Virus record (IMG/VR): IMGVR_UViG_3300044633_001422
Span: 1-39,592 of that record
DNA length: 39,592 nt
Reading direction: 5' to 3' (one strand)
Source: a virus
Every line of letters starts with the position of its first letter. Within the stretch, counting starts at the first letter, position 1. The position numbers and the translations under genes were made by a program. Below are positions 1 through 39,592 of this stretch, piece after piece. Below the pieces are notes generated by a model, which worked only from the letters and a program-made list of their open reading frames with translations, was not told the DNA's origin and searched no databases.

Positions 1-60
1 GGTCCGACCTGTTGTGTTGTGGCGTATGAAGCCACCGCTGGGCTCTCCAGTCCAACCCGC
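1..60 (-). tRNA. Partial tRNA-like, CAU anticodon, cut by window edge
   Basis: Read on the minus strand from about 60, a GTGGC/GCCAC stem closes a seven-base loop TTCATAC with anticodon CAU (Met or Ile2). The 5' acceptor strand would start at GCGGGTT. The T arm lies beyond position 1, and the D arm is unusual, with only a CTGG/CCAG stem and a short loop. It may be a true tRNA or a degenerate one. Confidence 0.45.
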
Positions 61-68
61 TATAAACT

Positions 69-314
69 TTAAATCGACGCTTCTCGGATTGCGGTCTGTT
101 CAGCAATCCATTCATCACGCATCTTGCTACGCGCCTTGGTATTCTTCTTCGTAAGCCAAGTCGCCTGACGTGTACCACGTGTAGAGATCTTAACCCTCGT
201 ACGCGGCACTGCCGTAAACTTATGCTCACCATTTCTCATTTCAGCTTCAAGCGACCTAGAGGCCCGATTAGCCTTCTTAGCAATCATCTTAAGCTTATGC
301 ACTTCGCTATTCAT
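69..314 (-). CDS. Small basic hypothetical protein (81 aa)
   Basis: I do not recognise this protein. It is strongly basic, rich in Lys, Arg and Thr, with no signal peptide or membrane segment. The start at 314 is preceded by TAGGAT about 7 nt upstream, a weak ribosome-binding site. It lies between the partial tRNA and tRNA-Val on the same strand, so it is probably co-transcribed with the tRNAs. The charge suggests nucleic-acid binding, but nothing in the sequence proves it. Confidence 0.6.
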   Translation of the reverse strand: MNSEVHKLKMIAKKANRASRSLEAEMRNGEHKFTAVPRTRVKISTRGTRQATWLTKKNTKARSKMRDEWIAEQTAIREASI

Positions 315-333
315 GATATTTATCCTACAAAAA

Positions 334-409
334 TGGTACTCGGTGACGGGATCGAACCGCCGACATCCTCCGTGTAAAAGAGGCGCTCTCCCAGCTGAGC
401 TAACCGAGC
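334..409 (-). tRNA. tRNA-Val (UAC)
   Basis: Full cloverleaf of 76 nt: acceptor GCTCGGT/ACCGAGT with one G-T pair, anticodon loop TTTACAC (anticodon UAC) and T arm with TTCGATC. Discriminator A is followed by an encoded CCA. It begins 6 nt after the stop of the gene ending at 415, so it is probably in the same transcript. Confidence 0.93.
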
Positions 410-414
410 TTAAA

Positions 415-702
415 TTACCTGGCGTCTAGATGACTGAAACCGTCGTCTCGAAGAACCATTGCGTTCTTAGTCTTATAGATAACGGTAGTGCTATTACGAT
501 AACGGCCATAATAACCATCAGTACCCCCTATCGGACCCTTAAACTTAATGGCTACAGCCGTACGAATCTTTCCGCCGGATCGCATCGTAAAGGTTAGGCG
601 CTTCACAACACCGTAACAAATGCCGTATCGTTCAGACGACCATGCAAGCTTGCATCCAGGCGTAATTACTGCACCAAAAGCGTCAGTAGCAACAGTTGTC
701 AT
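415..702 (-). CDS. Hypothetical protein (95 aa)
   Basis: Not recognised. The product is beta-rich in appearance, with many Gly, Tyr and Thr residues and no membrane segment, compatible with a small SH3-like barrel (a guess). The start ATG at 702 has GAGGAT upstream at good spacing. An early-type promoter lies at 728-756, leaving a leader of about 25 nt. This transcript should run on into tRNA-Val and the 81-aa gene. Confidence 0.72.
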   Translation of the reverse strand: MTTVATDAFGAVITPGCKLAWSSERYGICYGVVKRLTFTMRSGGKIRTAVAIKFKGPIGGTDGYYGRYRNSTTVIYKTKNAMVLRDDGFSHLDAR

Positions 703-727
703 TCAATCAATCCTCTATATTATAATC

Positions 728-756
728 ATTATACATCAGTTATTGCCCATTGTACA
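728..756 (-). promoter_or_regulatory. Phage early-type promoter (TGTACA-17-TATAAT)
   Basis: On the minus strand TGTACA (751-756) is followed after 17 bp by TATAAT (728-733). It drives the 95-aa gene and the downstream tRNA-Val. Unlike most copies it leaves a leader with a Shine-Dalgarno. Confidence 0.75.
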
Positions 757-776
757 TAGGCTAAATTGTCTTTTAT

Positions 777-1163
777 TTATATCTTAACATGTGGCTTAAT
801 GAAACAATACACTACGCCTACTTCACTCATACAAAGATGTGCATTGCCATCTTCAGGCATAGGTTGATCTTTCAAAATAATTTTCTCTGGTGGAATAAGA
901 ATCTTTCTACCATCTACGTACGCGTGCCAAATACCATCATCATCTGGCCAAGCACGAACCGGCCGGCAATCACCTGTGATAGAACCATCAGGATGGACTA
1001 CACGCAAATTGCAACATGAGCCAGGTACCCTATCTGGATTATCTGGAATGTATAGTTTCTTGTAATATTCGTGCAGCTCTGAATGACCATGATTATGCAA
1101 TCCGCTCTGTGCAAAAGCCATGGCCGGAATAAAACTAGCAATAACGATAATACGTTTCAACAA
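777..1163 (-). CDS. Secreted His/Cys-rich protein with signal peptide
   Basis: The N-terminus has a Lys-Arg pair, a hydrophobic stretch and an AFA-QS signal-peptidase site, so the mature protein should enter the periplasm. The mature part has a His-rich segment (HNHGH), a CC pair and two later Cys residues, with the pattern of a short secreted family common in Rhizobiales (recalled, not searched). I place the start at one of two tandem TTG codons (1163 or 1160) because GGAG lies 7 nt upstream of the first. Upstream sequence in this frame is tRNA-Cys, which rules out a longer form. A promoter is not evident; read-through from tRNA-Cys is likely. Confidence 0.72.
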   Translation of the reverse strand: MLKRIIVIASFIPAMAFAQSGLHNHGHSELHEYYKKLYIPDNPDRVPGSCCNLRVVHPDGSITGDCRPVRAWPDDDGIWHAYVDGRKILIPPEKIILKDQPMPEDGNAHLCMSEVGVVYCFIKPHVKI

Positions 1164-1179
1164 TATACATCTCCAATAT

Positions 1180-1253
1180 TGGAGCAGTGAGAGGGAATCG
1201 AACCCCCATTCGGGGATTTGCAATCCCCTGCATCGCCATTCTGCCATCACTGC
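1180..1253 (-). tRNA. tRNA-Cys (GCA)
   Basis: 74-nt cloverleaf with acceptor GCAGTGA/TCACTGC, anticodon stem GGGGA/TCCCC around loop TTGCAAA (GCA), T arm with TTCGATT, discriminator U and encoded CCA. Its first base overlaps the stop codon of the upstream 59-aa membrane protein gene. Confidence 0.95.
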
Positions 1254-1432
1254 TATAGAAATTTGCCAACATGCATAATGATAGTAAAGAAAATGCCAGC
1301 ATCAAAAGCATTTACAACTGACATAAGCATAAATCCTACACGTCTCCATTTCAATTCTTCATTTACCGCACCAATGAACGTAACCACAGCAAGTGCTAAC
1401 GAAAATATAGCGGCAAAAACTAAAAAATACAT
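1253..1432 (-). CDS. Small two-helix membrane protein (59 aa)
   Basis: Reads ATG at 1432 to TAG at 1253-1255. Two hydrophobic helices (about residues 2-20 and 34-55) are separated by a charged loop ending in LKWRR, a typical two-span topology. The ribosome-binding site is weak (TTCGG). It lies 15 nt downstream of another small membrane protein gene and overlaps tRNA-Cys by one base, so all three are probably co-transcribed. The role is unknown; small phage inner-membrane proteins often alter host permeability or exclusion, which is inference. Confidence 0.6.
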   Translation of the reverse strand: MYFLVFAAIFSLALAVVTFIGAVNEELKWRRVGFMLMSVVNAFDAGIFFTIIMHVGKFL

Positions 1433-1447
1433 GAATATACCGAATTG

Positions 1448-1627
1448 TTAATCCACGTATCTGCTAAAACAGATTATAGTAGCTGAATTAGCAGAACACG
1501 AAATAGGAGTTCCACGTTTAAATACATCCCAACCAACATACGTCACCGCAGTAAATGCCATTATGCCTACAATAAAACACAAAAATGTCAGCGTAATAAA
1601 AATGCATTGCATTATCTTATCAAACAT
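1448..1627 (-). CDS. Small membrane protein (59 aa)
   Basis: ATG at 1627 with a good AGAGGT ribosome-binding site; TAA at 1448-1450. One long hydrophobic helix spans about residues 8-33, followed by a polar tail with two Cys residues (ISCS and IICF) that could sit in the periplasm. First of a pair of tiny membrane protein genes. I see no recognisable family. Confidence 0.62.
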   Translation of the reverse strand: MFDKIMQCIFITLTFLCFIVGIMAFTAVTYVGWDVFKRGTPISCSANSATIICFSRYVD

Positions 1628-1639
1628 CTTTACCTCTTT

Positions 1640-1770
1640 TACGCTATTAACTATCAGTTATTTACCAACAGTTTATAAAGTATAAGTTAGCTTCCAGTTT
1701 TTAACCTTAATACCAATCTAATACGTTAGAGATACGCGGCTGTTCGAAGATGATCATTATCAATCCTAAA
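1640..1770. other. Intergenic, no gene seen
   Basis: AT-rich stretch between the 59-aa gene and tRNA-Lys. I find no open frame, clear promoter or hairpin on either strand. Confidence 0.5.
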
Positions 1771-1771
1771 A

Positions 1772-1848
1772 TGGTGAACCAGGTGGGATTTGAACCCACG
1801 ACCTGCCGTTTAAAAGACGGACGCTCTAAACCACTGAGCTACTGGTAC
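1772..1848 (-). tRNA. tRNA-Lys (UUU)
   Basis: 77-nt cloverleaf with the classic loop CTTTTAA (anticodon UUU), T arm GTGGG/CCCAC around TTCAAAT, discriminator A and encoded CCA. The acceptor has one U-U mismatch at position 2-71. It has its own promoter at 1884-1912. A second Lys tRNA (CUU) lies at 26981. Confidence 0.92.
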
Positions 1849-1883
1849 ATGTTTCATTTAAAGCATAACGCTTTATTAAGCTA

Positions 1884-1912
1884 ATTGTACTACATATGCT
1901 AGTGCGTGTACA
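1884..1912 (-). promoter_or_regulatory. Early-type promoter for tRNA-Lys
   Basis: TGTACA (1907-1912), 17-bp spacer, TACAAT (1884-1889) on the minus strand. It shows that the same promoter class also drives stable RNA genes. Confidence 0.7.
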
Positions 1913-1948
1913 ACTGTTATTTTATAGATAGTGTAGTACATATTTTGA

Positions 1949-2006
1949 AGCCGTTTGTTGTATAAATGAAGTCTTACTATATTGCTTATATATACAACAA
2001 ACGGCT
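1949..2006. repeat. Perfect 16-bp inverted repeat after tRNA-Ala
   Basis: Arms at 1949-1964 and 1991-2006 (AGCCGTTTGTTGTATA and its complement) flank a 26-nt loop. It starts 5 nt beyond the 3' end of tRNA-Ala. There is no T tract, so it may be a processing or stability element rather than a simple terminator. Confidence 0.8.
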
Positions 2007-2011
2007 CTATG

Positions 2012-2084
2012 TGGAGCCTGTCGGGATCGAACCGACGACCTATTGCTTGCAAAGCAATTGCTCCCCCAGCTGAGCTAAGGCCCC
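2012..2084 (-). tRNA. tRNA-Ala (UGC), CCA not encoded
   Basis: 73-nt cloverleaf with acceptor GGGGCCT/AGGCTCC, anticodon loop TTTGCAA (UGC), T arm with TTCGATC and discriminator A. The next bases are CATAG, not CCA, so the tail must be added by an enzyme. A phage CCA-adding enzyme is encoded at 6922-8115. A 16-bp stem-loop follows directly. Confidence 0.93.
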
Positions 2085-2100
2085 ATTAAAAGAATGCTTT

Positions 2101-2301
2101 TTATTTATCCCCAGAAAGTCTAGAATACAACAAATCATGTACTTCAAGTAATGCCATCTCAAATTCAATTGTATTCTTATCCTTGATATTATCCATATCC
2201 TGAATAAGTCTAACAGCTTCATTGATCGTGTAATAACACTTCAACAAGTCATTAGCTAATATTGCATTGTCTGCATCAGTTAATACCATAATACTTACCA
2301 T
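2101..2301 (-). CDS. Hypothetical helical protein (66 aa or 62 aa)
   Basis: Short, mostly helical, acidic protein; not recognised. Two starts are possible, ATG at 2301 or the fourth-residue-later ATG at 2289; the second lies after TAAG. An early-type promoter at 2322-2350 gives a leader carrying the near-palindrome TACTGGTATCAGTA. The stop is about 16 nt from tRNA-Ala, so the tRNA is probably transcribed with it. Confidence 0.6.
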   Translation of the reverse strand: MVSIMVLTDADNAILANDLLKCYYTINEAVRLIQDMDNIKDKNTIEFEMALLEVHDLLYSRLSGDK

Positions 2302-2321
2302 TGTTTTTTACTGATACCAGT

Positions 2322-2350
2322 ATTATACAGCTGTTTGTGGTGGTTGTACA
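2322..2350 (-). promoter_or_regulatory. Early-type promoter with hairpin leader
   Basis: TGTACA (2345-2350), 17 bp, TATAAT (2322-2327). The first transcribed bases can form a TACTG/CAGTA stem just before the 66-aa gene. Confidence 0.72.
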
Positions 2351-2383
2351 TACAAAAATGCGGCTTCTTGTATAAAAAAAGCG

Positions 2384-2412
2384 TAAAAAAAGAGGCCCCG
2401 AAGGACCCCTTT
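2384..2412 (-). terminator. Rho-independent terminator with UUCG tetraloop
   Basis: On the minus strand an 8-bp stem AGGGGTCC/GGGCCTCT is closed by TTCG and followed by seven Ts. It sits 24 nt after the stop of the outer-membrane protein gene and is the best canonical terminator in the window. Confidence 0.92.
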
Positions 2413-2435
2413 TTCTGATGAAAAGTTTAGATATC

Positions 2436-2918
2436 TTAGAACTTAATAGTACTTCCTACAGTGACCATATTGGTATTCGTCTGGTTCCACATTCCCTGAA
2501 CATAACGATAACGAACATCCATATCTACTCGTGGCGAAAGATCAACCCGGAGTCCACCACCGACGTTCCAGACGCCCTGGTTGATGCCGTTCTGGAACTG
2601 GTAACCCATTCCGACCAAGGCGTACGGAGTAACCAAAGTGCGCGGAATACGATACTGGCCGACTAGATTGCCGGCAAGGTTATCAATCGACCATGGACCA
2701 GAATTGAATACATGGTCATATGTGCCCTCTAGACGAAGATACTTGTTAACCTCGTAACCACCATTCAGACCAAGAGAAAGACCATCATTGCCGAAAGCTC
2801 CACCGAGCGTCGGACCAGCAAACCACTTGTAATCAGGCTTAACTTCCTGGGCAAACGCAGAACCAGCCGCAGCGATCGCAGCAAGAGCAACAACACTAAT
2901 CTTTAGAAACTTATTCAT
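2436..2918 (-). CDS. OmpA/Omp25-like outer-membrane beta-barrel protein
   Basis: 160-aa product. Residues 1-24 are a textbook signal peptide ending SAFA-QE. The mature part is a series of amphipathic strands with aromatic residues (YKWFAG, YRLEGTYDH-like strands, VRYRYVQG) and ends in F, the C-terminal Phe that Bam-dependent barrel proteins carry. The start at 2918 follows AAGGTGAG. A strong UUCG terminator follows. It should be inserted in the host outer membrane. Phage-borne outer-membrane proteins are known in lysogenic conversion (Lom-type), where they change surface properties; whether this one blocks superinfection or mimics a host protein is not visible. Confidence 0.82.
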   Translation of the reverse strand: MNKFLKISVVALAAIAAAGSAFAQEVKPDYKWFAGPTLGGAFGNDGLSLGLNGGYEVNKYLRLEGTYDHVFNSGPWSIDNLAGNLVGQYRIPRTLVTPYALVGMGYQFQNGINQGVWNVGGGLRVDLSPRVDMDVRYRYVQGMWNQTNTNMVTVGSTIKF

Positions 2919-2931
2919 ATTACTCACCTTT

Positions 2932-3066
2932 TTATTTGTTTTGAATACACTTATATCGGCCGCGCCAAGTTATATAACTTGTTTGCGGCTGTTTATTCAT
3001 TTCAGTAGTTAATAGTAGACCGATTTTATTACATAATTCCTCGCTCTTTACTTCATGAATATTCAT
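2932..3066 (-). CDS. Small hypothetical protein (44 aa)
   Basis: ATG at 3066 to the stop at 2932, between the acyl carrier protein and Omp genes. The N-terminal half is helical and acidic, the C-terminal half basic with two Cys residues overall. A perfect 10-bp hairpin lies 3 nt upstream of the start codon and includes the only purine-rich binding site (GAGAAC), so translation may be controlled by that structure. Family unknown. Confidence 0.5.
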   Translation of the reverse strand: MNIHEVKSEELCNKIGLLLTTEMNKQPQTSYITWRGRYKCIQNK

Positions 3067-3069
3067 AGT

Positions 3070-3095
3070 TTGTTCTCTATATCCGTAGAGAACAA
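3070..3095 (-). promoter_or_regulatory. 10-bp leader hairpin
   Basis: Perfect arms TTGTTCTCTA (3070-3079) and its complement (3086-3095) with a 6-nt loop, ending 3 nt before the start of the 44-aa gene. It would hide the ribosome-binding site when folded. Confidence 0.7.
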
Positions 3096-3115
3096 TTATT
3101 AAAAGCCATTCCATT

Positions 3116-3364
3116 TTACGGTTGCTTCTTGATTTCTTCAATAACTAATGAAGCAAGATCATTAACAGTTAGTACCCAATCTACATAATGAATATTTACA
3201 ACTACATCGTAGTAGTCTTCGATATCATTGATAACATCCATAGTATTCAATGAATCCATATTTGGGATATCAAAGAATTTGGTGTCAGCTGAAATTTCTA
3301 CGTTAGGATTGTTTATAATTTCGATAATCTTTGAAACTACAACGCTGTTATCTGGAATATTCAC
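3116..3364 (-). CDS. Acyl carrier protein-like
   Basis: 82-aa acidic helical protein, the usual ACP length. The phosphopantetheine attachment motif DSL is at residues 37-39 (Ser38), preceded by FFDIPNM and followed by a helix ending IEDYYDV, in the positions seen in bacterial ACPs (Ser36 in E. coli). Starts at GTG overlapping the TGA of the upstream gene (GTGA), with CGGAGG 5 nt upstream. It would be a carrier for acyl or aminoacyl groups after modification by a host transferase. No ketosynthase or ligase partner lies nearby, so it probably interacts with host enzymes, perhaps in lipid or lipopolysaccharide synthesis (inference). Confidence 0.78.
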   Translation of the reverse strand: MNIPDNSVVVSKIIEIINNPNVEISADTKFFDIPNMDSLNTMDVINDIEDYYDVVVNIHYVDWVLTVNDLASLVIEEIKKQP

Positions 3365-3525
3365 TTCGGCCTCCGTGGGCCTCTCGGCCTAGAATCGATA
3401 TATTCTGCAATAGCCACAATTGCAAACAACATTGCAAAAAGACTAAGACCAATAATAAAAATCATGATAGAGAACCAAATAGGAGCAGTTATAACTATCG
3501 CCAAAAACCAAAAAAGTTCCATCAT
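3361..3525 (-). CDS. Small two-helix membrane protein (54 aa)
   Basis: ATGATG at 3525 to TGA at 3361-3363. Almost the entire first 42 residues are hydrophobic, forming two membrane helices, then a basic Pro/Arg-rich tail (RPRGPRRP). Overlaps the gene before it by 4 nt and the acyl carrier protein gene after it by 4 nt, so it is translationally coupled to both. Family unknown. The pairing with an acyl carrier protein may mean a membrane-associated task. Confidence 0.62.
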   Translation of the reverse strand: MMELFWFLAIVITAPIWFSIMIFIIGLSLFAMLFAIVAIAEYIDSRPRGPRRPK

Positions 3526-3935
3526 TGTTTATTAATCCCTACTGCCCAATTTACAACCACGTAATCGGTAATACACACGTCACCAAGTCGTCGGATTAAG
3601 ATTTCACGGGCACTAGAATTTTTTTCAGCTACTTTAGCCATTAGCTTAATCCAATGATCAAAATAGGAATCTAGAATATCTTGGCCAGTCAAAATCTTGT
3701 TATCATCTACATCAGAGCCAGTATATTCAGAGACATGGTATGCAGGATAAACTGGCTCCGGAATTCCAAAAGTATTTATTAGAGTTTCAGCTAGGTTGAT
3801 CAAAGATGCAACGTTATTTGCTGAAACATACGAACCATCTTGGTCTAGTTTGCCAACTGTGGTTCGACACCGATCGATAATATCTTTGACTGCTTCTTTA
3901 TTTTGAAGCTCTTCGAGTTCTTTAACTGTAAGCAT
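3522..3935 (-). CDS. Hypothetical protein (137 aa)
   Basis: Mostly helical, acidic N-terminus, no signal or membrane segment; not recognised. Overlaps its upstream neighbour by 14 nt and its downstream neighbour by 4 nt. Member of the tightly packed operon that starts at the promoter 5057-5085. Confidence 0.7.
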   Translation of the reverse strand: MLTVKELEELQNKEAVKDIIDRCRTTVGKLDQDGSYVSANNVASLINLAETLINTFGIPEPVYPAYHVSEYTGSDVDDNKILTGQDILDSYFDHWIKLMAKVAEKNSSAREILIRRLGDVCITDYVVVNWAVGINKQ

Positions 3936-4122
3936 TAGCAGTCGGCCAACTAAAAATTAGTGCAGTGTCAATATTACCTCGATCCCATTCGTGTGCGGCA
4001 TCACTATCAACGACATGATCGTATGGGTTAGTTTCTATGCCACAAATAGCAGCAAAGACACCGCTAATATAATTCTCCATAGAGTCATCAAACTCTTCGT
4101 CTTCGTAATTAATACTGGTCAT
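3922..4122 (-). CDS. Small acidic hypothetical protein (66 aa)
   Basis: Very acidic N-terminus (YEDEEFDDSME). Start at ATG 4122 lies inside the end of the upstream gene (14-nt overlap). No motif recognised. Acidic proteins of this kind are often nucleic-acid mimics or inhibitors in phages, but there is no direct evidence here. Confidence 0.6.
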   Translation of the reverse strand: MTSINYEDEEFDDSMENYISGVFAAICGIETNPYDHVVDSDAAHEWDRGNIDTALIFSWPTANAYS

Positions 4123-4693
4123 GTTCAGGCGCCTCTTTTTCATCGGTTTCGATTGTTACATTCTTGCTTGCATTACCAAACTTGAGAGTCCCGTTAGAAT
4201 AACTACAGTAAACAGGTTCATCAAATGTGAACACGTGGCCAAGCCCGATGTCATTGTCCGGGTGGTTATCGATATCGCTCAGGGCGATCATGCCGATCAA
4301 TCCTGCATCAACACCATACTCATTGCCGAACTGGTCATTATACGTTCCATCGCCGTACGCAGTAGAACAGAACATAAACTTGGTTCCATCCTTAAGCGTA
4401 TACACGTTGCGTGTAACACTCTTGCCACGATCATCTTGGATCATGTCACAAAGTTCATGCCACTTAGTCTGGTCCTGGATGACATAGCAAAGATCACCGA
4501 GCCAGTACTTGCCGGAAGGAAGCTGCGTATCAGGATTATAAGCCGGCGCCGGCGAGTTCATGATCTGCTTTCTGATTGAATGAGCAAACAAACGGGCTTC
4601 TTCAGAACACTGGCTAAAGTTTGAATTATCGATGAAGAACTTAGTGAGATTATCTATATGATCCAGAGCTACTTCAATATCACTCTTCTTCAT
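4109..4693 (-). CDS. Conserved phage protein, GKYWLGDLCYV domain (194 aa)
   Basis: An N-terminal helical part (1-50) precedes a domain beginning LPSGKYWLGDLCYV, then a W-x-ELC helix and YGDGTY, YGVDAGLIG segments. I recall this arrangement (GKYyIGDpCYv ... YGDGxY ... VDsGxIG) from small uncharacterised phage and bacterial proteins; its function is not known to me. Start at 4693 lies within the end of the upstream gene, again a 14-nt overlap. Confidence 0.68.
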   Translation of the reverse strand: MKKSDIEVALDHIDNLTKFFIDNSNFSQCSEEARLFAHSIRKQIMNSPAPAYNPDTQLPSGKYWLGDLCYVIQDQTKWHELCDMIQDDRGKSVTRNVYTLKDGTKFMFCSTAYGDGTYNDQFGNEYGVDAGLIGMIALSDIDNHPDNDIGLGHVFTFDEPVYCSYSNGTLKFGNASKNVTIETDEKEAPEHDQY

Positions 4694-5039
4694 AGGATTC
4701 ACCATAATACTGAGCGATGTGTTCACGCACCCGTGAGTTATCGGCAGAGGCAAGATAGATCACATAATCACCGATAGTGATGATGTCTGCCTTGTCGATG
4801 TACTCAAACCCGCCGTAATAATCTAGGCGACCACGGCTTTGAAGAGGAGCAGCGATCGCTTCCCTCGAAATGTAGATAACACCAACCCTAGGATCAAGAC
4901 CGATCTTAGAGAATAGAGCATCGTCAGCGGCTCGGTCGCTTGACATATGTCGAGGAACGCGTTCCATCGTATTTTCGATATGAGTAGTAATCATATCATT
5001 ACACTTGTCTAGAATTCCAAATAGATCCACTTTATTCAT
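4680..5039 (-). CDS. Hypothetical protein (119 aa)
   Basis: First gene of the operon running down to the acyl carrier protein. Start 5039 follows GGTAAAGG at good spacing. Mixed alpha/beta protein with an acidic tail (GESYEEE), no recognised domain. Promoter TGTACA-17-TATAAT at 5057-5085. Confidence 0.66.
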   Translation of the reverse strand: MNKVDLFGILDKCNDMITTHIENTMERVPRHMSSDRAADDALFSKIGLDPRVGVIYISREAIAAPLQSRGRLDYYGGFEYIDKADIITIGDYVIYLASADNSRVREHIAQYYGESYEEE

Positions 5040-5056
5040 CCTTTACCATTAAGCCT

Positions 5057-5085
5057 ATTATACACTAATGACTAGATGATGTACA
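5057..5085 (-). promoter_or_regulatory. Early-type promoter for the ACP operon
   Basis: TGTACA (5080-5085), 17 bp, TATAAT (5057-5062), followed by AGGCTTA as in the leaderless copies but with the start codon 17 nt further on behind a Shine-Dalgarno. Confidence 0.74.
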
Positions 5086-5088
5086 ATA

Positions 5089-5319
5089 CTATCGCATAAC
5101 TTTATAACCATCATACGACATCATAAAACCCCATACAACAGTAAGAAGTTGTGCCTTTGTCCTAGATGATGAGATAGCAAGATTAGCACGAAGAGCATTA
5201 AGCTTTCTGGCATTAGGTTGGGCATTTACTGCTTCTCGGGCCAACCGCTTAGCATCATCTAGTGACGGTTCGGCTTCAATAAGAGCAGCAATCTCAGCAG
5301 AGAAGAATTTGTCGGTCAT
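5089..5319 (-). CDS. Small helical hypothetical protein (76 aa)
   Basis: Ala-rich, helical, moderately basic toward the C-terminus; no known domain. Start 5319 follows GGAACC. Its stop lies just upstream of the promoter at 5057-5085. Confidence 0.58.
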   Translation of the reverse strand: MTDKFFSAEIAALIEAEPSLDDAKRLAREAVNAQPNARKLNALRANLAISSSRTKAQLLTVVWGFMMSYDGYKVMR

Positions 5320-5366
5320 ACTACAGGTTCCACATATTATTTAAACCATAATATAAAATCCAATTT

Positions 5367-5711
5367 TTAATCGTCTACAGAATGTTGGGCAGCGATGCCC
5401 CAGGTCTTGTTACCCTTTTCATCGGTATGTTCATGTTTGTATACCGTTGAATGAAAGATCTTTCCTCTCTTAGAGACAGCAAATTCCATATAGTGCTTCT
5501 GTCCAGAGTTAGCAACTGCAACATCGCGAATAGAAGACTTAGGATCGTTGCGAGAAGAAAGTCTCATATGAACCGTTGGGTGTTCATATGAATGTACATA
5601 CCGGCTGTAATGAGGATGCTTGTTCATAGCTTTGAGCTGAGACTTGTTTAGAATATCAGCCGGATTCTTGTACTCAGAAGCTTCAGTTATGAATTGCTTG
5701 AACGTTAACAT
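5367..5711 (-). CDS. Possible internal (capsid-targeted) protein
   Basis: I take ATG 5711 (GAGGAA upstream) rather than the TTG three codons earlier. The N-terminus MLTFKQFITEASEY resembles the capsid-targeting sequence of T4 internal proteins (MKTYQEFIAEA-type), which leads proteins into the prohead and is cut by the prohead protease after a Glu. The remaining 100 residues are His- and Ser-rich with strand-like segments (MEFAVSKRGKIFHSTVY) and no known catalytic motif. If the match is real, this would be a protein injected with the DNA. The resemblance is by eye only. Confidence 0.6.
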   Translation of the reverse strand: MLTFKQFITEASEYKNPADILNKSQLKAMNKHPHYSRYVHSYEHPTVHMRLSSRNDPKSSIRDVAVANSGQKHYMEFAVSKRGKIFHSTVYKHEHTDEKGNKTWGIAAQHSVDD

Positions 5712-5748
5712 TTTCCTCAAACACCGGTTGTATACGATGTATTATTTA

Positions 5749-6147
5749 TCACTCGCCCCATTCCTTGATGTTACCGACAGAAGATGCATCTAGCTGATAC
5801 AGCGAGGCAGTGTTTTCGAGCATCTCAATCAGCTGACTGCGGTTAAAGGCTGAATCATGGGCATACTGTAGCGCTTCAAGCAACGCGGTGTGATGCATCA
5901 AATATTGAGGGAGAAGACCCTTCGCCGCCAAGACATTAATCCGATGTGTTTCCATCTTGGGGTTATAGTCTTCATCCTTGATAAGGCACCCGACTGCGCA
6001 CATCATACCGAATTCGCCACGATATGCACATGTATACATTTTATTACCTTCGGCAGTGCCGTCATGCACTACTACATGCGCCATCGAACGTTGCTGTTGT
6101 GCAGCAAGGTGGTTCACAACAGTATCAAAGATTTCTTGCTTGTTCAT
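5749..6147 (-). CDS. Phage paralogue family, CAVGCLIKDE protein (copy 1)
   Basis: 132-aa protein with N-terminus MNKQEIFDTVVNHL, a central CAYRGEF..MCAVGCLIKDEDYNPKME block and a helical C-terminal half. Two more copies occur here (6147-6512 and 15134-15526). The block is familiar from uncharacterised phage proteins; conserved Cys residues suggest a structural or metal role, not proven. Start overlaps the stop of the upstream copy (TAATG), so the two are a tandem duplication and are translationally coupled. Confidence 0.75.
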   Translation of the reverse strand: MNKQEIFDTVVNHLAAQQQRSMAHVVVHDGTAEGNKMYTCAYRGEFGMMCAVGCLIKDEDYNPKMETHRINVLAAKGLLPQYLMHHTALLEALQYAHDSAFNRSQLIEMLENTASLYQLDASSVGNIKEWGE

Positions 6148-6512
6148 TACGGGTTCCATTCGGTGAGTAGATCAACAACAGAGCCGTCTAGATCCTGCAT
6201 ATGAGCCAGATTACGCAGCTGCTCGTGCATAAGATTTAAATCTGACGGTGTGTCATGGATGCCTTGCAACTGAAACAACAGTGGAGCTTCATCCTTCAAA
6301 TAGTCAGGGAGCATTTTAAGAGAGATAAGGGTTGCAACGTTGTTGCATTCCATTTCGGAGTTATAGTCTTCGTCTTTGATAAGACAACCGACTGCACACT
6401 TTCTGCCCTTAGTGTCACGGTATGCACAGATACCCGTAGGGCTGATAGCCCGAGTCTTCTGGGCAGCGAGATGCTTCACGGCGGTGTCGAAGATAGTTTG
6501 CTTGTTCATCAT
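6147..6512 (-). CDS. CAVGCLIKDE protein (copy 2), leaderless
   Basis: Same family as the following gene: MNKQTIFDTAVKHLAAQ, then CAYRDTKGRKCAVGCLIKDEDY. ATGATG begins at 6512, seven bases after the TATAAT box, so the transcript should have no leader. Overlaps the next copy by TAATG. Confidence 0.75.
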   Translation of the reverse strand: MMNKQTIFDTAVKHLAAQKTRAISPTGICAYRDTKGRKCAVGCLIKDEDYNSEMECNNVATLISLKMLPDYLKDEAPLLFQLQGIHDTPSDLNLMHEQLRNLAHMQDLDGSVVDLLTEWNP

Positions 6513-6518
6513 TAGCCT

Positions 6519-6547
6519 ATTATACATCAGTTGAGTGGGTACGTACA
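6519..6547 (-). promoter_or_regulatory. Early-type leaderless promoter (TGTACG variant)
   Basis: TGTACG (6542-6547), 17 bp, TATAAT (6519-6524), then AGGCTA and ATG. It lies within the 3' end of the cREC gene. Confidence 0.66.
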
Positions 6548-6876
6548 TTGCGATAATCAGCCCAAGTACGCATAGCAATATACTTGGTAAGAAGCCCATT
6601 AATATTCGCAGCCCCTACCGTATTGGCAGAGTGCACATTGAATGCAAAATCATGGGGCATCGAACCCTCATCCATGTCAAGATTGACAAGCCAGAGAGCA
6701 AAATGATATCCGGTATAAGCAGTCTCGTCACCAAGATCATGGTCAAAAGAGACATAGAGAGGATATCCATGTCTCAGTACGTACTCAGTCGCCTCAACGA
6801 ACGACCGTGCCACAACCCAAGGACCTGGAGTGGTAGGGTTGCGGACATCGTCTAGATAGAGCTTGTATGTCATCAT
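6520..6876 (-). CDS. cREC-like (cyclic-phosphate processing receiver) protein
   Basis: 118-aa protein: MMTYKLYLDDVRNP (Asp9-Asp10), then SFDHDLGD (45-50) and TGYHFALWL. This is the pattern of the small phage receiver-derived family named cyclic-phosphate processing receiver domain (cREC) in studies of RNA repair, where it is predicted to act on cyclic phosphate ends. ATGATG at 6876 lies 6 nt after TATAAT, so it is leaderless. Immediately downstream of a CCA-adding enzyme gene, which fits a role in RNA end metabolism. Confidence 0.72.
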   Translation of the reverse strand: MMTYKLYLDDVRNPTTPGPWVVARSFVEATEYVLRHGYPLYVSFDHDLGDETAYTGYHFALWLVNLDMDEGSMPHDFAFNVHSANTVGAANINGLLTKYIAMRTWADYRNVRTHSTDV

Positions 6877-6882
6877 TAGCCT

Positions 6883-6911
6883 ATTATACCATGGTATAAG
6901 GGTAATGCGCA
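6883..6911 (-). promoter_or_regulatory. Early-type promoter with weak -35 inside palindrome
   Basis: TATAAT at 6883-6888; 17 bp upstream is TGCGCA (6906-6911), a diverged but still palindromic -35 that forms part of the 32-bp palindrome at 6905-6936. Confidence 0.5.
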
Positions 6912-6936
6912 CCACCTGATATCAGGTGGTGCGCAT
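6905..6936. repeat. Perfect 32-bp palindrome
   Basis: ATGCGCACCACCTGAT followed directly by its exact complement. It spans the last four codons and stop of the CCA-adding enzyme gene and the -35 area of the cREC promoter. As RNA it makes a long hairpin without a T tract; as DNA it could be a protein-binding site. Confidence 0.9.
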
Positions 6937-8115
6937 CTTCAGCAGTTGTTCTTTCGTGGTTGCATACCGGTCGTTGAACCATACGTGCTTCATGGCACGC
7001 AGAGTCGAACCGATATCCGGGCCCTTGATACCCGGGACAGCAGCCATGATATCATGGCCATTGACCGGGAACACAGGATACTGACCCCGGCTCTTCAGGG
7101 TGCACCCATAAGCCTCATCGACCCATTCCCTCGGCATGCCACCGACCAGGTAGTCATACTCAGCTGCATATCCGATATTGGAACCACGGTACGTAGTGAT
7201 AGTGTACAGTGCCTGCTTTCGCTCGTCACCAGACCACTTCAGCCTCAGTGACGCAGCAGCAACCATATCAGCTACTTGGCCGTTAACAGAAGCCTCACGG
7301 GCCATCATAGCCCAGATCACAGCCGGAGTTGTATACTCCTTCACAATCCTAGGCAGCACAGCGATAGCATATCCCCAGGCATAAGCATAAGCCTGATCAT
7401 GCTCGAACAGCCCAGAGTCAACAGCGTTCATGGAGGTAAACATCAGACGCATAGCATCAGCAACCTTCGCCTTGTCCTCCACAGCAACCAGCTTGCAGAA
7501 CTCAGACCAGACCCGTTCGGCAGACAGAGTACCCAGGTTCTCAGATACCTCGGCCAGTGCACAGGTAGTGGCCGGGTCATGACGGGCTTCCTGACCAAAC
7601 CGAGCATGAAACCGGTAGTACCTCAGTGCCCTCAGATAGTCTTCCTGGAGACGGACCTTGGCATCACCAACGAACCGGACGATCCCAGCTCGCAGATCAG
7701 CCTCACCACCGAACCAATCATACAGATTGCCATCTGTGTCAGCCATCATTGCATTGATAGTGAAGTCCCGACGGGCCGCATCGGCCTCCCAGTCAGAGGT
7801 GAACTCGACCAAGGCATGCCTCCCGTCAGTCGCCACATCCCTACGCAGAGTCGTCACCTCATAGGCCGACCCGTCGTTGAACAGGACCGTGACAGTGCCA
7901 TGATCAATGCCGGTGGGCAGGATATTACGAACCGATGGCAGAAAAGCCATACGATTGTATACCATCCGGGGATCATACGGTGTGCAGAAGTCATAGTCAG
8001 CCGGCTCGACGCCCATGAGCTGATCACGGACACACCCGCCGGCCATCCTCAGATTGCCGTCCAGGGCATCAGCCATGGCCAGCATGTTCGGGGTCCAATT
8101 AAAACTGCTCATCAT
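6922..8115 (-). CDS. cca: CCA-adding enzyme / poly(A) polymerase family
   Basis: 397-aa class II nucleotidyltransferase. Visible motifs: GGCVRD (26-31), the metal-binding DYD (40-42), RRDFTINAM (115-123) and EDYLRALRYYRF (157-168), the motif order of bacterial tRNA nucleotidyltransferases, with a helical C-terminal half. It should add or repair the 3' CCA of tRNAs. This fits two phage tRNAs here (Ala, Glu) that do not encode CCA. The poly(A) polymerase alternative cannot be excluded from sequence alone. ATGATG lies 6 nt after TAGAAT, so the message should be leaderless. Confidence 0.92.
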   Translation of the reverse strand: MMSSFNWTPNMLAMADALDGNLRMAGGCVRDQLMGVEPADYDFCTPYDPRMVYNRMAFLPSVRNILPTGIDHGTVTVLFNDGSAYEVTTLRRDVATDGRHALVEFTSDWEADAARRDFTINAMMADTDGNLYDWFGGEADLRAGIVRFVGDAKVRLQEDYLRALRYYRFHARFGQEARHDPATTCALAEVSENLGTLSAERVWSEFCKLVAVEDKAKVADAMRLMFTSMNAVDSGLFEHDQAYAYAWGYAIAVLPRIVKEYTTPAVIWAMMAREASVNGQVADMVAAASLRLKWSGDERKQALYTITTYRGSNIGYAAEYDYLVGGMPREWVDEAYGCTLKSRGQYPVFPVNGHDIMAAVPGIKGPDIGSTLRAMKHVWFNDRYATTKEQLLKMRTT

Positions 8116-8121
8116 TAGTCT

Positions 8122-8150
8122 ATTCTACCACGGGTCTAGGCAGTTGTACA
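8122..8150 (-). promoter_or_regulatory. Leaderless early promoter for cca
   Basis: TGTACA (8145-8150), 17 bp, TAGAAT (8122-8127), AGACTA, ATGATG. Confidence 0.78.
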
Positions 8151-8163
8151 CAGCCGGTTTTAG

Positions 8164-8373
8164 CTACTTAACGTTTGGAAACATATCATACCAATCGACG
8201 CCACCCTTTTCCAACACGTCAGTTAGCTGACAATATATGCTATACGTGGCTGAGCTGATATCTCCCTTGGCCCTGCCGAGGAGAAGAGCAACGGCTGCGG
8301 CTTCTTTGGCAGTCAATCCTTCGATCGAATACGTAGCTGTCTGTAAAGGGGTAACTGTGATTTTCATTGTCAT
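8164..8373 (-). CDS. Small hypothetical protein (69 aa)
   Basis: Last gene of a five-gene operon starting at 9461. N-terminal strands then an Ala-rich helix (TAKEAAAVALLLGRAKG) typical of small phage proteins with one helix packed on a sheet. Start 8373 follows TAAGGA, which also contains the upstream stop. Not recognised. Confidence 0.65.
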   Translation of the reverse strand: MTMKITVTPLQTATYSIEGLTAKEAAAVALLLGRAKGDISSATYSIYCQLTDVLEKGGVDWYDMFPNVK

Positions 8374-8378
8374 ATTCC

Positions 8379-8573
8379 TTATGTAAAGATTACGTGAGAG
8401 CCGTTGTTGTCCATGTCCTTGATGTAGGCATAATAGCCCTGGGCATGGAACTGCTTGGTGATGTTGATTGCCTCGTCCAGGGCCATACATGTCGGGCCGA
8501 TCACCATCTCCAGGAAATCATCAGAGTCCGGATCATCTTGATGACCGCCCCAGATCTCGAAGTGCCGTTCCAT
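8379..8573 (-). CDS. Small hypothetical protein (64 aa)
   Basis: Alpha/beta protein ending DMDNNGSHVIF; no known domain. Start overlaps the preceding stop as TGATG, so it is coupled to the upstream gene. Confidence 0.62.
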   Translation of the reverse strand: MERHFEIWGGHQDDPDSDDFLEMVIGPTCMALDEAINITKQFHAQGYYAYIKDMDNNGSHVIFT

Positions 8574-8773
8574 CACGCATTCTCCACAGCAAAAACGATA
8601 GCGTTAAATTCATAGTCGATGAGCTGCACAACCCGATCATAATGTGAGCTCTTGATCACGATGTAGTTGTCTAGCCGACGACTCAATAGCTGTAGGGCTA
8701 CATCATTGGCCATCGAGAACGTCATGACCTTATTGTCAGACTTGTTGATGACCCGGTACTTGACCTTGTCCAT
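8573..8773 (-). CDS. Small hypothetical protein (66 aa)
   Basis: Strand-rich protein with a central basic helix; not recognised. Start overlaps the preceding stop (TAATG) and its own stop overlaps the next start (TGATG). Confidence 0.62.
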   Translation of the reverse strand: MDKVKYRVINKSDNKVMTFSMANDVALQLLSRRLDNYIVIKSSHYDRVVQLIDYEFNAIVFAVENA

Positions 8774-9015
8774 TACGACTGCACCTTGTACTGATTGTAC
8801 CCATCAGGCAAATTGTTGAATGCTAGCTCGATATCAGCTTGCTTCTCGAACTCATAGAGCTCATGGCGGCGATCTACACGATATGCCGACTTCAATTCGG
8901 ATAGCGAAGCCGTGTCGGCCTCATAGGCTGCGATAGCGAAGCACATCTCGTCCATGGAGGGCCTAGGCCTGGGCGCGTTGCGAATATCGTCCAGGAGTTC
9001 GTACGGGCTGTCCAT
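8773..9015 (-). CDS. Small acidic helical protein (80 aa)
   Basis: Acidic and helical; no motif recognised. Start ATG 9015 follows the upstream stop by 2 nt. Second gene in the operon from promoter 9468-9496. Confidence 0.62.
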   Translation of the reverse strand: MDSPYELLDDIRNAPRPRPSMDEMCFAIAAYEADTASLSELKSAYRVDRRHELYEFEKQADIELAFNNLPDGYNQYKVQS

Positions 9016-9017
9016 GA

Positions 9018-9461
9018 TTACGCTCCGATCCATTCACGGATAGTGGGCTCAAGGGAGTACGGCAGACCCATACAGTAGCAGTAGTACCCAATGTCATACT
9101 GGGCACCGGACTGGAGGGTGAGGACGTCGCCCTGCGACTCGAGCTCCCACCGCATGGCAGTGGCGCGGTCAGGCGCGCCCATCTCCATGTACGAGGCCAG
9201 ACGAGCCTCGAGGGCATCGATGGCCGCCTTCTCGGCTTCGGCTTCCATGGCCAGCTCGGCGTCGATCAGCGTACCGAAGTACACCATGTCGGAGACGAGC
9301 TCCTCGGTGGACATCTCGGTGAAGAGATGGCGGGGGCGGAACCCGTATGCATCCTTGTGCATGTCCGAGTAAATCGCCAGGATGTTCTGGCGGCTCTCGT
9401 CGACCAGCGAGATGCGGAGGGCGTCTTCGGCCGGGACAGTGATCGTGTTGTTCGTATTCAT
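9018..9461 (-). CDS. Conserved phage protein with HKDAYGFRPR motif
   Basis: 147 aa. Residues near 24-45 read RQNILAIYSDMHKDAYGFRPR, followed by a long Glu/Ala coiled region and a GAPDRATAMRW segment. I recall this combination from a widespread, uncharacterised phage protein. Leaderless: ATG begins 6 nt after TAGAAT. First gene of a five-gene operon. Confidence 0.75.
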   Translation of the reverse strand: MNTNNTITVPAEDALRISLVDESRQNILAIYSDMHKDAYGFRPRHLFTEMSTEELVSDMVYFGTLIDAELAMEAEAEKAAIDALEARLASYMEMGAPDRATAMRWELESQGDVLTLQSGAQYDIGYYCYCMGLPYSLEPTIREWIGA

Positions 9462-9467
9462 AAGCCT

Positions 9468-9496
9468 ATTCTACCATCGTTTGAGGCTGGTGTACA
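9468..9496 (-). promoter_or_regulatory. Leaderless early promoter with upstream box
   Basis: TGTACA (9491-9496), 17 bp, TAGAAT (9468-9473), AGGCTT, ATG. Upstream GAAACAATATTACCGC ends 9 nt before TGTACA. It is the right-hand start of the 9.4-18 kb block where this upstream box is nearly invariant. Confidence 0.85.
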
Positions 9497-9528
9497 CAGC
9501 TAAATGCGGTAATATTGTTTCAAAGATG

Positions 9529-9864
9529 CTAGTCGTTGAAGACGATAATTTCCATGCTGATATCCGGATTGACAGGCTTGAACGTCCAGCGATCCACGTC
9601 ACCGTCCCGCGAGTACTTCTCGTCAGACAGGTAGAACAGCTCACGGTTGCCAGTACGCTCGGACTTGATGTAGAAGCCCACATCAGAGGCATCGTTGAAG
9701 ATGCGCCCGAAGAGGGGGCGCTCACGGCCGTTCGTGAGATCGGCCGCCTCGACCGTGAAGACCTTGTACGGCCAGTCGCAAATGGCCGAGACCTGCTCGG
9801 AGTCCTCGCGGTGGAACTGGAGATGGATGGAGGGGTGGGTGACGTTCAGGATGATGTCGTTCAT
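9529..9864 (-). CDS. Hypothetical beta-rich protein (111 aa)
   Basis: I start at ATG 9864, 6 nt after TATATT, rather than at upstream in-frame ATGs that lie in the promoter. Alternating strands, acidic, no signal peptide. Not recognised. Monocistronic: its stop is followed by the promoter of the 9018-9461 operon. Confidence 0.68.
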   Translation of the reverse strand: MNDIILNVTHPSIHLQFHREDSEQVSAICDWPYKVFTVEAADLTNGRERPLFGRIFNDASDVGFYIKSERTGNRELFYLSDEKYSRDGDVDRWTFKPVNPDISMEIIVFND

Positions 9865-9870
9865 ATTGTC

Positions 9871-9899
9871 AATATACACCCTATCGAGGCTCATGTACA
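9871..9899 (-). promoter_or_regulatory. Leaderless early promoter with upstream box
   Basis: TGTACA (9894-9899), 17 bp, TATATT (9871-9876), GACAAT, ATG; upstream GAAACAATATTACCGC. Confidence 0.82.
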
Positions 9900-9922
9900 C
9901 AGCTAACCGCGGTAATATTGTT

Positions 9923-10150
9923 TCAATTTTGCGGCAGATTGCCGTCATGAACCGTCATGCCTTCGATCTGGCCGACGTCCAGGGCTTGCGTCAGGATGGC
10001 CGTAGAATTAGGACCAGGCGACTGGGCCAGATCGATCTTGGACACGCCGGTGGGAGACGGCGTGAAGGTGTACTTGGTGACACAGTCAGACACCAGCTGG
10101 TTGCCGGACTTCATGTAGAGGGTGACAGTCATCATGAGTGGGGTAGACAT
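9923..10150 (-). CDS. Small hypothetical protein (75 aa)
   Basis: Strand-rich small protein; starts at ATG overlapping the preceding TAA (TAATG). A later start at the MMTV site is possible. Last of a three-gene operon from 10646. Confidence 0.6.
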   Translation of the reverse strand: MSTPLMMTVTLYMKSGNQLVSDCVTKYTFTPSPTGVSKIDLAQSPGPNSTAILTQALDVGQIEGMTVHDGNLPQN

Positions 10151-10467
10151 TATGCTGCAGCCTTCTCTTGGGCGACCAGCATCAGCTGGCCGACATACTT
10201 CTCGATACGAGCCTTGCCGCTCGGGGTGATGTGGCGCCAGTACGCGATCTGCTTCGGGGAGAGGTAGTTGTTCCGAAGGAAGAACTTCGCCATGCCCGAG
10301 CCCTTGTGGGCGTGCATCGGCATGAAGCCGCGGTTGTTGTGGTGGCGGGTAGTGTCCGAGGACTGCTCGTCGGCAGTCTGGCGGGCGTGGAGAGCGACCA
10401 GGGCGCGGCCGATGGCCTTGTCGTTGGTGCGCAGGAGCTTGGTGATGTATTCGTGAGTGATGTTCAT
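10150..10467 (-). CDS. Basic hypothetical protein (105 aa)
   Basis: Basic, His-rich; the C-terminal half (YLSPKQIAYWRHITPSGKARIEKYV) looks like a helix-turn-helix or wing segment (by eye). Start is 2 nt after the upstream stop. No family recognised. Confidence 0.62.
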   Translation of the reverse strand: MNITHEYITKLLRTNDKAIGRALVALHARQTADEQSSDTTRHHNNRGFMPMHAHKGSGMAKFFLRNNYLSPKQIAYWRHITPSGKARIEKYVGQLMLVAQEKAAA

Positions 10468-10469
10468 GA

Positions 10470-10646
10470 CTACTTCTTCTTTGTGGCGAAGGCTTCGGCA
10501 GCCGCTTCGATCTCTTCAGCGGTCGGCACCTTGCCGTAGATGAACTTGATCAGCTCTTCTTCGAATTGGAAGTAGCTGCCGCCACCCATGTAGTAATGGT
10601 ACTTTTGGCGGCCGAGGTATTCAACGACTTGTTTGTAAGTTTTCAT
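10470..10646 (-). CDS. Small hypothetical protein (58 aa)
   Basis: Starts at ATG 10646, 6 nt after TATATT. Tyr-rich N-terminal half, then an acidic/Ala helix with a Lys tail. Leaderless first gene of an operon of three. Confidence 0.65.
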   Translation of the reverse strand: MKTYKQVVEYLGRQKYHYYMGGGSYFQFEEELIKFIYGKVPTAEEIEAAAEAFATKKK

Positions 10647-10652
10647 ATTCCC

Positions 10653-10681
10653 AATATACACCCGATCTAGGCCCATGTACA
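10653..10681 (-). promoter_or_regulatory. Leaderless early promoter with upstream box
   Basis: TGTACA (10676-10681), 17 bp, TATATT (10653-10658), GGGAAT, ATG; ACCGC ends 9 nt before TGTACA. The upstream gene's end forms a GTAACAAT/ATTGTTAC inverted repeat with the box. Confidence 0.82.
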
Positions 10682-10725
10682 CACTTCAGTGCGGTAACAA
10701 TGTTTCAAAGATGCGGTACGGATTG

Positions 10726-10911
10726 TTACTTCCAGGCCTTCCGCTGTGACCTCTTGGGCTTGACTTCGGAAGGGTACCGTACGTGGGTAGCTGCAACAGA
10801 CTGCTTCCAGGTCGGCATCAGGTCGACCAGGGGCTTACCCTTGCGGTTCCGTTCGCTGTTGTGGACCTCTTGTGCCCACTTCAGGGCAGAGAGCTGAAAC
10901 TGCGTGAGCAT
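10726..10911 (-). CDS. Small basic protein (61 aa)
   Basis: Basic, Lys/Arg-rich C-terminus (KPKRSQRKAWK). Start ATG 10911 follows the upstream TAG by one base (TAGGATG), which also supplies its ribosome-binding site. Possibly nucleic-acid binding; not recognised. Confidence 0.6.
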   Translation of the reverse strand: MLTQFQLSALKWAQEVHNSERNRKGKPLVDLMPTWKQSVAATHVRYPSEVKPKRSQRKAWK

Positions 10912-10912
10912 C

Positions 10913-11095
10913 CTACTTCTCCGAGGCGACGTTGGTCATGCGAATGGAGCTGAGGAGACGCGAGAGGCCATGGATCTCGCCATGTATATACTGGCGAGCA
11001 TGCTCAGGTACTGAGTCTAGGCTCTCGATAAGGGTGTTGATGCGGCGATCGATAAGCTGGTCGATCCAGATGGGGCAGGGTACATTCGTTGTCAT
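10913..11095 (-). CDS. Small hypothetical protein (60 aa)
   Basis: Helical protein beginning MTTNVPCPIWIDQLIDRR. Leaderless from promoter 11102-11130; coupled to the 61-aa gene. Confidence 0.6.
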   Translation of the reverse strand: MTTNVPCPIWIDQLIDRRINTLIESLDSVPEHARQYIHGEIHGLSRLLSSIRMTNVASEK

Positions 11096-11101
11096 TAGCC
11101 T

Positions 11102-11130
11102 ATACTACCTTAGTTAGAGGGTGGTGTACA
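11102..11130 (-). promoter_or_regulatory. Leaderless early promoter with upstream box
   Basis: TGTACA (11125-11130), 17 bp, TAGTAT (11102-11107), AGGCTA, ATG; ACCGC 9 nt upstream. Confidence 0.8.
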
Positions 11131-11156
11131 CCGAATAGTGCGGTAATATTGTTTCT

Positions 11157-11366
11157 TTATTGCCGCTCAAGTTGTTCGAAAAGCTTGTCCATGGCGGACG
11201 ACATGTCGTCCGCTGCAGCCTGAGCTTCTGCCCTGGTCTCGTACGGGCCGGCATAGGTCCGGTAGTACAGGCCACGCCACCGAGCGAGACAGTGCCACCC
11301 GGTCTCCTTGATCTCGGAGTCGTCACCTGGCGGGAAGAAGCGGCCGTAGGCGATATGGTAGTACAT
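11157..11366 (-). CDS. Small hypothetical protein (69 aa)
   Basis: YRTYAGPYETRAEAQAAADDM suggests a small sheet followed by a helix, as in short phage single-domain proteins with an ExRxEAxxxA helix. Start 11366 lies 2 nt after the previous stop (TGATCATG) with GAGAGG upstream. Third gene of an operon. Confidence 0.65.
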   Translation of the reverse strand: MYYHIAYGRFFPPGDDSEIKETGWHCLARWRGLYYRTYAGPYETRAEAQAAADDMSSAMDKLFEQLERQ

Positions 11367-11368
11367 GA

Positions 11369-11536
11369 TCAGCGCCTCTCTTCCACAATGACAAAGGTCG
11401 ATGCGTCGACGATCTGGTACCAGTCGTGGTCCTCACGAGCATCACGCGCTTCGTCCATGGACGCGAACATACCAATCAGATCACACATACCACCGCTGGG
11501 GTAGTAGTCGTATCCTGCGAATAGAGCGTACTTCAT
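11369..11536 (-). CDS. Micro-protein with FAGYDYYPSGG motif (55 aa)
   Basis: ATG 11536 to TGA 11369-11371. Motif ALFAGYDYYPSGG, then FASMDEARDA and DWYQIVD: a small domain I recall in many unrelated phages (FAGxxYYPxGG ... DWxQIVD). Function unknown. Both junctions in this operon use the same TGATCATG arrangement. Confidence 0.72.
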   Translation of the reverse strand: MKYALFAGYDYYPSGGMCDLIGMFASMDEARDAREDHDWYQIVDASTFVIVEERR

Positions 11537-11538
11537 GA

Positions 11539-11787
11539 TCAGCCCCAGTCCTTGAAGTTGCCGGACTCCTCGTTGTCGCGGAAGCCCGCCTCGTACTCGG
11601 CGATCTCTTCCGGAGTCGTGGCCAAGACGGCCGCCCCGTTGTAGGTACCGTTAGGATACCAGTGGGGCTCACGCCCACGACGGTAGTACGAGTCGGCAGA
11701 GCCGCGATCGTAGAGCGACCCGTGCTTGCGGTCGAAAGGCGAGCGGTTGCGCTCGCCGAAGGTGTGGAAGGGTTTGTTCGTATTCAT
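11539..11787 (-). CDS. Hypothetical protein (82 aa)
   Basis: Arg/Gly/Tyr-rich N-terminal half (GSADSYYRRGREPHWYPNG), then an acidic helix. Looks like a domain with PHW/Y aromatic turns; not recognised. Leaderless first gene of an operon of three. Confidence 0.65.
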   Translation of the reverse strand: MNTNKPFHTFGERNRSPFDRKHGSLYDRGSADSYYRRGREPHWYPNGTYNGAAVLATTPEEIAEYEAGFRDNEESGNFKDWG

Positions 11788-11793
11788 AAGTCC

Positions 11794-11822
11794 ATTCTAC
11801 CTTAATTCGAGGGTAGTGTACA
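11794..11822 (-). promoter_or_regulatory. Leaderless early promoter with upstream box
   Basis: TGTACA (11817-11822), 17 bp, TAGAAT (11794-11799), GGACTT, ATG; box variant ATCGC. Confidence 0.82.
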
Positions 11823-11851
11823 CTACAAAGTGCGATTCGATTGTTTCAATT

Positions 11852-12073
11852 TTACTTGAAACTCTTTCTGAAAATATCAACGAACTCTCCACGTGCATCC
11901 GCGGGGAGGGCGGCGACCACGCCGAGAAAGGCGCGGGCGAGGCGCGCGTCCTGGCGGTGGATGCGAGTGGCCGCGGCGGCGACCTTCTTTTCGACCTCCG
12001 CGCGGAGGTGGGCTTCGCGGCCGGTCGGGACGCCGGCGGTCTTGAGGTCGGAGAGCTTAGGATATTTGTTCAT
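11852..12073 (-). CDS. Small basic helical protein (73 aa)
   Basis: ATG 12073, 6 nt after TATACT. Ala/Arg-rich helix (EKKVAAAATRIHRQDARLAR). Basic, so maybe DNA binding. Monocistronic and leaderless. Confidence 0.62.
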   Translation of the reverse strand: MNKYPKLSDLKTAGVPTGREAHLRAEVEKKVAAAATRIHRQDARLARAFLGVVAALPADARGEFVDIFRKSFK

Positions 12074-12079
12074 AATCCC

Positions 12080-12108
12080 AGTATACACCTTGTCGAGGGT
12101 CATGTACA
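12080..12108 (-). promoter_or_regulatory. Leaderless early promoter
   Basis: TGTACA (12103-12108), 17 bp, TATACT (12080-12085), GGGATT, ATG; upstream box diverged (TTCAC in place of ACCGC). Confidence 0.78.
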
Positions 12109-12156
12109 ACGAAAAGAGTGAAATATTATTTCTTAGATAAGCGTTGTATTGTAATA

Positions 12157-12426
12157 TTATTTCCATGGCACCTCATGCATTTCGCGCCATTCGGCGAATT
12201 CGCTGGGGCCATCAATAAAAAAGGTTAGTGCAAATTTGCGCACCGCTTTGATATTAGGGAATTCCACTTCCACATAGGGATTGCCACCGCCCGGGCCAAT
12301 ATGAGTACAATGTACCATTTGAACCCCATCGCTAAACCGGGCCGACACCCACTCGTAAAATTGGTTAAAATCGCCGATGACGTCGGTACCAATGCGGATC
12401 ATTTCGTTTCCTTCATTCTTCATCAT
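12157..12426 (-). CDS. Hypothetical protein (89 aa)
   Basis: ATGATG at 12426, 6 nt after TATAAT; a later ATG (MIRIGTDV) behind GAAGGAAAC is an alternative start. Alpha/beta protein with GPGGGNPYVEVEF; not recognised. More AT-rich than neighbours. Confidence 0.64.
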   Translation of the reverse strand: MMKNEGNEMIRIGTDVIGDFNQFYEWVSARFSDGVQMVHCTHIGPGGGNPYVEVEFPNIKAVRKFALTFFIDGPSEFAEWREMHEVPWK

Positions 12427-12432
12427 AATTTT

Positions 12433-12461
12433 ATTATACCCTATATTTTGGCTAATGTACA
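12433..12461 (-). promoter_or_regulatory. Leaderless early promoter with upstream box
   Basis: TGTACA (12456-12461), 17 bp, TATAAT (12433-12438), AAAATT, ATGATG; upstream GAAACATAAGAACCGC. Confidence 0.82.
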
Positions 12462-12470
12462 ACGAAAAGA

Positions 12471-12496
12471 GCGGTTCTTATGTTTCAAAGAACCGC
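12471..12496 (-). terminator. Hairpin built from promoter upstream box
   Basis: GCGGTTCTT/AAGAACCGC, 9 bp with an 8-nt loop, after the stop of the 12521-12925 gene. One arm is the conserved ACCGC box of the next promoter, so terminator and promoter share bases. Confidence 0.6.
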
Positions 12497-12520
12497 TGCA
12501 CTTAGTAACTTTATTACCGC

Positions 12521-12925
12521 TTACCGGCCGTAGCCAAACTGCGGCGCCTGACGCACAGGGAACGGTTGTGTGTAGATCACAGTCGACTGCGGCTGCTGAG
12601 GCGTCACGATCACGATCTGCTGCGGCTGTTGCACCGGTGCAGGACGGTTGTTCTGGATCAGCATGCCGATGATGCCGGCCGCGGCGCCGATGCCAGAGAC
12701 TGCGATGTTCGAGTCATAAGGACCCGATCCGGCATAACAGCCGGTGCAGTTGTAGTTGTACGTCCGGTTCGGCTGGTTCCAACCATACCCGTAGCCGCCA
12801 CCATTGTAGCTGTTGTTGATCGTGTTGTTGATCACCTGTCCGCGGACCTGCTGAGCGTTGGACTCGGTCGACATGATGGTGACAGCGCAGACGGCCGCAA
12901 TGGCCAAGAGGTAACGATTTTTCAT
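12521..12925 (-). CDS. Secreted Gly/Asn/Gln-rich protein
   Basis: 134 aa. Signal peptide (MKNRYLLAIAAVCAVTIM...SNA-QQ), then Asn/Gly/Tyr-rich sequence with two Cys (NCTGCYAG), a small Gly/Ala hydrophobic stretch (GIGAAAGIIGMLI, a possible membrane insertion helix) and a Gln/Pro/Val-rich tail. Probably periplasmic or outer-membrane attached. ATG 12925 is preceded by AAGGA. Last gene in an operon with two tiny membrane proteins, which together look like an envelope-directed unit. Confidence 0.7.
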   Translation of the reverse strand: MKNRYLLAIAAVCAVTIMSTESNAQQVRGQVINNTINNSYNGGGYGYGWNQPNRTYNYNCTGCYAGSGPYDSNIAVSGIGAAAGIIGMLIQNNRPAPVQQPQQIVIVTPQQPQSTVIYTQPFPVRQAPQFGYGR

Positions 12926-12926
12926 A

Positions 12927-13013
12927 TTATTGTCCTTGTGAGCACGTGAGTGCGATGAACAGGAAGGCACAGGGCGCCAAGACTGTCAGAAACTGTTTGA
13001 TGATCGGATGCAT
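12927..13013 (-). CDS. Tiny membrane protein (28 aa)
   Basis: ATG 13013 overlaps the upstream TGA (TGATG) and the reading frame ends at 12927. Almost entirely one hydrophobic helix (IIKQFLTVLAPCAFLFIALTC). It may be a small membrane peptide or a remnant; the tight coupling on both sides favours a real gene. Confidence 0.5.
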   Translation of the reverse strand: MHPIIKQFLTVLAPCAFLFIALTCSQGQ

Positions 13014-13153
13014 CACGGTTGCCCCATCGAATACTTGAGCATGATGAACAACCACGTGATGTAGCCGACCAAGGTAGCGGTACCGACACAGATCGAGAGC
13101 ACCGTAAAGGGCCGGAAGAGCCAATATCTATTGGTTAAGGTGTTCACATTCAT
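13013..13153 (-). CDS. Small membrane protein (46 aa)
   Basis: ATG 13153, 6 nt after TAGAAT, to TGA at 13013-13015. One membrane helix (about 16-40) with basic residues before it. Leaderless first gene of a three-gene envelope operon (46 aa, 28 aa, 134 aa). Confidence 0.62.
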   Translation of the reverse strand: MNVNTLTNRYWLFRPFTVLSICVGTATLVGYITWLFIMLKYSMGQP

Positions 13154-13159
13154 AAGTTC

Positions 13160-13188
13160 ATTCTACCACTGTTTGAGGGTGTTGTACA
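13160..13188 (-). promoter_or_regulatory. Leaderless early promoter with upstream box
   Basis: TGTACA (13183-13188), 17 bp, TAGAAT (13160-13165), GAACTT, ATG; GAACCGC 9 nt upstream. Confidence 0.83.
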
Positions 13189-13261
13189 CTGAATAGAGCG
13201 GTTCGATTGTTTCAAAGATGCGGCTCATATTGTAATAATATTTAGCAGTCCGGGCAATGCA

Positions 13262-13297
13262 AAAGAGGTCCATGGGACTAACACCATGGACCTCTTT
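13262..13297 (-). terminator. Strong bidirectional-looking terminator
   Basis: Perfect 14-bp stem AAAGAGGTCCATGG and its complement with an 8-nt loop, ending in TTTT on the minus strand. Terminates the 13340-13807 gene. A second small hairpin (GGGGAG/CTCCCC) lies at 13305-13320. Confidence 0.85.
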
Positions 13298-13339
13298 CAC
13301 TTGTGGGGAGGAGGCTCCCCGTCTATAGGGCGTTAGGAC

Positions 13340-13807
13340 TTACAGGACGTTCTTCAGATCGTCCAGTGACAGCGAGTCCGGAGCAGCGAGACCCAGTGGA
13401 TCATCCGACTGCCTAACCTCCGGCTCCGAGTCCTCATCGAGGACAGGCTTCTCCACCGCGTCCAGATGGATACCGGCCTTCTTGGCGGCCGCCTTGAGGC
13501 GATCGAGGCGATCCGCATCAGGCTTGGCCGTCTTCACGACCGCCTTCGTCGCGGTGCGCTTCGTGGCCGTCTTGGCCTTGGTGGGGGCCTTCTCGACCAC
13601 GCCGGTGGCGAGACCACGCTTCGCGAAGTCGCGGTACCACGCGCGGGCGTACGACATGGTCATCGAGAGGTCCTTCGCGATGACCGCGCAGGTCTCATGC
13701 ATCGGCTTGTCGCCGTTTGCGTTCATGATATCCTTGACCGCCTGAGTGGTCGAGCCGCGCTTGGTGTCCGTCATGGTGTTGTCCTTGGTTTGGTTGGTGT
13801 TGGTCAT
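13340..13807 (-). CDS. SYARAWYRD-type putative DNA-binding protein (copy 1)
   Basis: 155 aa. Residues about 20-70 carry DIMNANGDKPMHETCAV, DLSMTMSYARAWYRDFAKRG, which look like a helix-turn-helix, followed by a Lys/Ala/Thr-rich linker of histone-like character and an acidic tail. A paralogue is at 16260-16619. I infer a nucleoid-associated or regulatory DNA-binding protein. ATG 13807 lies 7 nt after TAGAAT; a second ATG in frame 11 codons on (MTDTK) is an alternative. Confidence 0.7.
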   Translation of the reverse strand: MTNTNQTKDNTMTDTKRGSTTQAVKDIMNANGDKPMHETCAVIAKDLSMTMSYARAWYRDFAKRGLATGVVEKAPTKAKTATKRTATKAVVKTAKPDADRLDRLKAAAKKAGIHLDAVEKPVLDEDSEPEVRQSDDPLGLAAPDSLSLDDLKNVL

Positions 13808-13814
13808 TATGATC

Positions 13815-13843
13815 ATTCTACACCGCAACGACGGCAATGTACA
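13815..13843 (-). promoter_or_regulatory. Leaderless early promoter with upstream box
   Basis: TGTACA (13838-13843), 17 bp, TAGAAT (13815-13820), GATCATA, ATG; upstream GAAATAAACGAACCGC. Confidence 0.82.
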
Positions 13844-13870
13844 ACAAAAAGAGCGGTTCGTTTATTTCAA

Positions 13871-14506
13871 TTATGCCGTCTTAGCGGTAACATTGTTACC
13901 GAGAAGCTTGAGGCAGAGGGGGCAGGTGACAGGGGTCATTCCCTTGTACGACACCCGAGTCTTCGACTGGTTGGACCTGAAGGAGAAGTGGCCGTTCTGG
14001 GACCGCGTGGAGCGGCACAAAAGCGGAGCGCCATGTCCACCATCACCACTGGCCGGGGCGTGCACCGGACGCGGCTTACGCGGGAGTTTGGCCTTCGCAA
14101 TGGCCTTCTTCTCGGACTTGTACATCTCGGCACCAACCGGCCGGTACCGGGCACCAGAGATGTGGCCGCGGCCATAGTTGAAGGCCTCGAGCTTCCGGTT
14201 GGACTGGAGCCACTTACGGACTACGTCCAGGAAGGTCACGCGGGGGGATCCGGTCGAGATCCGGACCTGATTGAGCCCGTAGGACGTCCCATCCGCGTTG
14301 TCGTCCCCGAGCTTGGGGCGCGGCTTGCCCTTCAGATCGAAGCTCAGGAAGTGGCGGGCCTGACGCTCGAGGTCCGACGCGGTCAGGTAGTACGTGTTGC
14401 CGCGGAAGTCGCGGCCAGCCGCACGGTCCGCCATGTTGCGGGCCCAGAGGAAGTCCCACGCGTCCGAGATGAGTTTGGGGAGATTGGTCTTCTGTGTCTT
14501 TTTCAT
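13871..14506 (-). CDS. Zinc-finger-like basic protein (211 aa)
   Basis: Largest gene of the array. N-terminal helical part (KLISDAWDFLWARN), a central basic region, and a C-terminal part with LLCRSTRSQNGHFSF and TPVTCPLCLKLL, which supplies Cys and His ligands typical of phage C-H-CxxC zinc ribbons. No catalytic motif recognised. Leaderless from 14513-14541, divergent from the plus-strand gene at 14676. Confidence 0.7.
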   Translation of the reverse strand: MKKTQKTNLPKLISDAWDFLWARNMADRAAGRDFRGNTYYLTASDLERQARHFLSFDLKGKPRPKLGDDNADGTSYGLNQVRISTGSPRVTFLDVVRKWLQSNRKLEAFNYGRGHISGARYRPVGAEMYKSEKKAIAKAKLPRKPRPVHAPASGDGGHGAPLLCRSTRSQNGHFSFRSNQSKTRVSYKGMTPVTCPLCLKLLGNNVTAKTA

Positions 14507-14512
14507 ATTCTA

Positions 14513-14541
14513 AATATACACCCTAACGAGGCTGTTGTACA
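14513..14541 (-). promoter_or_regulatory. Leaderless early promoter, left arm of a divergent pair
   Basis: TGTACA (14536-14541), 17 bp, TATATT (14513-14518), ATG 14506; upstream GAAACAATCGAACCGC. Back to back with 14641-14669. Confidence 0.82.
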
Positions 14542-14640
14542 ACGAATTGTGCGGTTCGATTGTTTCAAAGATCACTCGGGCCACGAAATTTTATTTCGCT
14601 GGTCTCCACATCTTTGAAACATTATTACCGCTCTTTTCGT

Positions 14641-14669
14641 TGTACATCACCCTCGAACTAAGGTAGAAT
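14641..14669 (+). promoter_or_regulatory. Leaderless early promoter on plus strand
   Basis: TGTACA (14641-14646), 17 bp, TAGAAT (14664-14669), GAGCTT, ATG 14676; upstream box GAAACATTATTACCGC. Mirror image of the minus-strand modules, proving that the motif is orientation-bound to its gene. Confidence 0.86.
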
Positions 14670-14675
14670 GAGCTT

Positions 14676-14939
14676 ATGAATACGAACAAGCGCGCCGCGG
14701 ACGTTATCCGCGCTCTCATGGTCGTCACCAAGACCGGTGGCCGTCTCTATTCAGACAAGACCAAGTTCGGTCGATCGATCAAGGTCACCGGCTGGCCGGA
14801 TTACGCATACGAGACCGCAGTGCGAGTGCTCGAGCGATACGGGTACGAAGCCACGATCTCGTGCAAAGTCCGGAAGCGGGCCCGCCACATTGGATATTGT
14901 GCTGTCACCAGGCTTCATGTGAACCATAAGGTAGCCTAG
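14676..14939 (+). CDS. Small basic protein on the plus strand (87 aa)
   Basis: One of very few plus-strand genes. N-terminus MNTNKRAADVIRALMVV; basic throughout, with alternating strands and helices. Leaderless. Followed by a 10-bp hairpin at 14952-14984. Not recognised. Confidence 0.72.
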   Translation: MNTNKRAADVIRALMVVTKTGGRLYSDKTKFGRSIKVTGWPDYAYETAVRVLERYGYEATISCKVRKRARHIGYCAVTRLHVNHKVA

Positions 14940-14951
14940 AACAACGCACCG

Positions 14952-14984
14952 GCTAAATCCCTGAAAATACGTCGGGGATTTAGC
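14952..14984 (+). terminator. Hairpin after plus-strand gene
   Basis: Arms GCTAAATCCC (14952-14961) and complement (14975-14984) with a 13-nt loop, 13 nt beyond the stop. No T tract. Confidence 0.6.
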
Positions 14985-15094
14985 AATGATATCAACACGT
15001 TGGGGACGCGAGAAATCGCGTTTTTTCGCGTTTCTAGCTTTGGTGTAGGCAACCTAGGGCCCCTCTGTGTTAACTGCGGCGAAAAACGCGAAGA
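14985..15094. other. Noncoding spacer between convergent genes
   Basis: No gene. It contains the self-complementary words CGCGTTTTTTCGCG and GCGAAAAACGCG, which can also pair with each other, so the spacer is likely structured in either transcript. Confidence 0.5.
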
Positions 15095-15122
15095 AACGGC
15101 TTAGCATTTACGCTAAGCCGTT
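15095..15122. terminator. Terminator between convergent genes
   Basis: Perfect 11-bp stem AACGGCTTAGC and complement, 6-nt loop, 11 nt after the stop of the 15134 gene. A TTTT run lies close to the stem on the plus-strand side. Confidence 0.8.
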
Positions 15123-15133
15123 GTTTTCGTTGG

Positions 15134-15526
15134 TTATTCCCAGTTCGTAATGCCGGTAACATTGGAATAGTCGAGACCGAACTCGTATGCGAGCGTTACG
15201 AGCCGCTCACGGAGGCCTTCGGCATCATCGGAGTAGTCATGGGCGTACTGAAGCTGATCGAACAGCTTGGCACGACCTTCGACCGTGATACCGGATGCCT
15301 CTAGAGCGTGATGTACGCTCTCAGCGAAAGCCGGCATGGTCTCGAGCTCGGGAGTGTAAGCCTCGTCCTTGATCAGGCAGCCGATCGCACACATGTCACC
15401 ATTCGGTGCACGGTACATACAGTCAGGCACTGCGCCGCCGGGGGCATGCTGGTCGACAGTGACCGAGCGATGGCCCTGCTTGATGAAGTGAGCGACTACG
15501 CGGTCGAAGATTTCTTGATCAGTCAT
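15134..15526 (-). CDS. CAVGCLIKDE family protein (copy 3)
   Basis: 130 aa, MTDQEIFDRVVAHF, then CMYRAPNGDMCAIGCLIKDEAY. Third copy of the family also found at 5749-6147 and 6147-6512, here with GC-rich codon use like its neighbours, so the duplication is old. Second gene of a two-gene operon from 15809. Confidence 0.76.
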   Translation of the reverse strand: MTDQEIFDRVVAHFIKQGHRSVTVDQHAPGGAVPDCMYRAPNGDMCAIGCLIKDEAYTPELETMPAFAESVHHALEASGITVEGRAKLFDQLQYAHDYSDDAEGLRERLVTLAYEFGLDYSNVTGITNWE

Positions 15527-15530
15527 GAGA

Positions 15531-15809
15531 TTAGTCCTTGAAGGGGATGATGATTTCGTCGTCGAACTCGGGGTCATCGAAGAGATCGATGAAGTACTCA
15601 CCATCCATCTGGAGGTTCGTCGGATCCGCACGAAAGCGGTCCATCTGAGTCTCGTAGTAGAACTCGATGAGATCTCCATGACTCAGCTGATTGAGGGACA
15701 TGTCGATCACGAGCTCTGCCGCGTCATTGAACGCGACCTTGTCGGTAGTGACTTTCGGGAGCAGGACCTTGAGGCGCTGCGCGGTTTCGATCGGATCATT
15801 CGTATTCAT
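15531..15809 (-). CDS. Acidic hypothetical protein (92 aa)
   Basis: MNTNDPIETAQRLKVLLPK, then a helical acidic protein ending FDDEIIIPFKD. Leaderless (ATG 6 nt after TAGAAT). Coupled to the copy-3 gene downstream. Not recognised. Confidence 0.68.
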   Translation of the reverse strand: MNTNDPIETAQRLKVLLPKVTTDKVAFNDAAELVIDMSLNQLSHGDLIEFYYETQMDRFRADPTNLQMDGEYFIDLFDDPEFDDEIIIPFKD

Positions 15810-15815
15810 AAGTTC

Positions 15816-15844
15816 ATTCTACCTTAGTTCGAGGGTGATGTACA
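15816..15844 (-). promoter_or_regulatory. Leaderless early promoter with upstream box
   Basis: TGTACA (15839-15844), 17 bp, TAGAAT (15816-15821), GAACTT, ATG; upstream GAAATAAAAGAACCGC. Confidence 0.86.
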
Positions 15845-15873
15845 CTAGAAAGTGCGGTTCTTTTATTTCAATT

Positions 15874-16155
15874 TCACCCGAGCTGGGGATCGATCGTGCA
15901 CTCGGGCTCTTCGACGTTGTATCGAGCCCAGTTGTTCCAGAGCCACTTCTGCGCGGCCTCGAGCGTATCCATGATGGCGTCCTCGTTCGTCGAGATCGTC
16001 CAGTACTGGCCGGTGACTTCCATGAACTGGATGAACGAGCCATCCGCGTCGAAGATGTAGCCAGACGGCTGACCGTCCTCGAAGAAGTCGACCTCTTCCG
16101 AGAGATCGAGGACGAAACGCCGCGAGGCAACCCACTTGTCATATGCTGTATTCAT
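15874..16155 (-). CDS. Hypothetical protein ending IDPQLG (93 aa)
   Basis: Acidic alpha/beta protein. The last residues (TIDPQLG) are identical to the end of the 17022-17243 product (QIDPQLG), and the nucleotides after both genes match, so the two loci share a duplicated 3' end plus promoter. Leaderless. Confidence 0.68.
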   Translation of the reverse strand: MNTAYDKWVASRRFVLDLSEEVDFFEDGQPSGYIFDADGSFIQFMEVTGQYWTISTNEDAIMDTLEAAQKWLWNNWARYNVEEPECTIDPQLG

Positions 16156-16161
16156 AAGCCT

Positions 16162-16190
16162 ATTCTACACTCGTTAGCGGGTAATGTACA
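16162..16190 (-). promoter_or_regulatory. Leaderless early promoter with upstream box
   Basis: TGTACA (16185-16190), 17 bp, TAGAAT (16162-16167), AGGCTT, ATG; upstream GAAACATAAGAACCGC. Confidence 0.85.
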
Positions 16191-16199
16191 ACGAAATAT

Positions 16200-16225
16200 G
16201 CGGTTCTTATGTTTCAAAGAACCGC
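16200..16225 (-). terminator. Hairpin built from promoter upstream box
   Basis: GCGGTTCTT/AAGAACCGC as at 12471-12496, following the 16260-16619 gene. Confidence 0.6.
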
Positions 16226-16259
16226 ACTCGTAGGTAATAATGTTATAGTGGCTGAGGCG

Positions 16260-16619
16260 TTACGCGGCCGCGGCGCCGGCTTCCGCCGACGCTTCCGGCG
16301 CGTTCACGACCGCCTTCATGGCCTTCCGCTTCGCGCGGAGCGCCTTGAGCTCAGCCTTGGTCGGCTTCTTCGCGATCTCGCCCGACGCCTTGCCGCGGCG
16401 GACCATGTCGCGGTACCAGGCACGCGCGTAGCTCGTGGTGATCGAGAGCTCGCGGGCGATGATTTCCGACACGACGTGCATCGGCTTGTCGGAGTAGTTC
16501 TCCATGATGTCGCACACGACCGCGGTCGGCTGACCGAAGCTCATGGTCGCGGACAGGATCTTGTTGTTCGTCTTCGGGGTCGTCGGGGCAGTCGTGGTCG
16601 TGTTGAGGTCGGTCGTCAT
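16260..16619 (-). CDS. SYARAWYRD-type putative DNA-binding protein (copy 2)
   Basis: 119 aa: Thr-rich leader segment, then DIMENYSDKPMHVVSEII..SITTSYARAWYRDMVRRG and a Lys/Ala tail. Paralogue of the 13340-13807 product. I start at ATG 16619 behind AAGGAA; upstream ATG in the same frame is inside the -10 box and cannot be transcribed. Uses the class-B leader (ATTGATTGAG). Confidence 0.72.
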   Translation of the reverse strand: MTTDLNTTTTAPTTPKTNNKILSATMSFGQPTAVVCDIMENYSDKPMHVVSEIIARELSITTSYARAWYRDMVRRGKASGEIAKKPTKAELKALRAKRKAMKAVVNAPEASAEAGAAAA

Positions 16620-16680
16620 TTTCAAAGTTCCTTGAAGTGGCGCACTCGGCGCCGTGGGGTTGGTCTCAATCAATATAGTC

Positions 16681-16709
16681 ATTCTACTACGCTACTAAGC
16701 TGTTGTACA
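16681..16709 (-). promoter_or_regulatory. Class-B early promoter with leader
   Basis: TGTACA (16704-16709), 17 bp, TAGAAT (16681-16686), then a 60-nt leader beginning GACTATATTGATTGAG; box GAACCGC upstream. Confidence 0.82.
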
Positions 16710-16743
16710 CTCTTTTCAGCGGTTCTTTTATTTCTTTGTTGGC

Positions 16744-16759
16744 AAAGAACCGGTTCTTT
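16744..16759. repeat. Perfect 16-bp palindrome AAAGAACCGGTTCTTT
   Basis: Two promoter upstream boxes fused head to head, just upstream of promoter 16681-16709 and after the stop of the 16766 gene. Could be a terminator stem or a dimer binding site. Confidence 0.85.
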
Positions 16760-16765
16760 TATTAC

Positions 16766-16957
16766 CTAGGCCTTAACGACCTTCACGTACTTCGAGAAGT
16801 CGCCGAAACCGGCGTCCGCAACCTCGAGCTCGAGGCCATGGCTGCGCAGCTGCGCGTCCAGGAGTTGGAGAACGCCCATGCGGACGTCCATCTCGACGTA
16901 GCCCGCGGGGGTCTGGTAGTCGAAGGTCTCAAGATCACTGATCAGGATTGTTTTCAT
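16766..16957 (-). CDS. Small hypothetical protein (63 aa)
   Basis: MKTILISDLETFDYQ, alpha/beta, ends with a Lys-Val-rich tail. Leaderless, monocistronic. Not recognised. Confidence 0.64.
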   Translation of the reverse strand: MKTILISDLETFDYQTPAGYVEMDVRMGVLQLLDAQLRSHGLELEVADAGFGDFSKYVKVVKA

Positions 16958-16963
16958 ATTCCA

Positions 16964-16992
16964 ATTCTACTGCAAGTCGCGGTTGGTGTACA
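16964..16992 (-). promoter_or_regulatory. Leaderless early promoter with upstream box
   Basis: TGTACA (16987-16992), 17 bp, TAGAAT (16964-16969), TGGAAT, ATG. Confidence 0.85.
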
Positions 16993-17021
16993 CAGTTAAG
17001 TGCGGTTCTTTTATTTCAATT

Positions 17022-17243
17022 TCACCCGAGCTGGGGATCGATTTGAGCGGCCAGTTCGTCCGCATCGATCGCCTCGTAGAGCGCGCACGAAAGGCCGAAC
17101 ATGTAGCTATAGCGGCCATATTCTTCCGCGCTCAGCTTCTCGGAACTCTCGAGGACGTCCTGGGCAAGAAGCCCGTCCACTTCGATCTGGTTGAGAAGAT
17201 CCAGCGTCCGCTGGCCGATAAGGTAGGGGTTTTTGTTAATCAT
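17022..17243 (-). CDS. Small acidic protein ending IDPQLG (73 aa)
   Basis: Helical, acidic. C-terminal DPQLG plus following bases repeat those of the 15874 gene. Leaderless. Not recognised. Confidence 0.66.
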   Translation of the reverse strand: MINKNPYLIGQRTLDLLNQIEVDGLLAQDVLESSEKLSAEEYGRYSYMFGLSCALYEAIDADELAAQIDPQLG

Positions 17244-17249
17244 TAGCCT

Positions 17250-17278
17250 ATTCTACTGCAGGTCGAGGGTGTTGTACA
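17250..17278 (-). promoter_or_regulatory. Leaderless early promoter with upstream box
   Basis: TGTACA (17273-17278), 17 bp, TAGAAT (17250-17255), AGGCTA, ATG. Confidence 0.85.
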
Positions 17279-17309
17279 ACGAAATATGCGGTTCGTTTAT
17301 TTCTTTGTG

Positions 17310-17444
17310 GCGGCCGTTCCGGTTCGTTTGTTACCGGCCGGCTAGCCGCGTATTGCCTCGCTGGGGCGGGCTTCCGGGCGCGAGGTAGCTAGCTGCCTAG
17401 GCTCCCCGGCTCCTACCAGGGCCGCCCAGCGCGGCCGCTGAGGG
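17310..17444. other. GC-rich structured noncoding patch
   Basis: No open frame. Right after the stop at 17445 the minus strand can fold GCCC-AGCG hairpins around GCGGCCGC, and CCTCGC/GCGAGG closes a larger loop. It holds the 19-nt element GGTAGCTAGCTGCCTAGGC (17384-17402), which recurs at 18168-18186. Candidate small RNA or 3' UTR structure. Confidence 0.5.
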
Positions 17445-17645
17445 CTACTTCATGGGTACTACCCAGATCGTCATCGGGCCATCCGCCCAATCCAGCTGGG
17501 TCTGGGCCCACGTCTCGGCCTCTTCGACCTTCTCGTGCACGAAGTAGTCGAACTGACCACCATCGCAGTCCGTTCCGGCGATCCGGATCTGGACGAACCC
17601 GTTGCGGGCGTACGCGACGATGTCGGCTTTGTTGAGAATGTCCAT
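17445..17645 (-). CDS. Small hypothetical protein (66 aa)
   Basis: ATG 17645 behind AGGATC that overlaps the upstream stop. Contains FDYFVHEKVEEAETWAQTQL, a strand-helix pattern of small phage proteins. Second gene of the 17880 operon. Confidence 0.64.
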   Translation of the reverse strand: MDILNKADIVAYARNGFVQIRIAGTDCDGGQFDYFVHEKVEEAETWAQTQLDWADGPMTIWVVPMK

Positions 17646-17655
17646 GATGTTGATC

Positions 17656-17880
17656 CTACTTGCTGTTGAAGATGAAGTCGCCGAGGGCCTGGAACTGGAA
17701 GTAGTTCTCGACCCGAATTTCAAAGGCCGCCACTTCGCCGAAGTCGCCGCTTTCGACGAACGAGTACGCGATCTTGTTCTCGATCAAGACGCCGAAGATG
17801 TCGTTCCCGTCCGCATTCAGAAGGACGCCGCCATCCGCAAGGAAGTCGACCGTGAGCTTGATAGTGATTGGTGTGTTCAT
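17656..17880 (-). CDS. Hypothetical protein (74 aa)
   Basis: MNTPITIKLTVDFLADGGVLLN: beta-rich, acidic, not recognised. Leaderless; part of a divergent promoter pair with the damaged plus-strand unit at 18013. Confidence 0.66.
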   Translation of the reverse strand: MNTPITIKLTVDFLADGGVLLNADGNDIFGVLIENKIAYSFVESGDFGEVAAFEIRVENYFQFQALGDFIFNSK

Positions 17881-17886
17881 ATGCCC

Positions 17887-17915
17887 ATTCTACTGCGACA
17901 CCGCGGTCTTGTACA
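17887..17915 (-). promoter_or_regulatory. Leaderless early promoter, divergent pair
   Basis: TGTACA (17910-17915), 17 bp, TAGAAT (17887-17892), GGGCAT, ATG; box reads TTACGCG. Confidence 0.82.
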
Positions 17916-18012
17916 CTGCGAATCGCGTAATATTGTTTCAAAGATACCTAGGGAAGCGAAATTTTATTACAGTGGCGCGCCGCAATGAGTCACTTTATTA
18001 CGCGATTCGCTA

Positions 18013-18041
18013 TGTACACCAGCCTCGACTGGCTATAGAAT
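18013..18041 (+). promoter_or_regulatory. Plus-strand early promoter without a start codon
   Basis: TGTACA (18013-18018), 17 bp, TAGAAT (18036-18041), GGGGTT, then ATA (18048-18050) exactly where all sister promoters have ATG. Confidence 0.78.
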
Positions 18042-18280
18042 GGGGTTATAACGCACGGGCAATCCGCGGCGGGGGCTGGAGTCAACCAGCAGGGAAGCCA
18101 CCAGACCTGGGGTTTTTCTGGACCCCCAAACCCGCGTAACGCGGCCACAGATCGGACCCCGGGGCAAGGTAGCTAGCTCCCTAGGCGCGAACCGTGGCCG
18201 ATGTGGGCATGGATACGAGGCCGCGCCACCGGTGGGGCCACCGCGGTTCTTTTGTTACAAGAAACCGCAGTTCATTGAAA
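18042..18280 (+). other. Noncoding region behind the start-less promoter
   Basis: A frame from the ATA runs about 42 codons to a TAG and could be a decayed gene. The RNA would be very GC-rich with stems such as CCGCG/CGCGG and TGGGGT/ACCCCC, and carries the second copy of the GGTAGCTAGCT-CCTAGGC element (18168-18186), ending in a GCGGTTCTT/AAGAAACCGC hairpin (18243-18268). It may be a small RNA gene or a pseudogene. Confidence 0.45.
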
Positions 18281-18309
18281 TGTATTTTCGGCCGATTGCG
18301 TAGTAGAAT
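18281..18309 (+). promoter_or_regulatory. Plus-strand early-type promoter (TGTATT variant)
   Basis: TGTATT (18281-18286), 17 bp, TAGAAT (18304-18309), then ATGATG at 18317. Points toward the convergent 18402 gene. Confidence 0.62.
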
Positions 18310-18316
18310 ATACTAT

Positions 18317-18580
18317 ATGATGAATAAAGCGAGCGAGTTCACAGCTACCCATAGTATGGAACAAACCAAGAACGGGAGGCGGTATCTTTTCGGAACCGCG
18401 GTTACCGCGGGATACCGTAGCCCCCGAACCAGGGAACCATGGCGCTCGATGGGGCTTCTTGGAATTCCACGTCGATCATCGGGTTCACGGAATAAATTAT
18501 GGCCGCTTCCTGAATGTTGCGGCGCACGTATTCCTCTGCGTCCTGGGCGGAGTGGGCCTTCACCACCTTCGAGAACTTAG
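18317..18580 (+). pseudogene. Truncated plus-strand gene remnant
   Basis: ATGATG with promoter opens MMNKASEFTATHSMEQTKN..., but after about 30 codons the frame runs antisense into the coding 18402-18638 gene and its composition changes to antisense-like. I read it as the 5' stump of a gene whose body has been lost. It ends up making RNA antisense to the downstream minus-strand gene. Confidence 0.4.
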
Positions 18581-18638
18581 TGGCCCCTGATTCCGAATTC
18601 AGGACCCCACGGACCAGGAACTTCCGTTTCTCAGTCAT
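18402..18638 (-). CDS. Small hypothetical protein (78 aa)
   Basis: MTEKRKFLVRGVLNSE, then KVVKAHSAQDAEEYVRRNIQEA: the strand-helix pattern VRG...VxAxSxxxAexyvR of a common small phage domain. Start overlaps the preceding TGA (TGATG). Function unknown. Confidence 0.68.
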   Translation of the reverse strand: MTEKRKFLVRGVLNSESGATKFSKVVKAHSAQDAEEYVRRNIQEAAIIYSVNPMIDVEFQEAPSSAMVPWFGGYGIPR

Positions 18639-18823
18639 CACGGGGACTCCGGCTTATCGAGCGTGAAGAGCCAGTGGAAGAAGAAAGCGGACGCCAGTGG
18701 GCCGGTGGTGGCGAGTGCGAGGATAATCCATGCCGGCACCCCGGTATACATCATCGAAGCGGCTCCAAATGCCACCAAGAATCCGGAGCAATACCCGGCA
18801 TAAAATATGTCGCTGAACTTCAT
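18638..18823 (-). CDS. Small membrane protein (61 aa)
   Basis: Two hydrophobic helices (about 8-26 and 31-53), a short loop and a charged tail (LDKPESP). Start behind AGAGGAAG. Promoter at 18862-18890 is not of the phage TGTACA type. Family unknown. Confidence 0.68.
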   Translation of the reverse strand: MKFSDIFYAGYCSGFLVAFGAASMMYTGVPAWIILALATTGPLASAFFFHWLFTLDKPESP

Positions 18824-18861
18824 TTTTCTTCCTCTTACAATGATATCGCTGGTTTTTAACT

Positions 18862-18890
18862 AGTATAGATACACATCGTGAATTTGTCTT
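18862..18890 (-). promoter_or_regulatory. Possible host-type sigma70 promoter
   Basis: AAGACA (18885-18890), 17 bp, TATACT (18862-18867), with a 39-nt leader and a good ribosome-binding site. Differs from the TGTACA class. Confidence 0.45.
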
Positions 18891-18902
18891 CTCAGATCCT
18901 AA

Positions 18903-19380
18903 TTACTGGTCCGAATGGTCGGTCTGGTTGGTCCGGTTGGTCTGAGAGGTAGGTCCTAGAACGGTAGTGCGTTGGTCCGGATGGTTGGTTCGAGTGGTAG
19001 GTGACTGTTCCTTTACCTTCATATCATCAGACAAGACGACTTCATAGATATCGACCGGGTAATCATGTGAACGGTACCATTTAGCCGAGGCTTCCGCAAC
19101 ATCCTTCGAGAAATGGGCCTCGGTCGTACCATTTCTCTTAACAACCAGCACCCATACCCTCGGGCGGTTCCTGATGAGCTGAGTGTGTGGCCACATCGGG
19201 TTCGAACCATCTGCCTTGAAGGTCATGAGCTTACCATTTTCGATATCGTATCCGACAATGGACATCTCATTTCCTGGATACGAATAGTCAGTACACGGGA
19301 TACGGACCTGGATGCTCGAAGCCGTTTCCCATCACCGTACCGACAAGATTGTTGTCGTTGATATAATCTACAAAGTTCAC
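18903..19380 (-). pseudogene. Frameshifted paralogue of the 19377-19748 gene
   Basis: GTG at 19380 (overlapping the upstream TGA, behind AAGGTGA) opens MNFVDYINDNNLVGT, matching the neighbour's MNFVQYIRRNGLLNT. This frame stops about 30 codons on, while the +1 frame continues with VRIPCTDYSYPGNEMSIVGYD, matching VRIVSIDYDPAGDRPILGYD in the neighbour. So one base change near 19310 splits the gene. The downstream part can be read from ATG 19265. Its last 30 codons consist of a Thr/Asn/Gln-rich tail made by the GGTTGGTC-type repeat. Confidence 0.72.
18907..19003. repeat. G/T-rich dispersed repeat, cluster 1
   Basis: Runs of GGTCNGGTTGGTC-like units including GTTGGTCCGGATGGTTGGTT and GGTCTGAGAGGTAGGTCCTAG. 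Close relatives occur at 25723-25766 and 28573-28608. Here it codes the tail of the frameshifted gene. Confidence 0.75.
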
Positions 19381-19748
19381 AGCTTCACCTTCGTTTCATT
19401 TGACAAAGTTACTTCATGGACTTCGGACGGGCCAAGTCCTTCGGAGTTATTGAAGTTCGCAACATCGATTGCGTTTTCTTTCACGTAATATACAATAGGC
19501 TGTTCACCCGGATACGTAACAAGCCACATCTTTCTGGTCGGTTCGGCAAGATTTAGCTTTGCATGTGTGAAATGCATGCCATCACGATTCCATGTCATGG
19601 TCGTGAGGGTGATCACATCATAACCAAGGATCGGCCGGTCGCCGGCCGGATCATAATCAATTGAAACGATACGAACCTTCCGGCCGTTGGCGAGCTCAAG
19701 ATCGGTATTGAGAAGGCCGTTCCGGCGAATGTATTGAACGAAATTCAT
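19377..19748 (-). CDS. Hypothetical protein (123 aa), intact paralogue
   Basis: MNFVQYIRRNGLLNTDLELANGRK, then GYDVITLTTMTW, MWLVTYPGEQPIVYYVKENA and a C-terminal VHEVTLSNETKVKL. Beta-rich; not recognised. Intact parent of the adjacent broken copy. Confidence 0.7.
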   Translation of the reverse strand: MNFVQYIRRNGLLNTDLELANGRKVRIVSIDYDPAGDRPILGYDVITLTTMTWNRDGMHFTHAKLNLAEPTRKMWLVTYPGEQPIVYYVKENAIDVANFNNSEGLGPSEVHEVTLSNETKVKL

Positions 19749-19752
19749 GGTT

Positions 19753-19950
19753 TTAATCCTTAAAGAGAGTGGAGGCGCGAAGCGCCGGGACAAACATATG
19801 ATTCGGTACGAACATCCATACCCAACAACCTACCATACCCGGCGGATCGTTTTCATCAGGCATTCCAGCCGACAAGAACTTGGCACCACCTGGGGCCTTC
19901 ACTTCATTGAAGCCCATCTCGGTACGGTACTTGAAAATCCCGCCCGTCAT
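19753..19950 (-). CDS. Small hypothetical protein (65 aa)
   Basis: Gly/Pro/Met-rich with GMVGCWVWMFVPNHMFVP, possibly a buried or membrane-touching segment. Start overlaps the preceding TGA as ATGA. Unknown. Confidence 0.58.
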   Translation of the reverse strand: MTGGIFKYRTEMGFNEVKAPGGAKFLSAGMPDENDPPGMVGCWVWMFVPNHMFVPALRASTLFKD

Positions 19951-20120
19951 CGGTCGGCCTTTTCCATACGGAGAGCTGCACGATCCCGAATATATTCGAG
20001 ATACACCTCTCTGTAATCGTTGTGGGCCCTCGAATTCACTTCACACTTGGAAGCGATCGACGCGAGATGCTTGGCACAACGCAGATACGTGGCCGGCTCT
20101 TTTCCATGATCACAAAACAT
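19947..20120 (-). CDS. Small Cys/His-containing protein (57 aa)
   Basis: ATG 20120 behind GGTAAAGG to TGA overlapping the next ATG. MFCDHGKEPATYLRCAKHL: CxxH...CxxH could bind zinc. Then a long charged helix. First gene of the operon from promoter 20146-20174. Confidence 0.6.
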   Translation of the reverse strand: MFCDHGKEPATYLRCAKHLASIASKCEVNSRAHNDYREVYLEYIRDRAALRMEKADR

Positions 20121-20145
20121 TACCTTTACCTCATTTGTTAAGCCT

Positions 20146-20174
20146 ATTATACACCGCTTATGAGCTAGTATACA
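20146..20174 (-). promoter_or_regulatory. Early-type promoter (TGTATA variant)
   Basis: TGTATA (20169-20174), 17 bp, TATAAT (20146-20151), AGGCTTA, then a leader with a ribosome-binding site. Confidence 0.72.
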
Positions 20175-20180
20175 ACAACT

Positions 20181-20465
20181 TTATTCAACATCATAGAAAC
20201 CGGTTCCTGGATCAAAGACGCGATGTCTCGAATCATAAAACCTATCCATAATCAACTTGATTTCATCTCTTACGATTGCGGCACGGAGCTCAGGCTTAGC
20301 ATCCTCGACGGACGCACCAAGGACCTTGCGGCATTCATCAGCAAACCGCATATCGAGTTCATAGATCAAATCATCGATCTTATTGAAGATGGCGGCACAT
20401 TGCTCATATGTATCGGCTGCATGAACCGATACATCTCCCCAATTAACCCAGACGAAAACCTTCAT
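20181..20465 (-). CDS. Hypothetical protein (94 aa)
   Basis: MKVFVWVNWGDVSVHAADTYEQC: an N-terminal sheet then long acidic helices. Start overlaps the upstream stop as ATGA. Not recognised. Confidence 0.65.
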   Translation of the reverse strand: MKVFVWVNWGDVSVHAADTYEQCAAIFNKIDDLIYELDMRFADECRKVLGASVEDAKPELRAAIVRDEIKLIMDRFYDSRHRVFDPGTGFYDVE

Positions 20466-20821
20466 TTTGCTACACTCTTGATATGTTTGCAAGTCTTGTG
20501 AAAAGTAAACCCGGTGCATGTACAAGAATAATGACCAGAGGAGAGAGTCACGATGTACTCGTTACCTTTCGATCCTTTAACGTTCCATGACGATGCAGTG
20601 GGAACCGGCTTCTTGTACTCTACGCCATTCATCGAGACGATGTCAGACTTTAGGATCACTCGATACTTGAGAAACGGATCAGGGGATGAAAGCGTTATGC
20701 AATCATCCCCGATATGCTTTGGATTGGGAAGGAGTTCGCCGACGAACCGCTCGATGGATGGATTATAGCAAAAGAATTGCCCCATGAGCGCGAAACGATT
20801 TGTGGCCACAACCTCGATCAT
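20462..20821 (-). CDS. SWIM-type zinc-finger protein (119 aa)
   Basis: The last 25 residues read HYSCTCTGFTFHKTCKHI, a CxCx(n)CxH zinc motif of the SWIM family, which binds DNA or proteins. The first 95 residues are beta-rich with no enzymatic motif. SWIM proteins of this size in phages are usually without known role; the motif is clear, the function is not. Confidence 0.75.
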   Translation of the reverse strand: MIEVVATNRFALMGQFFCYNPSIERFVGELLPNPKHIGDDCITLSSPDPFLKYRVILKSDIVSMNGVEYKKPVPTASSWNVKGSKGNEYIVTLSSGHYSCTCTGFTFHKTCKHIKSVAK

Positions 20822-20823
20822 GA

Positions 20824-21231
20824 TTACCCAACCACCTTAGCGAGCTGCATGTGAGCGATCGAGCAGATGTACGTCTTGCCGGTAGCGACATCGAGGAGAT
20901 CGATCGGCTTCTTGTAGCGCTTCGAGGTGTAGCCGACGACCTTCAGCTTCCTCGTTGCGAACATCAGAGTCTTGCCGAAGAGCTTCTTGTCGAACCCCTT
21001 CGCAACAGCGAAATTGCAGAAGTTGTTGAGAGCGTACTCTTCCTTGAGCTTGTCAGCCTCGGGGTTTGAACCGAGAACGAGGGTGATCTTCTTCGAGAAG
21101 TCCACCGCAGTGAACCGAGCCGACGAGGGCTTCACGGTCATACCGAGTTCGGCAGCGGCCATCTTCATGTACTTGTTGACGGTCTCGTGGACGATCTTGG
21201 CCGAGGTGCGGTTCAGGTTGGAAAGCTTCAC
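20824..21231 (-). CDS. Conserved basic phage protein (135 aa)
   Basis: I start at GTG 21231 (GGAGAC upstream), as the earlier in-frame ATG is part of the -10 box. Lys-rich with regular helices, then strands (TLMFATRKLKVVGYTSKRYKKPIDLL), which recalls a small nucleic-acid-binding fold. Uses the class-B leader. Product not recognised. Confidence 0.68.
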   Translation of the reverse strand: MKLSNLNRTSAKIVHETVNKYMKMAAAELGMTVKPSSARFTAVDFSKKITLVLGSNPEADKLKEEYALNNFCNFAVAKGFDKKLFGKTLMFATRKLKVVGYTSKRYKKPIDLLDVATGKTYICSIAHMQLAKVVG

Positions 21232-21268
21232 TTTTGTCTCCGGTGTGTTGGACTCAATCAATAAAGCC

Positions 21269-21297
21269 ATTCTACTACAGAATGAGGGTGTTGTACA
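21269..21297 (-). promoter_or_regulatory. Class-B early promoter with leader
   Basis: TGTACA (21292-21297), 17 bp, TAGAAT (21269-21274), GGCTTTATTGATTGAG leader start. Confidence 0.82.
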
Positions 21298-21319
21298 ACA
21301 CTATTTAAAAATAGGAAGT

Positions 21320-21390
21320 TGGAGCGCAGAGCCAGGAGTCGAACCTAAGAATTATAACCTACTTTGCAACCCTTCTACATAAGGGCGCTT
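21320..21390 (-). other. Degenerate tRNA-like sequence
   Basis: The 3' part looks like a tRNA: T arm TTAGG-TTCGACT-CCTGG, then CTCTGCGC-TCCA. No matching 5' acceptor strand exists upstream, and the anticodon arm is uncertain (CCCTT...AAGGG or a second candidate). Probably a decayed tRNA in the cluster. Confidence 0.4.
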
Positions 21391-21521
21391 TCACTTATAA
21401 TTGGCATTCTACTGTTGAAATTCCTATGGTTAGGAATCCTTCTACTCGAGATTTTTGTAGCTCTCTTTCGTTTTCACAGCCGCATTAAGACCGCTATATG
21501 CTATCACGCGCATTGAGAAAT

Positions 21522-21595
21522 TGGAGCGGAGGGCGGGAATCGAACCCGCATCGCCGGTTTGGAAGACCGGTGCATAACCATTCTGCCACATCCGC
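21522..21595 (-). tRNA. tRNA-Gly (UCC)
   Basis: 74-nt cloverleaf: anticodon stem CCGGT/ACCGG with loop CTTCCAA (UCC), T arm GCGGG/CCCGC with TTCGATT, discriminator U and encoded CCA. Confidence 0.95.
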
Positions 21596-21685
21596 AATAT
21601 GGTGGAGACAACGAGACTGCTTATTACGCTCATACCCCGGCATAACCCGGACCGCCATTAAAAGCATTGCGGTATCCCCATAATT

Positions 21686-21762
21686 TGGTGCACATGAAAG
21701 GACTCGAACCTCCAACCTCCTGATTCGTAATCAGGCGCTCTATCCAGTTGAGCTACACATGC
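21686..21762 (-). tRNA. tRNA-Arg (ACG)
   Basis: 77-nt cloverleaf: acceptor GCATGTG/CATGTGC, anticodon stem CCTGA/TCAGG with loop TTACGAA (ACG), T arm with TTCGAGT, discriminator A and encoded CCA. It needs a host adenosine deaminase for wobble reading. Confidence 0.94.
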
Positions 21763-21783
21763 ATATAAAATTTAAACAGAGGC

Positions 21784-21857
21784 AAAGAGCAGCGGGATTT
21801 GAACCCACGTTTCCCCTTTTACAAGAAGTGTCCTAAACCGGATTAGACGATACTCCA
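21784..21857 (-). tRNA. Thr-like tRNA (UGU), imperfect
   Basis: D arm GTC...GGAC, anticodon loop CTTGTAA (UGU), T arm GTGGG/CCCGC with TTCAAAT. The acceptor TGGAGTA/TGCTCTT has a T-T pair at the first position and the 3' end reads GCC rather than CCA. Functional only if the end is processed and CCA added; it may be degenerate. Confidence 0.55.
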
Positions 21858-21968
21858 GCTATCTTCTCAGTGTTCGCGCACTGGCGATTCTAACTTCCTC
21901 TGTTATTAAACCGCTGCGCCAAGGAGCAGGTTGCATTACCGCGAAGTAAGCGTGGTTTAATTTATAAT
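21858..21968 (-). other. Structured spacer in the tRNA cluster
   Basis: No gene. Contains CAGTG/CACTG and TGCTCC/GGAGTA stems and a GCGCAGCGG segment that resembles a D arm but no T arm. It may be a tRNA remnant. Confidence 0.4.
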
Positions 21969-21970
21969 AA

Positions 21971-22046
21971 TGGCGAATCCGACCGGGTTCGAACCGGCGA
22001 CAACCCACTAGACAGGCGGGTGCTCTACCAACTGAGCTACGGATCC
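21971..22046 (-). tRNA. tRNA-Asp (GUC)
   Basis: 76-nt cloverleaf: acceptor GGATCCG/CGGATTC, anticodon stem CCCGC/GTGGG with loop CTGTCTA (GUC), T arm GCCGG/CCGGT with TTCGAAC, discriminator G and encoded CCA. Overlaps the 3' end of a small open frame. Confidence 0.95.
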
Positions 22047-22178
22047 AAAATTCTCTGCTTCATAAATCTCGACAAGGCGAGAAAGTAGTACCAAGTTGTT
22101 ATATTCCAGCGAGTAAGGCGGAACGCTATCCAACTTCTCAAGCATCACAAGAGCTTTCTCGTAATCCTTATGCGTCAT
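22008..22178 (-). pseudogene. HigA-like antitoxin N-terminus cut by tRNA-Asp
   Basis: 56 codons from ATG 22178. MTHKDYEKALVMLEKLD...SLEYNNLVLLSRLVEIYEAENF matches the helical N-terminal segment of HigA-type antitoxins (DYExAL..IE.L....deL.lLxxLVExYE). After ENF the frame enters tRNA-Asp, so the DNA-binding domain is missing. Alternatively a small standalone protein; the overlap with the tRNA argues against. Confidence 0.55.
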
Positions 22179-22284
22179 ACTTCTTCTTCCTCGAATAGAC
22201 CTTCTTGCTCTTGACGAGCTTCGATGCGAAGCGACGATCAAGAAACAACTCGGTGGCTCTACGCTTGCCTCGATTGTATTTCAT
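22168..22284 (-). CDS. Very basic small protein (38 aa)
   Basis: ATG 22284 to TAA 22168-22170; sequence is about half Lys and Arg (NRGKRRATELF...KVYSRKKKYDA). Ribosome-binding site weak. Overlaps the HigA-like frame by 11 nt. Presumably nucleic-acid binding. Confidence 0.5.
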   Translation of the reverse strand: MKYNRGKRRATELFLDRRFASKLVKSKKVYSRKKKYDA

Positions 22285-22322
22285 TTTCTTCGACCTTAAC
22301 ATTTTGCTCAATCATTAAAGCC

Positions 22323-22351
22323 ATTCTACTACGTTTCGAGGGGGTTATACA
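22323..22351 (-). promoter_or_regulatory. Class-B early promoter (TGTATA variant)
   Basis: TGTATA (22346-22351), 17 bp, TAGAAT (22323-22328), leader GGCTTTAATGATTGAG; drives the 38-aa gene and tRNA-Asp. Confidence 0.78.
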
Positions 22352-22360
22352 ACATTTTAT

Positions 22361-22882
22361 TTATTGAGAAATTCGACTAATCTCGTTAATGATGTTATGT
22401 TTGATATAATCAGAACCAACATATTCCTTTAAAAAGATTGCCATGACCTTTTGTTTGGTTTCGTATATGGCTTTCCTTCTTGTTTCTTCAAGAGTTTCGA
22501 CATAAGTCTTGGTAGTGTTCTTGTCCACAACACCGATAGCACCGGCGAATTCATGGACTTTATGATAAGCCGGCCCAGTTTCCTTGAACGTATAATGGAG
22601 CATTCCCATCCTATGCATCTTGTCTGCGAGCGCAGAAGTCATAGACTTTTCTACATGGCCACGAACTTCAGCGAATTCAAGATTATACAGCGAAACGCTG
22701 TCCACAGTTTTAACTATGCGAAGCTCATCGAACGTTACTTGCTTACTGCATTCAGGACAAGGATATGTTTTTGTCCTGAACGGCACCGTCAGTTCTGATG
22801 TGTAATCCATCGTAGTAATCGGTTCGCTTATACGGTAAACCTGGACACCACTACCATGGCAAATTGGACAGCGTTTAGCCAT
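22361..22882 (-). CDS. Zinc-cluster protein with DnaJ-like CxxCxGxG
   Basis: 173 aa. CPICHGSG (5-12) plus CPEC form one four-Cys zinc cluster of DnaJ central-domain type; the rest is alpha-helical with a charged C-terminal half. Start overlaps the stop of the AAA ATPase gene. May act as an adaptor or chaperone-like partner of that ATPase; inferred from operon position only. Confidence 0.72.
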   Translation of the reverse strand: MAKRCPICHGSGVQVYRISEPITTMDYTSELTVPFRTKTYPCPECSKQVTFDELRIVKTVDSVSLYNLEFAEVRGHVEKSMTSALADKMHRMGMLHYTFKETGPAYHKVHEFAGAIGVVDKNTTKTYVETLEETRRKAIYETKQKVMAIFLKEYVGSDYIKHNIINEISRISQ

Positions 22883-23973
22883 TAAACAAATCCCATCTTG
22901 GTAACGTGAGTAGTCGGCTCATCATTGAAAAGCTGGGCAAGAGTGCAGGCCTTCCCAGGATTAGGAACTCCAGCCGCTTCGGCAGCGATCGCAGCTTCCT
23001 CGGCAGTGAATTCACGACAGTGCATGAAATCAAAGCAGCGTCCAGGACGTACCAAGGCCGGATCGATCTTGCCATAATCCGAAAGATTAGTGGTGAAGAT
23101 CATCTTCTTGCCGAAGTTCGGAATGATACCATCCGACACATTGAGGAAGCGAGAAATCAGCTTATTACCATCATGCTCACGAGAAGTGATCAAGAGATCA
23201 GCGTCTTCCATCATCATGAAACCTGGCTTCGGGTCCATATAGAAACCGATGAAGACATCATCAGAAGAAAAGATGCGCTCGTCATATGCTACATGTGCAG
23301 AATATCCTGCAGTTCTATAACGATTAAGCATATAACGAAGAAGCGACGTCTTGCCTGTTCCTGGCTGGCCACCGATCAGCATGATGGCTGCTTTCGAGTC
23401 GATGTATCGATCAAGATAATTATCGACCCCATCGGTAAGCCACGGATAGAATTCGTCTTTGATATCAGCAGTAGCATCAACAGGAAGTACGAAATCCGTA
23501 TAGTCCGGGTCCGAACCTGAGATGTAATGCCACCGAATTTGTGGAAGAGTCAGCGGGTTAAGCTTGTCCGAGATGATATGTCTTAGGTTTTCGACATGAT
23601 TTTCTATGCCGTAAATACGGATCATGAACAAACCTGATGCCGAATTGTAATAGTTATTAGAACCAGGAGGAGGACGAGAAATCACTAGTACCATACCAGT
23701 CTTGTCATACATACAGCTTTCAGGCCGTTGATTTGACAACATCTGGAACATCCTAAAGTTTATTTCATGGGACTTAAAAATCTGCTGCATGCAAGAACGA
23801 ACCATGTAGTCCAGATCTTGGTGAGAAATGGACATAGTAAATTCGAGCGTTGTGATAGTCATACGGTGACTATCTATAAATTCTCGCTGAAATTGTTCAA
23901 CAAGAAAATCAGAGACATTCGTATCGTTGGTAACATGAGAAATACCGGAAACCGGCATAGCGAATTTAAACAT
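22882..23973 (-). CDS. AAA ATPase, BCS1-like
   Basis: 363 aa; start ATG 23973 with AAGGAG upstream. Walker A GQPGTGKT (202-209), Walker B MMMEDAD (253-259), a sensor-like TTN (294-296) and the second-region RPGRCFDF (309-316), the arrangement of BCS1-type AAA proteins (ALLRPGR..D). The first 180 residues are a non-catalytic part with strands, like the BCS1-specific domain but without an obvious membrane helix. Probably a substrate-remodelling ATPase; target unknown. Confidence 0.82.
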   Translation of the reverse strand: MFKFAMPVSGISHVTNDTNVSDFLVEQFQREFIDSHRMTITTLEFTMSISHQDLDYMVRSCMQQIFKSHEINFRMFQMLSNQRPESCMYDKTGMVLVISRPPPGSNNYYNSASGLFMIRIYGIENHVENLRHIISDKLNPLTLPQIRWHYISGSDPDYTDFVLPVDATADIKDEFYPWLTDGVDNYLDRYIDSKAAIMLIGGQPGTGKTSLLRYMLNRYRTAGYSAHVAYDERIFSSDDVFIGFYMDPKPGFMMMEDADLLITSREHDGNKLISRFLNVSDGIIPNFGKKMIFTTNLSDYGKIDPALVRPGRCFDFMHCREFTAEEAAIAAEAAGVPNPGKACTLAQLFNDEPTTHVTKMGFV

Positions 23974-24020
23974 GGTACTCCTTACTAAGATGAAGGGGTG
24001 GCATTGCCACCCCAATTCCT

Positions 24021-24884
24021 TTACTTGATGCAGACGATGCGAGCACGACGCTCCCAGTTACCACCGCTCTTGCGGATGTTACCGAGCTTGATCGCCATAC
24101 GCAGCGAGAGCTCGCGAAGCGAATTCGCGTGAGTCTCGATGAACTTCACAACATCAACCTGATGCTGCTTCTCGAGATGCGAGAGGAGACCTTGACGAAC
24201 CACCTGACGAACGCGAACCAGGTAGTCCTGACGCGACTTCATCGTGAGATCGATGTAGTCCGCACGAGACATCATCGCATTCAGATGCGGAGCAAGCTTC
24301 GTCGCACGCTCGATATCCGCATCGAAATCCTTGTTCGTGATGAAGATGATCGAACCATCGAAAGTGAACGACTTGGGAACCGGTTCAGCCGAGTCCTCGT
24401 CGATGAAGATCGCCTCAGACAACCACGAAACGCGGCGAGTCTCAGTCGTATCGCAAACAGCCTTGAGAAGGTTGAGAGCGACGTCGTCGAAGAAGATCGA
24501 GTCGGCATCGTCGAACACGATCACGTTACCGGGGTGACGATACTGAAACAGCATCTTGTAGAGGCCAGTGGCCTTCACGTAGCCCTTGATCGAGGCGTGC
24601 TTCGTGCCCTCGGGGTCCCACTCGGCCAGAGCCTTCTCAACCGTGAAGGACTTGCCGAGACCAGCCGGACCCGACACGATCATCGCGCGAGAAGTACCGG
24701 CGAGAACCGCCGAGGTGATTTCCTCGAGGACCTCGAAGCGCTCGGCAATGCGAGCGTCGATCTCAGCGTCCGTCTCGGGGCGCTTCTTCAAGTCGACCTT
24801 GCCGACATACTCGGTGCCCGACTTGAGGGCTTCACGCTTCGCACGAGCTGCACTACGATCATACTTTCCACGACCAGACATCAT
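24021..24884 (-). CDS. AAA ATPase (287 aa)
   Basis: Starts MMSGRGKYDRSAARAKREAL, a basic N-terminus, then Walker A GPAGLGKS (72-79) and Walker B VIVFDDAD (121-128); IFITN (sensor 1) near 182-186. The last third is helical and basic. A phage AAA family member of unknown client. ATGATG behind GGAGAG. First gene of the operon from promoter 24934-24962, expressed with a second AAA protein and a zinc-cluster protein. Confidence 0.85.
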   Translation of the reverse strand: MMSGRGKYDRSAARAKREALKSGTEYVGKVDLKKRPETDAEIDARIAERFEVLEEITSAVLAGTSRAMIVSGPAGLGKSFTVEKALAEWDPEGTKHASIKGYVKATGLYKMLFQYRHPGNVIVFDDADSIFFDDVALNLLKAVCDTTETRRVSWLSEAIFIDEDSAEPVPKSFTFDGSIIFITNKDFDADIERATKLAPHLNAMMSRADYIDLTMKSRQDYLVRVRQVVRQGLLSHLEKQHQVDVVKFIETHANSLRELSLRMAIKLGNIRKSGGNWERRARIVCIK

Positions 24885-24933
24885 TCTCTCCGCAAGTTGC
24901 CGCCGCAGCAGCAGTTAATCAATCAATAAAGCC

Positions 24934-24962
24934 ATTCTACTACTGATTGCGGCTGATGTACA
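24934..24962 (-). promoter_or_regulatory. Class-B early promoter with leader
   Basis: TGTACA (24957-24962), 17 bp, TAGAAT (24934-24939), GGCTTTATTGATTGAT leader; 48-nt leader to ATGATG. Confidence 0.82.
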
Positions 24963-24963
24963 A

Positions 24964-25013
24964 CGTTTTATGCGGTTTATGCCGGTATAAACGATCTTTA
25001 TGCCGTCTTATGC
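24964..25013. repeat. Direct repeats upstream of AAA operon promoter
   Basis: On the minus strand four GCATAARNCG-type units (GCATAAAACG, GCATAAACCG, GCATAAAGATCG, GCATAAGACG) in 50 bp, two arranged as an inverted pair around CCGG. They replace the usual ACCGC box just upstream of TGTACA, so they look like binding sites. Confidence 0.65.
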
Positions 25014-25031
25014 TGTAACTATATTACGGTC

Positions 25032-25514
25032 CTACTTCTTGACAGCCAATCGAACTTCAATTTCATCCAACAACTCTCTAGTAGAATAATCTTCCAATGT
25101 CTTGATTTTAACATTGGCAAATTCGCCGTCAAGACGCGAAATGTTATCATATAACGTCCTAGCTTCTCGCTTCAAATTTCCAAGTTTAAAATGATAAGAA
25201 GACATCGGATTTTCCTTTTTTGCGGGCTTAACTTCAAGAGCTGCAGCAGAGTCTGAATCAAATGAATACTCATTTCTCCAAGATCCATATTGGTTATATC
25301 TTCTTCGTATAAGACCGGTGTAAAGAGCCTTCTTCAGCGCAGCAGAAACTGTCCTAACAATATCATAACCTGCCCGATCAATATATCCTAGATAACAAAG
25401 TGCACTAGTGATATCTGCTCTTTTAAAACAATCAACATTAATACTATGTGACCCATTATTAAGAATGTCACGCATAATGTTATATACCTGATCAGTCGTC
25501 AATGCGCGACTCAT
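25032..25514 (-). CDS. Hypothetical protein, possible winged-helix N-terminus (160 aa)
   Basis: ATG 25514. N-terminal 75 residues (DQVYNIMRDILNN...FKRADITSALCYLGYIDRAG...VSAALKKALYTGLIRRRYN) have the helix pattern of a winged helix; the C-terminal part is a coiled helix (LKREARTLYDNISRL). Overlaps upstream gene by 23 nt. Function unknown. Confidence 0.65.
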   Translation of the reverse strand: MSRALTTDQVYNIMRDILNNGSHSINVDCFKRADITSALCYLGYIDRAGYDIVRTVSAALKKALYTGLIRRRYNQYGSWRNEYSFDSDSAAALEVKPAKKENPMSSYHFKLGNLKREARTLYDNISRLDGEFANVKIKTLEDYSTRELLDEIEVRLAVKK

Positions 25515-25719
25515 ACTTCTTTCCCTTCTCAATAGCTTCTTGCTTCGTCTTATACATGTGATTTGCACGGTTAACATTTGACCTGGATAAAACCAGAAGA
25601 TAACCCTTATACTTCACCACCTTGGAATCGAATTCATATTCGATCGTGGTCTTTTCCACTGTATACGTACGATTATCAGGTACGGCTAGCCATGGTGCTA
25701 CAACTGTTGCTAATGTCAT
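25492..25719 (-). CDS. Small beta-rich protein (75 aa)
   Basis: Str-rich N-terminus (NRTYTVEKTTIEYEF, KGYLLVLSRS), basic helix at the C-terminus. Overlaps the downstream gene. The upstream region is made of the G/T-rich repeat, and the start ATG 25719 lies 4 nt from it. Confidence 0.6.
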   Translation of the reverse strand: MTLATVVAPWLAVPDNRTYTVEKTTIEYEFDSKVVKYKGYLLVLSRSNVNRANHMYKTKQEAIEKGKKYESRIDD

Positions 25720-25722
25720 TGC

Positions 25723-25766
25723 TGGTCCTAGTGGTTGGTCCGCGAGGTAGGTCTGAGAGGTTGGTT
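25723..25766. repeat. G/T-rich dispersed repeat, cluster 2
   Basis: The entire gap between two genes consists of GGTCCTAGTGGTTGGTCCGCG-type units, with the word GGTCTGAGAGGT shared with cluster 1 at 18907-19003. Confidence 0.75.
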
Positions 25767-25983
25767 AGCCTTTCCTCTTAAGTGGAGAGTTCAATAGTTT
25801 GCCTTCAACACAAATTTGGATAAGCGGAATCATCAGCTTACCAATATACTTTGCACCGTCTTCATCGTATGCAAATGATGCATCACTCTTAGAATTAGAA
25901 ATTACACCAGCATAACCGCCAGCAAAGTAATATTCCTTCTTCTTTGAATCTACAATTCTAGGAGCCCAAACTTCTGCTGACAT
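25765..25983 (-). CDS. Small hypothetical protein (72 aa)
   Basis: Beta-rich, then KLMIPLIQICVEGKLLNSPLKRKG. Stop borders the G/T-rich repeat. Unknown. Confidence 0.6.
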   Translation of the reverse strand: MSAEVWAPRIVDSKKKEYYFAGGYAGVISNSKSDASFAYDEDGAKYIGKLMIPLIQICVEGKLLNSPLKRKG

Positions 25984-25989
25984 ATTGTC

Positions 25990-26202
25990 TTACTTAACCC
26001 GCTCACACCAGGCAACAACCTGAGTAGGATCAAGCAATCCGCGACGAACAGCATCAGCTGTCATATCATCTGACTTATCACGAAGAGCCTTCGCTTCAGC
26101 CTTACACACAGCCTGAGAAGGCATGTCAATCACGACACCTTCATGAACTGTTCCGTTGTTGATAGGAACGTTCAGCATCAATACAAACATAGCCCACTTC
26201 AT
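25990..26202 (-). CDS. Small secreted-like protein (70 aa)
   Basis: N-terminus MKWAMFVLMLNVPINNG is short and hydrophobic; two Cys (AVCKAEAK, AWCERVK) in the mature part could form a disulfide. Weak signal peptide; localization uncertain. Confidence 0.55.
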   Translation of the reverse strand: MKWAMFVLMLNVPINNGTVHEGVVIDMPSQAVCKAEAKALRDKSDDMTADAVRRGLLDPTQVVAWCERVK

Positions 26203-26228
26203 AGTCTTAGCCCTTTACTTGTTATTTG

Positions 26229-26417
26229 TTAGTCACGGCTCAGCCAATACCTGCAAGGCACAGGCTTACCCTTAAATTTATCAACTTCGAATTGTGGATA
26301 ACCTTTTGCCACAAGCCAAGTATTAAGATCAGCGTCAGCAGGTGGCGCTGGGATCGGAAACCCATAACGCCACCCGCTCGGAGGATCAATGACCAATGTT
26401 TCGTTTGATGTATTCAT
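26229..26417 (-). CDS. Small Pro-rich protein (62 aa), leaderless
   Basis: ATG 26417, 6 nt after TATAAT. PPSGWRYGFPIPAPPADADL then a Lys-rich tail. Not recognised. Confidence 0.6.
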   Translation of the reverse strand: MNTSNETLVIDPPSGWRYGFPIPAPPADADLNTWLVAKGYPQFEVDKFKGKPVPCRYWLSRD

Positions 26418-26423
26418 TTTAGT

Positions 26424-26452
26424 ATTATACACCATCCGAATTGAATTGTACA
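26424..26452 (-). promoter_or_regulatory. Leaderless early promoter
   Basis: TGTACA (26447-26452), 17 bp, TATAAT (26424-26429), ACTAAA, ATG. It overlaps the last codons of the metallophosphoesterase gene. Confidence 0.76.
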
Positions 26453-26961
26453 TCATTCTGTTGCTGATGCAGTCTCTTATATGCTTCCTCAAGCGGAATG
26501 GGCTTGAACCCAGTCTGCTCTACGCAAACACACAGATACCACGGATCAGGCAGAGAATTGGAATGCATATGCCCGTGGATATTACCGCTGAATCTGCCCT
26601 TGCTAGACTCGTGAATAGGGATATGAGACATAACGATATTGTTCATAATCTGATATGCACGAATATCGCGGAAATACTTCAGGTAATCATCCAGCTTGAA
26701 GATGTCATGATTACCCTTTACCAGTACCTTATCGCCATTCAGACGACCTAGAGTTGCCAGATGCCGGCGAGCAATCGCTACATCACCCAAGTGATATACG
26801 CGATCCTTAGGACGGACAGTATCATTCCACATCTTGACCATCGCCTCATCCATTTCCTCGGGCGTATCCCAAGGACGGAGCTTAGTAACACCATCAGCCT
26901 TGGTAAAGTTGCAAACTCCACGGTGACCGAAATGGGTATCAGATACAACAAACGTATTCAT
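26425..26961 (-). CDS. Calcineurin-like metallophosphoesterase
   Basis: 178 aa with a full set of metal ligands: DTH (8-10), GD (59-60), GNHD (83-86), HIPIH and GHMH. This short form (FVVSDTHFGHRGVC, ..KVLVKGNHD) resembles small bacterial and phage phosphoesterases. Substrate unknown; in RNA repair contexts such enzymes remove 2',3'-cyclic or terminal phosphates. Start ATG 26961, just before tRNA-Lys(CUU) upstream. Confidence 0.88.
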   Translation of the reverse strand: MNTFVVSDTHFGHRGVCNFTKADGVTKLRPWDTPEEMDEAMVKMWNDTVRPKDRVYHLGDVAIARRHLATLGRLNGDKVLVKGNHDIFKLDDYLKYFRDIRAYQIMNNIVMSHIPIHESSKGRFSGNIHGHMHSNSLPDPWYLCVCVEQTGFKPIPLEEAYKRLHQQQNDVQFNSDGV

Positions 26962-26980
26962 AACAAACTCTCTTATAAAA

Positions 26981-27057
26981 TGGTAGACTAGGGGTGAGTC
27001 GAACACCCGACATCATGATTAAGAATCACGCGCTCTAACCAACTGAGCTACTAGTCC
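26981..27057 (-). tRNA. tRNA-Lys (CUU)
   Basis: 77-nt cloverleaf: acceptor GGACTAG/CTAGTCT, anticodon stem CGTGA/TCATG with loop TTCTTAA (CUU), T arm with TTCGACT, discriminator A and encoded CCA. Together with tRNA-Lys(UUU) both Lys codons are covered. Confidence 0.94.
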
Positions 27058-27076
27058 TTATGTGAAATGCTGCGCA

Positions 27077-27120
27077 GATGATACAGTAAGTCTTACAACT
27101 TATTAGCTTACTGTATCATC
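27077..27120. repeat. Perfect 14-bp inverted repeat after tRNA-Glu
   Basis: Arms GATGATACAGTAAG (27077-27090) and complement (27107-27120), 16-nt loop, 11 nt beyond the 3' end of tRNA-Glu. Same arrangement as at tRNA-Ala. Confidence 0.82.
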
Positions 27121-27131
27121 AGCCGCCTATG

Positions 27132-27203
27132 TCCCCCGTCGGAGAATCGAACTCCGGCCGCCTGGGTGAAAACCAAGCATTCTAACCACTAAACTAACGG
27201 GAG
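27132..27203 (-). tRNA. tRNA-Glu (UUC), CCA not encoded
   Basis: 72-nt cloverleaf: acceptor CTCCCGT/ACGGGGG, anticodon stem CTTGG/CCAGG with loop TTTTCAC (UUC), T arm CGGAG/CTCCG with TTCGATT, discriminator A. Followed by CATAG as in tRNA-Ala, so CCA must be added. Confidence 0.93.
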
Positions 27204-27214
27204 GTGAGTTTTAT

Positions 27215-27316
27215 TTATCTACCAAATAGATGCCCGAACAAATTATCGAACTGGCCCTCGTGCTTGGTAGCAGCCAGGGCAATCATTTTCGACAGCATTT
27301 TTCCGTTGTTCATCAT
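27215..27316 (-). CDS. Micro-protein (33 aa), leaderless
   Basis: ATGATG 27316 lies 6 nt after TATTAT; stop TAA 27215-27217. Amphipathic helix (GKMLSKMIALAATKHEGQFDNLFGHLFGR). The perfect promoter-to-ATG spacing supports a real gene despite its size. Confidence 0.55.
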   Translation of the reverse strand: MMNNGKMLSKMIALAATKHEGQFDNLFGHLFGR

Positions 27317-27322
27317 ATGTAC

Positions 27323-27351
27323 ATAATACACTATATCAGGTCAGTTGTACA
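27323..27351 (-). promoter_or_regulatory. Leaderless early promoter
   Basis: TGTACA (27346-27351), 17 bp, TATTAT (27323-27328), GTACAT, ATGATG. Drives the 33-aa gene and tRNA-Glu. Confidence 0.74.
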
Positions 27352-28013
27352 TCGTATTCTTTAGTCTTGTCAACAAAAATTGTATCATTTGCCGACTTAT
27401 ACTTTGGAATGTATCCAAAGGATTCCATAAACGGAACGCAAGAATCACCGAACTCAGCAAACACTACCGGCCTGAACTTCTCAAGAGTATGGATAGCACC
27501 TTTCAGTACGTTTAGTTCATATCCTTCAACATCTAGCATAATGAGATTACACTCAGTTAATCCAAGATCATCGATGCTAAACGTTGGTACAATAGAGTTC
27601 TTCATAGGTATCACCGACCGAACACCGAAGTTAACTTCCCAATCGACCCATGAATTCTGCACTGTAACTAGTTGATGATCAAATCCAAGTGCTGCATTGA
27701 TCTTGATGATATTCTCACGCTGGCAATTAGCCACAAGACAATGGAAGTTAAGAGAATCAGGTTCAAACGTATATACCGTCTTAAACATATCAGACAACAA
27801 TCTAGGATACATTCCCATGTTACCGCCGGCCTGAACTACGACATTACGTTCCTCTTCAGGAACTAGAGCCTTGACGAATTCACGATGGGCACCTTCCCAA
27901 TCATGCTTAGGTACTGCCCATGCTGCGACATCTTGTGTAGCCCAGACCCAAGGTCCGACTCCATCGATAGTTTCATCGCGCATCCGAACTAGTCCATTAT
28001 TTGCGTATTTCAT
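27336..28013 (-). CDS. FkbM-family methyltransferase
   Basis: 225 aa from ATG 28013. SAM-binding motif VVVQAGGNMGMYP, then VYTFEPDSLNFHCLVANC and MLDVEGYELNVLKGA, the block order of FkbM methyltransferases, which usually methylate sugars or exopolysaccharide. In T4-like phages they often neighbour glycosyltransferases. Its start overlaps the upstream glucosaminidase gene by 17 nt; a longer start at 28061 is possible. Confidence 0.85.
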   Translation of the reverse strand: MKYANNGLVRMRDETIDGVGPWVWATQDVAAWAVPKHDWEGAHREFVKALVPEEERNVVVQAGGNMGMYPRLLSDMFKTVYTFEPDSLNFHCLVANCQRENIIKINAALGFDHQLVTVQNSWVDWEVNFGVRSVIPMKNSIVPTFSIDDLGLTECNLIMLDVEGYELNVLKGAIHTLEKFRPVVFAEFGDSCVPFMESFGYIPKYKSANDTIFVDKTKEYDVQLT

Positions 28014-28797
28014 ATTCCATGTCCTTAATTGATTTGATAATGCCTGAGATTTCTTTGACATATGCGTGTTTCCTGATCGAATATCTTGTCATATGCTGAA
28101 TCAATATAAGCGGATCGTCAGTGTGCTCTCTGGCAATCCTAAATCCATGGTACGCAGGATGCGTATTAAGATTCATAAAATATGCAGTAACAGAATCTCT
28201 ATGTGTCTTAAATGGCTGTGGCATATCATGAGCTGGCTTCCATGGGACACTTACCTCATGAGTACCAGTAGATTGAATCTGACCGAACAGACCGTTGCCT
28301 ACTCTAGCTGCATAAGAAGTACCCCAACCAGACTCTAGGATAGATTGTGCAAGAGCCATCTCAACAGGAATAGGAGCTAACCGCAACAATAGTTCTTTGT
28401 TGGTTTCAGTCTTATACTTTCTATGCATAGATTCAAGCCATAATATGTCTGATATATTTACCGAAGAACCTACACTCTGTGCTACTTCGATAGAAATAAT
28501 TCGGCTTCTATGCTGGTCAATAAACCTATTTTCTTCTCTGACCATATACGACAAACAAGACAAGAAGGTCTCTCTGGTCGGTGCGCAGTTGGTCCGGATG
28601 GTCGGTTCCGCATCGAAGAAGTAATACTTGTCGCGAGCATCTATTTCGTTCTGTTCTACATCAAGTTGTTCAATATTGAATGATGTATCATAACCAAATG
28701 CAGCACTTAGAAGTGCAGTGAACGATACTATCACAAACAAATAAGTGCAAAAATGAGATCGCGGTCCACTACAGAACCGCGCTAATTCGTTGAACAT
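27997..28797 (-). CDS. Bax/FlgJ-like N-acetylglucosaminidase with membrane anchor
   Basis: 266 aa. One membrane helix (about 17-36: TYLFVIVSFTALLSAAFGY) then a C-terminal GH73-like domain: EMALAQSILESGWGTS (catalytic Glu in LESGWG), RVGNGLFGQ, FMNLNTHPAY. This matches the Bax family of glucosaminidases, which cleave peptidoglycan. Signal-anchor form suggests a periplasmic cell-wall enzyme used at entry or release. Residues of the stalk are partly made by the G/T repeat (EPTIRTNCAPTR). Confidence 0.83.
   Translation of the reverse strand: MFNELARFCSGPRSHFCTYLFVIVSFTALLSAAFGYDTSFNIEQLDVEQNEIDARDKYYFFDAEPTIRTNCAPTRETFLSCLSYMVREENRFIDQHRSRIISIEVAQSVGSSVNISDILWLESMHRKYKTETNKELLLRLAPIPVEMALAQSILESGWGTSYAARVGNGLFGQIQSTGTHEVSVPWKPAHDMPQPFKTHRDSVTAYFMNLNTHPAYHGFRIAREHTDDPLILIQHMTRYSIRKHAYVKEISGIIKSIKDMEYEIRK
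28573..28608. repeat. G/T-rich dispersed repeat, cluster 3
   Basis: Contains GTTGGTCCGGATGGTCGGTT, 19 of 20 bases identical to cluster 1. It is in frame inside the glucosaminidase gene. Confidence 0.75.
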
Positions 28798-28820
28798 ATG
28801 TTTTCTTTCTTTGTTGGTTA

Positions 28821-28850
28821 TACGGTGCCACTGTCTTTCGTGGCACCGTA
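28821..28850. terminator. Hairpin between RlaP-like and glucosaminidase genes
   Basis: Perfect 11-bp stem TACGGTGCCAC and complement with an 8-nt loop. No T tract; could be a terminator or a stability element upstream of the next gene. Confidence 0.7.
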
Positions 28851-28856
28851 CTTATG

Positions 28857-29756
28857 CTAACTAATCTGGCCGCTTTTCCTGAGTACTTCTTCGATCTGTT
28901 GAAGAACAGTTTCAGCCGGGGTCTTAGTTACTGTAACCATATTCTTTAGAGAACCGTAGTGATGTTCTAGACACTCAAGCAACATAGTCTTAATAAATCC
29001 CTCATCAGGTGCTTGCCTCAGAGTAGACTTAGAATACACTTCCTCTAGATGCTTTTCCTTTGATTGGAAATAATCTAGAAGCTGTTCAAGCGTCCACTCA
29101 CCCCTGCGGATAGACTTAAGCTGCTCACGATTACGCTCAAGATCAAGGTTATGCTCAACCAAAATCTGTTCAACTTCATTAAGAAGCCGTACAACATGGT
29201 ACGCAAATTTTACGTCCATACCATAGTCTGCAATAGACTTAGCTCTCTTTTCGTTAGAAGAGTTATTTTTGTTCCTGATCTTAGAAACCTGAGCATACGC
29301 ATACCCCTTGAACTTATGCCATGATCCTTTATGCAGGAACTTCCTAGCATTAGATCGGATCAGCTCACCAACCTCGGTAGATACAAGAACACAACGTCGA
29401 GGAGTAAACAATGAGTCGATCATATTCGGATTGTTTTCCATGCAAAGTTGAACATACTTTACAATAGAGTAAACCGAAAAATCGTATGTTGTATCCTTAC
29501 CGTCAGGATCCTTCACATGATGCTCCTGCCACTGCTCAAATCTTTGCAGTTGCTTACCAAAGCCAGGGATTTCTCCGGCCAAGTGTGGAAACACCATGGT
29601 CTTAGGTGGGACACAAAACCCATAGAGGTCCATGTCTGAAGTACCCGACGACACACCATAAGCATTAGACCCCATGATGGTCAAATACATCACGTTGTCC
29701 GGAAGCCACTGAGGTGGGTGGATTACATTGGATTTAAGTAATTTTGAAAGTTTCAT
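28857..29756 (-). CDS. RlaP-like nucleotidyltransferase
   Basis: 299 aa. MGSNAYGVSSGTSDMDLYGF (28-47) gives the GS...D-x-D nucleotidyltransferase signature, in the exact style (GSxAYGxxxxxSDxDxxGf) of the RlaP family, which has been placed in RNA repair. The rest is helical, with a Lys/Arg-rich patch. ATG 29756 lies 9 nt after TATAAT, so the leader is two or three bases at most. With CCA-adding, cREC and metallophosphoesterase genes it suggests an RNA-repair set. Confidence 0.78.
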   Translation of the reverse strand: MKLSKLLKSNVIHPPQWLPDNVMYLTIMGSNAYGVSSGTSDMDLYGFCVPPKTMVFPHLAGEIPGFGKQLQRFEQWQEHHVKDPDGKDTTYDFSVYSIVKYVQLCMENNPNMIDSLFTPRRCVLVSTEVGELIRSNARKFLHKGSWHKFKGYAYAQVSKIRNKNNSSNEKRAKSIADYGMDVKFAYHVVRLLNEVEQILVEHNLDLERNREQLKSIRRGEWTLEQLLDYFQSKEKHLEEVYSKSTLRQAPDEGFIKTMLLECLEHHYGSLKNMVTVTKTPAETVLQQIEEVLRKSGQIS

Positions 29757-29765
29757 AATAAAGCA

Positions 29766-29794
29766 ATTATACACTAACCCTAGTTAGTTGTACA
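29766..29794 (-). promoter_or_regulatory. Near-leaderless early promoter
   Basis: TGTACA (29789-29794), 17 bp, TATAAT (29766-29771), then TGCTTTATT, ATG. Confidence 0.76.
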
Positions 29795-29801
29795 TATTTA
29801 A

Positions 29802-30185
29802 TTATACATACTGATCAGATACTGTTACTTCAGTTTCTTCGATACCACCATCTGTAGGCATGTAATAAAAGAAGTGGTGTACTTCTGGATCAAGCTCATG
29901 CATAATGTCTAATACAGCACGGACTTCATTGATCTTTTGTGCAATCGCCTTAAGCGTTTGTATGGTATTTTTGTCTACGTACCCATCTTCGATATCAGAA
30001 ATAACAGCCTCTAGATTCATATCCACTGACGAATCAACGTGATACTTTACTCCGGAAGAATCTCTTTTAGTTTCGTACTTAGGAAACAAAGAATCTGAAA
30101 TCGTATTTAGCTTCTTTTGCAAATGAGTCCGCGGTTCTGTGTGAGTCTGGATATCGACTTTCTTATTCTTAAACCAATTAATCAT
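29802..30185 (-). CDS. Hypothetical acidic protein (127 aa)
   Basis: MINWFKNKKVDIQTHTEP, then an acidic helical protein ending TEVTVSDQYV. Start overlaps the regA stop (TAATG), so it is coupled to it. In T4 the gene after regA is DNA polymerase (43); here it is this unknown protein. Not recognised. Confidence 0.7.
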   Translation of the reverse strand: MINWFKNKKVDIQTHTEPRTHLQKKLNTISDSLFPKYETKRDSSGVKYHVDSSVDMNLEAVISDIEDGYVDKNTIQTLKAIAQKINEVRAVLDIMHELDPEVHHFFYYMPTDGGIEETEVTVSDQYV

Positions 30186-30583
30186 TATGAACTCTTCTTT
30201 CCTATATTATACTTGGCTACAAGCAGCCAATCACCCTTTTCTTTATGAGGAATAATCTTCACCTTGTTCATAGGGCATCTTGGTTCTACAATCAGCTCAG
30301 GCTTGATAATCTTTACTAGTTCCCATTCTTCCAGCAATGCAATAATCGTATTACGACGGCCTAGATCTTCTTCACTGAAGTCCGTAGGTTTACCGTCAAG
30401 GGCAAACAGCTCCTTAAAATGGACAATTGCGTATCTACCTTGTTTGTGTAAAATATGGCACGACTGAAATAGCTTTAACTGCTTCTTAGAAGCAACACCA
30501 ATACGGGTCAGTGTTTCTTTTACTTTTAAGAAGTCTTCTGGTTTAGATAGACTTATTTCAACCAAGGTTTCGAATATATCCAT
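30185..30583 (-). CDS. regA: Translational repressor RegA
   Basis: 132 aa, close to the 122 of T4. KPEDFLKVKETLTRIGVA, KLFQSCHILHKQGRYAIVHFKELFALDG, then EEDLGRRNTIIALLEEWELV: blocks nearly identical to T4 RegA. It binds AUG regions of early mRNAs, including those of clamp-loader genes and its own, and blocks ribosome binding. Last gene of the clamp operon except the unknown gene after it; the gap to gp62 carries both TATAAATA and TATAAT. Confidence 0.93.
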   Translation of the reverse strand: MDIFETLVEISLSKPEDFLKVKETLTRIGVASKKQLKLFQSCHILHKQGRYAIVHFKELFALDGKPTDFSEEDLGRRNTIIALLEEWELVKIIKPELIVEPRCPMNKVKIIPHKEKGDWLLVAKYNIGKKSS

Positions 30584-30613
30584 TTCATAATGCCTTTTTT
30601 TATTATAGGATAT

Positions 30614-30985
30614 TTATATTGTGTTCTCCGTGAAGGATCTTGCGATTACTTGCTTCTGCTCTGGCGTCAAGATTCGATCATATTCTATGGCTCTGGCCCT
30701 AGAACACTTGTAGTATTCAGCAATCTGATCGATTGCTTCAGAATTAGTCTTCTTGACCCATTTGGACCACCGCTTTTTGGATTTGATAGAACCCATGAGA
30801 TAATCGTGTTGCATGACATTAGGGAGCCAATGCATACGGTTCATGGCATCTGCATGGGCTACCGTATCAATGAAATACGATAGACCCATGTTTACAATAT
30901 AAGGAACGTATTCCTTATCATTCTCTGAATTAATCAACGGCTTCTTAGTGGCCGTGATTGAGTTGATTATGTCAAAAGGTGTCAC
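30614..30985 (-). CDS. 62: Clamp loader small subunit (gp62)
   Basis: 123 aa. MGLSYFIDTV..ADAMNRMHWLPNVMQHDYLMGSI, KKRWSKWVKKT, IAEYYKCS and ILTPEQKQVI match the pattern of T4-like gp62 (longer in T4, 187 aa). Starts at GTG overlapping the gp44 stop (GTGA). Forms the loader with gp44 that puts the gp45 clamp on DNA. Confidence 0.8.
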   Translation of the reverse strand: MTPFDIINSITATKKPLINSENDKEYVPYIVNMGLSYFIDTVAHADAMNRMHWLPNVMQHDYLMGSIKSKKRWSKWVKKTNSEAIDQIAEYYKCSRARAIEYDRILTPEQKQVIARSFTENTI

Positions 30986-31926
30986 AAGAATTCACACTCG
31001 AGCATGATCTCGGTTAGACAACAAATAAGCGTAATATCATGATTAACTGCAAACGCCATCTGATAGTCATACTTTCCGATGATAAGAACCATCAGAGGAA
31101 TCGATTCCTTTGTCACGTACTTTTTGGCTTCTTCGAACAATGCCCGAAACAATGTATTGTGGTCATTATGGATATTTTCATAAACCCACTTAACGATGTC
31201 GGTATAATTCTTGGCCTTCATTAGCACCATCAAATCGAATAGCGAAATCTCATTGAGGTTGGCCAAGATTCCGGCATCGATAGAACCATTTACAGCGTAT
31301 CCCTGAAGTTCATTGAGAGCGCGTCTCCAGTCAGGCATATGCTTAGAAATTACTTCGGCCAATACCTTCTTATCGAACTTGACGTTTTCATTATTCAGGA
31401 TACTCTGAGCTCTCTTGAAGAACGCAGTAGCCATCGCTACCTTGTCATCAGCAGTAAACGCAAAGTCGACTTCGGTACAACGAGACCTAAGTGCCGGGAT
31501 GATCTTGTTCTTGTAATTGGCTGTGAGAATGAACCCGCAATTTACCGAATACTGCTCCATGAAATTACGGAGGGCGGGTTGAGTCGATACTGCATTGAGA
31601 TAGTCGGCTTCGTCTAGAATGACATACTTACGCTTACCGGTCATGAACGATACCGAAGAAGCGAATGTCAGGATTTCATTACGAAGCGTATCGATGTTAC
31701 CATTCATCGACCCGTTAACTACGATATAGTCTACACCTAGGGTTTCAAGCATAGCCTTGGCTGCGGTCGTCTTACCGATTCCAGGCGGACCAGAAAACAG
31801 GAGATTAGGAAGGTCGCCTGCCTTTAGAAATCCTACTAGAGTATCGTGAATGGCTTTCGGTAGAATAGTGTCATCAATAGTCGGTGGGCGATACTTCTCT
31901 ACCCACAAGAATTCAGTAGTATTCAT
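30982..31926 (-). CDS. 44: Clamp loader ATPase (gp44)
   Basis: 314 aa. N-terminal EFLWVEKYRPPTIDD, Walker A GPPGIGKT (46-53), Walker B DEAD (105-108) and the SRC arginine-finger motif (148-150), which is typical of clamp loader AAA+ subunits. Loads the gp45 clamp with gp62. 14 nt after the gp45 stop. Confidence 0.97.
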   Translation of the reverse strand: MNTTEFLWVEKYRPPTIDDTILPKAIHDTLVGFLKAGDLPNLLFSGPPGIGKTTAAKAMLETLGVDYIVVNGSMNGNIDTLRNEILTFASSVSFMTGKRKYVILDEADYLNAVSTQPALRNFMEQYSVNCGFILTANYKNKIIPALRSRCTEVDFAFTADDKVAMATAFFKRAQSILNNENVKFDKKVLAEVISKHMPDWRRALNELQGYAVNGSIDAGILANLNEISLFDLMVLMKAKNYTDIVKWVYENIHNDHNTLFRALFEEAKKYVTKESIPLMVLIIGKYDYQMAFAVNHDITLICCLTEIMLECEFL

Positions 31927-31940
31927 AATATAAAGTAACC

Positions 31941-32615
31941 TTACTTCTTAAGAGGAGTCTCAATAGCAATGTAATACGTGATTGGCTTACCTGTATATGG
32001 ATCCTTTGCTACAAATCTACCTACTCCCGGTGCAATAGAAATATCGTAATGACCTGATACCATCTTCATGTTCTCAGCCAGGAATACATGCTTGAAGGTC
32101 TGATCGGTCGGTCCGAGTTCCTCGGTATATGAGTGTGACGTCGAGCTCTTTACATCCTTAGTAGAAATCGATAGAGTCTTGCCATCACCTTCGATGATAA
32201 CAGCCGGAAGAGCCAAGACAGACATTGTCTTGAATAGCTTCATTAGTGTTTCTTCCTTAACAGAAAATGTCAAGTCAAACTTAGGAGCCTTGAACTCTTT
32301 AGTAGGGGACAGAATATGGCGAGGATCAGCATAAACAAAAACGATCTTCTGCTTATGCTTGATGATCTCTACTGACGTCTCCTTGAAATTAAGCTCTGGC
32401 TCTGGAAACAACGAAAGAGCCGATAGAAACTTAGAGATATCCGTTAGAGCAAATGGAGTAGTTAGTGTTTCATTGATCTCAGCTTCGGCAAAGACAGACG
32501 AAGCCGGAGACATTGTAACTAGCTTTGCCCCGGGCTTTACAACAAGCCCAGGGTTAATGGTCGAAAAGTTCTTTAGAATACGTAGTGTCTGCTCTGAGAG
32601 CTTAATAGTTTGCAT
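31941..32615 (-). CDS. 45: Sliding clamp (gp45)
   Basis: 224 aa (T4 228). Starts MQTIKLSEQTLRILKNFSTINPGLVVKPG, and the operon position before 44, 62 and regA fixes its identity. Processivity factor for the DNA polymerase; in T4 it also activates late transcription. Expressed from promoter 32632-32660 with a GAGGTGA ribosome-binding site. Confidence 0.95.
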   Translation of the reverse strand: MQTIKLSEQTLRILKNFSTINPGLVVKPGAKLVTMSPASSVFAEAEINETLTTPFALTDISKFLSALSLFPEPELNFKETSVEIIKHKQKIVFVYADPRHILSPTKEFKAPKFDLTFSVKEETLMKLFKTMSVLALPAVIIEGDGKTLSISTKDVKSSTSHSYTEELGPTDQTFKHVFLAENMKMVSGHYDISIAPGVGRFVAKDPYTGKPITYYIAIETPLKK

Positions 32616-32631
32616 TGTTCACCTCGAAATT

Positions 32632-32660
32632 ATTATATACTATTGCAGTCTAAATGTACA
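32632..32660 (-). promoter_or_regulatory. Early promoter of the clamp operon
   Basis: TGTACA (32655-32660), 17 bp, TATAAT (32632-32637), 16-nt leader with Shine-Dalgarno. Confidence 0.8.
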
Positions 32661-32663
32661 CTA

Positions 32664-33620
32664 CTACTTTTTATTAAGAGCACCAGTGTCGGCGGTAGCC
32701 GAAGCTCCAACAGATGCTAGGTCAGCCAACGATCCACCGAAGATATACGTACCAACATGGTACAACTGAATCCATGGGCACAACCAAGTCTTAAGACCAA
32801 GCTGCTGAACCTTCTGACAGAACCAGTAATCCTCTGAAAGATAACGATTAGATGACGCCTTGATCTTCTCTTCTGCTGCTGTTAATGTAGCGTTAACTTC
32901 TTCAGCGTTAACTTCTTCGCCGGCTGCCAACTTACGTACAATCTTCTCGTATTCCTTAGCTGGATTATGACGATCGATTTCAGCCTGGAAGAACTGCATG
33001 ATATTACGAGTACCGTCAAAGTGCTCGGTACGAACATGGTCAGGACGATAGAAGTACTCAGGGAAAGCTTCTGTAAATTTAGTGAAAACTCGCTTCTGGA
33101 TCATCATGAATCCAGTGCCGATTTCAAGTACTTCACACGGCTCATTTAGAGGAATAGAACCAGTGTTAAACTTAGGATTAAAGACGTAGTCACCAACGAA
33201 TCGCTCTAGAACCGATGCATCCTTATCAGCAACTCCCTTATCGACCGCGCGCTTAACCTTTTCCCATGAAATACACTTCTTAGGATAGGGCCCGCCGATG
33301 ATATCGTACTCTGAATCTTCGCCGGACAAAGCAAGCAGTGCAATAACATCCTGCGGATTAAATCCAATATCCGAGTCGATGAACATCAAATGAGTAGCAT
33401 CTGAACGCACAAACTCGTCGCAACAATAATTGCGGGCTCGTGTGATCAGCGATTCATTGAATAAGAAGTACATCTGCATGGGAATGCCATACTGCTGACA
33501 CAGTGCCGATAGGTCAGCAATAGACTTTGAAAACATACCAGCTGCCATACCACCATACATTGGTGTGGCAACCATTAACTTACGCTTGCGTAACTCTTCA
33601 ATTGGAATTTCAACTTGCAT
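32664..33620 (-). CDS. GT-A type glycosyltransferase
   Basis: 318 aa. MVATPMYGGMAAGMF, NESLITRARNYCCDEF, then the metal-binding FIDSDIGF (DSD 82-84) and GGPYPKK, the pattern of phage GT-A fold glycosyltransferases. In this position, next to a dCMP hydroxymethylase cluster, it may decorate hydroxymethylated DNA; alternatively it acts on a capsid or LPS sugar. No signal peptide, so it is cytoplasmic. Confidence 0.82.
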   Translation of the reverse strand: MQVEIPIEELRKRKLMVATPMYGGMAAGMFSKSIADLSALCQQYGIPMQMYFLFNESLITRARNYCCDEFVRSDATHLMFIDSDIGFNPQDVIALLALSGEDSEYDIIGGPYPKKCISWEKVKRAVDKGVADKDASVLERFVGDYVFNPKFNTGSIPLNEPCEVLEIGTGFMMIQKRVFTKFTEAFPEYFYRPDHVRTEHFDGTRNIMQFFQAEIDRHNPAKEYEKIVRKLAAGEEVNAEEVNATLTAAEEKIKASSNRYLSEDYWFCQKVQQLGLKTWLCPWIQLYHVGTYIFGGSLADLASVGASATADTGALNKK

Positions 33621-33910
33621 TATTTCTTTTCCTTCTTATTCTTATAATGATCATTATACATGGCAAGCATGACGTAATGCATGGCCTTCATTAGGTCAGA
33701 TTGATTGGTCCCGCCTTTCTTCCCGTACCGCCACAGATACTTCAGTGCGGTGTTACGGAAAGTAGGTGTTGCATCACCTAGAGCAATCCATGCGTCAAAA
33801 CATTCGACCGAATCGTCGCCTGTTTTGTAATGTTGGGAATATGTGGCATCGATATATGCCTTAAGATCATTAATGATCTTGTCTTCTGCGTACTTGTATT
33901 TGATAGCCAT
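33620..33910 (-). CDS. DUF3310-like protein
   Basis: 96 aa. CFDAWIALGDATPTFRNTALKYLWRYGKKGGTNQSDLMKAMHYVMLAMY: matches the core of the DUF3310 (SaV-like) family, often labelled nucleotide-kinase related, found in many phages. Start 33910, end overlaps the glycosyltransferase start (TAATG). Confidence 0.78.
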   Translation of the reverse strand: MAIKYKYAEDKIINDLKAYIDATYSQHYKTGDDSVECFDAWIALGDATPTFRNTALKYLWRYGKKGGTNQSDLMKAMHYVMLAMYNDHYKNKKEKK

Positions 33911-33922
33911 TCACCGTACCTA

Positions 33923-34963
33923 TTATGTAAGAGCTTCAAGTTTAGCTGGACTATTTATATCAGCACCGGTCCAATGCGGGTAAAATTCTCGAGAAAGATG
34001 CACAGATCGTGGCTTTTCCATGTACTTGAAATCAAGCTCGCCGGCTTCATTGATCAAATAACCAGTCCAGTCGTTAAACTTCACATGTTTAAATTGGCCG
34101 GCGCCATATTCGCATCGTGCAATAAACAACTTTCTAACACGATTACGATCTGCCCATGAACCTGTGAAAGGTGTTCCCTTATACCATCCGGTCTTAGGAA
34201 TCTTACGCGATTCATTTTCAATAGGTAGAGGAGCCAAGATTGTTACAGTTGCCTCGTACTTGCTTGCTAGCTTAACTGCACCCTCGATGTACCGATCAAC
34301 AAGACTGATTGTAGCCAGTTCTGGATCTGGCTGTCTAAGAAGATGATGACGAATATCGATATTACCGAAGTAGAGTTCAATATTATTGAAATTTCTACCA
34401 TAGCCACACGTGTCTAGACCTTCAGAACTGGCACCATGAAGTGTCTTGAATGGAACCGAATTAACCAACCAACCTGGACGATACATACAAATAGCATGTG
34501 AATCGCCGGCAACAATATTCATATTGTTAACCAAATTAATGTTGACGTCAACCATAGGGGTAGACTCTACAATATGCTTAAGAGAATTCATTACATCTTT
34601 AGTCCATGGGCCTGAATCAGAAAGTGAATCGACTCTCTTCTGAATGATTTCATGGTACATAGGCATAGGAATTCCGATAGAATACACAGCACCGGTGAAA
34701 TTGGCAAGGGAAATAACCTTTTCGGTTTGGTTGAAATTCTCAAACCCACCGAATACATTTAGGGCACCTGACCAGTCGTTGCCATGATAAATGTACAACA
34801 CATCATATCTATGGTATGGCTTATCACCAGTATCGATATCTACAACAACATCTTCAGGATAGCATTCGCGTAACTGTGACCAATAGATATGACCTTGTGC
34901 ACCTCTATGAGATGCTAGCCTAGACGAAATAGGATTAAACGGTGACGTTACTAGAATTTTCAA
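33923..34963 (-). CDS. SGNH-like hydrolase or esterase (346 aa)
   Basis: Starts at TTG 34963 behind AAGGA. The central VAGDSH (152-156) resembles SGNH block I, GNIDIRHHLL could be the N-x-H block, and PRSVHLS the final D/S-x-x-H block. Overall length fits a single-domain enzyme with an N-terminal add-on. Could be an esterase or acetyltransferase-like trimming enzyme of the modification cluster; exact role unknown. Overlaps the PLP enzyme gene by 29 nt. Confidence 0.62.
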   Translation of the reverse strand: MKILVTSPFNPISSRLASHRGAQGHIYWSQLRECYPEDVVVDIDTGDKPYHRYDVLYIYHGNDWSGALNVFGGFENFNQTEKVISLANFTGAVYSIGIPMPMYHEIIQKRVDSLSDSGPWTKDVMNSLKHIVESTPMVDVNINLVNNMNIVAGDSHAICMYRPGWLVNSVPFKTLHGASSEGLDTCGYGRNFNNIELYFGNIDIRHHLLRQPDPELATISLVDRYIEGAVKLASKYEATVTILAPLPIENESRKIPKTGWYKGTPFTGSWADRNRVRKLFIARCEYGAGQFKHVKFNDWTGYLINEAGELDFKYMEKPRSVHLSREFYPHWTGADINSPAKLEALT

Positions 34964-35849
34964 GACTATATTCCTTTTTCCACTTTCGATTGGAATCAAT
35001 TTTATCATATAGAGTAATATCGTTTAGAACCGGATCTTTGCCTACGTTCCAGAATAGAATGTCTTTGCCTGTATTCTTAGGGATACGTTTCCAAACCTTT
35101 GCATCATATGTAGGAACAGAAGGAAACGGAGGTAGATTTTCTACCTTTTCAAACTGAGTAAACTCCAGCGGCTCTGAAACAACATCAGCTCTGCCAGCTT
35201 CACCGGCCTTAAGGTTACGAGCAACTGCAACAGCCGTAAACTTAGCCTTAGGCCATGCAATCTGTAGAGCACGGGTAAGAACGCCAGTCGAGATAGCTAC
35301 GTATACTTCCTTAGGGGGATCGATAGTTAAGGCTGCATGAATAATACCGGCAGTGGCTAGCTCATGCTTTAGACCTAGAGGAATAAAACATGCTTCGTTA
35401 TCCTCTGCCCACTTCTTAGCAAGAAGGTTTAGATTAGGCATTGCTGCGATACGTTCAAAGATAGGTTCTGCGCCCTGTTCAATACAGCAAGCCTGGTGCA
35501 TCGAAATCTTCTTTGAAGCAGGCATAAAAAGAACAATATCTTTATTGCGATGCTTAGCAACATCCATCAATGAAACACCGGCCAATCCGGTACGAGGCTG
35601 AACATACACCAGCGTCTTGTTATTTACTTTAGACGCTAGCAAATCACCTGCTCTGGTTTTAGTTCCAACAATTAGATCGTCACGAACAACACGAACACCA
35701 TCATGTTCAATTACGACCGGATCAGGATTATACGGCTTCCATCCAGAAGCCAAGTCCTTATAATAAGCCAGCGCATCCTTGTACGTGCATCCAGGCCATA
35801 GGTTTACGTCTTTGTTAACTCCATCTAGAACATGAGTGTTATGTGACAT
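34935..35849 (-). CDS. PLP-dependent-like enzyme, fold type II
   Basis: 304 aa. GTKTRAGDLLASK (possible PLP lysine), AGVSLMDVAKHRNKDIVLFMPASKKISM, GAEPIFER and an SxGxL segment (ISTGVLTRALQ) follow the pattern of ACC deaminase/threonine synthase type enzymes. PLP enzymes of other folds occur in thymidine hypermodification of phages such as ViI; a fold II member near gp42 has to my knowledge no described DNA-modification role. Start inside the preceding gene end (11-nt overlap). Confidence 0.6.
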   Translation of the reverse strand: MSHNTHVLDGVNKDVNLWPGCTYKDALAYYKDLASGWKPYNPDPVVIEHDGVRVVRDDLIVGTKTRAGDLLASKVNNKTLVYVQPRTGLAGVSLMDVAKHRNKDIVLFMPASKKISMHQACCIEQGAEPIFERIAAMPNLNLLAKKWAEDNEACFIPLGLKHELATAGIIHAALTIDPPKEVYVAISTGVLTRALQIAWPKAKFTAVAVARNLKAGEAGRADVVSEPLEFTQFEKVENLPPFPSVPTYDAKVWKRIPKNTGKDILFWNVGKDPVLNDITLYDKIDSNRKWKKEYSLENSSNVTV

Positions 35850-37014
35850 TAATTGCCTCTTTGTATTGTTGAACTGACATGCCCGCTGACTTTAAAACAA
35901 AATCATCTGATGGATGGGATTTCATTCCGTTGAATGTCTTAACTAGACCAAGCTCTAGCATCTTTTTCTGACGGCCGAACGGATGGTCAATGATCGTGGA
36001 TGAATTCCATACAGAGTCGAAGTCTAGATGGTCATAATCAGCTCCTGGCCGAACATAGTTTTCGATCCAACGAATAAAATCACAACATACGTCTTCTGCA
36101 TCGTAAGGATATCCACCTGTATCCTTCATGATTTGATCCATCACGTTGTCTAGGAAGTCAATTTCCTTTACACCCTTTGGTCGTTCTGCTAGGTACGAGA
36201 TACATTCCTTGGCATTAGTGCCATAGTAGAAGTGCGATTCCTTATGAACACAATCCGGGAACCAATCTGCAATATCAGCCACAACAGCTGCATATTGGAA
36301 ATGGTACTGTCTTAGACCGTGTTCAACATTCCACTTGAGCATGAAGTTACCAACTTCTCTAAGTGATTTCTTTCCTTTGGTGTAAAGCAAGAATTCAGCA
36401 AGCGATGCAGCAAGTTCAGGTGCATACTCTGCTAGATAGTAATCGCCACCGCGTTTATAACCTTCGATCGGCTTAGGGAAAGCCGGGAACTGATACCCAA
36501 TAGAAGTGTAGAACGTTCCTGGGTAATTCTTGATGAACGCATTCATATCCTTTATCGAATCGAACTGATAAAGGTACGGAAGCACGGTATTGTGATATCC
36601 AGTTGGCTTGGTAGAATAGTTAATTGCCGACCCGGTTACACGATGAAGAATGAACAACCACAACCAAATATAATCATCATGTGATGCAGTTGACCAATTA
36701 CGTGCGATCAGATTACGCTGCTTCGTTATCTTACCTATCTTCATCTTCTCCCAGTACGGATGTTCTTTACTCCATCCATAGAAAATATCATTTACAATCT
36801 GGGAGAATCCTGCGTACTTACGTTGAACCACGTCATATAGTTCAACGTGTTCCATCAGATCATCACCAATTTTAGCTGCTGGATCAGTATGAGCCAGCGC
36901 GCCATATGGGCGTGACCGAGATACATTGCACAGCTCTTGCTGCTTTTTAGCAAGAGAATAGTATCTGATGAATTCAGGATAGTACTTGGTTGGCCTAAAT
37001 TCTATCTGTTGCAT
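35839..37014 (-). CDS. Large conserved protein, candidate DNA-modification transferase
   Basis: 391 aa from ATG 37014, or 398 from ATG 37035 in a duplicated start region. Mostly helical, with conserved-looking blocks CNVSRSRPYG, FILHRVTGS, TSIGYQFPAFPKP, NVEHGLRQYHFQYAAVVADIA and CCDFIRWIENYVRPG. These suggest an all-helical family like the alpha-glutamyl/putrescinyl-thymine pyrophosphorylase group in other phages, but I cannot confirm it. Overlaps the gp42 end by 20 nt, so it is coupled to hydroxymethylase production. Confidence 0.5.
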   Translation of the reverse strand: MQQIEFRPTKYYPEFIRYYSLAKKQQELCNVSRSRPYGALAHTDPAAKIGDDLMEHVELYDVVQRKYAGFSQIVNDIFYGWSKEHPYWEKMKIGKITKQRNLIARNWSTASHDDYIWLWLFILHRVTGSAINYSTKPTGYHNTVLPYLYQFDSIKDMNAFIKNYPGTFYTSIGYQFPAFPKPIEGYKRGGDYYLAEYAPELAASLAEFLLYTKGKKSLREVGNFMLKWNVEHGLRQYHFQYAAVVADIADWFPDCVHKESHFYYGTNAKECISYLAERPKGVKEIDFLDNVMDQIMKDTGGYPYDAEDVCCDFIRWIENYVRPGADYDHLDFDSVWNSSTIIDHPFGRQKKMLELGLVKTFNGMKSHPSDDFVLKSAGMSVQQYKEAINVT

Positions 37015-37747
37015 ATTTAATTTTGTCAGTTGCATATTGGCTTTCTGGATAATGATCCAAATATTCTGCCTTGGAAACACTGTTTCCAAGTCCCTTACCC
37101 CAAGCATCTACCATCCAGAAGTGCCTCTCGTATACATGAAGAGACGCTGCATTCCAATAAATCTTACCAATTGGTACTTCTAGTGAATACGCCAACAGAG
37201 TAAGAACGTACTTCTGCCATGCCCAATCATTACGATATCCGAAAATGGCGTCATTTGATCTCATATTGACATGAGCGTTAAGAACACCGTCTCTGATCAT
37301 GTATTGAACAGAATTAGTGCACATGAAATCAGACATACCGTCTTCATTATAATCCTTCCACATAGAAGGTCTGGTATAAATCATGATAGCACGGCGAGAC
37401 TCAGGGTTTTCCTTAAGTTCTCTTAACACATTCTTAAACTGACTACCATTTTCGGCAGAGAAGACACACCAACCGTAATTGGAGTTGATCATGCCATCTT
37501 TAGAAGAGACCTTAAGCCAAATATCCGGAACCTTACCAGGAATATCATGCACATTCCTAGACATAGAAGAATACCATGCAAGTTCACGCATAATATAGCT
37601 ATCATTCGGAGCACCGAAGATAGCATTTTCGTCTGCATCAAACGACTCGCATGTTTCGATTACTTTGACACCAGTCTTGTCTTTAATAAAACGCTGATTA
37701 TAAAGGCTATTAACGAATAGCTTGCGGATGCCATGAATTGATAGCAT
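36995..37747 (-). CDS. 42: dCMP hydroxymethylase (gp42)
   Basis: 250 aa, closely similar to T4 gp42 (246 aa) along its length: DKTGVKVIE, IFGAPNDSYIMRELAWYS, INSNYGW, RRAIMIYTRPSM, DGMSDFMCTN (catalytic Cys143) and RSNDAIFGYRND. The residue that is Asn in thymidylate synthase is Asp (Asp174) here, as in T4 (Asp179), indicating dCMP rather than dUMP as substrate. Makes hydroxymethyl-dCMP, so the genome DNA probably contains 5-hydroxymethylcytosine. Confidence 0.95.
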   Translation of the reverse strand: MLSIHGIRKLFVNSLYNQRFIKDKTGVKVIETCESFDADENAIFGAPNDSYIMRELAWYSSMSRNVHDIPGKVPDIWLKVSSKDGMINSNYGWCVFSAENGSQFKNVLRELKENPESRRAIMIYTRPSMWKDYNEDGMSDFMCTNSVQYMIRDGVLNAHVNMRSNDAIFGYRNDWAWQKYVLTLLAYSLEVPIGKIYWNAASLHVYERHFWMVDAWGKGLGNSVSKAEYLDHYPESQYATDKIKYATDRI

Positions 37748-38274
37748 TAAGGGTCCTTCGTGAAAAGATTATGGTCTGACAAATTGTCATATCTTGGTAC
37801 GATGCCGCGCAGCGGACTGCTGTCGCCAACAGAGCTAGTCTTTGTCATTAGTTCTTTAGCGAATTCTGAAATGGTAACTTGAGGAATTTGTTCGGCTAAA
37901 AATACAGCTGATGGTCCTGGTTCCTGCGCACCATTGTCGACGATCTTATTGCCGAACAAATCCTTCGAATTATCCTGGCCAGGAATCTTACGACGTAGGA
38001 ACGAAACCAAGAACGAAGAGTAATTGATCAAGTCCTTGGCAGAGTCCTCGACCGACTCAAAATTAGCGTCATGACCAGCACGCATCTTATCTAGTACCGA
38101 CTGGATACGAAGCATCTTAGTATGCATCATATCGTAAATAGAGTCTACACCATACAGATAGTAATCCGCTTGTGTGACGTCAGAAACCGATGCCTGATAA
38201 TCCTCAGACTTACGCTTCTGGATATCGGCACATTCTTGTAGTACCTTCAGTGATTCTCTAGTTTCACTACTCAT
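37747..38274 (-). CDS. Nmad1-like (DUF1599) nucleotide-modification associated protein
   Basis: 175 aa from ATG 38274. CADIQKRKSEDYQA..., YGVDSIYDMMHTKMLRIQSV, ESVEDSAKDLINYSSFLVSFL fit the helical core of the Nmad1 family (formerly DUF1599), a domain that accompanies modified-base genes in phages. Its C-terminal 60 residues are polar and less conserved. TAATG coupling to gp42. Confidence 0.75.
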   Translation of the reverse strand: MSSETRESLKVLQECADIQKRKSEDYQASVSDVTQADYYLYGVDSIYDMMHTKMLRIQSVLDKMRAGHDANFESVEDSAKDLINYSSFLVSFLRRKIPGQDNSKDLFGNKIVDNGAQEPGPSAVFLAEQIPQVTISEFAKELMTKTSSVGDSSPLRGIVPRYDNLSDHNLFTKDP

Positions 38275-38882
38275 TTTGCAAACTTCTCCGTAACAATACA
38301 TTGACCGGTCATTTGTGCATCACTGTGCTCTGGTTTGTGTGCATAGTACATACCATATGGGTTTTTATGTGAATTGATCATATATTTCATAAATGTATCA
38401 CCTATGCAAATGAAATGGAATGTACAAAGGTAATCTTCATTTGCGCCATTAACCCGAATGAATTCACCAGCTACAAGATAATCCATATATGGAATACGCT
38501 TTTCCATTTTCGCGACTAAATTTCTAGGGTAATTGAAGTAAGTTCCGTTTAGCCGCTTTACTTCGAAAGTAACTAGATTAGTTGGATCTTGATAATTTAT
38601 ACAGTCGTACGCATAAGTTTCTGGGTTAGTTTTGTCATGTTCAAGAGGACCACGGACGAAATTAGGAAACAGCCCCAGAGCAAACTCTAGTACGCCCTTT
38701 TGTGCATCTCGATATAGTTCTTCCTCAGTTCTGATTTTATCCTTTTCACCACGCATATGTAGACGCACGTCTTCATCATGATACTTGTCCATCATCTCAT
38801 GAATGTATACCTTAACCCAAGGTTCATTCTTGAGTAGGATCGGCTTATTTAGAATTTGGTTAGCAAAATGTTCAATATTCAT
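38271..38882 (-). CDS. PD-(D/E)XK nuclease-like protein
   Basis: 203 aa from leaderless ATG 38882. YDCINYQDPTNLVTFEVKRLNG shows D93 followed by E107-V-K109, the spacing of the PD-(D/E)XK core, with helices before it. A nuclease that could cut unmodified host DNA would fit with a phage carrying hmC; not proven. Overlaps the next gene by 4 nt (ATGA). Confidence 0.6.
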   Translation of the reverse strand: MNIEHFANQILNKPILLKNEPWVKVYIHEMMDKYHDEDVRLHMRGEKDKIRTEEELYRDAQKGVLEFALGLFPNFVRGPLEHDKTNPETYAYDCINYQDPTNLVTFEVKRLNGTYFNYPRNLVAKMEKRIPYMDYLVAGEFIRVNGANEDYLCTFHFICIGDTFMKYMINSHKNPYGMYYAHKPEHSDAQMTGQCIVTEKFAK

Positions 38883-38888
38883 CTGACT

Positions 38889-38917
38889 ATTATACCATAA
38901 CAAAGTTTAAATGTACA
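38889..38917 (-). promoter_or_regulatory. Leaderless early promoter of modification operon
   Basis: TGTACA (38912-38917), 17 bp, TATAAT (38889-38894), AGTCAG, ATG. It appears to drive the nuclease-like, Nmad1, gp42 and downstream genes. Confidence 0.78.
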
Positions 38918-38920
38918 CTA

Positions 38921-39592
38921 TTATTTTTCAGGCTTGCATTTTTTAGTGTGCAAAACATAATTTCCTGGATCATAAGTATTTCCACAATTAGGGCAAGGTT
39001 TTTTAATTCTGTTTTTTGCTTTATGTTTTAAAGTATCTAAAGTTTCTTTTGAATGTTTACGACCAGTGCTAGCCGTTGATAATTTTTTACGCGTTTCTTT
39101 AGATACTTCATTTTCTTTAAAATAAGTTTTTAATGACGATGATATTTTAGTTTTTGATTCATTTAATAATATAGCTCCTAATCTTCGCTGTTTACCTTTG
39201 GATGCATCAGATATTTTTTTATTATGTTCTATTGGGCGTTTTTTAGCATAGTCAGATAATTTTTTAGATTTAGATAATAAAGATTCTTCACATAGATATG
39301 AAGACGGGTTATTAACCCTCATTTCTATACAATGAGAAACTCTAGCTTCATTATACAAACGAGAGTTATTTGCACCTTTTTTCTTAAAAAAGAAAATTGG
39401 GTCTCTATATCTTTTATCATTAGGATGAATTTTCCACAACAAATAATGAACTATAAAATGTTCTTTAGGGGTCAACAACACTAAATTAGTAATGTCATCA
39501 GTGCCACCTATAGATTTCATTTTTATATGGTGTAGTTCATATACTTCGGTTATTTTACTACGATTAGCCAACACAGCATTTTGTATTATTTT
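38921..39592 (-). CDS. HNH homing endonuclease with NUMOD3 repeats, cut by window edge
   Basis: VYELHHIKMKSIGGTDDITNLVLLTPKEH is the HNH core (His-His and the later Asn and His). The C-terminal third has NUMOD3-like repeats (SKETRKKLS, SKETLDTLK) and a terminal CPNC...H zinc motif. AT-rich compared with neighbours. The frame stays open to the end of the window, so the true start lies beyond it; the GTG at 39574 is probably internal. A mobile, free-standing endonuclease gene. Confidence 0.85.
   Translation of the reverse strand, partial: KIIQNAVLANRSKITEVYELHHIKMKSIGGTDDITNLVLLTPKEHFIVHYLLWKIHPNDKRYRDPIFFFKKKGANNSRLYNEARVSHCIEMRVNNPSSYLCEESLLSKSKKLSDYAKKRPIEHNKKISDASKGKQRRLGAILLNESKTKISSSLKTYFKENEVSKETRKKLSTASTGRKHSKETLDTLKHKAKNRIKKPCPNCGNTYDPGNYVLHTKKCKPEK

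Follow-up and report, generated by a model that had tools for sequence, protein, structure and literature searches.

An array of sigma70-type promoters was found at 9.4-18.1 kb of the window, that is, the whole 39,592-base stretch of DNA analysed, an IMG/VR virus record with T4-type replication genes. Judged from the sequence, transcription in this phage of the T4 superfamily probably begins at the A of the ATG, which would render the first gene leaderless in 15 units of the array and in 19 units of the window (Table 1). The leaderless promoter array is probably real. Each array unit forms a compact cassette of upstream box, TGTACA -35 element, 17-bp spacer, -10 element, 6-nt discriminator and ATG, after which the sequence is A/C-rich and unstructured. 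The host RNA polymerase would initiate on the AUG and the host ribosomes would load straight onto this 5' AUG; we infer that some second genes are translated via close coupling and that the box is bound by a regulator of the array, perhaps an HTH-like paralogue. The "early" expression claimed for the array in the preliminary description is plausible for a T4-type phage.

Table 1. Coordinates of promoters, candidate regulators and replication genes in the window
Feature	Position	Strand	Remarks
Leaderless unit, no upstream box	8113..8150	-	tRNA nucleotidyltransferase gene 6922-8115
Leaderless unit	9459..9496	-	TGTACA-17-TAGAAT-6-ATG; gene 9018-9461 (147 aa)
Upstream box, example	9506..9523	-	TTGAAACAATATTACCGC; 9 bp before -35
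Leaderless unit	9862..9899	-	TGTACA-17-TATATT-6-ATG; gene 9529-9864
Leaderless unit	10644..10681	-	TATATT/TATACT-type -10; gene 10470-10646; next gene ATG 10467, right after stop
Leaderless unit	11093..11130	-	gene 10913-11095
Leaderless unit	11785..11822	-	gene 11539-11787; next ATG 11536, right after stop
Leaderless unit	12071..12108	-	TGTACA-17-TATACT-6-ATG; gene 11852-12073
5' ATG at +1	12424..12461	-	gene 12157-12426
Leaderless unit	13151..13188	-	gene 13013-13153
HTH-like paralogue, candidate regulator	13340..13807	-	47% identical to 16260 protein (alignment)
Promoter of HTH-like paralogue 13340-13807	13805..13843	-	AATG: ATG 1 nt past predicted start of transcription
Leaderless unit	14504..14541	-	TGTACA-17-TATATT-6-ATG; gene 13871-14506 (211 aa)
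Leaderless unit, divergent	14641..14678	+	gene 14676-14939
Leaderless unit	15807..15844	-	gene 15531-15809
Leaderless unit	16153..16190	-	gene 15874-16155
HTH-like paralogue, candidate regulator	16260..16619	-	predicted three-helix core, pLDDT about 80-88
Leadered promoter of HTH-like paralogue 16260-about 16619	16681..16709	-	leader about 50-60 nt, AAGGA before ATG
Leaderless unit	16955..16992	-	gene 16766-16957
Leaderless unit	17241..17278	-	gene 17022-17243
Leaderless unit	17878..17915	-	gene 17656-17880
Divergent promoter without ATG at +1	18013..18041	+	
Leaderless promoter	26415..26452	-	
Leaderless promoter	27314..27351	-	33-aa ORF, doubtful gene
Clamp loader, gp44/gp45-type	30982-31926		PHROG match (PHROG 168 and 223 = clamp loader/clamp pair)
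Clamp, gp44/gp45-type	31941-32615		PHROG match (PHROG 168 and 223 = clamp loader/clamp pair)
Leaderless promoter	38880..38917	-	203-aa ORF

The occurrence of the promoter elements in the window was counted. TGTACA followed after 16-18 bp by TANNAT gave 26 matches against 0.16 expected. With the loose -10 element (TANNNT) a spacing of 17 bp gave 32 matches and any other spacing at most 12; the exact TGTACA with TATAAT or TAGAAT occurred at a spacing of 17 only. Two of the 32 matches (12456+ and 16185+) were left out as spurious overlapping reverse matches, leaving 30 credible promoters, in 19 of which the ATG stands exactly 6 nt past the -10 element. A first-order Markov control for such exact units yielded a mean of 0.003 and a maximum of 1 (300 runs), against the 19 observed. 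Fifteen of these lie within 9.4-18.1 kb, in accordance with the preliminary description, which had reported at least 15 units between 9.4 and 18 kb; units were found outside this interval as well, four of them with all elements (8150-, 26452-, 27351- and 38917-) and two with an imperfect -35 element (6524- and 6888-). The TANNAT given there for the -10 element holds as written for 11 of the 15, the other four (9899, 10681, 12108 and 14541) having TATATT or TATACT. The promoters had also been called identical, which is too strong: they have the two hexamers, the distance between these and some of the spacer sequence in common, and the -10 element is TAGAAT- or TATATT-like, followed by the 6-nt discriminator.

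The 30 promoters have the sigma70-type arrangement, a TATAAT-like -10 element with a -35 element at a distance of 17 bp, but the -35 element departs from the TTGACA consensus. None of the 83 TAKAAT sites of the window has TTGACA at 17 bp, and TGTACA stands at that distance from TAKAAT 23 times. T4 middle promoters have a TGCTT MotA box about 12 bp from the -10 element; here the conserved element is TGTACA and stands at 17 bp. T4 early promoters are not known to have TGTACA as their consensus. The strictness of the TGTACA, the lack of any TTGACA at 17 bp in the window and the absence of the TGTACA class from the named relatives would all suit a palindromic site at which a phage activator takes the place of the -35 element, in the manner of MotA. 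In that case these would be middle genes, and leaderless starts would still be compatible with this. We hold this reading to be the less likely one, as the exact 17-bp spacing fits direct recognition by sigma region 4, whereas the MotA box lies 12 bp from the -10 element (PMC2988021), and as a TTTACA variant is present in an environmental contig (L146) and CTTTAC at the same place in phage DLP6.

The base at the predicted start of transcription was then compared among the 30 promoters. The seventh base past the -10 element is A in 29 of them, including 10 of the 11 promoters that have no ATG there. Since no codon constrains this position in those 10 promoters, the A most likely marks the start of transcription, and its placement on the A of the ATG is well supported at the level of sequence. 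Given this start, all SD-like matches fall within the untranscribed promoter and the transcript holds none, which agrees with the earlier remark that no room is left for a Shine-Dalgarno sequence. The placement of the RNA 5' end at the ATG, likewise proposed earlier, draws further support from the coding bias described below and from the SD-leadered homologues in other contigs.

For the set as a whole the open reading frame begins at the 5' AUG, which is not proof gene by gene. In 17 of the 19 frames no in-frame, SD-preceded start occurs within 30 codons, save an adjacent second ATG, and a coding bias can be seen by codon 6 (GC3 0.75-0.80 and GC2 0.37-0.38 from there on). The first 40 nt showed a minimum free energy of -2.6 kcal/mol compared to -9.6 kcal/mol inside genes (p=2e-10); low-structure starts are common in any gene, so the unstructured 5' end is only supporting evidence. 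A and C prevail in the first codons (AAT ACG AAC), and CA repeats past the start codon have been reported to strengthen leaderless translation (PMC9031893).

The promoters could also be real with the 5' ATG often being a preferred initially transcribed sequence, the main protein then coming from read-through messages or from SD-led starts within the gene. L146 has an AUG at +1 that is part of an SD leader and does not start the gene, so a 5' ATG by itself is no proof of a gene start. The unit at 12461- may have an internal SD-led start, with AAGGA and, 24 nt into the gene, an ATG in frame, and another such start may lie further inside gene 13340-13807 (13843-). Several spacers contain AAGG or GGTG, potential SD sequences if transcription arrives from upstream; as the units abut closely, each ending near the next promoter, read-through messages with leaders probably exist. 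As a general explanation this is nevertheless quite improbable, in view of the 17 frames lacking an internal start and of the coding bias by codon 6. That the geometry is an accident of the short intergenic regions of the array, with short spacers pushing the ATG against the -10 element, is a very remote prospect, as compactness predicts neither an offset of 6 in 15 of the 18 array promoters with offsets 1-5 empty nor the A at +7 in promoters without a codon at that position, and leaderless and leadered units stand side by side.

The reading of leaderless first genes applies to 15 of the 18 array promoters, the exceptions being 13843-, 16709- and 18013+. The earlier view of a whole region built on leaderless messages goes too far: beside these exceptions there are SD-led units, and several second genes are apparently coupled, as they begin within a few nucleotides of the previous stop, which suggests translational coupling. 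Terminator-like inverted repeats were seen by eye at 14940-15130, between convergent genes, and at 13260-13300, before the 13188- promoter. At 17887-18150 a divergent promoter pair is present, with a G+C-rich, hairpin-like stretch at about 18050-18150 past the rightward promoter. No Rfam match is listed at 17887-18150; the stretch is possibly a small RNA.

Homologues of the protein encoded at 9018-9461 were examined in other viral contigs, their leaders being read off printed sequences without automatic scoring. In most of them a TATAAT is followed by a leader of some 20-30 nt with an SD sequence ahead of the ATG; at least a dozen are SD-leadered (e.g. L014, L020, L025, L031 and L039). The homologue in L022 has the same TGTACA promoter and a leader ending AAGGATAGATC-ATG, with AAGGA. 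The simplest reading of these sequences is that the leader was lost in the lineage of the window or gained in the others.

The promoter class itself is widespread in environmental phages. TGTACA-N16-GTAKAAT-N6-ATG was found in at least 118 stretches of environmental phage contigs, and whole-record searches showed TGTACA-17-TATAAT repeated within large IMG/VR contigs, several of them T4-type; the gp23 major capsid protein was found in the promoter-bearing records G001, G007, G008, G015 and G018. In five of the large contigs with repeated promoters, about 12 of 58 promoters (about 21%) are followed after 5-6 nt by the ATG of a long ORF, a share that is slightly high as each record was found via one leaderless match; many of the other promoters have SD leaders. 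The IMG/VR promoters share the -35 element, spacing and predicted +1 with the window and differ from it in this lower leaderless share and in the upstream box, which a scan of other phages found only in L146 and, as a loose copy, in L212. In seven named T4-superfamily phages the class was absent beyond scattered single matches; the named relatives phiM12, DLP6 and Cr30 lack it. TAKAAT sites at which an ORF of 40 aa or more has its ATG at offset 6 numbered 15 in the window, 0 in phiM12, 0 in DLP6 and 3 of 255 in Cr30. As most transcripts of the TGTACA class in other contigs are leadered, leaderless use is amplified in the window.

A further box, TTGAAACAATATTACCGC or GAACCGC-bearing variants, stands at -60 to -45 in the array units and ends 9 bp before the -35 element. 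It is high-scoring in 15 of the 18 array promoters, PWM matches elsewhere are few and most promoters outside the array lack it. The box is not required for leaderlessness, since 8150- and three other leaderless promoters are without it. Some copies are near-palindromic (GGTAACAATGTTACC), as expected for a regulator site. A role as terminator was rejected, hairpins being seen by eye in only some copies. The two HTH-like paralogues of the array both have a predicted three-helix core, and their promoters belong to the three exceptions in the array, those not leaderless at +1. No relatives of them were found in viral contigs, GenBank phages or PHROGs, and Foldseek with a low-confidence model returned nothing significant, the top matches being three-helix DNA-binding domains. 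Binding of the box by these paralogues is speculation. A dedicated leaderless regulon is considered unlikely; in it an HTH-like paralogue would bind the box and co-regulate about 15 cassettes, the route of translation would differ between regulators and targets, and a change in the state of the ribosomes in the course of infection would benefit one of these two classes.

The affiliation of the phage was assessed from its proteins. The gp44/gp45-type clamp loader and clamp place it in the T4 superfamily; the best matches of the clamp loader are cyanophage, Stenotrophomonas and Pelagibacter phages (about 50%). No near-identical DNA was found among GenBank phages. At the protein level the nearest named phages are the T4-superfamily phages DLP6 (Stenotrophomonas), Cr30 (Caulobacter), the phiM12 group (Sinorhizobium) and Rhizobium and Ochrobactrum phages, with 46-58% identity over one gene. 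An actinophage origin, guessed from the leaderless pattern, was ruled out by the T4-type replication genes and the signal-peptide proteins, and the latter suggest a Gram-negative host. The gene at 2436-2918 encodes a signal peptide and has an outer-membrane-barrel look (MNKFLKISVVALAAIAAAGSAFAQ...). A search of 84,980 genomes gave no relative of this protein and no match to the phage tRNA-Arg stretch used for the host search. No second assembly covering the array was found, and it is known from one contig; L009-L011 overlap the window only at 28.5-37.4 kb, outside the array.

A phage translation factor, which the preliminary description took to be implied, is not called for. In Caulobacter 375 mRNAs are leaderless and are translated no less well than leadered ones (PMC4117421), and in Sinorhizobium the number of leaderless mRNAs is 171 (PMC3616915); several of the nearest relatives infect Alphaproteobacteria, and if the host is similar to Caulobacter no such factor is needed. 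Like the mRNAs predicted for the array, these bacterial mRNAs begin directly with the AUG, and related phages infect the bacteria concerned, but they come from cellular genes, are a minority of transcripts and have no common cassette (PMC4117421, PMC3616915).

Leaderless phage messages and repeated promoter cassettes are already known, and phage transcripts have been remarked to be often leaderless (PMC5312081). In Cluster O mycobacteriophages (Corndog) three promoters per genome are predicted to be leaderless, one of them TGTCAA-17-TAGAAT (PMC4351075); unlike the window, these phages have an actinobacterial host rich in leaderless genes, lack a cassette array and are not T4-type. The ESAS/SAS elements of Cluster K (Adephagia) resemble the array as repeated SigA-like promoter cassettes with inverted repeats before small genes, but number seven copies, and a conserved start-associated sequence lies 3-9 bp upstream of the start codon, which makes the genes leadered (PMC11373665). 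T4 early promoters are likewise strong promoters of the sigma70 type in a T4-type genome and have many recognition elements; the review of T4 promoters makes no mention of leaderless messages (PMC2988021). The combination of this leaderless density with a T4-type genome appears new within the accessible literature, subscription papers lying mostly outside it. If the 5' ends fall on the ATGs, the array would be a dense, natural, co-regulated set of leaderless genes, in the phage of a host that is probably Gram-negative, and the paired leadered homologues in related phages would offer a ready test of leader loss and of translation retained. The TGTACA promoter class is in any case defined in environmental phages, several of them T4-type, and absent from the named isolates examined.

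Some minor features of the window were also observed. The promoters 16709-, 21297- and 24962- and one in another contig (L064:3217-) have a common leader start (ATTGATTG) after the predicted start of transcription, 24962- and L064:3217- being at syntenic positions. The window has 9 tRNAs; a weak Rfam tRNA match (32.6 bits) at 21784-21857 has no ARAGORN call. An HNH-type homing endonuclease (PHROG 655) lies at the window edge (38921-39592). The G+C content is about 52-58% at 9001-18000 compared to about 40-43% near the window ends and the GC skew flips sign; this small-gene block may have a different history.
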